In this document: positions 1-64,000 of the stretch, one piece after another
Layout: each line of letters opens with the position of its first letter
How positions within the stretch are numbered: position 1 is the first letter of the stretch
Assembly: GCA_037893245.1 (NCBI GenBank)
Contig: JBAIAA010000653.1
Location: forward strand, 186,001-250,000
From: Crossaster papposus
Taxonomy: Eukaryota > Echinodermata > Asteroidea > Velatida > Solasteridae
DNA: 64,000 nt
Reading direction: 5' to 3'
The notes under the pieces: generated by a model
What the model saw: the letters and a program-made list of their open reading frames with translations, nothing else
Told to the model about the DNA's origin: nothing
Database searches by the model: none
Program-made: the position numbers and the translations under genes

Positions 1-20
1 TGTGGGAACAAGCCCTCGAG
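1..20. repeat. composite block, 3' tail only
   Basis: The window opens with the last 20 bases of a composite block, ending CTCGAG, directly followed by TTAAATATG of the 43-bp array. The rest lies outside the window. Confidence 0.85.
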
Positions 21-923
21 TTAAATATGTAGTAGTAGGGATATGCCGATTGTAGACCAAATCTTAAATATGTAGTAGTAGGGATATGCCGATTGTAGAC
101 CAAATCTTAAATATGTAGTAGTAGGGATATGCCGATTGTAGACCAAATCTTAAATATGTAGTAGTATGGATATGCCGATTGTAGACCAAATCTTAAATAT
201 GTAGTAGTAGGGATTTGCCGATTGTAGACCAAATCTTAAATATGTAGTAGTAGGGATATGCCGATTGTAGACCAAATCTTAAATATGTAGTAGTAGGGAT
301 ATGCCGATTGTAGACCAAATCTTAAATATGTAGTAGTAGGGATATGCCGATTGTAGACCAAATCTTAAATATGTAGTAGTAGGGATATGCCGATTGTAGA
401 CCAAATCTGAAATATGTAGTAGTAGGGATATGCCGATTGTAGACCAAATCTGAAATATGTAGTAGTAGGGATATGCCGATTGTAGACCAGATCTGAAATA
501 TGTAGTAGTAGGGATATGCCGATTGTAGACCAAATCTTAAATATGTAGTAGTAGGGATATGCCGATTGTAGACCAAATCTTAAATATGTAGCAGTAGGGA
601 TATGCCGATTGTAGACCAAATCTTAAATATGTAGTAGTAGGGATATGCCGATTGTAGACCAAATCTTAAATATGTAGTAGTAGGGATATGCCGATTGTAG
701 ACCAAATCTGAAATATGTAGTAGTAGGGATATGCTGATTGTAGACCAAATCTTAAATATGTAGTAGTAGGGATTTGCCGATTGTAGACCAAATCTTAAAT
801 ATGTAGTAGTAGGGATATGCCGATTGTAGACTAAATCTTAAATATGTAGTAGTAGGGATATGCCGATTGTAGACCAAATCTTAAATATGTAGTAGTAGGG
901 ATATGCCAATTGTAGACCAAATC

Positions 924-1169
924 TTAAAAAAACTCAATTTGATCTGATAACATAACAAACTCACATTTATTATTATGTAAAGGGAAAGAAGTGTGCAGTA
1001 TAAATAAACACCTGATGTGGGAACAAGCCCTCGAGTTAAATATGTAAAGGGAAAAAAGTGTGCAGTAGAAATAAACACCTGATGTGGGAACAAGCCCTCG
1101 AGTTAAATATGTAAAGGGAAAGAAGTGTGCAGCAGAAATAAACACCTGATGTGGGAACAAGCCCTCGAG
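924..1169. repeat. composite block 1 (246 bp)
   Basis: Type example of the long block. It starts TTAAAAAAACTCAATTTG, continues with ACATTTATTATTATG, then a GGGAAAGAAGTGTGCAG segment ending CCCTCGAG (about 112 bp), followed by two 67-bp repeats that begin TTAAATATGTAAAGGG and end CTCGAG. The first segment reads GCAGTATAAATAAAC, while the 67-bp copies read GCAGTAGAAATAAAC or GCAGCAGAAATAAAC. A TTAA lies at each edge, so the block sits between two in-phase 43-bp units. Confidence 0.93.
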
Positions 1170-1599
1170 TTAAATATGTAGTAGTAGGGATATGCCGATT
1201 GTAGACCAAATCTTAAATATGTAGTAGTAGGAATATGCCGATTGTAGACCAAATCTTAAATATGTAGTAGTAGGGATATGCCGATTGTAGACCAAATCTT
1301 AAATATGTAGTAGTAGGGATATGCCGATTGTAGACCAAATCTTAAATATGTAGTAGTAGGGATATGCCGATTGTAGACCAAATCTTAAATATGTAGTAGT
1401 AGGGATATGCCAATTGTAGACCAAATCTTAAATATGTAGTAGTAGGGATATGCCGATTGTAGACCAAATCTGAAATATGTAGTAGTAGGGATATGCCGAT
1501 TGTAGACTAAATCTTAAATATGTAGTAGTAGGGATATGCCGATTGTAGACCAAATCTTAAATATGTAGTAGTAGGGATATGCCAATTGTAGACCAAATC

Positions 1600-1845
1600 T
1601 TAAAAAAACTCAATTTGATCTGATAACATAACAAACTCACATTTATTATTATGTAAAGGGAAAGAAGTGTGCAGTATAAATAAACACCTGATGTGGGAAC
1701 AAGCCCTCGAGTTAAATATGTAAAGGGAAAAAAGTGTGCAGTAGAAATAAACACCTGATGTGGGAACAAGCCCTCGAGTTAAATATGTAAAGGGAAAGAA
1801 GTGTGCAGCAGAAATAAACACCTGATGTGGGAACAAGCCCTCGAG
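1600..1845. repeat. composite block 2 (246 bp)
   Basis: Apparently identical copy of the preceding block, 676 bp downstream. 676 bp equals one 246-bp block plus ten 43-bp units, so block and spacer were duplicated together. Confidence 0.93.
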
Positions 1846-2791
1846 TTAAATATGTAGTAGTAGGGATATGCCGATTGTAGACCAAATCTTAAATATGTAG
1901 TAGTAGGAATATGCCGATTGTAGACCAAATCTTAAATATGTAGTAGTAGGGATATGCCGATTGTAGACCAAATCTTAAATATGTAGTAGTAGGGATATGC
2001 CGATTGTAGACCAAATCTTAAATATGTAGTAGTAGGGATATGCCGATTGTAGACCAAATCTTAAATATGTAGTAGTAGGGATATGCCAATTGTAGACCAA
2101 ATCTTAAATATGTAGTAGTAGGGATATGCCGATTGTAGACCAAATCTGAAATATGTAGTAGTAGGGATATGCCGATTGTAGACCAAATCTTAAATATGTA
2201 GTAGTAGGGATATGCCGATTGTAGACCAAATCTTAAATATGTAGTAGTAGGGATATGCCGATTGTAGACCAAATCTTAAATATGTAGTAGTAGGGATATG
2301 CCGATTGTAGACCAAATCTTAAATATGTAGTAGTAGGGATTTGCCGATTGTAGACCAAATCTTAAATATGTAGTAGTAGGGATATGCCGATTGTAGACCA
2401 AATCTTAAATATGTAGTAGTAGGGATATGCCGATTGTAGACCAAATCTTAAATATGTAGTAGTAGGGATATGCCGATTGTAGACCAAATCTTAAATATGT
2501 AGTAGTAGGGATATGCCGATTGTAGACCAAATCTTAAATATGTAGTAGTAGGGATATGCCGATTGTAGACCAAATCTTAAATATGTAGTAGTAGGGATAT
2601 GCCGATTGTAGACCAAATCTTAAATATGTAGTAGTAGGGATATGCCGATTGTAGACCAAATCTTAAATATGTAGTAGTAGGGATATGCCGATTGTAGACC
2701 AAATCTTAAATATGTAGTAGTAGGGATATGCCGATTGTAGACCAAATCTTAAATATGTAGTAGTAGGGATATGCCGATTGTCGACCAAATC

Positions 2792-3037
2792 TTTAAAAAA
2801 CTCAATTTGATCTGATAACATAACAAACTCACATTTATTATTATGTAAAGGGAAAGAAGTGTGCAGTATAAATAAACACCTGATGTGGGAACAAGCCCTC
2901 GAGTTAAATATGTAAAGGGAAAAAAGTGTGCAGTAGAAATAAACACCTGATGTGGGAACAAGCCCTCAAGTTAAATATGTAAAGGGAAAGAAGTGTGCAG
3001 CAGAAATAAACACCTGATGTGGGAACAAGCCCTCGAG
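2792..3037. repeat. composite block 3 (246 bp)
   Basis: Long-type block. Its left junction reads AATCTTTAAAAAACTC, one T more and one A fewer than its neighbours. One internal 67-bp repeat ends CCCTCAAG instead of CCCTCGAG. Confidence 0.9.
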
Positions 3038-3983
3038 TTAAATATGTAGTAGTAGGGATATGCCGATTGTAGACCAAATCTTAAATATGTAGTAGTAGGG
3101 ATATGCCGATTGTAGACCAAATCTTAAATATGTAGTAGTAGGGATATGCCGATTGTAGACCAAATCTTAAATATGTAGTAGTAGGGATATGCCGATTGTA
3201 GACCAAATCTTAAATATGTAGTAGTAGGGATTTGCCGATTGTAGACCAAATCTTAAATATGTAGTAGTAGGGATATGCCGATTGTAGACCAAATCTTAAA
3301 TATGTAGTAGTAGGGATATGCCGATTGTAGACCAAATCTTAAATATGTAGTAGTAGGGATATGCCGATTGTAGACCAAATCTTAAATATGTAGTAGTAGG
3401 GATATGCCGATTGTAGACCAAATCTGAAATATGTAGTAGTAGGGATATGCCGATTGTAGACCAAATCTGAAATATGTAGTAGTAGGGATATGCCGATTGT
3501 AGACCAGATCTGAAATATGTAGTAGTAGGGATATGCCGATTGTAGACCAAATCTTAAATATGTAGTAGTAGGGATATGCCGATTGTAGACCAAATCTTAA
3601 ATATGTAGCAGTAGGGATATGCCGATTGTAGACCAAATCTTAAATATGTAGTAGTAGGGATATGCCGATTGTAGACCAAATCTTAAATATGTAGTAGTAG
3701 GGATATGCCGATTGTAGACCAAATCTTAAATATGTAGTAGTAGGGATATGCCGATTGTAGACCAAATCTGAAATATGTAGTAGTAGGGATATGCCGATTG
3801 TAGACCAAATCTTAAATATGTAGTAGTAGGGATTTGCCGATTGTAGACCAAATCTTAAATATGTAGTAGTAGGGATATGCCGATTGTAGACTAAATCTTA
3901 AATATGTAGTAGTAGGGATATGCCGATTGTAGACCAAATCTTAAATATGTAGTAGTAGGGATATGCCAATTGTAGACCAAATC

Positions 3984-4229
3984 TTAAAAAAACTCAATTT
4001 GATCTGATAACATAACAAACTCACATTTATTATTATGTAAAGGGAAAGAAGTGTGCAGTATAAATAAACACCTGATGTGGGAACAAGCCCTCGAGTTAAA
4101 TATGTAAAGGGAAAAAAGTGTGCAGTAGAAATAAACACCTGATGTGGGAACAAGCCCTCGAGTTAAATATGTAAAGGGAAAGAAGTGTGCAGCAGAAATA
4201 AACACCTGATGTGGGAACAAGCCCTCGAG
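3984..4229. repeat. composite block 4 (246 bp)
   Basis: Long-type block matching the one at 924. It belongs to a duplication of about 3 kb: bases from 1 reappear from 3018, an offset of 3017 that becomes 3060 here through one extra 43-bp unit. Confidence 0.92.
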
Positions 4230-6551
4230 TTAAATATGTAGTAGTAGGGATATGCCGATTGTAGACCAAATCTTAAATATGTAGTAGTAGGAATATGCCG
4301 ATTGTAGACCAAATCTTAAATATGTAGTAGTAGGGATATGCCGATTGTAGACCAAATCTTAAATATGTAGTAGTAGGGATATGCCGATTGTAGACCAAAT
4401 CTTAAATATGTAGTAGTAGGGATATGCCGATTGTAGACCAAATCTTAAATATGTAGTAGTAGGGATATGCCGATTGTAGACCAAATCTTAAATATGTAGT
4501 AGTAGGGATATGCCGATTGTAGACCAAATCTGAAATATGTAGTAGTAGGGATATGCCGATTGTAGACCAAATCTTAAATATGTAGTAGTAGGGATATGCC
4601 GATTGTAGACCAAATCTTAAATATGTAGTAGTAGGGATATGCCGATTGTAGACCAAATCTTAAATATGTAGTAGTAGGGATATGCCGATTGTAGACCAAA
4701 TCTTAAATATGTAGTAGTAGGGATTTGCCGATTGTAGACCAAATCTTAAATATGTAGTAGTAGGGATATGCCGATTGTAGACCAAATCTTAAATATGTAG
4801 TAGTAGGGATATGCCGATTGTAGACCAAATCTTAAATATGTAGTAGTAGGGATATGCCGATTGTAGACCAAATCTTAAATATGTAGTAGTAGGGATATGC
4901 CGATTGTAGACCAAATCTTAAATATGTAGTAGTAGGGATATGCCGATTGTAGACCAAATCTTAAATATGTAGTAGTAGGGATATGCCGATTGTAGACCAA
5001 ATCTTAAATATGTAGTAGTAGGGATATGCCGATTGTAGACCAAATCTTAAATATGTAGTAGTAGGGATATGCCGATTGTAGACCAAATCTTAAATATGTA
5101 GTAGTAGGGATATGCCGATTGTAGACCAAATCTTAAATATGTAGTAGTAGGGATATGCCGATTGTAGACCAAATCTTAAATATGTAGTAGTAGGGATATG
5201 CCGATTGTAGACCAAATCTTAAATATGTAGTAGTAGGGATATGCCGATTGTAGACCAAATCTTAAATATGTAGTAGTAGGGATATGCCGATTGTAGACCA
5301 AATCTTAAATATGTAGTAGTAGGGATATGCCGATTGTAGACCAAATCTTAAATATGTAGTAGTAGGGATATGCCGATTGTAGACCAAATCTTAAATATGT
5401 AGTAGTAGGGATATGCCGATTGTAGACCAAATCTTAAATATGTAGTAGTAGGGATATGCCGAATGTAGACCAAATCTTAAATATGTAGTAGTAGGGATAT
5501 GCCGATTGTAGACCAAATCTTAAATATGTAGTAGTAGGGATATGCCGATTGTAGACCAAATCTTAAATATGTAGTAGTAGGGATATGCCGATTGTAGACC
5601 AAATCTTAAATATGTAGTAGTAGGGATATGCCGATTGTAGACCAAATCTTAAATATGTAGTAGTAGGGATATGCCGATTGTAGACCAAATCTTAAATATG
5701 TAGTAGTAGGGATTTGCCGATTGTAGACCAAATCTTAAATATGTAGTAGTAGGGATATGCCGATTGTAGACCAAATCTTAAATATGTAGTAGTAGGGATA
5801 TGCCGATTGTAGACCAAATCTTAAATATGTAGTAGTAGGGATATGCCGATTGTAGACCAAATCTTAAATATGTAGTAGTAGGGATATGCCGATTGTAGAC
5901 CAAATCTTAAATATGTAGTAGTAGGGATATGCCGATTGTAGACCAAATCTTAAATATGTAGTAGTAGGGATATGCCGATTGTAGACCAAATCTTAAATAT
6001 GTAGTAGTAGGGATATGCCGATTGTAGACCAAATCTTAAATATGTAGTAGTAGGGATATGCCGATTGTAGACCAAATCTTAAATATGTAGTAGTAGGGAT
6101 ATGCCGATTGTAGACCAAATCTTAAATATGTAGTAGTAGGGATATGCCGATTGTAGACCAAATCTTAAATATGTAGTAGTAGGGATATGCCGATTGTAGA
6201 CCAAATCTTAAATATGTAGTAGTAGGGATATGCCGATTGTAGACCAAATCTTAAATATGTAGTAGTAGGGATATGCCGATTGTAGACCAAATCTTAAATA
6301 TGTAGTAGTAGGGATATGCCGATTGTAGACCAAATCTTAAATATGTAGTAGTAGGGATATGCCGAATGTAGACCAAATCTTAAATATGTAGTAGTAGGGA
6401 TATGCCGATTGTAGACCAAATCTTAAATATGTAGTAGTAGGGATATGCCGATTGTAGACCAAATCTTAAATATGTAGTAGTAGGGATATGCCGATTGTAG
6501 ACCAAATCTTAAATATGTAGTAGTAGGGATATGCCGATTGTAGACCAAATC

Positions 6552-6797
6552 TTAAAAAAACTCAATTTGATCTGATAACATAACAAACTCACATTTATTA
6601 TTATGTAAAGGGAAAGAAGTGTGCAGTATAAATAAACACCTGATGTGGGAACAAGCCCTCGAGTTAAATATGTAAAGGGAAAGAAGTGTGCAGTAGAAAT
6701 AAACACCTGATGTGGGAACAAGCCCTCGAGTTAAATATGTAAAGGGAAAGAAGTGTGCAGCAGAAATAAACACCTGATGTGGGAACAAGCCCTCGAT
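6552..6797. repeat. composite block 5 (246 bp)
   Basis: Long-type block whose last 67-bp repeat ends CTCGAT, a variant shared with the block at 8423. It follows about 2.3 kb of uninterrupted 43-bp units. Confidence 0.92.
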
Positions 6798-7746
6798 TTA
6801 AATATGTAGTAGTAGGGATATGCCGATTGTAGACCAAATCTTAAATATGTAGTAGTAGGGATATGCCGATTGTAGACCAAATCTTAAATATGTAGTAGTA
6901 GGGATATGCCGATTGTAGACCAAATCTTAAATATGTAGTAGTAGGGATATGCCGATTGTAGACCAAATCTTAAATATGTAGTAGTAGGGATATGCCGATA
7001 GTAGACCAAATCTTAAATATGTAGTAGTAGGGATATGCCGATTGTAGACCAAATCTTAAATATGTAGTAGTAGGGATATGCCGATTGTAGACCAAATCTT
7101 AAATATGTAGTAGTAGGGATATGCCGATTGTAGACCAAATCTTAAATATGTAGTAGTAGGGATATGCCGATTGTAGACCAAATCTTAAATATGTAGTAGT
7201 AGGGATATGCCGATTGTAGACCAAATCTTAAATATGTAGTAGTAGGTATATGCCGATTGTAGACCAAATCTTAAATATGTAGTAGTAGGGATATGCCGAT
7301 TGTAGACCAAATCTTAAATATGTAGTAGTAGGGATATGCCGATTGTAGACCAAATCTTAAATATGTAGTAGTAGGGATATGCCGATTGTAGACCAAATCT
7401 GAAATATGTAGTAGTAGGGATATGCCGATTGTAGACCAAATCTTAAATATGTAGTAGTAGGGATATGCCGATTGTAGACCAAATCTGAAATATGTAGTAG
7501 TAGGGATATGCCGATTGTAGACCAAATCTTAAATATGTTGTAGTAGTAGGGATTTGCCGATTGTAGACCAAATCTTAAATATGTAGTAGTAGGGATATGC
7601 CGATTGTAGACCAAATCTTAAATATGTAGTAGTAGGGATATGCCGATTGTAGACCAAATCTTAAATATGTAGTAGTAGGGATATGCCGATTGTAGACCAA
7701 ATCTTAAATATGTAGTAGTAGGGATATGCCGATTGTAGACCAAATC

Positions 7747-7992
7747 TTAAAAAAACTCAATTTGATCTGATAACATAACAAACTCACATTTATTATTATG
7801 TAAAAGGAAAGAAGTGTGCAGTATAAATAAACACCTGATGTGGGAACAAGCCCTCGAGTTAAATATGTAAAGGGAAAGAAGTGTGCAGTAGAAATAAACA
7901 CCTGATGTGGGAACAAGCCCTCGAGTTAAATATGTAAAGGGAAAGAAGTGTGCAGTAGAAATAAACACCTGATGTGAGAACAAGCCCTCGAG
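7747..7992. repeat. composite block 6 (246 bp)
   Basis: Long-type block with ATGTAAAAGGAAAG in its first segment and TGATGTGAGAAC in its last repeat. It starts 676 bp before the next block. Confidence 0.92.
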
Positions 7993-8422
7993 TTAAATAT
8001 GTAGTAGTAGGGATATGCCGATTGTAGACCAAATCTTAAATATGTAGTAGTAGGGATATGCCGATTGTAGACCAAATCTTAAATATGTAGTAGTAGGGAT
8101 ATGCCGATTGTAGACCAAATCTTAAATATGTAGTAGTAGGGATATGCCGATTGTAGACCAAATCTTAAATATGTACTAGTAGGGATATGCCGATTGTAGA
8201 CCAAATCTTAAATATGTAGTAGTAGGGATATGCCGAATGTAGACCAAATCTTAAATATGTAGTAGTAGGGATATGCCGATTGTAGACCAAATCTTAAATA
8301 TGTAGTAGTAGGGATATGCCGATTGTAGACCAAATCTTAAATATGTAGTAGTAGGGATATGCCGAATGTAGACCAAATCTTAAATATGTAGTAGTAGGGA
8401 TATGCCGATTGTAGACCAAATC

Positions 8423-8668
8423 TTAAAAAAACTCAATTTGATCTGATAACATAACAAACTCACATTTATTATTATGTAAAGGGAAAGAAGTGTGCAGTAT
8501 AAATAAACACCTGATGTGGGAACAAGCCCTCGAGTTAAATATGTAAAGGGAAAGAAGTGTGCAGTATAAATAAACACCTGATGTGGGAACAAGCCCTCGA
8601 GTTAAATATGTAAAGGGAAAGAAGTGTGCAGCAGAAATAAACACCTGATGTGGGAACAAGCCCTCGAT
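8423..8668. repeat. composite block 7 (246 bp)
   Basis: Long-type block 676 bp after the previous one. GCAGTATAAATAAAC occurs in two of its three sub-repeats, and it ends CTCGAT. Confidence 0.92.
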
Positions 8669-10950
8669 TTAAATATGTAGTAGTAGGGATATGCCGATTG
8701 TAGACCAAATCTTAAATATGTAGTAGTACGGATATGCCGATTGTAGACCAAATCTTAAATATGTAGTAGTAGGGATATGCCGATTGTAGACCAAATCTTA
8801 AATATGTAGTAGTAGGGATATGCCGATTGTAGACCAAATCTTAAATATGTAGTAGTAGGGATATGCCGATAGTAGACCAAATCTTAAATATGTAGTAGTA
8901 GGGATATGCCGATTGTAGACCAAATCTTAAATATGTAGTAGTAGGGATATGCCGATTGTAGACCAAATCTTAAATATGTAGTAGTAGGGATATGCCGATT
9001 GTAGACCAAATCTTAAATATGTAGTAGTAGGGATATGCCGATTGTAGACCAAATCTTAAATATGTAGTAGTAGGGATATGCCGATTGTAGACCAAATCTT
9101 AAATATGTAGTAGTAGGGATATGCCGATTGTAGACCAAATCTTAAATATGTAGTAGTAGGGATATGCCGATTGTAGACCAAATCTTAAATATGTAGTAGT
9201 AGGGATATGCCGATTGTAGACCAAATCTTAAATATGTAGTAGTAGGGATATGCCGATTGTAGACCAAATCTGAAATATGTAGTAGTAGGGATATGCCGAT
9301 TGTAGACCAAATCTGAAATATGTAGTAGTAGGGATATGCCGATTGTAGACCAAATCTGAAATATGTAGTAGTAGGGATATGCCGATTGTAGACCAAATCT
9401 GAAATATGTAGTAGTAGGGATTTGCCGATTGTAGACCAAATCTTAAATATGTAGTAGTAGGGATATGCCGATTGTAGACCAAATCTTAAATATGTAGTAG
9501 TAGGGATATGCCGATTGTAGACCAAATCTTAAATATGTAGTAGTAGGGATATGCCGATTGTAGACCAAATCTTAAATATGTAGTAGTAGGGATATGCCGA
9601 TTGTAGACCAAATCTTAAATATGTCGTAGTAGGGATATGCCGATTGTAGACCAAATCTTAAATATGTAGTAGTAGGGATATGCCGATTGTAGACCAAATC
9701 TTAAATATGTAGTAGTAGGGATATGCCGATTGTAGACCAAATCTTAAATATGTAGTAGTAGGGATATGCCGAATGTAGACCAAATCTTAAATATGTAGTA
9801 GTAGGGATATGCCGATTGTAGACCAAATCTTAAATATGTAGTAGTAGGGATTTGCCGATTGTAGACCAAATCTTAAATATGTAGTAGTAGGGATATGCCG
9901 ATTGTAGACCAAATCTTAAATATGTAGTAGTAGGGATATGCCGATTGTAGACCAAATCTTAAATATGTAGTAGTAGGGATATGCCGATTGTAGACCAAAT
10001 CTTAAATATGTAGTAGTAGGGATATGCCGATTGTAGACCAAATCTTAAATATGTAGTAGTAGGGATATGCCGATTGTAGACCAAATCTTAAATATGTAGT
10101 AGTAGGGATATGCCGATTGTAGACCAAATCTTAAATATGTAGTAGTAGGGATATGCCGATTGTAGACCAAATCTTAAATATGTAGTAGTAGGGATATGCC
10201 GATTGTAGACCAAATCTGAAATATGTAGTAGTAGGGATATGCCGATTGTAGACCAAATCTTAAATATGTAGTAGTAGGGATATGCCGATTGTAGACCAAA
10301 TCTTAAATATGTAGTAGTATGGATATGCCGATTTTAGACCAAATCTTAAATATGTAGTAGTAGGGATATGCCGATTGTAGACCAAATCTTAAATATGTAG
10401 TAGTAGGGATATGCCGATTGTAGACCAAATCTTAAATATGTAGTAGTAGGGATATGCCGATTGTAGACCAAATCTTAAATATGTAGTAGTAGTAGGGATA
10501 TGCCGATTGTAGACCAAATCTTAAATATGTAGTAGTAGGGATATGCCGATTGTAGACCAAATTTTAAATACGTAGTAGTAGGGATATGCCGATTGTAGAC
10601 CAAATCTTAAATATGTAGTAGTAGGGATATGCCGATTGTAGACCAAATCTTAAATATGTAGTAGTAGGGATATGCCGATTGTAGACCAAATCTTAAATAT
10701 GTAGTAGTATGGATATGCCGATTGTAGACCAAATCTTAAATATGTAGTAGTAGGGATATGCCGATTGTAGACCAAATCTTAAATATGTAGTAGTAGGGAT
10801 ATGCCGATTGTAGACCAATTCTTAAATATGTAGTAGTAGGGATATGCCGATTGTAGACCAAATCTTAAATATGTAGTAGTAGGGATATGCCGATTGTAGA
10901 CCAAATCTTAAATATGTAGTAGTAGGGATATGCCGATTGTAGACCAAATC

Positions 10951-11196
10951 TTAAAAAAACTCTATTAGATCTGATAACATAACAAACTCACATTTATTAT
11001 TATGTAAAGGGAAAGAAGTGTGCAGTATAAATAAACACCGGATGTGGGAACAAGCCCTCGAGTTAAATATGTAAAGGGAAAGAAGTGTGCAGTAGAAATA
11101 AACACCTGATGTGGGAACAAGCTCTCGAGTTAAATATGTAAAGGGAAAGAAGTGTGCAGTAGAAATAAACACCTGATGTGGGAACAAGCCCTCGAG
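10951..11196. repeat. composite block 8 (246 bp)
   Basis: Transitional long block. Its head reads CTCTATTAGATCTG, anticipating the ATTAGATCTG subfamily downstream, but it keeps the CACATTTATT of the upstream subfamily. It has ACACCGGATG in the first segment and GCTCTCGAG in the second. Confidence 0.9.
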
Positions 11197-11748
11197 TTAA
11201 ATATGTAGTAGTAGGGATATGCCGATTGTAGACCAAATCTTAAATATGTAGTAGTAGGGATATGCCGATTGTAGACCAAATCTTAAATATGTAGTAGTAG
11301 GGATATGCCGATTGTAGACCAAATCTTAAATATGTAGTTGTAGGGATATGCCGATTGTAAACCAAATCTTAAATATGTAGTAGTAGCGATATGCCGATTG
11401 TAGACCAAATCTTAAATAGTATGGATATGCCGATTGTAGACCAAATCTTAAATATGTAGTAGTAGGGATATGCCGATTGTAGACCAAATCGTAAATATGT
11501 AGTAGTAGGGATATGCCGATTGTAGACCAAATCTCAAATATGTAGTAGTAGGGATATGCCGATTGTAGACCAAATCTTAAATATGTAGTAGTAGAGATAT
11601 GCCGATTGTAGACCAAATCTTAAATATGTAGTAGTAGGGATATGCCGATTGTAGACCAAATCTTAAATATGTAGTAGTAGGGATATGCCGATTGTAGACC
11701 ATATCTTAAATATGTAGTAGTAGGGATATGCCGATTGTAGACCAAATC

Positions 11749-11926
11749 TTAAAAAACTCAATTAGATCTGATAACATAACAAACTCAAATTTATTATTAT
11801 GTAAAGGGAAAGAAGTGTGCAGTATAAATAAACACCTGATGTGGGAACAAGCCCTCGAGTTAAATATGTAAAGGGAAAGAAGTGTGCAGTAGAAATAAAC
11901 ACCTGATGTGGGAACAAGCCCTCGAG
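11749..11926. repeat. composite block 9 (178 bp)
   Basis: First short-type block: one 111-bp head segment plus a single 67-bp repeat. It carries the second subfamily signature, CAATTAGATCTG and CTCAAATTTATT. Confidence 0.92.
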
Positions 11927-12227
11927 TTAAATATGTAGTAGTAGGGATATGCCGATTGTAGACCAAATCGTAAATATGTAGTAGTAGGGATATGCCGATT
12001 GTAGACCAAATCTCAAATATGTAGTAGTAGGGATATGCCGATTGTAGACCAAATCTTAAATATGTAGTAGTAGAGATATGCCGATTGTAGACCAAATCTT
12101 AAATATGTAGTAGTAGGGATATGCCGATTGTAGACCAAATCTTAAATATGTAGTAGTAGGGATATGCCGATTGTAGACCATATCTTAAATATGTAGTAGT
12201 AGGGATATGCCGATTGTAGACCAAATC

Positions 12228-12405
12228 TTAAAAAACTCAATTAGATCTGATAACATAACAAACTCAAATTTATTATTATGTAAAGGGAAAGAAGTGTGCA
12301 GTATAAATAAACACCTGATGTGGGAACAAGCCCTCGAGTTAAATATGTAAAGGGAAAGAAGTGTGCAGTAGAAATAAACACCTGATGTGGGAACAAGCCC
12401 TCGAG
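12228..12405. repeat. composite block 10 (178 bp)
   Basis: Short-type block matching the preceding one. The start-to-start spacing is 479 bp, equal to a 178-bp block plus seven 43-bp units. Confidence 0.92.
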
Positions 12406-13128
12406 TTAAATATGTAGTAGTAGGGATATGCCGATTGTATACCAAATCTTAAATATGTAGTAGTAGGGATATGCCGATTGTAGACCAAATCTTAAATATG
12501 TAGTAGTAGGGATATGCCGATTGTAGACCCAATCTTAAATATGTAGTAGTAGGGAAATGCCGATTGTAGACCAAATTTTAAATATGTAGTAGTAGGGATA
12601 TGCCGATTGTAGACCAAATCTTAAATATGTAGTAGTAGGGATATGCCGATTGTAGACCAAATCTTAAATATGTAGTAGTAGGGATATGCCGATTGTAGAC
12701 CAAATCTTAAATAGTATGGATATGCCGATTGTAGACCAAATCTTAAATATGTAGTAGTAGGGATATGCCGATTGTAGACCAAATCGTAAATATGTAGTAG
12801 TAGGGATATGCCGATTGTAGACCAAATCTCAAATATGTAGTAGTAGGGATATGCCGATTGTAGACCAAATCTTAAATATGTAGTAGTAGAGATATGCCGA
12901 TTGTAGACCAAATCTTAAATATGTAGTAGTAGGGATATGCCGATTGTAGACCAAATCTTAAATATGTAGTAGTAGGGATATGCCGATTGTAGACCAATTC
13001 TTAAATATGTAGTAGTAGGGATATGCCGATTGTAGACCAAATCTTAATATGTAGTAGTAGGGATATGCCGATTGTAGACCAAATCTTAAATATGTAGTAG
13101 TAGGGATATGCCGATTGTAGACCAAATC

Positions 13129-13373
13129 TTAAAAAACTCAATTAGATCTGATAACATAACAAACTCAAATTTATTATTATGTAAAGGGAAAGAAGTGTGC
13201 AGTATAAATAAACACCTGATGTGGGAACAAGCCCTCGAGTTAAATATGTAAAGGGAAAGAAGTGTGCAGTAGAAATAAACACCTGATGTGGGAACAAGCT
13301 CTCGAGTTAAATATGTAAAGGGAAAGAAGTGTGCAGTACAAATAAACACCTGATGTGGGAACAAGCCCTCGAG
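13129..13373. repeat. composite block 11 (245 bp)
   Basis: Long-type block of the second subfamily with GCTCTCGAG in the middle repeat and GCAGTACAAATAAAC in the last. It has a copy 3,982 bp downstream. Confidence 0.92.
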
Positions 13374-15730
13374 TTAAATATGTAGTAGTAGGGATATGCC
13401 GATTGTAGACCAAATCTTAAATATGTAGTAGTAGGGATATGCCGATTGTAGACCAAATCTTAAATATGTAGTAGTAGGGATATGCCGATTGTAGACCAAA
13501 TCTTAAATATGTAGTAGTAGGGATATGCCGATTGTAGACCAAATCTTAAATATGTAGTAGTATGGATATGCCGATTGTAGACCAAATCTTAAATATGTAG
13601 TAGTAGGGATATGCCGATTGTAGACCAAATCGTAAATATGTAGTAGTAGGGATATGCCGATTGTAGACCAAATCTTAAATATGTAGTAGTAGGGATATGC
13701 CGATTGTAGACCAAATCTTAAATATGTAGTAGTAGGGATATGCCGATTGTAGACCAAATCTTAAATATGTAGTAGTAGTAGGGATATGCCGATTGTTGAC
13801 CAAATCTTAAATATGTAGTAGTAGGGATATGCCGATTGTAGACCAAATCTTAAATATGTAGTAGTAGGGATATGCCGATTGTAGACCAAATCTTAAATAT
13901 GTAGTAGGTGGGATATGCCGATTGTAGACCAAATCTTAAATATGTAGTAGTAGGGATATGCCGATTGTAGACCAAATCTTAAATATGTAGTAGTAGGGAT
14001 ATGCCGATTGTAGACCAAATCTTAAATCTGTAGTAGTAGGGATATGCCGATTGTAGACCAAATCTTAAATATGTAGTAGTAGGGATATGCCGATTGTAGA
14101 CCAAATCTTAAATATGTAGTAGTAGGGATATGCCGATTGTAGACCAAATCTTAAATATGTAGTAGTAGGGATATGCCGATTGTAGACCAAATCTTAAATA
14201 TGTAGTAGTAGGGATATGCCGATTGTAGAACAAATCTTAAATATGTAGTAGTAGGGATATGCCGATTGTAGACGAAATCTTAAATATGTAGTAGTAGGGA
14301 TATGCCGATTGTAGACCAAATCTTAAATATGTAGTAGTAGTAGGGATATGCCGATTGTAGACCAAATCTTAAATATGTAGTAGTAGGGATATGCCGATTG
14401 TAGACCAAATCTTAAATATGTAGTAGTAGGGATATGCCGATTGTAGACCAAATCTGAAATATGTAGTAGTAGGGATATGCCGATTGTAGACCAAATCTTA
14501 AATATGTAGTAGTAGGGATATGCCGATTGTAGACCAAATCTTAAATATGTAGTAGTATGGATATGCCGATTGTAGACCAAATCTTAAATATGTAGTAGTA
14601 GGGATATGCCGATTGTAGACCAAATCTTAAATATGTAGTAGTAGGGATATGCCGATTGTAGACCAAATCTTAAATATGTAGTAGTAGGGATATGCCGATT
14701 GTAGACCAAATCTTAAATATGTAGTAGTAGGGATATGCCGATTGTAGACCAAATCTTAAATATGTAGTAGTAGGGATATGCCGATTGTAGACCAAATTTT
14801 AAATACGTAGTAGTAGGGATATGCCGATTGTAGACCAAATCTTAAATATGTAGTAGTAGGGATATGCCGATTGTAGACCAAATCTTAAATATGTAGTAGT
14901 AGGGATATGCCGATTGTAGACCAAATCTTAAATATGTAGTAGTATGGATATGCCGATTGTAGACCAAATCTTAAATATGTAGTAGTAGGGATATGCCGAT
15001 TGTAGACCAAATCTTAAATATGTAGTAGTAGGGATATGCCGATTGTAGACCAATTCTTAAATATGTAGTAGTAGGGATATGCCGATTGTAGACCAAATCT
15101 TAAATATGTAGTAGTAGGGATATGCCGATTGTAGACCAAATCTTAAATATGTAGTAGTAGGGATATGCCGATTGTAGACCAAATCTTAAATATGTAGTAG
15201 TAGGGATATGCCGATTGTAGACCAAATCTTAAATAGTATGGATATGCCGATTGTAGACCAAATCTTAAATATGTAGTAGTAGAGATATGCCGATTGTAGA
15301 CCAAATCTTAAATATGTAGTAGTAGGGATATGCCGATTGTAGACCAAATCTTAAATATGTAGTAGTAGGGATATGCCGATTGTAGACCAAATCTTAAATA
15401 GTATGGATATGCCGATTGTAGACCAAATCTTAAATATGTAGTAGTAGGGATATGCCGATTGTAGACCAAATCGTAAATATGTAGTAGTAGGGATATGCCG
15501 ATTGTAGACCAAATCTCAAATATGTAGTAGTAGGGATATGCCGATTGTAGACCAAATCTTAAATATGTAGTAGTAGAGATATGCCGATTGTAGACCAAAT
15601 CTTAAATATGTAGTAGTAGGGATATGCCGATTGTAGACCAAATCTTAAATATGTAGTAGTAGGGATATGCCGATTGTAGACCATATCTTAAATATGTAGT
15701 AGTAGGGATATGCCGATTGTAGACCAAATC

Positions 15731-15908
15731 TTAAAAAACTCAATTAGATCTGATAACATAACAAACTCAAATTTATTATTATGTAAAGGGAAAGAAGTGT
15801 GCAGTATAAATAAACACCTGATGTGGGAACAAGCCCTCGAGTTAAATATGTAAAGGGAAAGAAGTGTGCAGTAGAAATAAACACCTGATGTGGGAACAAG
15901 CCCTCGAG
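15731..15908. repeat. composite block 12 (178 bp)
   Basis: Copy of the block at 11749 displaced by 3,982 bp, as part of a large tandem duplication. Confidence 0.92.
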
Positions 15909-16209
15909 TTAAATATGTAGTAGTAGGGATATGCCGATTGTAGACCAAATCGTAAATATGTAGTAGTAGGGATATGCCGATTGTAGACCAAATCTCAAAT
16001 ATGTAGTAGTAGGGATATGCCGATTGTAGACCAAATCTTAAATATGTAGTAGTAGAGATATGCCGATTGTAGACCAAATCTTAAATATGTAGTAGTAGGG
16101 ATATGCCGATTGTAGACCAAATCTTAAATATGTAGTAGTAGGGATATGCCGATTGTAGACCATATCTTAAATATGTAGTAGTAGGGATATGCCGATTGTA
16201 GACCAAATC

Positions 16210-16387
16210 TTAAAAAACTCAATTAGATCTGATAACATAACAAACTCAAATTTATTATTATGTAAAGGGAAAGAAGTGTGCAGTATAAATAAACACCTGA
16301 TGTGGGAACAAGCCCTCGAGTTAAATATGTAAAGGGAAAGAAGTGTGCAGTAGAAATAAACACCTGATGTGGGAACAAGCCCTCGAG
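16210..16387. repeat. composite block 13 (178 bp)
   Basis: Copy of the block at 12228 displaced by 3,982 bp. The following 43-bp unit keeps the same GTATACC variant as its upstream counterpart. Confidence 0.92.
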
Positions 16388-17110
16388 TTAAATATGTAGT
16401 AGTAGGGATATGCCGATTGTATACCAAATCTTAAATATGTAGTAGTAGGGATATGCCGATTGTAGACCAAATCTTAAATATGTAGTAGTAGGGATATGCC
16501 GATTGTAGACCCAATCTTAAATATGTAGTAGTAGGGAAATGCCGATTGTAGACCAAATTTTAAATATGTAGTAGTAGGGATATGCCGATTGTAGACCAAA
16601 TCTTAAATATGTAGTAGTAGGGATATGCCGATTGTAGACCAAATCTTAAATATGTAGTAGTAGGGATATGCCGATTGTAGACCAAATCTTAAATAGTATG
16701 GATATGCCGATTGTAGACCAAATCTTAAATATGTAGTAGTAGGGATATGCCGATTGTAGACCAAATCGTAAATATGTAGTAGTAGGGATATGCCGATTGT
16801 AGACCAAATCTCAAATATGTAGTAGTAGGGATATGCCGATTGTAGACCAAATCTTAAATATGTAGTAGTAGAGATATGCCGATTGTAGACCAAATCTTAA
16901 ATATGTAGTAGTAGGGATATGCCGATTGTAGACCAAATCTTAAATATGTAGTAGTAGGGATATGCCGATTGTAGACCAATTCTTAAATATGTAGTAGTAG
17001 GGATATGCCGATTGTAGACCAAATCTTAATATGTAGTAGTAGGGATATGCCGATTGTAGACCAAATCTTAAATATGTAGTAGTAGGGATATGCCGATTGT
17101 AGACCAAATC

Positions 17111-17355
17111 TTAAAAAACTCAATTAGATCTGATAACATAACAAACTCAAATTTATTATTATGTAAAGGGAAAGAAGTGTGCAGTATAAATAAACACCTG
17201 ATGTGGGAACAAGCCCTCGAGTTAAATATGTAAAGGGAAAGAAGTGTGCAGTAGAAATAAACACCTGATGTGGGAACAAGCTCTCGAGTTAAATATGTAA
17301 AGGGAAAGAAGTGTGCAGTACAAATAAACACCTGATGTGGGAACAAGCCCTCGAG
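17111..17355. repeat. composite block 14 (245 bp)
   Basis: Copy of the block at 13129 displaced by 3,982 bp, including the rare GCAGTACAAATAAAC. Confidence 0.92.
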
Positions 17356-18952
17356 TTAAATATGTAGTAGTAGGGATATGCCGATTGTAGACCAAATCTT
17401 AAATATGTAGTAGTAGGGATATGCCGATTGTAGACCAAATCTTAAATATGTAGTAGTAGGGATATGCCGATTGTAGACCAAATCTTAAATATGTAGTAGT
17501 AGGGATATGCCGATTGTAGACCAAATCTTAAATATGTAGTAGTATGGATATGCCGATTGTAGACCAAATCTTAAATATGTAGTAGTAGGGATATGCCGAT
17601 TGTAGACCAAATCGTAAATATGTAGTAGTAGGGATATGCCGATTGTAGACCAAATCTTAAATATGTAGTAGTAGGGATATGCCGATTGTAGACCAAATCT
17701 TAAATATGTAGTAGTAGGGATATGCCGATTGTAGACCAAATCTTAAATATGTAGTAGTAGTAGGGATATGCCGATTGTTGACCAAATCTTAAATATGTAG
17801 TAGTAGGGATATGCCGATTGTAGACCAAATCTTAAATATGTAGTAGTAGGGATATGCCGATTGTAGACCAAATCTTAAATATGTAGTAGGTGGGATATGC
17901 CGATTGTAGACCAAATCTTAAATATGTAGTAGTAGGGATATGCCGATTGTAGACCAAATCTTAAATATGTAGTAGTAGGGATATGCCGATTGTAGACCAA
18001 ATCTTAAATCTGTAGTAGTAGGGATATGCCGATTGTAGACCAAATCTTAAATATGTAGTAGTAGGGATATGCCGATTGTAGACCAAATCTTAAATATGTA
18101 GTAGTAGGGATATGCCGATTGTAGACCAAATCTTAAATATGTAGTAGTAGGGATATGCCGATTGTAGACCAAATCTTAAATATGTAGTAGTAGGGATATG
18201 CCGATTGTAGAACAAATCTTAAATATGTAGTAGTAGGGATATGCCGATTGTAGACGAAATCTTAAATATGTAGTAGTAGGGATATGCCGATTGTAGACCA
18301 AATCTTAAATATGTAGTAGTAGTAGGGATATGCCGATTGTAGACCAAATCTTAAATATGTAGTAGTATGGATATGCCGATTGTAGACCAAATCTTAAATA
18401 TGTAGTAGTAGGGATATGCCGATTGTAGACCAAATCTTAAATATGTAGTAGTAGGGATATGCCGATTGTAGACCAAATCTTAAATATGTAGTAGTAGGGA
18501 TATGCCGATTGTAGACCAAATCTTAAATATGTAGTAGTAGGGATATGCCGATTGTAGACCAAATCTTAAATATGTAGTAGTAGGGATATGCCGATTGTAG
18601 ACCAAATTTTAAATACGTAGTAGTAGGGATATGCCGATTGTAGACCAAATCTTAAATATGTAGTAGTAGGGATATGCCGATTGTAGACCAAATCTTAAAT
18701 ATGTAGTAGTAGGGATATGCCGATTGTAGACCAAATCTTAAATATGTAGTAGTATGGATATGCCGATTGTAGACCAAATCTTAAATATGTAGTAGTAGGG
18801 ATATGCCGATTGTAGACCAAATCTTAAATATGTAGTAGTAGGGATATGCCGATTGTAGACCAATTCTTAAATATGTAGTAGTAGGGATATGCCGATTGTA
18901 GACCAAATCTTAAATATGTAGTAGTAGGGATATGCCGATTGTAGACCAAATC

Positions 18953-19130
18953 TTAAAAAACTCAATTAGATCTGATAACATAACAAACTCAAATTTATTA
19001 TTATGTAAAGGGAAAGAAGTGTGCAGTATAAATAAACACCTGATGTGGGAACAAGCCCTCGAGTTAAATATGTAAAGGGAAAGAAGTGTGCAGTAGAAAT
19101 AAACACCTGATGTGGGAACAAGCCCTCGAG
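18953..19130. repeat. composite block 15 (178 bp)
   Basis: Second-subfamily short block, 2,743 bp after the one at 16210. Confidence 0.92.
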
Positions 19131-19853
19131 TTAAATATGTAGTAGTAGGGATATGCCGATTGTAGACCAAATCTTAAATATGTAGTAGTAGGGATATGCC
19201 GATTGTAGACCAAATCTTAAATATGTAGTAGTAGGGATATGCCGATTGTAGACCAAATCTTAAATATGTAGTAGTAGGGAAATGCCGATTGTAGACCAAA
19301 TTTTAAATATGTAGTAGTAGGGATATGCCGATTGTAGACCAAATCTTAAATATGTAGTAGTAGGGATATGCCGATTGTAGACCAAATCTTAAATATGTAG
19401 TAGTAGGGATATGCCGATTGTAGACCAAATCTTAAATAGTATGGATATGCCGATTGTAGACCAAATCTTAAATATGTAGTAGTAGGGATATGCCGATTGT
19501 AGACCAAATCGTAAATATGTAGTAGTAGGGATATGCCGATTGTAGACCAAATCTCAAATATGTAGTAGTAGGGATATGCCGATTGTAGACCAAATCTTAA
19601 ATATGTAGTAGTAGAGATATGCCGATTGTAGACCAAATCTTAAATATGTAGTAGTAGGGATATGCCGATTGTAGACCAAATCTTAAATATGTAGTAGTAG
19701 GGATATGCCGATTGTAGACCAATTCTTAAATATGTAGTAGTAGGGATATGCCGATTGTAGACCAAATCTTAATATGTAGTAGTAGGGATATGCCGATTGT
19801 AGACCAAATCTTAAATATGTAGTAGTAGGGATATGCCGATTGTAGACCAAATC

Positions 19854-20098
19854 TTAAAAAACTCAATTAGATCTGATAACATAACAAACTCAAATTTATT
19901 ATTATGTAAAGGGAAAGAAGTGTGCAGTATAAATAAACACCTGATGTGGGAACAAGCCCTCGAGTTAAATATGTAAAGGGAAAGAAGTGTGCAGTAGAAA
20001 TAAACACCTGATGTGGGAACAAGCTCTCGAGTTAAATATGTAAAGGGAAAGAAGTGTGCAGTAGAAATAAACACCTGATGTGGGAACAAGCCCTCGAG
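19854..20098. repeat. composite block 16 (245 bp)
   Basis: Second-subfamily long block 2,743 bp after the one at 17111. It has GCAGTAGAAATAAAC where the upstream copy has GCAGTACAAATAAAC. Confidence 0.92.
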
Positions 20099-23000
20099 TT
20101 AAATATGTAGTAGTAGGGATATGCCGATTGTAGACCAAATCTTAAATATGTAGTAGTAGGGATATGCCGATTGTAGACCAAATCTTAAATATGTAGTAGT
20201 AGGGATATGCCGATTGTAGACCAAATCTTAAATATGTAGTAGTAGGGATATGCCGATTGTAGACCAAATCTTAAATATGTAGTAGTATGGATATGCCGAT
20301 TGTAGACCAAATCTTAAATATGTAGTAGTAGGGATATGCCGATTGTAGACCAAATCGTAAATATGTAGTAGTAGGGATATGCCGATTGTAGACCAAATCT
20401 TAAATATGTAGTAGTAGGGATATGCCGATTGTAGACCAAATCTTAAATATGTAGTAGTAGGGATATGCCGATTGTAGACCAAATCTTAAATATGTAGTAG
20501 TAGTAGGGATATGCCGATTGTTGACCAAATCTTAAATATGTAGTAGTAGGGATATGCCGATTGTAGACCAAATCTTAAATATGTAGTAGTAGGGATATGC
20601 CGATTGTAGACCAAATCTTAAATATGTAGTAGGTGGGATATGCCGATTGTAGACCAAATCTTAAATATGTAGTAGTAGGGATATGCCGATTGTAGACCAA
20701 ATCTTAAATATGTAGTAGTAGGGATATGCCGATTGTAGACCAAATCTTAAATCTGTAGTAGTAGGGATATGCCGATTGTAGACCAAATCTTAAATATGTA
20801 GTAGTAGGGATATGCCGATTGTAGACCAAATCTTAAATATGTAGTAGTAGGGATATGCCGATTGTAGACCAAATCTTAAATATGTAGTAGTAGGGATATG
20901 CCGATTGTAGACCAAATCTTAAATATGTAGTAGTAGGGATATGCCGATTGTAGACCAAATCTTAAATATGTAGTAGTAGGGATATGCCGATTGTAGACGA
21001 AATCTTAAATATGTAGTAGTAGGGATATGCCGATTGTAGACCAAATCTTAAATATGTAGTAGTAGGGATATGCCGATTGTAGACCAAATCTTAAATATGT
21101 AGTAGTAGGGATATGCCGATTGTAGACCAAATCTTAAATATGTAGTAGTAGGGATATGCCGATTGTAGACCAAATCTTAAATATGTAGTAGTAGGGATAT
21201 GCCGATTGTAGACCAAATCTTAAATATGTAGTAGTAGGGATATGCCGATTGTAGACCAAATATTAAATATGTAGTAGTAGGGATATGCCGATTGTAGACC
21301 AAATCTGAAATATGTAGTAGTAGGGATATGCCGATTGTAGACCAAATCTTAAATATGTAGTAGTAGGGATATGCCGATTGTAGACCAAATCTCAAATATG
21401 TAGTAGTAGGGATATGCCGATTGTAGACCAAATCTTAAATATGTAGTAGTAGGGATATGCCGATTGTAGACCAAATCTTAAATATGTAGTAGTAGGGATA
21501 TGCCGATTGTAGACCAAATCTTAAATATGTAGTAGTAGGGATATGCCGATTGTAGACCAAATCTTAAATATGTAGTAGTAGGGATATGCCGATTGTAGAC
21601 CAAATCTTAAATATGTAGTAGTAGGGATATGCCGATTGTAGACCAAATCTTAAATATGTAGTAGTAGTAGGGATATGCCGATTGTAGACCAAATCTCAAA
21701 TATGTAGTAGTAGGGATATGCCGATTGTAGACCGAATCTTAAATATGTAGTAGTAGGGATATGCCGATTGTAGACCAAATCTTAAATATGTAGTAGTAGG
21801 GATATGCCGATTGTAGACCACATCTTAAATATGTAGTAGTAGGGATATGCCGATTGTATACCAAATCTTAAATATGTAGTAGTAGGGATATGCCGATTGT
21901 AGACCAAATCTTAAATATGTAGTAGTAGGGATATGCCGATTGTAGACCAAATCTTAAATATGTAGTAGTAGGGATATGCCGATTGTAGACCAAATCTTAA
22001 ATATGTAGTAGTAGGGATATGCCGATTGTAGACCAAATCTTAAATATGTAGTAGTAGGGATATGCCGATTGTAGACCAAATCTTAAATATGTAGTAGTAG
22101 GGATATGCCGATTGTAGACCAAATCTTAAATATGTAGTAGTAGGGATATGCCGATTGTAGACCAAATCTTAAATATGTAGTAGTAGGGATATGCCGATTG
22201 TAGACCAAATCTTAAATATGTAGTAGTAGGGATATGCCGATTGTAGACCAAATCTTAAATATGTAGTAGTAGGGATATGCCGATTGTAGACCAAATCTTA
22301 AATATGTAGTAGTAGGGATATGGCGATTGTAGACCAAATCTTAAATATGTAGTAGTAGGGATATGCCGATTGTAGACCAAATCTTAAATATGTAGTAGTA
22401 GGGATATACCGATTGTAGACCAAATCTTAAATATGTAGTAGTAGGGATATGCCGATTGTAGAACAAATCTTAAATATGTAGTAGTAGGGATATGCCGATT
22501 GTAGACCAAATCTTAAATATGTAGTAGTAGGGATATGCCGATTGTAGACCAAATCTTAAATATGTAGTAGTAGGGATATGCCGATTGTAGACCAAATCTT
22601 AAATATGTAGTAGTAGGGATATGCCGATTGTAGACCAAATCTTAAATATGTAGTAGTAGGGATATGCCGATTGTAGACCAAATCTTAAATATGTAGTAGT
22701 AGGGATATGCCGATTGTAGACCAAATCTTAAATATGTAGTAGTATGGATATGCCGATTGTAGACCAAATCTTAAATATGTAGTAGTAGGGATATGCCGAT
22801 TGTAGACCAAATCGTAAATATGTAGTAGTAGGGATATGCCGATTGTAGACCAAATCTTAAATATGTAGTAGTAGGGATATGCCGATTGTAGACCAAATCT
22901 TAAATATGTAGTAGTAGGGATATGCCGATTGTAGACCAAATCTTAAATATGTAGTAGTAGTAGGGATATGCCGATTGTTGACCAAATCTTAAATATGTAG

Positions 23001-23718
23001 TAGTAGGGATATGCCGATTGTAGACCAAATCTTAAATATGTAGTAGTAGGGATATGCCGATTGTAGACCAAATCTTAAATATGTAGTAGGTGGGATATGC
23101 CGATTGTAGACCAAATCTTAAATATGTAGTAGTAGGGATATGCCGATTGTAGACCAAATCTTAAATATGTAGTAGTAGGGATATGCCGATTGTAGACCAA
23201 ATCTTAAATCTGTAGTAGTAGGGATATGCCGATTGTAGACCAAATCTTAAATATGTAGTAGTAGGGATATGCCGATTGTAGACCAAATCTTAAATATGTA
23301 GTAGTAGGGATATGCCGATTGTAGACCAAATCTTAAATATGTAGTAGTAGGGATATGCCGATTGTAGACCAAATCTTAAATATGTAGTAGTAGGGATATG
23401 CCGATTGTAGACCAAATCTTAAATATGTAGTAGTAGGGATATGCCGATTGTAGACCAAATCTTAAATATGTAGTAGTAGGGATATGCCGATTGTAGACCA
23501 AATCTTAAATATGTAGTAGTAGGGATATGCCGATTGTAGACCAAATCTTAAATATGTAGTAGTAGGGATATGCCGATTGTAGACCAATTCTTAAATATGT
23601 AGTAGTAGGGATATGCCGATTGTAGACCAAATCTTAATATGTAGTAGTAGGGATATGCCGATTGTAGACCAAATCTTAAATATGTAGTAGTAGGGATATG
23701 CCGATTGTAGACCAAATC

Positions 23719-23963
23719 TTAAAAAACTCAATTAGATCTGATAACATAACAAACTCAAATTTATTATTATGTAAAGGGAAAGAAGTGTGCAGTATAAATA
23801 AACACCTGATGTGGGAACAAGCCCTCGAGTTAAATATGTAAAGGGAAAGAAGTGTGCAGTAGAAATAAACACCTGATGTGGGAACAAGCTCTCGAGTTAA
23901 ATATGTAAAGGGAAAGAAGTGTGCAGTAGAAATAAACACCTGATGTGGGAACAAGCCCTCGAG
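23719..23963. repeat. composite block 17 (245 bp)
   Basis: Second-subfamily long block, 3,865 bp after the one at 19854. It is preceded by the same 42-bp unit variant (AATCTTAATATG) as its relatives. Confidence 0.92.
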
Positions 23964-26900
23964 TTAAATATGTAGTAGTAGGGATATGCCGATTGTAGAC
24001 CAAATCTTAAATATGTAGTAGTAGGGATATGCCGATTGTAGACCAAATCTTAAATATGTAGTAGTAGGGATATGCCGATTGTAGACCAAATCTTAAATAT
24101 GTAGTAGTAGGGATATGCCGATTGTAGACCAAATCTTAAATATGTAGTAGTATGGATATGCCGATTGTAGACCAAATCTTAAATATGTAGTAGTAGGGAT
24201 ATGCCGATTGTAGACCAAATCTTAAATATGTAGTAGTAGGGATATGCCGATTGTAGACCAAATCTTAAATATGTAGTAGTATGGATATGCCGATTGTAGA
24301 CCAAATCTTAAATATGTAGTAGTAGGGATATGCCGATTGTAGACCAAATCTTAAATATGTAGTAGTAGGGATATGCCGATTGTAGACCAAATCTTAAATA
24401 TGTAGTAGTAGGGATATGCCGATTGTAGACCAAATCTTAAATATGTAGTAGTATGGATATGCCGATTGTAGACCAAATCTTAAATATGTAGTAGTAGGGA
24501 TATGCCGATTGTAGACCAAATCTTAAATATGTAGTAGTAGGGATATGCCGATTGTAGACCAAATCTTAAATATGTAGTAGTATGGATATGCCGATTGTAG
24601 ACCAAATCTTAAATATGTAGTAGTAGGGATATGCCGATTGTAGACCAAATCGTAAATATGTAGTAGTAGGGATATGCCGATTGTAGACCAAATCTTAAAT
24701 ATGTAGTAGTAGGGATATGCCGATTGTAGACCAAATCTTAAATATGTAGTAGTAGGGATATGCGATTGTAGACCAAATCTTAAATATGTAGTAGTAGTAG
24801 GGATATGCCGATTGTTGACCAAATCTTAAATATGTAGTAGTAGGGATATGCCGATTGTAGACCAAATCTTAAATATGTAGTAGTAGGGATATGCCGATTG
24901 TAGACCAAATCTTAAATATGTAGTAGGTGGGATATGCCGATTGTAGACCAAATCTTAAATATGTAGTAGTAGGGATATGCCGATTGTAGACCAAATCTTA
25001 AATATGTAGTAGTAGGGATATGCCGATTGTAGACCAAATCTTAAATCTGTAGTAGTAGGGATATGCCGATTGTAGACCAAATCTTAAATATGTAGTAGTA
25101 GGGATATGCCGATTGTAGACCAAATCTTAAATATGTAGTAGTAGGGATATGCCGATTGTAGACCAAATCTTAAATATGTAGTAGTAGGGATATGCCGATT
25201 GTAGACCAAATCTTAAATATGTAGTAGTAGGGATATGCCGATTGTAGACCAAATCTGAAATATGTAGTAGTAGGGATATGCCGATTGTAGACCAAATCTT
25301 AAATATGTAGTAGTAGGGATATGCCGATTGTAGACCAAATCTCAAATATGTAGTAGTAGGGATATGCCGATTGTAGACCAAATCTTAAATATGTAGTAGT
25401 AGGGATATGCCGATTGTAGACCAAATCTTAAATATGTAGTAGTAGGGATATGCCGATTGTAGACCAAATCTTAAATATGTAGTAGTAGGGATATGCCGAT
25501 TGTAGACCAAATCTTAAATATGTAGTAGTAGGGATATGCCGATTGTAGACCAAATCTTAAATATGTAGTAGTAGGGATATGCCGATTGTAGACCAAATCT
25601 TAAATATGTAGTAGTAGGGATATGCCGATTGTAGACCAAATCTTAAATATGTAGTAGTAGGGATATGCCGATTGTAGACCAAATCTTAAATATGTAGTAG
25701 TAGTAGGGATATGCCGATTGTAGACCAAATCTCAAATATGTAGTAGTAGGGATATGCCGATTGTAGACCGAATCTTAAATATGTAGTAGTAGGGATATGC
25801 CGATTGTAGACCAAATCTTAAATATGTAGTAGTAGGGATATGCCGATTGTAGACCACATCTTAAATATGTAGTAGTAGGGATATGCCGGTTGTATACCAA
25901 ATCTTAAATATGTAGTAGTAGGGATATGCCGATTGTAGACCAAATCTTAAATATGTAGTAGTAGGGATATGCCGATTGTAGACCAAATCTTAAATATGTA
26001 GTAGTAGGGATATGCCGATTGTAGACCAAATCTTAAATATGTAGTAGTAGGGATATGCCGATTGTAGACCAAATCTTAAATATGTAGTAGTAGGGATATG
26101 CCGATTGTAGACCAAATCTTAAATATGTAGTAGTAGGGATATGCCGATTGTAGACCAAATCTTAAATATGTAGTAGTAGGGATATGCCGATTGTAGACCA
26201 AATCTTAAATATGTAGTAGTAGGGATATGCCGATTGTAGACCAAATCTTAAATATGTAGTAGTAGGGATATGCCGATTGTAGACCAAATCTTAAATATGT
26301 AGTAGTAGGGATATGCCGATTGTAGACCAAATCTTAAATATGTAGTAGTAGGGATATGGCGATTGTAGACCAAATCTTAAATATGTAGTAGTAGGGATAT
26401 GCCGATTGTAGACCAAATCTTAAATATGTAGTAGTAGGGATATACCGATTGTAGACCAAATCTTAAATATGTAGTAGTAGGGATATGCCGATTGTAGAAC
26501 AAATCTTAAATATGTAGTAGTAGGGATATGCCGATTGTAGACCAAATCTTAAATATGTAGTAGTAGGGATATGCCGATTGTAGACCAAATCTTAAATATG
26601 TAGTAGTAGGGATATGCCGATTGTAGACCAAATCTTAAATATGTAGTAGTAGGGATATGCCGATTGTAGACCAAATCTTAAATATGTAGTAGTAGGGATA
26701 TGCCGATTGTAGACCAAATCTTAAATATGTAGTAGTAGGGATATGCCGATTGTAGACCAAATCTTAAATATGTAGTAGTAGGGATATGCCGATTGTAGAC
26801 CAAATCTTAAATATGTAGTAGTAGGGATATGCCGATTGTAGACCAAATCTTAAATAGTATGGATATGCCGATTGTAGACCAAATCTTAAATATGTAGTAG

Positions 26901-27186
26901 TAGGGATTTGCCGATTGTAGACCAAATCGTAAATATGTAGTAGTAGGGATATGCCGATTGTAGACCAAATCTCAAATATGTAGTAGTAGGGATATGCCGA
27001 TTGTAGACCAAATCTTAAATATGTAGTAGTAGAGATATGCCGATTGTAGACCAAATCTTAAATATGTAGTAGTAGGGATATGCCGATTGTAGACCAAATC
27101 TTAAATAGGTAGTAGTAGGGATATGCCGATTGTAGACCATATCTTAAATATGTAGTAGTAGGGATATGCCGATTGTAGACCAAATC

Positions 27187-27364
27187 TTAAAAAACTCAAT
27201 TAGATCTGATAACATAACAAACTCAAATTTATTATTATGTAAAGGGAAAGAAGTGTGCAGTATAAATAAACACCTGATGTGGGAACAAGCCCTCGAGTTA
27301 AATATGTAAAGGGAAAGAAGTGTGCAGTAGAAATAAACACCTGATGTGGGAACAAGCCCTCGAG
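27187..27364. repeat. composite block 18 (178 bp)
   Basis: Last second-subfamily block before the transposon island. No other composite block occurs until 46691. Confidence 0.92.
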
Positions 27365-29294
27365 TTAAATATGTAGTAGTAGGGATATGCCGATTGTAGA
27401 CCAAATCTTAAATATGTAGTAGTAGGGATATGCCGATTGTAGACCAAATCTTAAATATGTAGTAGTAGGGATATGCCGATTGTAGACCAAATCTTAAATA
27501 TGTAGTAGTAGGGAAATGCCGATTGTAGACCAAATTTTAAATATGTAGTAGTAGGGATATGCCGATTGTAGACCAAATCTTAAATATGTAGTAGTAGGGA
27601 TATGCCGATTGTAGACCAAATCTTAAATATGTAGTAGTAGGGATATGCCGATTGTAGACCAAATCTTAAATAGTATGGATATGCCGATTGTAGACCAAAT
27701 CTTAAATATGTAGTAGTAGGGATATGCCGATTGTAGACCAAATCGTAAATATGTAGTAGTAGGGATATGCCGATTGTAGACCAAATCTCAAATATGTAGT
27801 AGTAGGGATATGCCGATTGTAGACCAAATCTTAAATATGTAGTAGTAGAGATATGCCGATTGTAGACCAAATCTTAAATATGTAGTAGTAGGGATATGCC
27901 GATTGTAGACCAAATCTTAAATATGTAGTAGTAGGGATATGCCGATTGTAGACCAATTCTTAAATATGTAGTATTAGGGATATGCCGATTGTAGACCAAA
28001 TCTTAATATGTAGTAGTAGGGATATGCCGATTGTAGACCAAATCTTAAATATGTAGTAGTAGGGATATGCCGATTGTAGACCAAATCTTAAATATGTAGT
28101 AGTAGGGATATGCCGATTGTAGACCAAATCTTTAATATGTAGTAGTAGGGATATGCCGATTGTAGACCAAATCTTAAATATGTAGTAGTAGGGATATGCC
28201 GATTGTAGACCAAATCTTAAATATGTAGTAGTAGGGATATGCCGATTGTAGACCAAATCTTAAATATGTAGTAGTAGGGATATGCCGATTGTAGACCAAA
28301 TCTTAAATATGTAGTAGTAGTAGGGATATGCCGATTGTAGACCAAATCTCAAATATGTAGTAGTAGGGATATGCCGATTGTAGACCAAATCTTAAATATG
28401 TAGTAGTAGGGATATGCCGATTGTAGACCAAATCTTAAATATGTAGTAGTAGGGATATGCCGATTGTAGACCACATCTTAAATATGTAGTAGTAGGGATA
28501 TGCCGATTGTATACCAAATCTTAAATATGTAGTAGTAGGGATATGCCGATTGTAGACCAAATCTTAAATATGTAGTAGTAGGGATATGCCGATTGTAGAC
28601 CAAATCTTAAATATGTAGTAGTAGGGATATGCCGATTGTAGACCAAATCTTAAATATGTAGTAGTAGGGATATGCCGATTGTAGACCAAATCTTAAATAT
28701 GTAGTAGTAGGGATATGCCGATTGTAGACCAAATCTCAAATATGTAGTAGTAGGGATATGCCGATTGTAGACCAAATCTTAAATATGTAGTAGTAGGGAT
28801 ATGCCGATTGTAGACCAAATCTTAAATATGTAGTAGTAGGGATATGCCGATTGTAGACCAAATCTTAAATATGTAGTAGTAGGGATATGCCGATTGTAGA
28901 CCAAATCTTTAATATGTAGTAGTAGGGATATGCCGATTGTAGACCAAATCTTAAATATGTAGTAGTAGGGATATGCCGATTGTAGACCAAATCTTAAATA
29001 TGTAGTAGTAGGGATATGCCGATTGTAGACCAAATCTTAAATATGTAGTAGTAGGGATATGCCGATTGTAGACCAAATCTTAAATATGTAGTAGTAGGGA
29101 TATGCCGATTGTAGACCAAATCTTAAATATGTAGTAGTATGGATATGCCGATTGTAGACCAAATCTTAAATATGTAGTAGTAGGGATATGCCGATTGTAG
29201 ACCAAATCTTAAATATGTAGTAGGTGGGATATGCCGATTGTAGACCAAATCTTAAATATGTAGTAGTAGGGATATGCCGATTGTAGACCAAATC

Positions 29295-29298
29295 TTAA
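29295..29298. other. TTAA target duplication, left of outer element
   Basis: The TTAA of a 43-bp unit (CCAAATC then TTAA) sits directly before the CCCTCGG end of the inserted element. It pairs with TTAA at 38267-38270. Confidence 0.85.
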
Positions 29299-29440
29299 CC
29301 CTCGGAGGCACCACCTAAAAAATTTTTCAGGGAGGCACTACGGGGATCCATCGGTAGGCATTTTATGTTGGAGGGTAAATAACTGTGTTGGGGGGGCCCA
29401 AATCTTGTTCTAATGGTTTGAACAGATGGATATAAGGACC
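29299..29440. other. left remnant of the outer element
   Basis: A 142-bp non-coding segment between the satellite and the Harbinger target duplication. It contains an AAAAAATTTTT palindrome and a G-rich stretch near 29390. No frame or RNA gene is visible. Confidence 0.7.
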
Positions 29441-29443
29441 CTG
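29441..29443. other. CTG target duplication, left of Harbinger
   Basis: CTG precedes GGGCCGATTTCAC and matches CTG at 37756-37758. Removing the transposon leaves GGACC-CTG-GACAC. Confidence 0.8.
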
Positions 29444-29459
29444 GGGCCGATTTCACAAA
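29444..29459 (+). repeat. Harbinger left terminal inverted repeat
   Basis: GGGCCGATTTCACAAA, perfectly complementary to the right end. This is the presumed cleavage end for the nuclease. Confidence 0.9.
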
Positions 29460-29560
29460 ACTCTTCTTAACTTAGGATCGATCTTAGGATTTAGGAAGAG
29501 TCCTAGCTGTAAGATCGATCTTACATAAGATGCGTCCTAAAATCGATTTCACAAAACGCG
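29460..29560. promoter_or_regulatory. left subterminal repeat cluster
   Basis: Contains TTAGGA at 29472, 29484 and 29491, TCCTA at 29501 and TCCTAA at 29535, a perfect 18-bp palindrome TGTAAGATCGATCTTACA at 29508-29525, and a second copy of CGATTTCACAAAA at 29544-29556, 96 bp from the terminal copy. Repeated motifs at both ends are plausible binding sites for the Myb-like protein or the nuclease. Function is inferred. Confidence 0.6.
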
Positions 29561-30111
29561 TCTTAAGCAGGATGTATCGGAAATATAATAAAACCGTAAG
29601 CTATTTCTTGAACGAGGCTGAATGTGCGAGTTTGACGGCTATTTTATATTTATTGTAATGCGCTAACGAAACGGCCGTCGGGCGATCTGTGTTCACAGCA
29701 AATTAAAGATGGCTGATTGGCGAGTTAACGCTGCACAACTTTTTGGCTCCAAACATTAGGGAAATATCGTCTGCAAGGGCAAGCCTAAAAAGTAAGTATT
29801 ATGTACTGGTAAGTATTTTATGTATCGAGGAAAATTGAGCAATTGAATATCATTAATGTCATGAATGTTGTTTAAGTGGTTAGATTCCGAAAGTACTATA
29901 AATCAATCGTTCGTTGTAAAAAACAACAAACAATTCAATTGTTGCCAATGCCAATTCATCGCACTCACATCACCGCACAATTCACTATAGCCTAGCGCAG
30001 TAGGCAAGGCAAGGATTATACAACTCCATGGTTAGCCTAGTAATAATAGTAATAAACAGTGAGTTTGTAATACTTTTTCAAGAATAGCATTTTTAGTCAA
30101 GCGGGGGAAGA
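29561..30111 (+). other. 5' region of the Myb-like gene, possible UTR intron
   Basis: No coding frame is seen. A strong donor-like GTAAGT starts at 29792, and a TTTTTAG acceptor-like site ends at 30096, 15 bases before the ATG at 30112. These could define a 5'-UTR intron of about 305 bp. This is inferred from splice-site appearance only. Confidence 0.35.
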
Positions 30112-31794
30112 ATGAAAAGAAATCGTGAGCGGTCCAGCAATTGGTCCTTTGAGGAGTTATCAATCCTCACAGAATTTGTGAGGATTAATAAAGATAAGAT
30201 CGTTGGAACAAGCAGTAAGGCTTGTGCCAATGTGGAGAAGACAAAAATCCATTACTGGAAAATGGCAAGCAGGGTTCTCGTGGAGAATGGTGGTTCGGCA
30301 AGACCCTGGAAAAGAATCCGGAAAAAATGGCAGACTGTCACCAGCGAGGCAAGAGCGTACCATAGGGACTGCAATAAAACAGGTGAGCTTGTTTGTTTGT
30401 ACAAAATTTGACCCAGCAACCCAAAAGGGAGATGTCAAAGGTAATGTAGGCCTAACGAATAGGCCTAACGTTAGGCTATTAAACTCCCTAGCATACTACT
30501 AGATTACTACTTACTACTACCCTAATTTGAAAAGTGTTTGTTATATTATTATTATTCATTCATTTAATCATTCATCATACATTTATTTCCATATTGCTGG
30601 TACAAGTATACAAAATTAATGAGAAACGTAACAAGAAATAAAAAACAAATGAATACATTTTTAATGAAGCATACAACTACAAGTTTAAAAAGTCAATATA
30701 AATTGTATTACTATTCCAATAATATTAGGTTTATCAATAATAATAATAAGCAGCAATATAATTATAGCATTATATTTTCAGGTGGGGGGAAGAGACCCAA
30801 AGCCAACAAAGTTTTTGATAAGGTGCTGGAGGCTCTTTCCCCTGTTGCAAAAGATGGGATTGTCCCTCAACTAGACGGGGAGTCGGATCCCACAGGGCCA
30901 TCAACTTCGAGGACAAATGAGGAAATCTTGGACCTCCTAGAAAATGGTACATGACCTTTAGAAACTTCTCTTTAACATTAGCATGTGCCATAGGCCTACT
31001 CAAAAGCATTAATCTACCAATAGGGGGCATAATCAAAGAGAAGCTCCATTACGCCCCAACTAGGACTGCAGCCCAAATATGTTTGCAGTCGGCACGACGT
31101 TACGAAGGGGCAAGCCGTCAATAGCAACATGTTAAACCTCAAATTGTTGTGCATAAACAATGGGAATATAAACAAGGTTCCTGGATGTCTGACCGCGAGA
31201 ATAGTAGTCTAATACTTATTAAATATTCACGTGCAGTAACTGTGCTTGCCCTCTACCTGCTAGTTGGGATTTCCCAACTAGTCCAAGTTGGGGCATAACA
31301 GCTTTATGGTTACGAACGGCAAATCCAGAACGACAAGGATTCAAGTTTGCTTGAAGTTAATTATTCACATTTAAATAATTTACATGCACCATAATAATTA
31401 TTTATTACTGTTTGACTTTCAAGCAATACTTCAAGAGGACGCATCAAGAGTTCCTTCGCCTTGTCTTGAATCTGAGGAAGAAGAGGAAGAAGAGGAAGAA
31501 GAGGAAGAAGAGGAAGAAGAGGAAGAAGAGGAAGAAGAGGAAGAAGAGGAAGAGGAAACCACCTGCCCTCAAGACACCATCTCTGCCCACAAGCCCAGTA
31601 AACAAAATACATGTACCTTGATGGATCTGGAAAGGGAAAGGCTGGATTTAGACAAACAGAAATTGAAAATGGATAAGGAACATTTTGAAGTATTCAAGCA
31701 GATTTCTGGGTCTTTGCAAGAAATCAATGAAAACTTCAAAGTGTTTCTTAATGCATGTGTCGTACATGTCAATTGCCCAGAAAGCGAATCTTAA
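30112..31794 (+). CDS. Harbinger Myb/SANT-like DNA-binding protein
   Basis: Three-exon model: 30112-30382, 30782-30946 and 31424-31794, with introns GTGAGC...TTTTCAG and GTACAT...TTTCAAG. Each intron interrupts a codon after its first base and the joined frame is 807 nt (268 aa plus stop). Residues 10-88 are a trihelix Myb/SANT-like domain with spaced tryptophans (WSFEEL, HYWKMAS, RPWKRIRKKWQ), as in NAIF1 and Harbinger Myb-like proteins. The residues that follow, CNKTGGGKRP, are assembled across intron 1. A run of 28 Glu (about residues 163-190) precedes a charged helix (LERERLDLDKQKLKMDKEHF, about residues 214-233) that may form a coiled coil. In characterised Harbingers this protein binds the transposon ends and helps carry the nuclease into the nucleus. 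The single-exon reading past 30382 ends quickly and is intronic. Confidence 0.85.
31474..31557 (+). repeat. poly-Glu (GAA/GAG) repeat in the Myb-like gene
   Basis: 84 bp of mainly GAGGAAGAA repeats coding 28 consecutive glutamates inside exon 3. It is in frame and probably length-variable by slippage. The antisense reading is a meaningless Leu/Pro repeat. Confidence 0.9.
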
Positions 31795-32512
31795 GGGAAT
31801 GTACATTTGATTTTGCTGTAATTTTTAGAAATTGATAGATTTAGGGGGTAAGTATGTAGCAAATTTTGTTACATTGACTTGTTCAATGTTTTTGGGTTTT
31901 GGGAGGGGGAGGCAATATTCAGATAAAAAATTCAGAAATTTTACCAAGCTGAAATAAGGTTTGTGCCTGTATAAATCACATTTATTTATATCTGTTCCAA
32001 TTTATAAAATGTAAAAATGTATACAATAACTAGAATAAACTATTGGACCCTCTTAACTTATTTGATTTGTACATTTTTCTTGCCAGTAAGCAATTTGCAG
32101 CAGTTTTTAATCATATTTGATTTGTACAGTAAAATATATTTGTTCATGTACAATTTTTTAACAGAAAAACAATGAAAACAAACAAAATTACACGAGATGA
32201 CGACACAGTAGAAAGCAAATTCACAGAGAGGTTAAACAACCAGCTAAAAAGAATGTACCAAAATGTATCGATTAAACAGAAAACTTGCGACAGTCGACTT
32301 TTGATATTAATTCAATAAAAATAATTCATTTGTGTCAAGGCAATTCGTTTAGGTTTTTGAATATAAATCATCCATTAAAATAGCCTATTTATTATACAAA
32401 AAAAAACATCTGGATTTTAGGAAAATATATATAAATATTATTTTAAATTAAAAATAGAGTTTATTTTATTAACATGTTATCAAACTACCACAAAATAATT
32501 TCTTCCAGGCCC
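31795..32512 (+). other. 3' region of the Myb-like gene
   Basis: AT-rich, without a convincing frame. AATAAA at 32034-32039 (240 nt after the stop) and at 32314-32319 are candidate polyadenylation signals for the + strand gene. Confidence 0.5.
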
Positions 32513-32952
32513 AATAGACCGATTGCGCCCTCTAAGTCGCGTGACCTATAGTGGGTATCAAAATCAACAAACATGGCGTCCTCCATAGCAAAGTGCGGCT
32601 GTTGCAGAGTACATGATGATTGTTGCAATTGTTTCTTCGATCGAGGCTTTTCTTTTTCGAACTCTCTGAAGAATATTCCAGAGTTTGTACCCGAGAACAT
32701 AACGTTCATTGTAGAATTTCCAAGACTTGCTGGAACTATCCTTACTGGCTTTATTCACCCATTCGGTAAGGGCTCAAACTCTGGATAATTTGTTTTTGAG
32801 CTTTTGAGAAAGAAAAGCCTTGATCGAAGAAACAAATGCAACAATCATCATGTACTCTGCAACAGTGGCACTTTGCTATGGAGGACGCCATGTTTGTTGA
32901 TGTTTGATACCCACTAAAGGTAACGTGACTTAGAGGGCGCAATCGGTCTATT
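32513..32952. mobile_element. foldback/MITE-like inverted repeat (440 bp)
   Basis: Two long arms, about 32513-32690 and 32775-32952, are inverted copies by eye roughly 90% identical in their outer 140 bp, starting AATAGACCGATTGCGCCC and ending with the complement. A centre of about 80 bp is unique. TA directly outside GACCG on both sides could be a TA target duplication (Tc1/mariner type), but this is ambiguous because AATA/TATT also matches the inverted repeat. Short frames in the arms mirror each other (both contain MASSIAKC and HDDCC) and follow from the inversion. They are not evidence of a gene. Confidence 0.75.
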
Positions 32953-33588
32953 TGCTGTAGATGAAACTTGGGTGGCAAAACATTCTGAGCTTACTTGAGC
33001 ACATGTCATGAGTTAGCAAGGAATGTTTGCTTCTGTACATGCATGCTAAGTATTTCTTGGCGAAAACCCCTGTAAGTGGACAATGGTAATTGTAAGCAGC
33101 GCCATGAATTTAGGCTGTGTATGTCAGAATTCTTAAGTTTTTATTAGGGCATAACAAGTACATGTAGTGCTGTGGAACCACCCCCACACACAGCCTGGAA
33201 AACTGCACTCTGGATCTGCAATGTGTAATGTTATCAATTTTGTTATACATGTACATGTATTCACTTTTGACTATCAAGAATTTCACATTAAAAAAATATA
33301 AAACTTTACTTGAAAATTTCAGCTCATTTTATTGCTTTTATTTCAAGTCGTACATGTTAAAAGTGAATAGGAGATAGCTGTTAGTTTATAAATGCATAAA
33401 CTAAGCGATTGTTTTACGTTTTGACACCCTCAAACTCAATCTTTCTCAACATGGCTAAATGACAAGACAACATGGTACATACAAAAACAAATATGTAAAA
33501 GTGGAGGGAAATTCGGTACCCGAGGGTAAGTTCTATAGATGAATAGGTCTCCACTAGGAATTTCACGAATTAGATTTTTTGATTTTAC
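32953..33588. other. non-coding inter-gene region of Harbinger
   Basis: No supported gene. Contains a short hairpin, TTAGTTTAT/ATAAACTAA, at 33381-33404 and an imperfect inverted pair TATTCACTTTT(G/A)AC near 33258 and 33357 that could mark a further small decayed element. Confidence 0.4.
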
Positions 33589-34213
33589 TTAAAGGTAGTA
33601 TACACCATTGGAAATTTGTTGAATTATCAGGAATGGGTAGATTTGGGGGGTTGTATTTTATAGTAAATATCGTTTAACCAGTTCGCGCCGGGATTATTTT
33701 AACATCACCGAGCCAAGGGGCAGGATTATTTTTAACGAAACTCGATCCGAAGCGTGTTCAGGCCGAAAGTGCCGGGAAGCACACCCACTCATTTCCGGCC
33801 TTGCTCGCTGCTGACAGACATTTCCGAACTTGAACTTGGCGTGTTTATGCGTCATCCGTTTTGATTTTGGGGAAAACTTTGCGTTTATATACGTCATCCG
33901 GCGCGAACTGGTTAACTGACCTGTCCGAATTTTTACATTCATGGATGCCGAGAAAAGCATGAAAAACAGCGTTTGTTTTCTACCGGCGTCGAGCAGTTAT
34001 TCTTATGTTATCTTTGTTTTTTCGCGCTCGCCGGACGGCGAGAATGAATTTTGGTTTATACAATTCAATTTTTTGGAACAATTACAGGATATCTAAGGCC
34101 CTCATTTTGCTGGATGCCTACAATCATTATTTACTTTTAAATAAGTAAGATATTTCTTAATAATTCGGTAGTAAATTTTTTCGATATCTGCAAATGGTGT
34201 ATCCTACCTTTAA
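33589..34213. mobile_element. 617-bp MITE with TTAA duplications
   Basis: TTAA at 33589-33592 is followed by AGGTAGTATACACCATT. The complementary AATGGTGTATCCTACCT ends at 34209 and is followed by TTAA at 34210-34213. The inverted repeats match at 16 of 17 bases. There is no transposase frame. It contains a second element, listed separately. TTAA suits a piggyBac-type mobiliser, but the AGG start is not the usual CCY, so the family is uncertain. Confidence 0.72.
33674..33915. mobile_element. 234-bp TTAA-flanked MITE nested in the 617-bp MITE
   Basis: TTAA at 33674-33677 precedes CCAGTTCGCGCCGG, and its exact complement CCGGCGCGAACTGG ends at 33911, followed by TTAA at 33912-33915. A perfect 14-bp inverted repeat starting with CC plus TTAA duplications fits a piggyBac-like MITE. 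It is GC-richer than its surroundings and holds two related motifs, GTGTTTATGCGTCATCCG and GCGTTTATATACGTCATCCG, in tandem. The frame across it on the - strand has no recognisable domain. Confidence 0.8.
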
Positions 34214-34416
34214 ATTACTCAAGAACTAGGTTTAGGATGTGGATAAGGGTATAACATTAGGTATATTGGGTCGAAATTTCAACCCAGGAAATTATTTGTG
34301 CTCAACTTTTTAACCATTTTGTACATGAGAACAAAGAGATGTCTCCACAAGGATACAAATGTGTGAAATTTGCATTGTGTATGTTGAGAAAGACAATCAC
34401 TCATTTTATGCACTTG
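34214..34416. other. 3' flank of the nuclease gene
   Basis: A 203-bp non-coding segment downstream of the - strand nuclease stop. No canonical AATAAA was found on the - strand here, so the transcript end is unknown. Confidence 0.4.
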
Positions 34417-37400
34417 TTAAAAGTGTCTATTAATTAGCATCTGCCTCTGTAGCCTACCATCTTGAATGGGCCCTTCATATGGAACATCATCGTTGTCATC
34501 ATCAACTTCCACTTCATCTTCAAAGTGTAGCTCTGGCTCCCTGAATTCCTTGGAAAGATTGAAGAGAACACAGCAGGATCTTATGATATGACAGGCTTTC
34601 TGTGGAGCTACTCTTAAACCCAAGGACAGGCATGGAAATCGGCGCTTGAGTTGGCCAAATGTCTGCTCTATTTTGGCTCTTGTCGTCCTGTGTGACCTGT
34701 AAAAATAGAACGACAATCCAGTTGATGAATGCTAGTTAGTGTCGGGTTAAGGCATTGATGAATGAAACAGGCCAACACTGTGTTGGATTGCAAGAATAAT
34801 CCCAGGATGGGACAGTGTGATTTTGTTTCTTTTTTTACATGTGTGCATGAATTATGAATTCCAGTGCACAGTTTAGGAATTTGTGACTTCACACTGACCC
34901 TTTCCAGGCTTCATATTTATTATTAATTTACCTGTTGTAGCGTCTTTCTGCATTTGTCGTAGGCTCCATTACTGGTGTCATTAGCCAAGGCCTCTGAGCA
35001 TACCCAGTGTCTGCAATCAAAGTTCCTTGCAGTCTGCAATTTGTATAAAACATAATGATTTGAAGATTTAAATATCTGAACACTACAGACAAAATTGGGC
35101 AAACTCACCTACAATGGTTAATATTTTAACAGGATCAAGAGTGGATCTGCTCAAAATATATGGACCACTTCTTGAAAAATTTCGCAGCCACATTTTCCCC
35201 AACCACCTTACAACATCATACTCACTGTTCAGTGTAATTGAAACCCTAATGTTGAAAATGGGATACATGTATATCTCTTTTTCAACAATTTATGTTTTGT
35301 TTTATTTATTTTTTTCTGCTTTTTTTAACGTATCAGTTGGAAAAAGAAGAACAAAAGTCAGTTCATACTTCATGCAAAAGCAAGTAACTTTGACAATGCC
35401 AATCAAGCTGCTTTGTTTTCACTGTTGACATAGTGAAATGTAGTTTGTTTACGAGTGTGAGAATTTATTTTGCATTCGATTTTGCATGAAGTACACACAT
35501 GAACCCCCAAAAAGGTAGCTCGGGCTTTGTAGCTCGCCGAGTCACCGTTAAGATTTATTTCAATTAGCGGCATTTTTGTTGCTTGGTAGTTCTTCAAAAA
35601 AATAAGAAATGGATATTAATTGCGACTTGGCATGTAACAAGGGAAAAATGCTTCATTTGACTAACCTTCCATCGGTGAACATCTGCCCAATAAGACTTCC
35701 ATGCAGAACAGCACTGTCATGTGTGCTGCCGGGCCATCTGGCAACCACATTTGTTATGCGGAAACCAGCATCACAAACGGCTTGCACATTGATGCTATGG
35801 TAGCTTTTACGGTTGACATAGAGGTGTTCATCGTCACCAAGTGGCGCTCCATACAGCCGGACATGTGTGCAATCAATAGCACCTACCACCCCCGGGAAGC
35901 CTGCAACCCTATGAAACTCTTGTTTCACCCTCATCACATCTTGAAGATTTGCTGGAAATGTAATGACACCATTTGTCAGTCTTGAGATGGATCTTGTCAC
36001 CCGATGGATGATTCGGCAAACTGATGCAGTACTGATGTCATGCAGGTCTCCTTCAACCATGTAAAAGGCACCGGTGCCATAGAATCGGAGTGTTGTCAGC
36101 AGCTGAATCAGTGGCGAAATCGCATTGTTACGCTGAAAAGATTTAAAAATTAAAAGAGATAAATAACAAGTTTTTAGTCTATTACTTGAGCAAACTAAAG
36201 GTGAAAATATTAAGAGTTACTTTCTGTTGGAGAATTAATGCATGTACTGAGTTTTGAATAAAATAATCAATTTTGCAGCTCACAATTGAAACTACACTAG
36301 TCATTCATTGTGAATGGACAAAAACTGGTCTATTGTAGGTGGATCGTCCATACATGTAGAACTGAGAACTAAACTGATACATCAATCAATTAATTATTTG
36401 AATACATTCGCAATGCACCATGGGTATGGATAGAAAAACCCTGCAGTTTGTACAGAAGTCTATGGCAGGTGAGGGGGGGGGGGGGGCACAATTTTTTTTC
36501 TTAATCTTCTCATAACCTAGAAAGGCTCAGACACTGGTTTTTTCACATTTTATTTTTAAAATAATTACGCATGAAAAGTCATTGGGATTCCCTCTTGGGC
36601 TGAATGAAAAAACACGTCATGAACACCACAAAATACCAAATAATAATATAAAAGCTTGTCATGTTCATAGGCCTAGTTAAAAAGTAGAGTTCATTGCATT
36701 AATGCAGGGAGTGACTCAATTTGTTCTCCTATTCCCAACTCATTTATTCAGTACTAGTACTAGTCCTAGGGCTGGGCCTCAATTGCCCTTGGATCTAAAT
36801 CATAATTAATATCAAACTGTGAAATGGTCGTTCGAACATGTATACATTGGTATTTGGTAACGTTAAGCTGCAGTCTTGCAGCCCTACAGGGTTTGGCAAA
36901 TCATGGAGGAATAAAAATTCCTCCATGGGCAAATGTAAACATGGTTCAATTTTTGGTAAAAATAAAAAAAGATCACATAGCTTAACAAATCTCTGCAGAA
37001 TCGTCATCAGCGTGAAAGTGATGGAACCCTGTCATTCGACGCCTTATCGTTCATAGCTCCTGCAACAAAAATGACGACACGTAGCTCAACATGATCTGCC
37101 CCATATTTTCTTTTGCTGAATGCTGGATGATATTTTTCAATAACGGCAAACACCGATTTAATGTTACGTCGCGCTATGAACGGAATGACCGACAGATCAC
37201 ATGCAATACGTACGTAGTCGTTCCTAACTAATGGTGGCGCTAGTCATGTTTTTGTCAGTTGCATGGCGCGGTCGGGCGCCGGTATACATGTATAATTTAA
37301 TAATTATTTCAAAAAGTTCGTAATTTTCTTTACCTGTGTTGCAGGTTGTATCTGTTGACTAACCCTTTCTAACAATTGAGTAATCCCAAGCCGTGTAAAC

Positions 37401-37522
37401 CGATATCTTCGGATAACTTCTTCGTCGGTCAGATTATCCAAGGGGTTTCGTCTGTCCCTGAATAGCCTCTCTCTTCTCAACGCCCGTCTTGCTTCGTGGT
37501 CCGCCAAAAGTATAAGCGCCAT
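34417..37522 (-). CDS. HARBI1-like: HARBI1-like DDE nuclease (Harbinger transposase)
   Basis: Four-exon model on the - strand: 37522-37334, 36132-35666, 35033-34932 and 34696-34417. All introns have GT/AG ends and the joined frame is 1,038 nt (345 aa plus stop), close to the usual HARBI1 length of about 350. The protein is nuclear and would cut the transposon ends and join them to target DNA. Visible motifs: RDRRNPLDNLTDEEVIRRYRF (23-43), a helix-turn-helix region (about 66-112), GAIDCTHV with catalytic D150, YVNRKSYHS (168-176), PGSTHDSAVL (197-206), IADTGYAQRPW with D227, and KIEQTFGQLKRRF with E263, giving D-76-D-35-E. The tail is acidic (EDEVEVDDDNDD). ATG at 37522 is preferred (A at -3, G at +4). 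An in-frame ATG at 37594 would add 24 residues. No stop or frameshift is seen, so it may be functional. Confidence 0.9.
35034..35665 (-). other. intron 2 of the nuclease gene
   Basis: A 632-bp intron, GTTAGT...TTGCAG on the - strand. It contains a 14-bp inverted pair, TACTTCATGCAAAA near 35367 and its complement near 35483, about 100 bp apart, perhaps a small decayed element. The + strand frame at its start has no known domain. Confidence 0.7.
36133..37333 (-). other. intron 1 of the nuclease gene
   Basis: A 1,201-bp intron, GTAAAG...TTTCAG on the - strand. It holds a run of 14 G at 36473-36486 and a perfect 11-bp-stem hairpin, CATGGAGGAAT with loop AAAA, at 36902-36927. No gene is supported on either strand. 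Confidence 0.7.
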
Positions 37523-37629
37523 TATTTTGAGAGCGCCGGACGACAAATGATTGTGAGCGTAAAATTCAATAGCTAAGATGACCCATACACTCATCTTAAG
37601 TTAAGATGGGTTTGACACCGTTGTCATGG

Positions 37630-37739
37630 AAGTTAGGACACGTTTAACCCTTCTTAATTTTTGTGAAATCGTTCCTAGGACGCATCCTAAGTTAGGACGA
37701 GTTACCCTTCCTAACTCGAGATAAGACTCGTCTTAACGC
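37630..37739. promoter_or_regulatory. right subterminal repeat cluster
   Basis: Mirrors the left end. TTAGGA lies at 37633 and 37692, TCCTAA at 37685 and 37710, TCCTAGGA at 37673, and an inner TTTTGTGAAATCG at 37659-37671, 80 bp from the terminal copy. It also lies just upstream of the nuclease start and may hold its promoter. No TATA box is evident. Confidence 0.6.
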
Positions 37740-37755
37740 TTTGTGAAATCGGCCC
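37740..37755 (-). repeat. Harbinger right terminal inverted repeat
   Basis: TTTGTGAAATCGGCCC, the exact reverse complement of the left end. Confidence 0.9.
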
Positions 37756-37758
37756 CTG
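37756..37758. other. CTG target duplication, right of Harbinger
   Basis: CTG follows GAAATCGGCCC and is the partner of 29441-29443. Three bp is the usual Harbinger duplication length, but the common motif is TWA rather than CTG. Confidence 0.8.
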
Positions 37759-38266
37759 GACACACATATCAAAGATTTAAACATTCTGGCTATTTTATGT
37801 ATTTTTTTAAGGACATCCATTGCAAGCATGTAAACATTGAAATCAGTATTGCGCAATACATACATGAAACAGCAAAAGGATACACACTGTACAAATAAAA
37901 ACGACCAACAGCTCTAACTACCCCCCAGGGGATGTCTGGGTCACAGCTGTGTTTGTTATCTACCCCAAGGCCGCTCAAAGAGATGTCAGAGACTTTTTTT
38001 GACGGCGGCTATACACAAAGGGATCAGATTTCGATTTGTTTGCACAACTCTATGGCTTTTGGCCAAAACCATTATTTTGAAGGGATGGTTTTTTTTTTTT
38101 CACCCCCTGAATGACCTCCTGTGTTAGAATTTTTTTCCCAGTCCATTCAGCAGGGTCTAGGGATAGATGAAAAAAAAGGACAGCTCCATTGACTGAAAAA
38201 AAATAAAAATATAAACAAACACATAGTTTTTGTCCACCCTTTGGAGGCTGGCCGTTTGACTGAGGG
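37759..38266. other. right remnant of the outer element
   Basis: A 508-bp non-coding segment between the Harbinger and the satellite, with an 11-base T run ending near 38100 and A-rich tracts near 38170-38215. Short frames cross it but show no domain, and one runs into the satellite. Confidence 0.6.
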
Positions 38267-38270
38267 TTAA
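38267..38270. other. TTAA target duplication, right of outer element
   Basis: TTAA directly follows GAGGG and continues as ATATGTAGTAG. Joining the left and right flanks through one TTAA gives an intact, in-phase 43-bp unit. Confidence 0.85.
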
Positions 38271-39774
38271 ATATGTAGTAGTAGGGATATGCCGATTGTA
38301 GACCAAATCTTAAATCTGTAGTAGTAGGGATATGCCGATTGTAGACCAAATCTTAAATATGTAGTAGTAGGGATATGCCGATTGTAGACCAAATCTTAAA
38401 TATGTAGTAGTAGGGATATGCCGATTGTAGACCAAATCTTAAATATGTAGTAGTAGGGATATGCCGATTGTAGACCAAATCTTAAATATGTAGTAGTAGG
38501 GATATGCCGATTGTAGACCAAATCTTAAATATGTAGTAGTATGGATATGCCGATTGTAGACCAAATCTTAAATATGTAGTAGTAGGGATATGCCGATTGT
38601 AGACCAAATCGTAAATATGTAGTAGTAGGGATATGCCGATTGTAGACCAAATCTTAAATATGTAGTAGTAGGGATATGCCGATTGTAGACCAAATCTTAA
38701 ATATGTAGTAGTAGGGATATGCCGATTGTAGACCAAATCTTAAATATGTAGTAGTAGGGATATGCCGATTGTAGACCAAATCTTAAATATGTAGTAGTAG
38801 TAGGGATATGCCGATTGTAGACCAAATCTCAAATATGTAGTAGTAGGGATATGCCGATTGTAGACCAAATCTTAAATATGTAGTAGTAGGGATATGCCGA
38901 TTGTAGACCAAATCTTAAATATGTAGTAGTAGGGATATGCCGATTGTAGACCACATCTTAAATATGTAGTAGTAGGGATATGCCGATTGTATACCAAATC
39001 TTAAATATGTAGTAGTAGGGATATGCCGATTGTAGACCAAATCTTAAATATGTAGTAGTAGGGATATGCCGATTGTAGACCAAATCTTAAATATGTAGTA
39101 GTAGGGATATGCCGATTGTAGACCAAATCTTAAATATGTAGTAGTAGGGATATGCCGATTGTAGACCAAATCTTAAATATGTAGTAGTAGGGATATGCCG
39201 ATTGTAGACCAAATCTCAAATATGTAGTAGTAGGGATATGCCGATTGTAGACCAAATCTTAAATATGTAGTAGTAGGGATATGCCGATTGTAGACCAAAT
39301 CTTAAATATGTAGTAGTAGGGATATGCCGATTGTAGACCAAATCTTAAATATGTAGTAGTAGGGATATGCCGATTGTAGACCAAATCTTTAATATGTAGT
39401 AGTAGGGATATGCCGATTGTAGACCAAATCTTAAATATGTAGTAGTAGGGATATGCCGATTGTAGACCAAATCTTAAATATGTAGTAGTAGGGATATGCC
39501 GATTGTAGACCAAATCTTAAATATGTAGTAGTAGGGATATGCCGATTGTAGACCAAATCTTAAATATGTAGTAGTAGGGATATGCCGATTGTAGACCAAA
39601 TCTTAAATATGTAGTAGTATGGATATGCCGATTGTAGACCAAATCTTAAATATGTAGTAGTAGGGATATGCCGATTGTAGACCAAATCTTAAATATGTAG
39701 TAGGTGGGATATGCCGATTGTAGACCAAATCTTAAATATGTAGTAGTAGGGATATGCCGATTGTAGACCAAATC

Positions 39775-39778
39775 TTAA
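39775..39778. other. empty-site paralogue of the transposon insertion
   Basis: This TTAA corresponds to the occupied site. The left flank matches 28.3-29.3 kb at offset 10,480, including TAGTAGGTGGG two units upstream. The right flank matches 38267 onward at offset 1,508, including the TAAATCTGTAG unit. No foreign DNA is present here. Confidence 0.85.
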
Positions 39779-42700
39779 ATATGTAGTAGTAGGGATATGC
39801 CGATTGTAGACCAAATCTTAAATCTGTAGTAGTAGGGATATGCCGATTGTAGACCAAATCTTAAATATGTAGTAGTAGGGATATGCCGATTGTAGACCAA
39901 ATCTTAAATATGTAGTAGTAGGGATATGCCGATTGTAGACCAAATCTTAAATATGTAGTAGTAGGGATATGCCGATTGTAGACCAAATCTTAAATATGTA
40001 GTAGTAGGGATATGCCGATTGTAGACCAAATCTTAAATATGTAGTAGTAGGGATATGCCGATTGTAGACGAAATCTTAAATATGTAGTAGTAGGGATATG
40101 CCGATTGTAGACCAAATCTTAAATATGTAGTAGTAGGGATATGCCGATTGTAGACCAAATCTTAAATATGTAGTAGTAGGGATATGCCAATTGTAGACCA
40201 AATCTTAAATATGTAGTAGTAGGGATATGCCGATTGTAGACCAAATCTTAAATATGTAGTAGTAGGGATATGCCGATTGTAGACCAAATCTTAAATATGT
40301 AGTAGTAGGGATATGCCGATTGTAGACCAAATATTAAATATGTAGTAGTAGGGATATGCCGATTGTAGACCAAATCTGAAATATGTAGTAGTAGGGATAT
40401 GCCGATTGTAGACCAAATCTTAAATATGTAGTAGTAGGGATATGCCGATTGTAGACCAAATCTCAAATATGTAGTAGTAGGGATATGCCGATTGTAGACC
40501 AAATCTTAAATATGTAGTAGTAGGGATATGCCGATTGTAGACCAAATCTTAAATATGTAGTAGTAGGGATATGCCGATTGTAGACCAAATCTTAAATATG
40601 TAGTAGTAGGGATATGCCGATTGTAGACCAAATCTTTAATATGTAGTAGTAGGGATATGCCGATTGTAGACCAAATCTTAAATATGTAGTAGTAGGGATA
40701 TGCCGATTGTAGACCAAATCTTAAATATGTAGTAGTAGGGATATGCCGATTGTAGACCAAATCTTAAATATGTAGTAGTAGGGATATGCCGATTGTAGAC
40801 CAAATCTTAAATATGTAGTAGTAGTAGGGATATGCCGATTGTAGACCAAATCTCAAATATGTAGTAGTAGGGATATGCCGATTGTAGACCAAATCTTAAA
40901 TATGTAGTAGTAGGGATATGCCGATTGTAGACCAAATCTTAAATATGTAGTAGTAGGGATATGCCGATTGTAGACCACATCTTAAATATGTAGTAGTAGG
41001 GATATGCCGATTGTATACCAAATCTTAAATATGTAGTAGTAGGGATATGCCGATTGTAGACCAAATCTTAAATATGTAGTAGTAGGGATATGCCGATTGT
41101 AGACCAAATCTTAAATATGTAGTAGTAGGGATATGCCGATTGTAGACCAAATCTTAAATATGTAGTAGTAGGGATATGCCGATTGTAGACCAAATCTTAA
41201 ATATGTAGTAGTAGGGATATGCCGATTGTAGACCAAATCTCAAATATGTAGTAGTAGGGATATGCCGATTGTAGACCAAATCTTAAATATGTAGTAGTAG
41301 GGATATGCCGATTGTAGACCAAATCTTAAATATGTAGTAGTAGGGATATGCCGATTGTAGACCAAATCTTAAATATGTAGTAGTAGGGATATGCCGATTG
41401 TAGACCAAATCTTTAATATGTAGTAGTAGGGATATGCCGATTGTAGACCAAATCTTAAATATGTAGTAGTAGGGATATGCCGATTGTAGACCAAATCTTA
41501 AATATGTAGTAGTAGGGATATGCCGATTGTAGACCAAATCTTAAATATGTAGTAGTAGGGATATGCCGATTGTAGACCAAATCTTAAATATGTAGTAGTA
41601 GTAGGGATATGCCGATTGTAGACCAAATCTCAAATATGTAGTAGTAGGGATATGCCGATTGTAGACCAAATCTTAAATATGTAGTAGTAGGGATATGCCG
41701 ATTGTAGACCAAATCTTAAATATGTAGTAGTAGGGATATGCCGATTGTAGACCACATCTTAAATATGTAGTAGTAGGGATATGCCGATTGTATACCAAAT
41801 CTTAAATATGTAGTAGTAGGGATATGCCGATTGTAGACCAAATCTTAAATATGTAGTAGTAGGGATATGCCGATTGTAGACCAAATCTTAAATATGTAGT
41901 AGTAGGGATATGCCGATTGTAGACCAAATCTTAAATATGTAGTAGTAGGGATATGCCGATTGTAGACCAAATCTTAAATATGTAGTAGTAGGGATATGCC
42001 GATTGTAGACCAAATCTTAAATATGTAGTAGTAGGGATATGCCGATTGTAGACCAAATCTTAAATATGTAGTAGTAGGGATATGCCGATTGTAGACCAAA
42101 TCTTAAATATGTAGTAGTAGGGATATGCCGATTGTAGACCAAATCTTAAATATGTAGTAGTAGGGATATGCCGATTGTAGACCAAATCTTAAATATGTAG
42201 TAGTAGGGATATGGCGATTGTAGACCAAATCTTAAATATGTAGTAGTAGGGATATGCCGATTGTAGACCAAATCTTAAATATGTAGTAGTAGGGATATGC
42301 CGATTGTAGACCAAATCTTAAATATGTAGTAGTAGGGATATACCGATTGTAGAACAAATCTTAAATATGTAGTAGTAGGGATGTGCCGATTGTAGACCAA
42401 ATCTTAAATATGTAGTAGTAGGGATATGCCGATTGTAGACCAAATCTTAAATATGTAGTAGTAGGGATATGCCGATTGTAGACCAAATCTTAAATATGTA
42501 GTAGTAGGGATATGCCGATTGTAGACCAAATCTTAAATATGTAGTAGTAGGGATATGCCGATTGTAGACCAAATCTTAAATATGTAGTAGTAGGGATATG
42601 CCGATTGTAGACCAAATCTTAAATATGTAGTAGTAGTAGGGATATGCCGATTGTAGACCAAATCTTAAATATGTAGTAGTAGGGATATGCCGATTGTAGA

Positions 42701-45700
42701 CCAAATCTTAAATATGTAGTAGTAGGGATATGCCGATTGTAGACCAAATCTTAAATATGTAGTAGTAGGGATATGCCGATTGTAGACCAAATCTTAAATA
42801 TGTAGTAGTAGGGATATGCCGATTGTAGACCAAATCTTAAATATGTAGTAGTAGGGATATGCCGATTGTAGACCAAATCTTAAATATGTAGTAGTAGGGA
42901 TATGCCGATTGTAGACCAAATCTTAAATATGTAGTAGTAGGGATATGCCGATTGTAGGTCAAATCTTAAATATTTAGTAGTAGGGATATGCCGATTGTAG
43001 ACCAAATCTTAAATATGTAGTAGTAGTAGGGATATGCCGATTGTAGACCAAATCTCAAATATGTAGTAGTAGGGATATGCCGATTGTAGACCAAATCTTA
43101 AATATGTAGTAGTAGGGATATGCCGATTGTAGACCAAATCTTAAATATGTAGTAGTAGGGATATGCCGATTGTAGACCACATCTTAAATATGTAGTAGTA
43201 GGGATATGCCGATTGTAGACCAAATCTTAAATATGTAGTAGTAGGGATATGCCGATTGTAGACCAAATCTTAAATATGTAGTAGTAGGGATATGCCGATT
43301 GTAGACCAAATCTTAAATATGTAGTAGTAGGGATATGCCGATTGTAGACCAAATCTTAAATATGTAGTAGTAGGGATATGCCGATTGTAGACCAAATCTT
43401 AAATATGTAGTAGTAGGGATATGCCGATTGTAGAACAAATCTTAAATATGTAGTAGTAGGGATATGCCGATTGTAGACCAAATCTTAAATATGTAGTAGT
43501 AGGGATATGCCGATTGTAGACCAAATCTTAAATATGTAGTAGTAGGGATATGCCGATTGTAGACCAAATCTTAAATATGTAGTAGTAGGGATATGCCGAT
43601 TGTAGACCAAATCTTAAATATGTAGTAGTAGGGATATGCCGATTGTAGGTCAAATCTTAAATATTTAGTAGTAGGGATATGCCGATTGTAGACCAAATCT
43701 TAAATATGTAGTAGTAGTAGGGATATGCCGATTGTAGACCAAATCTCAAATATGTAGTAGTAGGGATATGCCGATTGTAGACCAAATCTTAAATATGTAG
43801 TAGTAGGGATATGCCGATTGTAGACCAAATCTTAAATATGTAGTAGTAGGGATATGCCGATTGTAGACCACATCTTAAATATGTAGTAGTAGGGATATGC
43901 CGATTGTAGACCAAATCTTAAATATGTAGTAGTAGGGATATGCCGATTGTAGACCAAATCTTAAATATGTAGTAGTAGGGATATGCCGATTGTAGACCAA
44001 ATCTTAAATATGTAGTAGTAGGGATATGCCGATTGTAGACCAAATCTTAAATATGTAGTAGTAGGGATATGCCGATTGTAGACCAAATCTTAAATATGTA
44101 GTAGTAGGGATATGCCGATTGTAGAACAAATCTTAAATATGTAGTAGTAGGGATATGCCGATTGTAGACCAAATCTTAAATATGTAGTAGTAGGGATATG
44201 CCGATTGTAGACCAAATCTTAAATATGTAGTAGTAGGGATATGCCGATTGTAGACCAAATCTTAAATATGTAGTAGTAGGGATATGGCGATTGTAGACCA
44301 AATCTTAAATATGTAGTAGTAGGGATATGCCGATTGTAGACCAAATCTTAAATATGTAGTAGTAGGGATATGCCGATTGTAGACCAAATCTTAAATATGT
44401 AGTAGTAGGGATATGCCGATTGTAGAACAAATCTCAAATATGTAGTAGTAGGGATATGCCGATTGTAGACCAAATCTTAAATATGTAGTAGTAGGGATAT
44501 GCCGATTGTAGACCAAATCTTAAATATGTAGTAGTAGGGATATGCCGATTGTAGACCAAATCTTAAATATGTAGTAGTAGGGATATGCCGATTGTAGACC
44601 AAATCTTAAATATGTAGTAGTAGGGATATGCTGATTGTAGACCAAATCTTAAATATGTAGTAGTAGTAGTAGGGATATGCCGATTGTAGACCAAATCTTA
44701 AATATGTAGTAGTAGGGATATGCCGATTGTAGACCAAATCTTAAATATGTAGTAGTAGGGATATGCCGATTGTAGACCAAATCCTAAATATGTAGTAGTA
44801 GGGATATGCCGACTGTAGACCAAATCTTAAATATGTAGTAGTAGGGATATGCCGACTGTAGACCAAATCTTAAATATGTAGTAGTAGGGATATGCCGATT
44901 GTAGACCAAATCTTAAATATGTAGAAGTAGGGATATGCCGATTGTAGACCAAATCTTAAATATGTAGTAGTAGGGATATGCCGATTGTAGACCAAATCTT
45001 AAATATGTAGTAGTAGGGACATGCCGATTGTAGACCAAATCTTAAATATGTAGTAGTAGGGATATGCCGATTGTAGACCAAATCTTAAATATGTAGTAGT
45101 AGGGATATGCCGATTGTAGACCAAATCTTAAATATTTAGTAGTAGGGATATGCCGATTGTAGACCAAATCTTAAATATGTAGTAGTAGTAGGGATATGCC
45201 GATTGTAGACCAAATCTCAAATATGTAGTAGTAGGGATATGCCGATTGTAGACCAAATCTTAAATATGTAGTAGTAGGGATATGCCGATTGTAGACCAAA
45301 TCTTAAATATGTAGTAGTAGGGATATGCCGATTGTAGACCACATCTTAAATATGTAGTAGTAGGGATATGCCGATTGTAGACCAAATCTTAAATATGTAG
45401 TAGTAGGGATATGCCGATTGTAGACCAAATCTTAAATATGTAGTAGTAGGGATATGCCGATTGTAGACCAAATCTTAAATATGTAGTAGTAGGGATATGC
45501 CGATTGTAGACCAAATCTTAAATATGTAGTAGTAGGGATATGCCGATTGTAGACCAAATCTTAAATATGTAGTAGTAGGGATATGCCGATTGTAGACCAA
45601 ATCTTAAATATGTAGTAGTAGGGATATGCCGATTGTAGACCAAATCTTAAATATGTAGTAGTAGGGATATGCCGATTGTAGACCAAATCTTAAATATGTA

Positions 45701-46690
45701 GTAGTAGGGATATGCCGATTGTAGACCAAATCTTAAATATGTAGTAGTAGGGATATGCCGATTGTAGACCAAATCTTAAATATGTAGTAGTAGGGATATG
45801 CCGATTGTAGACCAAATCTTAAATATGTAGTAGTAGTAGTAGGGATATGCCGATTGTAGACCAAATCTTAAATATGTAGTAGTAGGGATATGCCGATTGT
45901 AGACCAAATCTTAAATATGTAGTAGTAGGGATATGCCGATTGTAGACCAAATCCTAAATATGTAGTAGTAGGGATATGCCGACTGTAGACCAAATCTTAA
46001 ATATGTAGTAGTAGGGATATGCCGACTGTAGACCAAATCTTAAATATGTAGTAGTAGGGATATGCCGATTGTAGACCAAATCTTAAATATGTAGAAGTAG
46101 GGATATGCCGATTGTAGACCAAATCTTAAATATGTAGTAGTAGGGATATGCCGATTGTAGACCAAATCTTAAATATGTAGTAGTAGGGACATGCCGATTG
46201 TAGACCAAATCTTAAATATGTAGTAGTAGGGATATGCCGATTGTAGACCACATCTTAAATATGTAGTAGTAGGGATATGCCGATTGTAGACCAAATCTTA
46301 AATATGTAGTAGTAGGGATATGCCGATTGTAGACCAAATCTTAAATATGTAGTAGTAGGGATATGCCGATTGTAGACCAAATCTTAAATATGTAGTAGTA
46401 GTAGTAGGGATATGCCGATTGTAGACCAAATCTTAAATATGTAGTAGTAGGGATATGCCGATTGTAGACCAAATCTTAAATATGTAGTAGTAGGGATATG
46501 CCGATTGTAGACCAAATCTTAAATATGTAGTAGTAGGGATATGCCCATTGTAGACCAAATCTTAAATATGTAGTAGTAGGGATATGCCGATTGTAGACCA
46601 AATCTTAAATATGTAGTAGTAGGGATATGCCGATTGTAGACCAAATCTTAAATATGTAGTAGTAGGGATGTGCCGATTGTAGACCAAATC

Positions 46691-46868
46691 TTAAAAAAAT
46701 CAATTTGATCTGATAACAAAACAAACTCACATTTATTATTATGTAAAGGGAAAGAAGTGTGCAGTAGAAATAAACACCTGATGTGGGAACAAGCCCTCGA
46801 GTTAAATATGTAAAGGGAAAGAAGTGTGCAGTAGAAATAAACACCTGATGTGGGAACAAGCCCTCGAG
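46691..46868. repeat. composite block 19 (178 bp)
   Basis: First block of a third subfamily: head AAAATCAATTTGATC and CTGATAACAAAAC instead of CTGATAACATAAC. Both sub-repeats read GCAGTAGAAATAAAC. Confidence 0.92.
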
Positions 46869-47903
46869 TTAAATATGTAGTAGTAGGGATATGCCGATTG
46901 TAGACCAAATCTTAAATATGTAGTAGTAGGGATATGCCGATTGTAGACCAAATCTTAAATATGTAGTAGTAGGGATATGCCGATTGTAGACCAAATCTTA
47001 AATATGTAGCAGTAGGGATATGCCGATTGAAGACCAAATCTTAAATATGTAGTAGTAGGGATATGCCGATTGTAGACCAAATCTTAAATATGTAGTAGTA
47101 GGGATATGCCGATTGTAGACCAAATCTTAAATATGTAGTAGTAGGGATATGCCGATTGTAGACGAAATCTTAAATATGTAGTAGTAGGGATATGCCGATT
47201 GTAGACCAAATCTTAAATATGTAGTAGTAGGGATATGCCGATTGTAGACCAAATCTTAAATATGTAGTAGTAGGGATATGCCGATTGTAGACCAAATCTT
47301 AAATATGTAGAAGTAGGGATATGCCGATTGTAGACCAAATCTTAAATATGTAGTAGTAGGGATATGCCGATTGTAGACCAAATCTTAAATATGTAGTAGT
47401 AGGGACATGCCGATTGTAGACCAAATCTTAAATATGTAGTAGTAGGGATATGCCGATTGTAGACCACATCTTAAATATGTAGTAGTAGGGATATGCCGAT
47501 TGTAGACCAAATCTTAAATATGTAGTAGTAGGGATATGCCGATTGTAGACCAAATCTTAAATATGTAGTAGTAGGGATATGCCGATTGTAGACCAAATCT
47601 TAAATATGTAGTAGTAGTAGGGATATGCCGATTGTAGACCAAATCTTAAATATGTAGTAGTAGGGATATGCCGATTGTAGACCAAATCTTAAATATGTAG
47701 TAGTAGGGATATGCCGATTGTAGACCAAATCTTAAATATGTAGTAGTAGGGATATGCCCATTGTAGACCAAATCTTAAATATGTAGTAGTAGGGATATGC
47801 CGATTGTAGACCAAATCTTAAATATGTAGTAGTAGGGATATGCCGATTGTAGACCAAATCTTAAATATGTAGTAGTAGGGATGTGCCGATTGTAGACCAA
47901 ATC

Positions 47904-48081
47904 TTAAAAAAATCAATTTGATCTGATAACAAAACAAACTCACATTTATTATTATGTAAAGGGAAAGAAGTGTGCAGTAGAAATAAACACCTGATGTGGG
48001 AACAAGCCCTCGAGTTAAATATGTAAAGGGAAAGAAGTGTGCAGTAGAAATAAACACCTGATGTGGGAACAAGCCCTCGAG
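47904..48081. repeat. composite block 20 (178 bp)
   Basis: Third-subfamily block 1,213 bp after the preceding one and apparently identical to it. Confidence 0.92.
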
Positions 48082-50363
48082 TTAAATATGTAGTAGTAGG
48101 GATATGCCGATTGTAGACCAAATCTTAAATATGTAGTAGTAGGGATATGCCGATTGTAGACCAAATCTTAAATATGTAGTAGTAGGGATATGCCGATTGT
48201 AGACCAAATCTTAAATATGTAGCAGTAGGGATATGCCGATTGAAGACCAAATCTTAAATATGTAGTAGTAGGGATATGCCGATTGTAGACCAAATCTTAA
48301 ATATGTAGTAGTAGGGATATGCCGATTGTAGACCAAATCTTAAATATGTAGTAGTAGGGATATGCCGATTGTAGACGAAATCTTAAATATGTAGTAGTAG
48401 GGATATGCCGATTGTAGACCAAATCTTAAATATGTAGTAGTAGGGATATGCCGATTGTAGACCAAATCTTAAATATGTAGTAGTAGGGATATGCCGATTG
48501 TAGACCAAATCTTAAATATGTAGTAGTAGGAATATGCCGATTGTAGACCAAATCTTAAATATGTAGTAGTAGGGATATGCCGATTGTATACCAAATCTTA
48601 AATATGTAGTAGTAGGGATATGCCGATTGTAGACCAAATCTTAAATATGTAGTAGTAGGGACATGCCGATTGTAGACCAAATCTTAAATATGTAGTAGTA
48701 GGGATATGCCGATTGTAGACCAAATCTTAAATATGTAGTAGTAGGGATATGCCGATTGTAGACCAAATCTTAAATATGTAGTAGTAGGGATATGCCGATT
48801 GTAGACCAAATCTTAAATATGTAGTAGTAGGGATATGCCGATTGTAGACCAAATCTTAAATATGTAGTAGTAGGAATATGCCGATTGTAGACCAAATCTT
48901 AAATATGTAGTAGTAGGGATATGCCGATTGTATACCAAATCTTAAATATGTAGTAGTAGGGATATGCCGATTGTAGACCAAATCTTAAATATGTAGTAGT
49001 AGGGACATGCCGATTGTAGACCAAATCTTAAATATGTAGTAGTAGGGATATGCCGATTGTAGACCAAATCTTAAATATGTAGTAGTAGGGATATGCCGAT
49101 TGTAGACCAAATCTTAAATATGTAGTAGTAGGGATATGCCGATTGTAGACCAAATTTTAAATATGTAGTAGTAGGGATATGCCGATTGTAGACCAAATAT
49201 TAAATATGTAGTAGTAGGGATATGCCGATTGTAGACCAAATCTTAAATATGTAGTAGTAGGGATATGCCGATTGTAGACCAAATCTTAAATATGTAGTAG
49301 TAGGGATATGCCGATTGTAGACCAAATCTCAAATATGTAGTAGTAGGGATATGCCGATTGTAGACCAAATCTTAAATATGTAGTAGTAGGGATATGCCGA
49401 TTGTAGACCAAATCTTAAATATGTAGTAGTAGGGATATGCCGATTGTAGACCAAATCTTAAATATGTAGCAGTAGGGATATGCCGATTGAAGACCAAATC
49501 TTAAATATGTAGTAGTAGGGATATGCCGATTGTAGACCAAATCTTAAATATGTAGTAGTAGGGATATGCCGATTGTAGACCAAATCTTAAATATGTAGTA
49601 GTAGGGATATGCCGATTGTAGACGAAATCTTAAATATGTAGTAGTAGGGATATGCCGACTGTAGACCAAATCTTAAATATGTAGTAGTAGGGATATGCCG
49701 ACTGTAGACCAAATCTTAAATATGTAGTAGTAGGGATATGCCGATTGTAGACCAAATCTTAAATATGTAGAAGTAGGGATATGCCGATTGTAGACCAAAT
49801 CTTAAATATGTAGTAGTAGGGATATGCCGATTGTAGACCAAATCTTAAATATGTAGTAGTAGGGACATGCCGATTGTAGACCAAATCTTAAATATGTAGT
49901 AGTAGGGATATGCCGATTGTAGACCACATCTTAAATATGTAGTAGTAGGGATATGCCGATTGTAGACCAAATCTTAAATATGTAGTAGTAGGGATATGCC
50001 GATTGTAGACCAAATCTTAAATATGTAGTAGTAGGGATATGCCGATTGTAGACCAAATCTTAAATATGTAGTAGTAGTAGGGATATGCCGATTGTAGACC
50101 AAATCTTAAATATGTAGTAGTAGGGATATGCCGATTGTAGACCAAATCTTAAATATGTAGTAGTAGGGATATGCCGATTGTAGACCAAATCTTAAATATG
50201 TAGTAGTAGGGATATGCCGATTGTAGACCAAATCTTAAATATGTAGTAGTAGGGATATGCCGATTGTAGACCAAATCTTAAATATGTAGTAGTAGGGATA
50301 TGCCGATTGTAGACCAAATCTTAAATATGTAGTAGTAGGGATGTGCCGATTGTAGACCAAATC

Positions 50364-50541
50364 TTAAAAAAATCAATTTGATCTGATAACAAAACAAACT
50401 CACATTTATTATTATGTAAAGGGAAAGAAGTGTGCAGTAGAAATAAACACCTGATGTGGGAACAAGCCCTCGAGTTAAATATGTAAAGGGAAAGAAGTGT
50501 GCAGTAGAAATAAACACCTGATGTGGGAACAAGCCCTCGAG
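50364..50541. repeat. composite block 21 (178 bp)
   Basis: Third-subfamily block 2,460 bp after the preceding one. It is the last before a 12-kb stretch of pure 43-bp units. Confidence 0.92.
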
Positions 50542-53500
50542 TTAAATATGTAGTAGTAGGGATATGCCGATTGTAGACCAAATCTTAAATATGTAGTAGT
50601 AGGGATATGCCGATTGTAGACCAAATCTTAAATATGTAGTAGTAGGGATATGCCGATTGTAGACCAAATCTTAAATATGTAGCAGTAGGGATATGCCGAT
50701 TGAAGACCAAATCTTAAATATGTAGTAGTAGGGATATGCCGATTGTAGACCAAATCTTAAATATGTAGTAGTAGGGATATGCCGATTGTAGACCAAATCT
50801 TAAATATGTAGTAGTAGGGATATGCCGATTGTAGACGAAATCTTAAATATGTAGTAGTAGGGATATGCCGATTGTAGACCAAATCTTAAATATGTAGTAG
50901 TAGGGATATGCCGATTGTAGACCAAATCTTAAATATGTAGTAGTAGGGATATGCCGATTGTAGACCAAATCTTAAATATGTAGTAGTAGGGATATGCCGA
51001 TTGTAGACCAAATCTTAAATATGTAGTAGTAGGGATATGCCGATTGTAGACCAAATCTTAAATATGTAGTAGTAGGAATATGCCGATTGTAGACCAAATC
51101 TTAAATATGTAGTAGTAGGGATATGCCGATTGTATACCAAATCTTAAATATGTAGTAGTAGGGATATGCCGATTGTAGACCAAATCTTAAATATGTAGTA
51201 GTAGGGACATGCCGATTGTAGACCAAATCTTAAATATGTAGTAGTAGGGATATGCCGATTGTAGACCAAATCTTAAATATGTAGTAGTAGGGATATGCCG
51301 ATTGTAGACCAAATCTTAAATATGTAGTAGTAGGGATATGCCGATTGTAGACCAAATTTTAAATATGTAGTAGTAGGGATATGCCGATTGTAGTCCAAAT
51401 ATTAAATATGTAGTAGTAGGGATATGCCGATTGTAGACCAAATCTTAAATATGTAGTAGTAGGGATATGCCGATTGTAGACCAAATCTTAAATATGTAGT
51501 AGTAGGGATATGCCGATTGTAGACCAAATCTCAAATATGTAGTAGTAGGGATATGCCGATTGTAGACCAAATCTTAAATATGTAGTAGTAGGGATATGCC
51601 GATTGTAGACCAAATCTTAAATATGTAGTAGTAGGGATATGCCGATTGTAGACCAAATCTTAAATATGTAGCAGTAGGGATATGCCGATTGAAGACCAAA
51701 TCTTAAATATGTAGTAGTAGGGATATGCCGATTGTAGACCAAATCTTAAATATGTAGTAGTAGGGATATGCCGATTGTAGACGAAATCTTAAATATGTAG
51801 TAGTAGGGATATGCCGATTGTAGACGAAATCTTAAATATGTAGTAGTAGGGATATGCCGATTGTAGACCAAATCTTAAATATGTAGTAGTAGGGATATGC
51901 CGAATGTAGACCAAATCTTAAATATGTAGTAGTAGGGATATGCCGATTGTAGACCAAATCTTAAATATGTAGTAGTAGGGATGTGCCGATTGTAGACCAA
52001 ATCTTAAATATGTAGTAGTAGGGATATGCCGATTGTAGACCAAATCTTAAATATGTAGTAGTAGGAATATGCCGATTGTAGACCAAATCTTAAATATGTA
52101 GTAGTAGGGATATGCCGATTGTATACCAAATCTTAAATATGTAGTAGTAGGGATATGCCGATTGTAGACCAAATCTTAAATATGTAGTAGTAGGGACATG
52201 CCGATTGTAGACCAAATCTTAAATATGTAGTAGTAGGGATATGCCGATTGTAGACCAAATCTTAAATATGTAGTAGTAGGGATATGCCGATTGTAGACCA
52301 AATCTTAAATATGTAGTAGTAGTGATATGCCGATTGTAGACCAAATCTTAAATATGTAGTAGTAGGGATATGCCGATTGTAGACCAAATATTAAATATGT
52401 AGTAGTAGGGATATGCCGATTGTAGACCAAATCTTAAATATGTAGTAGTAGGGATATGCCGATTGTAGACCAAATCTTAAATATGTAGTAGTAGTAGGGA
52501 TATGCCGATTGTAGACCAAATCTCAAATATGTAGTAGTAGGGATATGCCGATTGTAGACCAAATCTTAAATATGTAGTAGTAGGGATATGCCGATTGTAG
52601 ACCAAATCTTAAATATGTAGTAGTAGGGATATGCCGATTGTAGACCAAATCTTAAATATGTAGTAGTAGGGATATGCCGATTGTAGACCAAATCTTAAAT
52701 ATGTAGCAGTAGGGATATGCCGATTGAAGACCAAATCTTAAATATGTAGTAGTAGGGATATGCCGATTGTAGACCAAATCTTAAATATGTAGTAGTAGGG
52801 ATATGCCGATTGTAGACCAAATCTTAAATATGTAGTAGTAGGGATATGCCGATTGTATACCAAATCTTAAATATGTAGTAGTAGGGATATGCCGATTGTA
52901 GACCAAATCTTAAATATGTAGTAGTAGGGACATGCCGATTGTAGACCAAATCTTAAATATGTAGTAGTAGGGATATGCCTATTGTAGACCAAATCTTAAA
53001 TATGTAGTAGTAGGGATATGCCGATTGTAGACCAAATCTTAAATATGTAGTAGTAGGGATATGCCGATTGTAGACCAAATTTTAAATATGTAGTAGTAGG
53101 GATATGCCGATTGTAGACCAAATCTTAAATATGTAGTAGTAGGGATATGCCGATTGTAGACCAAATCTTAAATATGTAGTAGTAGGGATATGCCGATTGT
53201 AGACCAAATCTTAAATATGTAGTAGTAGGGATATGCCGATTGTAGACCAAATCTCAAATATGTAGTAGTAGGGATATGCCGATTGTAGACCAAATCTTAA
53301 ATATGTAGTAGTAGGGATATGCCGATTGTAGACCAAATCTTAAATATGTAGTAGTAGGGATATGCCGATTGTAGACCAAATCTTAAATATGTAGCAGTAG
53401 GGATATGCCGATTGAAGACCAAATCTTAAATATGTAGTAGTAGGGATATGCCGATTGTAGACCAAATCTTAAATATTTAGTAGTAGGGATATGCCGATTG

Positions 53501-56500
53501 TAGACCAAATCTTAAATATGTAGTAGTAGGGATATGCCGATTGTAGACCAAATCTTAAATATGTAGTAGTAGGGATATGCCGATTGTAGACCAAATCTTA
53601 AATATGTAGTAGTAGGGATATGCCGAATGTAGACCAAATCTTAAATATGTAGTAGTAGGGATATGCCGATTGTAGACCAAATCTTAAATATGTAGTAGTA
53701 GGGATATGCCGATTGTAGACCAAATCTTAAATATGTAGTAGTAGGGATATGCCGATTGTAGACCAAATCTTAAATATGTAGTAGTAGGAATATGCCGATT
53801 GTAGACCAAATCTTAAATATGTAGTAGTAGGGATGTGCCGATTGTATACCAAATCTTAAATATGTAGTAGTAGGGATATGCCGATTGTAGACCAAATCTT
53901 AAATATGTAGTAGTAGGGACATGCCGATTGTAGACCAAATCTTAAATATGTAGTAGTAGGGATATGCCGATTGTAGACCAAATCTTAAATATGTAGTAGT
54001 AGGGATATGCCGATTGTAGACCAAATCTTAAATATGTAGTAGTAGTGATATGCCGATTGTAGACCAAATCTTAAATATGTAGTAGTAGGGATATGCCGAT
54101 TGTAGACCAAATATTAAATATGTAGTAGTAGGGATATGCCGATTGTAGACCAAATCTTAAATATGTAGTAGTAGGGATATGCCGATTGTAGACCAAATCT
54201 TAAATATGTAGTAGTAGGGATATGCCGATTGTAGACCAAATCTTAAATATGTAGTAGTAGGGATATGCCGATTGTAGACCAAATCTTAAATATGTAGTAG
54301 TAGGAATATGCCGATTGTAGACCAAATCTTAAATATGTAGTAGTAGGGATATGCCGATTGTATACCAAATCTTAAATATGTAGTAGTAGGGATATGCCGA
54401 TTGTAGACCAAATCTTAAATATGTAGTAGTAGGGACATGCCGATTGTAGACCAAATCTTAAATATGTAGTAGTAGGGATATGCCGATTGTAGACCAAATC
54501 TTAAATATGTAGTAGTAGGGATATGCCGATTGTAGACCAAATCTTAAATATGTAGTAGTAGGGATATGCCGATTGTAGACCAAATTTTAAATATGTAGTA
54601 GTAGGGATATGCCGATTGTAGACCAAATATTAAATATGTAGTAGTAGGGATATGCCGATTGTAGACCAAATCTTAAATATGTAGTAGTAGGGATATGCCG
54701 ATTGTAGACCAAATCTTAAATATGTAGTAGTAGGGATATGCCGATTGTAGACCAAATCTCAAATATGTAGTAGTAGGGATATGCCGATTGTAGACCAAAT
54801 CTTAAATATGTAGTAGTAGGGATATGCCGATTGTAGACCAAATCTTAAATATGTAGTAGTAGGGATATGCCGATTGTAGACCAAATCTTAAATATGTAGC
54901 AGTAGGGATATGCCGATTGAAGACCAAATCTTAAATATGTAGTAGTAGGGATATGCCGATTGTAGACCAAATCTTAAATATGTAGTAGTAGGGATATGCC
55001 GATTGTAGACCAAATCTTAAATATGTAGTAGTAGGGATATGCCGATTGTAGACCAAATCTTAAATATGTAGTAGTAGGGATATGCCGATTGTAGACCAAA
55101 TCTTAAATATGTAGTAGTAGGGATATGCCGAATGTAGACCAAATCTTAAATATGTAGTAGTAGGGATATGCCGATTGTAGACCAAATCTTAAATATGTAG
55201 TAGTAGGGATATGCCGATTGTAGACCAAATCTTAAATATGTAGTAGTAGGGATATGCCGATTGTAGACCAAATCTTAAATATGTAGTAGTAGGAATATGC
55301 CGATTGTAGACCAAATCTTAAATATGTAGTAGTAGGGATATGCCGATTGTATACCAAATCTTAAATATGTAGTAGTAGGGATATGCCGATTGTAGACCAA
55401 ATCTTAAATATGTAGTAGTAGGGACATGCCGATTGTAGACCAAATCTTAAATATGTAGTAGTAGGGATATGCCGATTGTAGACCAAATCTTAAATATGTA
55501 GTAGTAGGGATATGCCGATTGTAGACCAAATCTTAAATATGTAGTAGTAGTGATATGCCGATTGTAGACCAAATCTTAAATATGTAGTAGTAGGGATATG
55601 CCGATTGTAGACCAAATATTAAATATGTAGTAGTAGGGATATGCCGATTGTAGACCAAATCTTAAATATGTAGTAGTAGGGATATGCCGATTGTAGACCA
55701 AATCTTAAATATGTAGTAGTAGGGATATGCCGATTGTAGACCAAATCTCAAATATGTAGTAGTAGGGATATGCCGATTGTAGACCAAATCTTAAATATGT
55801 AGTAGTAGGGATATGCCGATTGTAGACCAAATCTTAAATATGTAGTAGTAGGGATATGCCGATTGTAGACCAAATCTTAAATATGTAGTAGTAGGGATAT
55901 GCCGATTGTAGACCAAATCTTAAATATGTAGTAGTAGGGATATGCCGATTGTAGACCAAATCTTAAATATGTAGTAGTAGGGATATGCCGATTGTAGACC
56001 AAATCTTAAATATGTAGTAGTAGGGATATGCCGATTGTAGACCAAATCTTAAATATGTAGTAGTAGGGATATGCCGATTGTAGACCAAATCTTAAATATG
56101 TAGTAGTAGTAGGGATATGCCGATTGTAGACCAAATCTCAAATATGTAGTAGTAGGGATATGCCGATTGTAGACCAAATCTTAAATATGTAGTAGTAGGG
56201 ATATGCCGATTGTAGACAAAATCTTAAATATGTAGTAGTAGGGATATGCCGATTGTAGACCACATCTTAAATATGTAGTAGTAGGGATATGCCGATTGTA
56301 TACCAAATCTTAAATATGTAGTAGTAGGGATATGCCGATTGTTGACCAAATCTTAAATATGTAGTAGTAGGGATATGCCGATTGTAGACCAAATCTTAAA
56401 TATGTAGTAGTAGGGATATGCCGATTGTAGACCAAATCTTAAATATGTAGTAGTAGGGATATGCCGATTGTAGACCAAATCTTAAATATGTAGTAGTAGG

Positions 56501-56799
56501 GATATGCCGATTGTAGACCAAATCTTAAATATGTAGTAGTAGGGATATGCCGATTGTAGACCAAATCTTAAATATGTAGTAGTAGGGATATGCCGATTGT
56601 AGACCAAATCTTAAATATGTAGTAGTAGGGATATGCCGATTGTAGACCAAATCTTAAATATGTAGTAGTAGGGATATGCCGATTGTAGACCAAATCTTAA
56701 ATATGTAGTAGTAGGGATATGGCGATTGTAGACCAAATCTTAAATATGTAGTAGTAGGGATATGCCGATTGTAGACCAAATCTTAAATATGTAGTAGTA

Positions 56800-59700
56800 G
56801 GGATATGCCGATTGTAGACCAAATCTTAAATATGTAGTAGTAGGGATATGCCGATTGTAGAACAAATCTTAAATATGTAGTAGTAGGGATATGCCGATTG
56901 TAGACCAAATCTTAAATATGTAGTAGTAGGGATATGCCGATTGTAGACCAAATCTTAAATATGTAGTAGTAATGATATGCCGATTGTAGACCAAATCTTA
57001 AATATGTAGTAGTAGGGATATGCCGATTGTAGACCAAATCTTAAATATGTAGTAGTAGGGATATGCCGATTGTAGACCAAATCTTAAATATGTAGTAGTA
57101 GGGATATGCCGATTGTAGACCAAATCTCAAATATGTAGTAGTAGGGATATGCCGATTGTAGACCAAATCTTAAATATGTAGTAGTAGGGATATGCCGATT
57201 GTAGAACAAATCTTAAATATGTAGTAGTAGGGATATGCCGATTGTAGACCAAATCTTAAATATGTAGTAGTAGGGATATGCCGATTGTAGACCAAATCCT
57301 AAATATGTAGTAGTAGGGATATGCCGATTGTAGACCAAATCTTAAATATGTAGTAGTAGGGATATGCCGATTGTAGACCAAATCTTAAATATGTAGTAGT
57401 AGGGATATGCCGATTGTAGACCAAATCTTAAATATGTAGTAGTAGTAGTAGGGATATGCCGATTGTAGACCAAATCTTAAATATGTAGTAGTAGGGATAT
57501 GCCGATTGTAGACCAAATCTTAAATATGTAGTAGTAGGGATATGCCGATTGTAGACCAAATCCTAAATATGTAGTAGTAGGGATATGCCGACTGTAGACC
57601 AAATCTTAAATATGTAGTAGTAGGGATATGCCGACTGTAGACCAAATCTTAAATATGTAGTAGTAGGGATATGCCGATTGTAGACCAAATCTTAAATATG
57701 TAGAAGTAGGGATATGCCGATTGTAGACCAAATCTTAAATATGTAGTAGTAGTAGGGATATGCCGATTGTAGACCAAATCTTAAATATGTAGTAGTAGGG
57801 ACATGCCGATTGTAGACCAAATCTTAAATATGTAGTAGTAGGGATATGCCGATTGTAGACCACATCTTAAATATGTAGTAGTAGGGATATGCCGATTGTA
57901 GACCAAATCTTAAATATGTAGTAGTAGTAGGGATATGCCGATTGTAGACCAAATCTTAAATATGTAGTAGTAGGGATATGCCGATTGTAGACCAAATCTT
58001 AAATATGTAGTAGTAGGGATATGCCGATTGTAGACCAAATCTTAAATATGTAGTAGTAGGGATATGCCGATTGTAGACCAAATCTTAAATATGTAGTAGT
58101 AGGGATATGCCGATTGTAGACCAAATCTTAAATATGTAGTAGTAGGGATATGCCGATTGTAGACCAAATCTTAAATATGTAGTAGTAGGGATATGCCGAT
58201 TGTAGACCAAATCTTAAATATGTAGTAGTAGGGATATGCCGATTGTAGACCAAATCTTAAATATGTAGTAGTAGGGATATGCCGATTGTAGACAAAATCT
58301 TAAATATGTAGTAGTAGGGATATGCCGATTGTAGACCAAATCCTAAATATGTAGTAGTAGGGATATGCCGACTGTATACCAAATCTTAAATATGTAGTAG
58401 TAGGGATATGCCGACTGTAGACCAAATCTTAAATATGTAGTAGTAGGGATATGCCGATTGTAGACCAAATCTTAAATATGTAGTAGTAGGGATATGCCGA
58501 TTGTAGACCAAATCTTAAATATGTAGTAGTAGGGATATGCCGATTGTAGACCAAATCTTAAATATGTAGTAGTAGGGACATGCCGATTGTAGACCAAATC
58601 TTAAATATGTAGTAGTAGGGATATGCCGATTGTAGACCAAATCTTAAATATGTAGTAGTAGGGATATGCCGATTGTAGACCAAATCCTAAATATGTAGTA
58701 GTAGGGATATGCCGACTGTATACCAAATCTTAAATATGTAGTAGTAGGGATATGCCGACTGTAGACCAAATCTTAAATATGTAGTAGTAGGGATATGCCG
58801 ATTGTAGACCAAATCTTAAATATGTAGTAGTAGGGATATGCCGATTGTAGACCAAATCTTAAATATGTAGTAGTAGGGATATGCCGATTGTAGACCAAAT
58901 CTTAAATATGTAGTAGTAGGGATATGCCGATTGTAGACCAAATCCTAAATATGTAGTAGTAGGGATATGCCGACTGTATACCAAATCTTAAATATGTAGT
59001 AGTAGGGATATGCCGACTGTAGACCAAATCTTAAATATGTAGTAGTAGGGATATGCCGATTGTAGACCAAATCTTAAATATGTAGTAGTAGGGATATGCC
59101 GATTGTAGACCAAATCTTAAATATGTAGTAGTAGGGATATGCCGATTGTAGACCAAATCTTAAATATGTAGTAGTATGGACATGCCGATTGTAGACCAAA
59201 TCTTAAATATGTAGTAGTAGGGATATGCCGATTGTAGACCAAATCTTAAATATGTAGTAGTAGGGATATGCCGATTGTAGACCAAATCCTAAATATGTAG
59301 TAGTAGGGATATGCCGACTGTATACCAAATCTTAAATATGTAGTAGTAGGGATATGCCGACTGTAGACCAAATCTTAAATATGTAGTAGTAGGGATATGC
59401 CGATTGTAGACCAAATCTTAAATATGTAGTAGTAGGGATATGCCGATTGTAGACCAAATCTTAAATATGTAGTAGTAGGGATATGCCGATTGTAGACCAA
59501 ATCTTAAATATGTAGTAGTAGGGATATGCCGATTGTAGACCAAATCTTAAATATGTAGTAGTAGGGATATGCCGATTGTAGACCAAATCTTAAATATGTA
59601 GTAGTAGGGATATGCCGATTGTAGAACAAATCTTAAATATGTAGTAGTAGGGATATGCCGATTGTAGACCAAATCTTAAATATGTAGTAGTAGGGATATG

Positions 59701-62090
59701 CCGATTGTAGACCAAATCTTAAATATGTAGTAGTAATGATATGCCGATTGTAGACCAAATCTTAAATATGTAGTAGTAGGGATATGCCGATTGTAGACCA
59801 AATCTTAAATATGTAGTAGTAGGGATATGCCGATTGTAGACCAAATCTTAAATATGTAGTAGTAGGGATATGCCGATTGTAGACCAAATCTCAAATATGT
59901 AGTAGTAGGGATATGCCGATTGTAGACCAAATCTTAAATATGTAGTAGTAGGGATATGCCGATTGTAGAACAAATCTTAAATATGTAGTAGTAGGGATAT
60001 GCCGATTGTAGACCAAATCTTAAATATGTAGTAGTAGGGATATGCCGATTGTAGACCAAATCCTAAATATGTAGTAGTAGGGATATGCCGATTGTAGACC
60101 AAATCTTAAATATGTAGTAGTAGGGATATGCCGATTGTAGACCAAATCTTAAATATGTAGTAGTAGGGATATGCCGATTGTAGACCAAATCTTAAATATG
60201 TAGTAGTAGTAGTAGGGATATGCCGATTGTAGACCAAATCTTAAATATGTAGTAGTAGGGATATGCCGATTGTAGACCAAATCTTAAATATGTAGTAGTA
60301 GGGATATGCCGATTGTAGACCAAATCCTAAATATGTAGTAGTAGGGATATGCCGACTGTAGACCAAATCTTAAATATGTAGTAGTAGGGATATGCCGACT
60401 GTAGACCAAATCTTAAATATGTAGTAGTAGGGATATGCCGATTGTAGACCAAATCTTAAATATGTAGAAGTAGGGATATGCCGATTGTAGACCAAATCTT
60501 AAATATGTAGTAGTAGTAGGGATATGCCGATTGTAGACCAAATCTTAAATATGTAGTAGTAGGGACATGCCGATTGTAGACCAAATCTTAAATATGTAGT
60601 AGTAGGGATATGCCGATTGTAGACCACATCTTAAATATGTAGTAGTAGGGATATGCCGATTGTAGACCAAATCTTAAATATGTAGTAGTAGTAGTAGGGA
60701 TATGCCGATTGTAGACCAAATCTTAAATATGTAGTAGTAGGGATATGCCGATTGTAGACCAAATCTTAAATATGTAGTAGTAGGGATATGCCGATTGTAG
60801 ACCAAATCTTAAATATGTAGTAGTAGGGATATGCCGATTGTAGACCAAATCTTAAATATGTAGTAGTAGGGATATGCCGATTGTAGACCAAATCTTAAAT
60901 ATGTAGTAGTAGGGATATGCCGATTGTAGACCAAATCTTAAATATGTAGTAGTAGGGATATGCCGATTGTAGACCAAATCTTAAATATGTAGTAGTAGGG
61001 ATATGCCGATTGTAGACCAAATCTTAAATATGTAGTAGTAGGGATATGCCGATTGTAGACCAAATCTTAAATATGTAGTAGTAGGGATATGCCGATTGTA
61101 GACCAAATCCTAAATATGTAGTAGTAGGGATATGCCGACTGTATACCAAATCTTAAATATGTAGTAGTAGGGATATGCCGACTGTAGACCAAATCTTAAA
61201 TATGTAGTAGTAGGGATATGCCGATTGTAGACCAAATCTTAAATATGTAGTAGTAGGGATATGCCGATTGTAGACCAAATCTTAAATATGTAGTAGTAGG
61301 GATATGCCGATTGTAGACCAAATCTTAAATATGTAGTAGTAGGGACATGCCGATTGTAGACCAAATCTTAAATATGTAGTAGTAGGGATATGCCGATTGT
61401 AGACCAAATCTTAAATATGTAGTAGTAGGGATATGCCGATTGTAGACCAAATCCTAAATATGTAGTAGTAGGGATATGCCGACTGTATACCAAATCTTAA
61501 ATATGTAGTAGTAGGGATATGCCGACTGTAGACCAAATCTTAAATATGTAGTAGTAGGGATATGCCGATTGTAGACCAAATCTTAAATATGTAGTAGTAG
61601 GGATATGCCGATTGTAGACCAAATCTTAAATATGTAGTAGTAGGGATATGCCGATTGTAGACCAAATCTTAAATATGTAGTAGTAGGGATATGCCGATTG
61701 TAGACCAAATCCTAAATATGTAGTAGTAGGGATATGCCGACTGTATACCAAATCTTAAATATGTAGTAGTAGGGATATGCCGACTGTAGACCAAATCTTA
61801 AATATGTAGTAGTAGGGATATGCCGATTGTAGACCAAATCTTAAATATGTAGTAGTAGGGATATGCCGATTGTAGACCAAATCTTAAATATGTAGTAGTA
61901 GGGATATGCCGATTGTAGACCAAATCTTAAATATGTAGTAGTAGGGACATGCCGATTGTAGACCAAATCTTAAATATGTAGTAGTAGGGATATGCCGATT
62001 GTAGACCAAATCTTAAATATGTAGTAGTAGGGATATGCCGATTGTAGACCAAATCCTAAATATGTAGTAGTAGGGATATGCCGACTGTAT
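56800..62090. repeat. ~2.76-kb tandem duplication
   Basis: AGTAATGATATG at 56971 and 59735 differs by 2,764 bp, and the first GACTGTATACC at 58371 and 61138 by 2,767 bp. The 3-bp change is explained by one extra TAG in the unit near 60690 compared with that near 57925. Limits are approximate. Confidence 0.8.
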
Positions 62091-62700
62091 ACCAAATCTT
62101 AAATATGTAGTAGTAGGGATATGCCGACTGTAGACCAAATCTTAAATATGTAGTAGTAGGGATATGCCGATTGTAGACCAAATCTTAAATATGTAGTAGT
62201 AGGGATATGCCGATTGTAGACCAAATCTTAAATATGTAGTAGTAGGGATATGCCGATTGTAGACCAAATCTTAAATATGTAGTAGTAGGGATATGCCGAT
62301 TGTAGACCAAATCCTAAATATGTAGTAGTAGGGATATGCCGACTGTATACCAAATCTTAAATATGTAGTAGTAGGGATATGCCGACTGTAGACCAAATCT
62401 TAAATATGTAGTAGTAGGGATATGCCGATTGTAGACCAAATCTTAAATATGTAGTAGTAGGGATATGCCGATTGTAGACCAAATCTTAAATATGTAGTAG
62501 TAGGGATATGCTGATTGTAGACCAAATCTTAAATATGTAGTAGTAGGGACATGCCGATTGTAGACCAAATCTTAAATATGTAGTAGTAGGGATATGCCGA
62601 TTGTAGACCAAATCTTAAATATGTAGTAGTAGGGATATGCCGATTGTAGACCAAATCCTAAATATGTAGTAGTAGGGATATGCCGACTGTATACCAAATC
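58371..62700. repeat. alternating 8-unit/6-unit higher-order repeat
   Basis: The marker pair AATCCTAAAT plus GACTGTATACC occurs at 58371, 58715, 58973, 59317, 61138, 61482, 61740, 62084, 62342 and 62686. Within each cluster the intervals alternate 344 bp (8 units) and 258 bp (6 units). Every 8-unit interval contains a GGACATGCC unit and no 6-unit interval does. The gap 59317-61138 separates the two copies of the ~2.76-kb duplication. Confidence 0.88.
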
Positions 62701-62872
62701 TTAAATATGTAGTAGTAGGGATATGCCGATTGTAGACCAAATCTTAAATATGTAGTAGTAGGGATATGCCGATTGTAGACCAAATCTTAAATATGTAGTA
62801 GTAGGGATATGCCGATTGTAGACCAAATCTTAAATATGTAGTAGTAGGGATATGCCGATTGTAGAACAAATC

Positions 62873-63050
62873 TTAACAAACTCAATTTGATCTGATAACA
62901 AAACAAACTCACATTTATTATTATGTAAAGGGAAAGAAGTGTGCAGTAGAAATAAACACCTGATGTGGGAACAAGCCCTCGAGTTAAATATGTAAAGGGA
63001 AATAAGTGTGCAGTAGAAATAAACACCTGATGTGGGAACAAGCCCTCGAG
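62873..63050. repeat. composite block 22 (178 bp)
   Basis: Divergent left edge, TTAACAAACTCAATTTG. It has AACAAAAC like the third subfamily and GGGAAATAAGTG in the second repeat. Confidence 0.9.
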
Positions 63051-63093
63051 TTAAATATGTAGTAGTAGGGATATGCCGATTGTAGACCAAATC

Positions 63094-63271
63094 TTAAAAA
63101 ACTCAATTTGATCTGATAACAAAACAAACTCACATTAATTATTATGTAAAGGTAAAGAAGTGTGCAGTATAAATAAACACCTGATGTGGGAACAAGCCCT
63201 CGAGTTAAATATGTAAAGGGAAAGAAGTGTGCAGTATAAATAAACACCTGATGTGGGAACAAGCCCTCGAG
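63094..63271. repeat. composite block 23 (178 bp)
   Basis: Only one 43-bp unit separates it from the previous block. It carries a fourth signature: CACATTAATTATTATG and AAAGGTAAAG, with GCAGTATAAATAAAC in both sub-repeats. Confidence 0.9.
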
Positions 63272-63787
63272 TTAAATATGTAGTAGTAGGGATATGCCGA
63301 TTGTAGACCAAATCTTAAATATGTAGTAGTAGGGATATGCCGATTGTAGACCAAATCTTAAATATGTAGTAGTAGGGATATGCCGATTGTAGACAAAATC
63401 TTAAATATGTAGTAGTAGGGATATGCCGATTGTATACCAAATCTTAAATATGTAGTAGTAGGGATATGCCGATTGTAGACCAAATCTTAAATATGTAGTA
63501 GTAGGAATATGCCGATTGTAGACCAAATCTTAAATATGTAGTAGTAGGGATATGCCGATTGTAGACCAAATCTTAAATATGTAGTAGTAGGGATATGCCG
63601 ATTGTAGACCAAATCTTAAATATGTAGTAGTAGGGATATGCCGATTGTAGACCAAATCTTAAATATGTAGTAGTAGGGATATGCCGATTGTAGACCAAAT
63701 CTTAAATATGTAGTAGTAGGGATATGCCGATTGTAGACCAAATCTTAAATATGTAGTAGTAGGGATATGCCGATTGTAGACCAATTC

Positions 63788-63965
63788 TTAAAAAACTCAA
63801 TTTGATCTGATAACAAAACAAACTCACATTAATTATTATGTAAAGGTAAAGAAGTGTGCAGTATAAATAAACACCTGATGTGGGAACAAGCCCTCGAGTT
63901 AAATATGTAAAGGGAAAGAAGTGTGCAGTATAAATAAACACCTGATGTGGGAACAAGCCCTCGAG
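63788..63965. repeat. composite block 24 (178 bp)
   Basis: Fourth-signature copy, 694 bp after block 23. The preceding unit reads CCAATTCTTAA instead of CCAAATCTTAA. Confidence 0.9.
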
Positions 63966-64000
63966 TTAAATATGTAGTAGTAGGGATATGCCGATTGTAG

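Follow-up and report, generated by a model that had tools for sequence, protein, structure and literature searches.

Sequence evidence for recent mobility and apparent autonomy of a PIF/Harbinger DNA transposon family in Crossaster papposus

Has the two-gene PIF/Harbinger element found in Crossaster papposus moved recently, and could it have done so with its own proteins? The question arises from a window of 64,000 nucleotides (contig JBAIAA010000653.1, positions 186,001 to 250,000; "the window" denotes this whole analysed stretch). According to TRF, a 43-bp satellite array spans 21-63792, and the k-mer map leaves a single gap at about 29.3-38.25 kb. The organization is nested: Harbinger lies within a 653-bp TTAA-flanked element, which we take to be piggyBac-like, and this in turn within the satellite array; Harbinger itself hosts further insertions. 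This nesting had escaped the first-pass annotation. In L032 and L033, TTAA bounds the 653-bp host element on both sides.

29444-37755: complete PIF/Harbinger element, 8312 bp, delimited by exact inverted ends and flanking duplication
29444..29459, + strand: left terminal inverted repeat (TIR) GGGCCGATTTCACAAA, 16 bases exact
37740..37755, - strand: right terminal inverted repeat GGGCCGATTTCACAAA, 16 bases exact
29441..29443: target-site duplication CTG, left, immediately outside the end
37756..37758: target-site duplication CTG, right, immediately outside the end
29544..29566, + strand: left subterminal repeat of the TIR core, 91% to 29448-29470
37660..37675, - strand: right subterminal repeat of the TIR core, 2 mismatches against the TIR
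1..29294, + strand: left part of the 43-bp satellite array, 67-bp variant units interspersed
38271..64000, + strand: 43-bp satellite array, right side (TRF and k-mer map)
29295..29298: left TTAA target copy of the 653-bp host element
38267..38270: right TTAA target copy of the 653-bp host element
29299..38266: 653-bp TTAA-flanked non-autonomous element with CCCT...AGGG ends, interrupted by Harbinger

The ends, previously described as perfect over 16 bp, are indeed identical at both termini, and the reported target duplication was recovered as a CTG abutting each of them. At up to three mismatches the TIR has three matches in the window, against a mean of 0.23 in shuffled sequences, among which three matches were reached in 0 of 100. 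The likeness of the two ends runs on, with gaps, for about 100 bp, and 8 of the 12 TTAGGA/TCCTAA motifs in the element lie within 130 bp of one terminus or the other. The 16 exact bases are fewer than the 25-50 bp given as usual for PIF/Harbinger TIRs in an excerpt of PMC9179366.

Between these ends, a Myb/SANT gene and a DDE nuclease gene are arranged tail to tail.

30112..30382, + strand: Myb-like gene exon 1, Myb/SANT domain (spliced frame)
30782..30946, + strand: Myb-like gene exon 2 (spliced frame)
31424..31794, + strand: Myb-like gene exon 3, including stop (spliced frame)
31474..31553, + strand: 9-bp GAGGAAGAA minisatellite encoding poly-Glu, with in-frame length variation among copies
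37334..37522, - strand: transposase exon 1, including ATG (spliced frame)
35666..36132, - strand: transposase exon 2, predicted catalytic D150 (spliced frame)
34932..35033, - strand: transposase exon 3, predicted catalytic D227 (spliced frame)
34417..34696, - strand: transposase exon 4, including stop, predicted catalytic E263 (spliced frame)

Both proteins proposed in the first-pass annotation, a 345-aa nuclease and a 268-aa Myb-like partner, were recovered as spliced frames, and each of the five introns has GT-AG borders and keeps the frame, as had been stated. The measured spacing of the nuclease motif is D150-76-D227-35-E263; these residues, assigned by motif, are presumably the catalytic ones. 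The transposase matches the entire Pfam profile DDE_Tnp_4 over residues 149-299 (3.3e-33, 115 bits; cut-off 24.8), which we understand to be the Harbinger-type transposase domain, and residues 7-82 of the partner match the Pfam domain Myb_DNA-bind_5 (4.3e-9, 36.6 bits; cut-off 21.7). A search by sequence for a relative of solved structure found none. For the transposase, 21 GT/AG combinations yield more than 300 aa, the longest being the 345-aa form, and its exon borders, with GT and AG kept, recur in three diverged relatives (exons 3-4 were not found in L031). The splicing of the Myb-like gene is ambiguous by frame alone: 21 combinations exceed 230 aa, and 268 aa results from two of the eight listed.

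Among the features that characterize PIF/Harbinger, TIRs, a 3-bp duplication, a DDE transposase, a Myb/SANT second gene and an extended palindromic target are found here. ISL2EU elements have a 2-bp duplication and a YqaJ nuclease partner; the 3-bp duplication and Myb partner seen here speak against membership in that group. The 3-bp duplication likewise argues against Spy, for which a reference title in PMC9179366 gives no target-site duplication. The family is an additional member of a type already known.

Several described systems share the two-gene design. Harbinger3_DR from zebrafish, a reconstructed element active in human cells, likewise combines a DDE transposase with a Myb-like gene, according to excerpts of PMC2836001 and PMC9710019; here, by contrast, natural copies are intact without reconstruction, the likeness being one of description. 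As excerpted, PMC3016246 gives its target as the palindrome AAACACCWGGTCTTT, which has the core CCWGG in common with AAGAGWCCWGGWCTCTT here but differs at the outer positions. The rice system Ping/Pong/mPing also has two proteins and a 3-bp duplication, and in the part of PMC2836001 available it moves deletion derivatives and requires both proteins; its host is a plant, whereas the host here is an animal, and its preferred insertion site is TAA/TTA (PMC4561436, in excerpt) rather than CWG. Also comparable are Harbinger-Snek of sea kraits and its sea-urchin relatives, a two-gene animal Harbinger with many intact copies in one species; the excerpt of PMC8437027 gives 269 in Laticauda colubrina, as against 10 intact full-length copies here, again likened by description.

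These ten copies, i.e. that of the window and nine others, occupy 10 distinct loci of the same 1.02-Gb genome. Both frames and all splice sites are intact in 10/10. Pairwise divergence ranges from 0.01 to 0.51% (mean 0.33%, 45 pairs); no identical pair was found among the ten, and C137 and C263, at different loci, are one substitution apart. Copies differ by a few amino-acid residues, and one of these differences could be an unnoticed inactivating missense change. An apparent eleventh copy, C1760, was rejected, as it matches the window exactly over 8646 bp, flank included. Also outside the ten are C1111, which has the nuclease exon but whose match ends at element position 7609, before the right end; C854 and C123, where nuclease exon 2 is fragmented; and the locus near 1.43 Mb of C258, with exon 2 at 97% and the Myb exon at 82%. 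In C123 and C258 both ends are present, with spans of about 14 and 19 kb. Genome-wide, the exact TIR end occurs 200 times (reversed control: 0), and full-length copies account for 20 of the 200, in line with the earlier expectation that intact copies are rarer than deleted ones.

The near-identical copies and same-end deletion derivatives for which the first-pass annotation had proposed a search thus both exist, the latter including two 929-bp internally deleted elements one substitution apart, and its suggestion of an apparently autonomous element, perhaps active now or recently, gains support from them. The refuting case named there, every copy old and divergent, is not what the genome contains, although older or broken copies do coexist. 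Because near-identical complete copies lie elsewhere in the genome, recent movement is suggested, and perhaps continuing mobility. Judged from sequence, we are therefore highly confident that this PIF/Harbinger DNA transposon family has been mobile recently and is apparently autonomous; the claim covers recent mobility and apparent autonomy, and present activity lies outside it. Counting against it are the position of the window copy in satellite DNA, where it may be silenced, the older or broken C854, C123 and C258, and one copy of ten (C489) with unequal duplications.

That copy is the exception at the target sites: its duplications read CAG/CAA, while 9/10 full-length copies have an exact 3-bp CWG duplication. 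Across 29 sites, 17 have exact duplications, and base counts over these 17 give an extended palindromic target of approximately AAGAGWCCWGGWCTCTT with core CCWGG, the counts being symmetrised by construction. When the flanks are joined with a single CTG, the resulting 345 nt match at least 40 Harbinger-free places at 98-100% over the whole query length, so that the empty target is present in the genome at least 40 times.

Could the copies be alike through gene conversion or large duplications, the insertions being old and the family dead? Multiplied segments do occur: C1760 is one such duplicate, and the short derivatives L036-L045, which could be counted as ten separate insertions, share one flank and represent a single insertion multiplied inside another repeat. 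However, the flanks of the ten full-length copies are unrelated (no BLAST match above 21 bp between their 500-bp flanks), nested insertions found in a single copy are absent from the others, and conversion would scramble the tree, whereas the 34 informative sites give one almost without conflict; we consider this explanation very unlikely. Still less credible, to the point of being hardly tenable, is a host gene pair domesticated from Harbinger. HARBI1/NAIF1 are the same two protein types according to an excerpt of PMC9710019, but they are host genes, and domestication would be expected to leave one copy, stripped of its ends, while here a multi-copy element has ten copies with intact ends, unrelated flanks and target duplications (9/10 exact). 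In favor of domestication, coding sequence varies less than the remainder (8/1836 against 69/5741 variable sites, Fisher p = 0.003), a difference that also counts for the recently mobile transposon. Comparisons of exon 2 with and between relatives give dN/dS of about 0.05-0.11, although dS is saturated (for L030 the ratio is undefined for that reason).

More serious is the possibility that the family was recently mobile and is now silenced or inactive, its genes intact and transposition at a halt. The lack of an identical pair among the ten copies would fit, as would the window copy's place within satellite DNA and the nested insertions it bears; yet C137/C263 and the 929-bp pair, each separated by one substitution, leave little time since the last moves. 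We give this reading somewhat less than an even chance, and it is compatible with recent mobility and apparent autonomy.

For such a recently mobile family, a mechanism can be proposed by analogy. The Myb-like protein would bind the end regions at the TTAGGA/TCCTAA cluster, as work on Harbinger3_DR and Ping/Pong leads us to expect, and may carry the transposase into the nucleus and onto the ends. The DDE nuclease would then excise the element by 3-nt staggered cuts and insert it at a palindromic site around CCWGG, and the same two proteins would mobilise internally deleted derivatives. Ten natural, intact, near-identical two-gene copies with young derivatives offer material for asking if an animal Harbinger works unreconstructed. 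Furthermore, the copy genealogy, nested insertions and target set show how a Harbinger family of this sort spreads and how other transposons parasitise it.

Such nested insertions, as well as a foldback structure, are present in the window copy.

32499..32966: foldback structure with inverted repeats I1 and I2, without large gap in 10/10 copies
33591..34211: nested MITE1 with AAAGGTAG ends, 383 bp without MITE2
33674..33915: nested TTAA-flanked MITE2 with ends CCAGTTCGCGCCGG, inside MITE1

MITE2 is private to the window copy among the 10 full-length copies. MITE1 is missing from 3/10, each time with a different junction, apparently through three losses of this short element.

In many short derivatives the two flanking triplets differ, CAG bordering one end and CTG the opposite end. 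Complete pattern lists contain 26 elements whose ends are exact and whose flanking triplets are both CWG; 8 of these are such flips, perhaps 6 of them independent. Two have a middle CWG in common (C268), and two on C382, 124 kb apart, may be one event. A chimeric origin is unsupported at C417, where several relatives lacking the insertion match both flanks without interruption (73-77% identity). A speculative reading, which we regard as unlikely, supposes an animal Harbinger that is active in nature and can bring the donor's 3-nt CWG overhang along when it inserts: the excised element would retain a CWG flap, ligation would sometimes join this flap into the gap of the new target, and the central W, the sole base free to differ, would then produce the CAG/CTG pair. 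Against its simple form stand the excess of flips in short derivatives (7/13, compared with 1/13 in longer elements) and a left flank at C417 that is altered relative to C546. The flip counts vary with the sample chosen: an earlier one, partly picked by eye, had 7 flips in 11 single-difference pairs (binomial against 1 in 9, p = 5e-5), and the enlarged sample adds one more flip and three other single differences, giving 8/15 once L099, which repeats L062, is excluded.

The PIF/Harbinger transposon of the window belongs to a family that near-identical intact copies support as recently mobile and apparently autonomous, in line with the first-pass annotation, which had read the element as apparently autonomous and active or recently so. 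Its claim of perfect 16-bp ends and a target duplication is borne out by the window sequence: the inverted repeats (TIRs) at both termini comprise 16 exact bases, GGGCCGATTTCACAAA, and CTG stands immediately outside the left and the right end. The TIR core is repeated imperfectly ~80-100 bp inward of each end, and the two genes are convergent. MITE1 and MITE2 are working names for short nested elements.

1-29294 and 38271-64000: 43-bp satellite array, nearly everything outside 29295-38270
29299-38266: TTAA-flanked host element of 653 bp with CCCT...AGGG ends, containing the Harbinger (also at loci L032 and L033)
29444-37755: Harbinger DNA transposon, whole, 8312 bp
30112-30382, 30782-30946, 31424-31794, + strand: Myb-like gene, three exons, 268 aa
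37522-37334, 36132-35666, 35033-34932, 34696-34417, - strand: transposase, four exons, 345 aa
33591-34211: MITE1, 383 bp without MITE2
33674-33915: MITE2, inside MITE1 at a TTAA, among the ten copies in the window copy only

Both spliced frames have the lengths annotated earlier for a nuclease and its Myb-like partner, and both match Pfam domains: DDE_Tnp_4 for the transposase (3.3e-33) and Myb_DNA-bind_5 for the Myb-like protein (4.3e-9). The spacing measured on the spliced frame, D150-76-D227-35-E263, equals the D-76-D-35-E proposed before; these are assigned as the DDE residues by motif. For the Myb-like gene, splice choice is ambiguous by frame alone, with 21 GT/AG combinations exceeding 230 aa and two among the eight listed giving 268 aa; the model was chosen between alternatives for its donor, GTGAGC, judged best-looking. 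Three diverged relatives from the same genome (L029, L030, L031) share the exon borders of the transposase, GT and AG included, except that the search of L031 did not recover exons 3 and 4. Because dS is saturated in every comparison, the dN/dS values of exon 2 are rough: 0.086 for the window element versus L029, 0.11 versus L031, undefined versus L030, and 0.053 for L029 versus L030.

In the window's own 1.02-Gb genome (window on contig C653), 100% matches are shown for the left end in 10 places including the window, for the right end in 12, for transposase exon 2 in 12 and for Myb exon 1 in 11. Ten full-length copies occupy ten loci: C653 (window), C877, C597, C489, C263, C258, C144, C137, C118 and C48. 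C1760 was rejected as the window locus again, being identical across 8646 bp, flank included, and C1111 because its right end is missing; C854 and C123, with the nuclease exon in pieces, and a second place on C258 (exon 2 97%, Myb exon 1 82%) also stand outside the ten. In nine of the ten copies the 3-bp duplication is exact and reads CTG or CAG; in C489 the two sides are unequal (CAG/CAA). BLAST of the 500-bp flanks against each other gave no match longer than 21 bp. The count of near-identical copies, a check proposed in the first-pass annotation, stands at ten compared, all intact, with a divergence of 0.01-0.51% (mean 0.33%, 45 pairs); C137 and C263 differ at a single position in ~8.1 kb. 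As had been claimed of the introns, GT-AG is present at all five, and it is kept together with both frames in 10/10 copies; a poly-Glu run differs in length among copies, always in frame. Coding sequence has proportionally fewer variable sites (8/1836) than the remainder of the element (69/5741; Fisher p = 0.003, a guide only, because related copies are not independent), which suggests that selection for function acted while the family spread. Animal Harbingers with many intact copies are already on record, 269 of them being reported from a sea krait (PMC8437027); the present case is therefore a good one, not a surprising one.

A 345-nt query of the flanks joined at one CTG matches full-length at 98-100% in at least 40 places among the matches listed (7 shown as 100%; 661 candidates in a first look). 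These matches are the empty target site of the Harbinger, and since it has a single CTG, the CTG was duplicated upon insertion. With so many near-identical copies, the host element, which is piggyBac-like by the usual criteria, also seems to have been recently mobile. The surrounding array is interspersed with short runs (~two to five copies) of 67-bp variant units, which also contain TTAAATATGTA.

Harbinger-type movement requires both proteins, according to PMC2836001, PMC4561436 and PMC9710019. By analogy with these accounts, the Myb-like protein would bind the end regions and carry the transposase into the nucleus, while cutting staggered by the 3-bp duplication would allow precise closure of the donor site. 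Candidate Myb sites are the TTAGGA/TCCTAA motifs: 8 of the element's 12 fall within the terminal 130 bp at one end or the other, and each end of the 11 examined derivatives exceeding 130 bp has 2 to 5. The target consensus is approximately AAGAGWCCWGGWCTCTT (symmetrised counts; 17/29 sites with exact duplications), and its core is shared with AAACACCWGGTCTTT, the target that Harbinger3_DR reportedly favours (PMC3016246).

Exact TIRs number 200 genome-wide (none in a reversed-sequence control); 20 are ends of the ten full-length copies, and 146 are preceded by CAG or CTG (CWG). Deletion derivatives with the same ends, a search for which had been proposed, do occur: two 929-bp copies with an identical internal deletion, at two loci, are one substitution apart, so non-autonomous copies also moved recently. 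Five further short derivatives (C417, C140, C415, C510, C635) differ by ~5-7% from each other and by ~10-12% from the autonomous ends, and by these distances are an older layer; young and old generations are thus both present. L036-L045 and L028 (C730) were rejected as separate insertions, their shared flanks marking one short derivative inside another multiplied repeat, which inflates apparent copy counts. Miniature elements of 130 bp with exact Harbinger ends exist at L051 and L052, and at L022 a 929-bp derivative directly abuts an older one, one CWG being common to both.

CWG flanks both ends of 26 elements whose termini are exact. In 18 of these the two triplets are equal, and the other 8 are flips (CAG on one side, CTG on the other); the ratio of equal to flip is 12 to 1 above 900 bp versus 6 to 7 in shorter elements. 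Two of the flips have one middle CWG in common, and two are possibly one duplicated locus. Flips made up 7/11 single-difference pairs in a first count, from a sample partly chosen by eye, where random mutation gives ~1 in 9, and 8/15 in an enlarged count. Flip-bearing short derivatives (L022, L023, L048, L050 and places on C382 and C744) are commoner than random mutation gives. The flip of C417 may have arisen after insertion, since at its sister locus C546 the left flank is different and CTG stands at either end.

MITE1 is found in 7/10 full-length copies. C877, C597 and C489 lack it, each with its own junction and short flank losses (L009, L010, L011), and are scattered over different parts of the tree, with which nearly all of 34 informative sites agree. 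The simplest reading of these sequences suggests one insertion and then three separate recent losses, presumably by excision through some other transposase. The tree places C877 with weak support (69), but its junction is without flanking bases that the nine other copies have in common in part, which points to loss there too. A relative of MITE2 occupies another TTAA in C144; MITE2 and this kind of element at L015 are short and TTAA-flanked, with ends CCAGTTCGCGCCGG, and represent separate insertions in two Harbinger copies. Such nested insertions indicate that Harbinger copies were mobile while other elements were inserting into them. Transposase intron 1 of C258 (L013) holds a 4.1-kb insert, which has inverted ends AGTCTTGCAGCCAT and several open frames.
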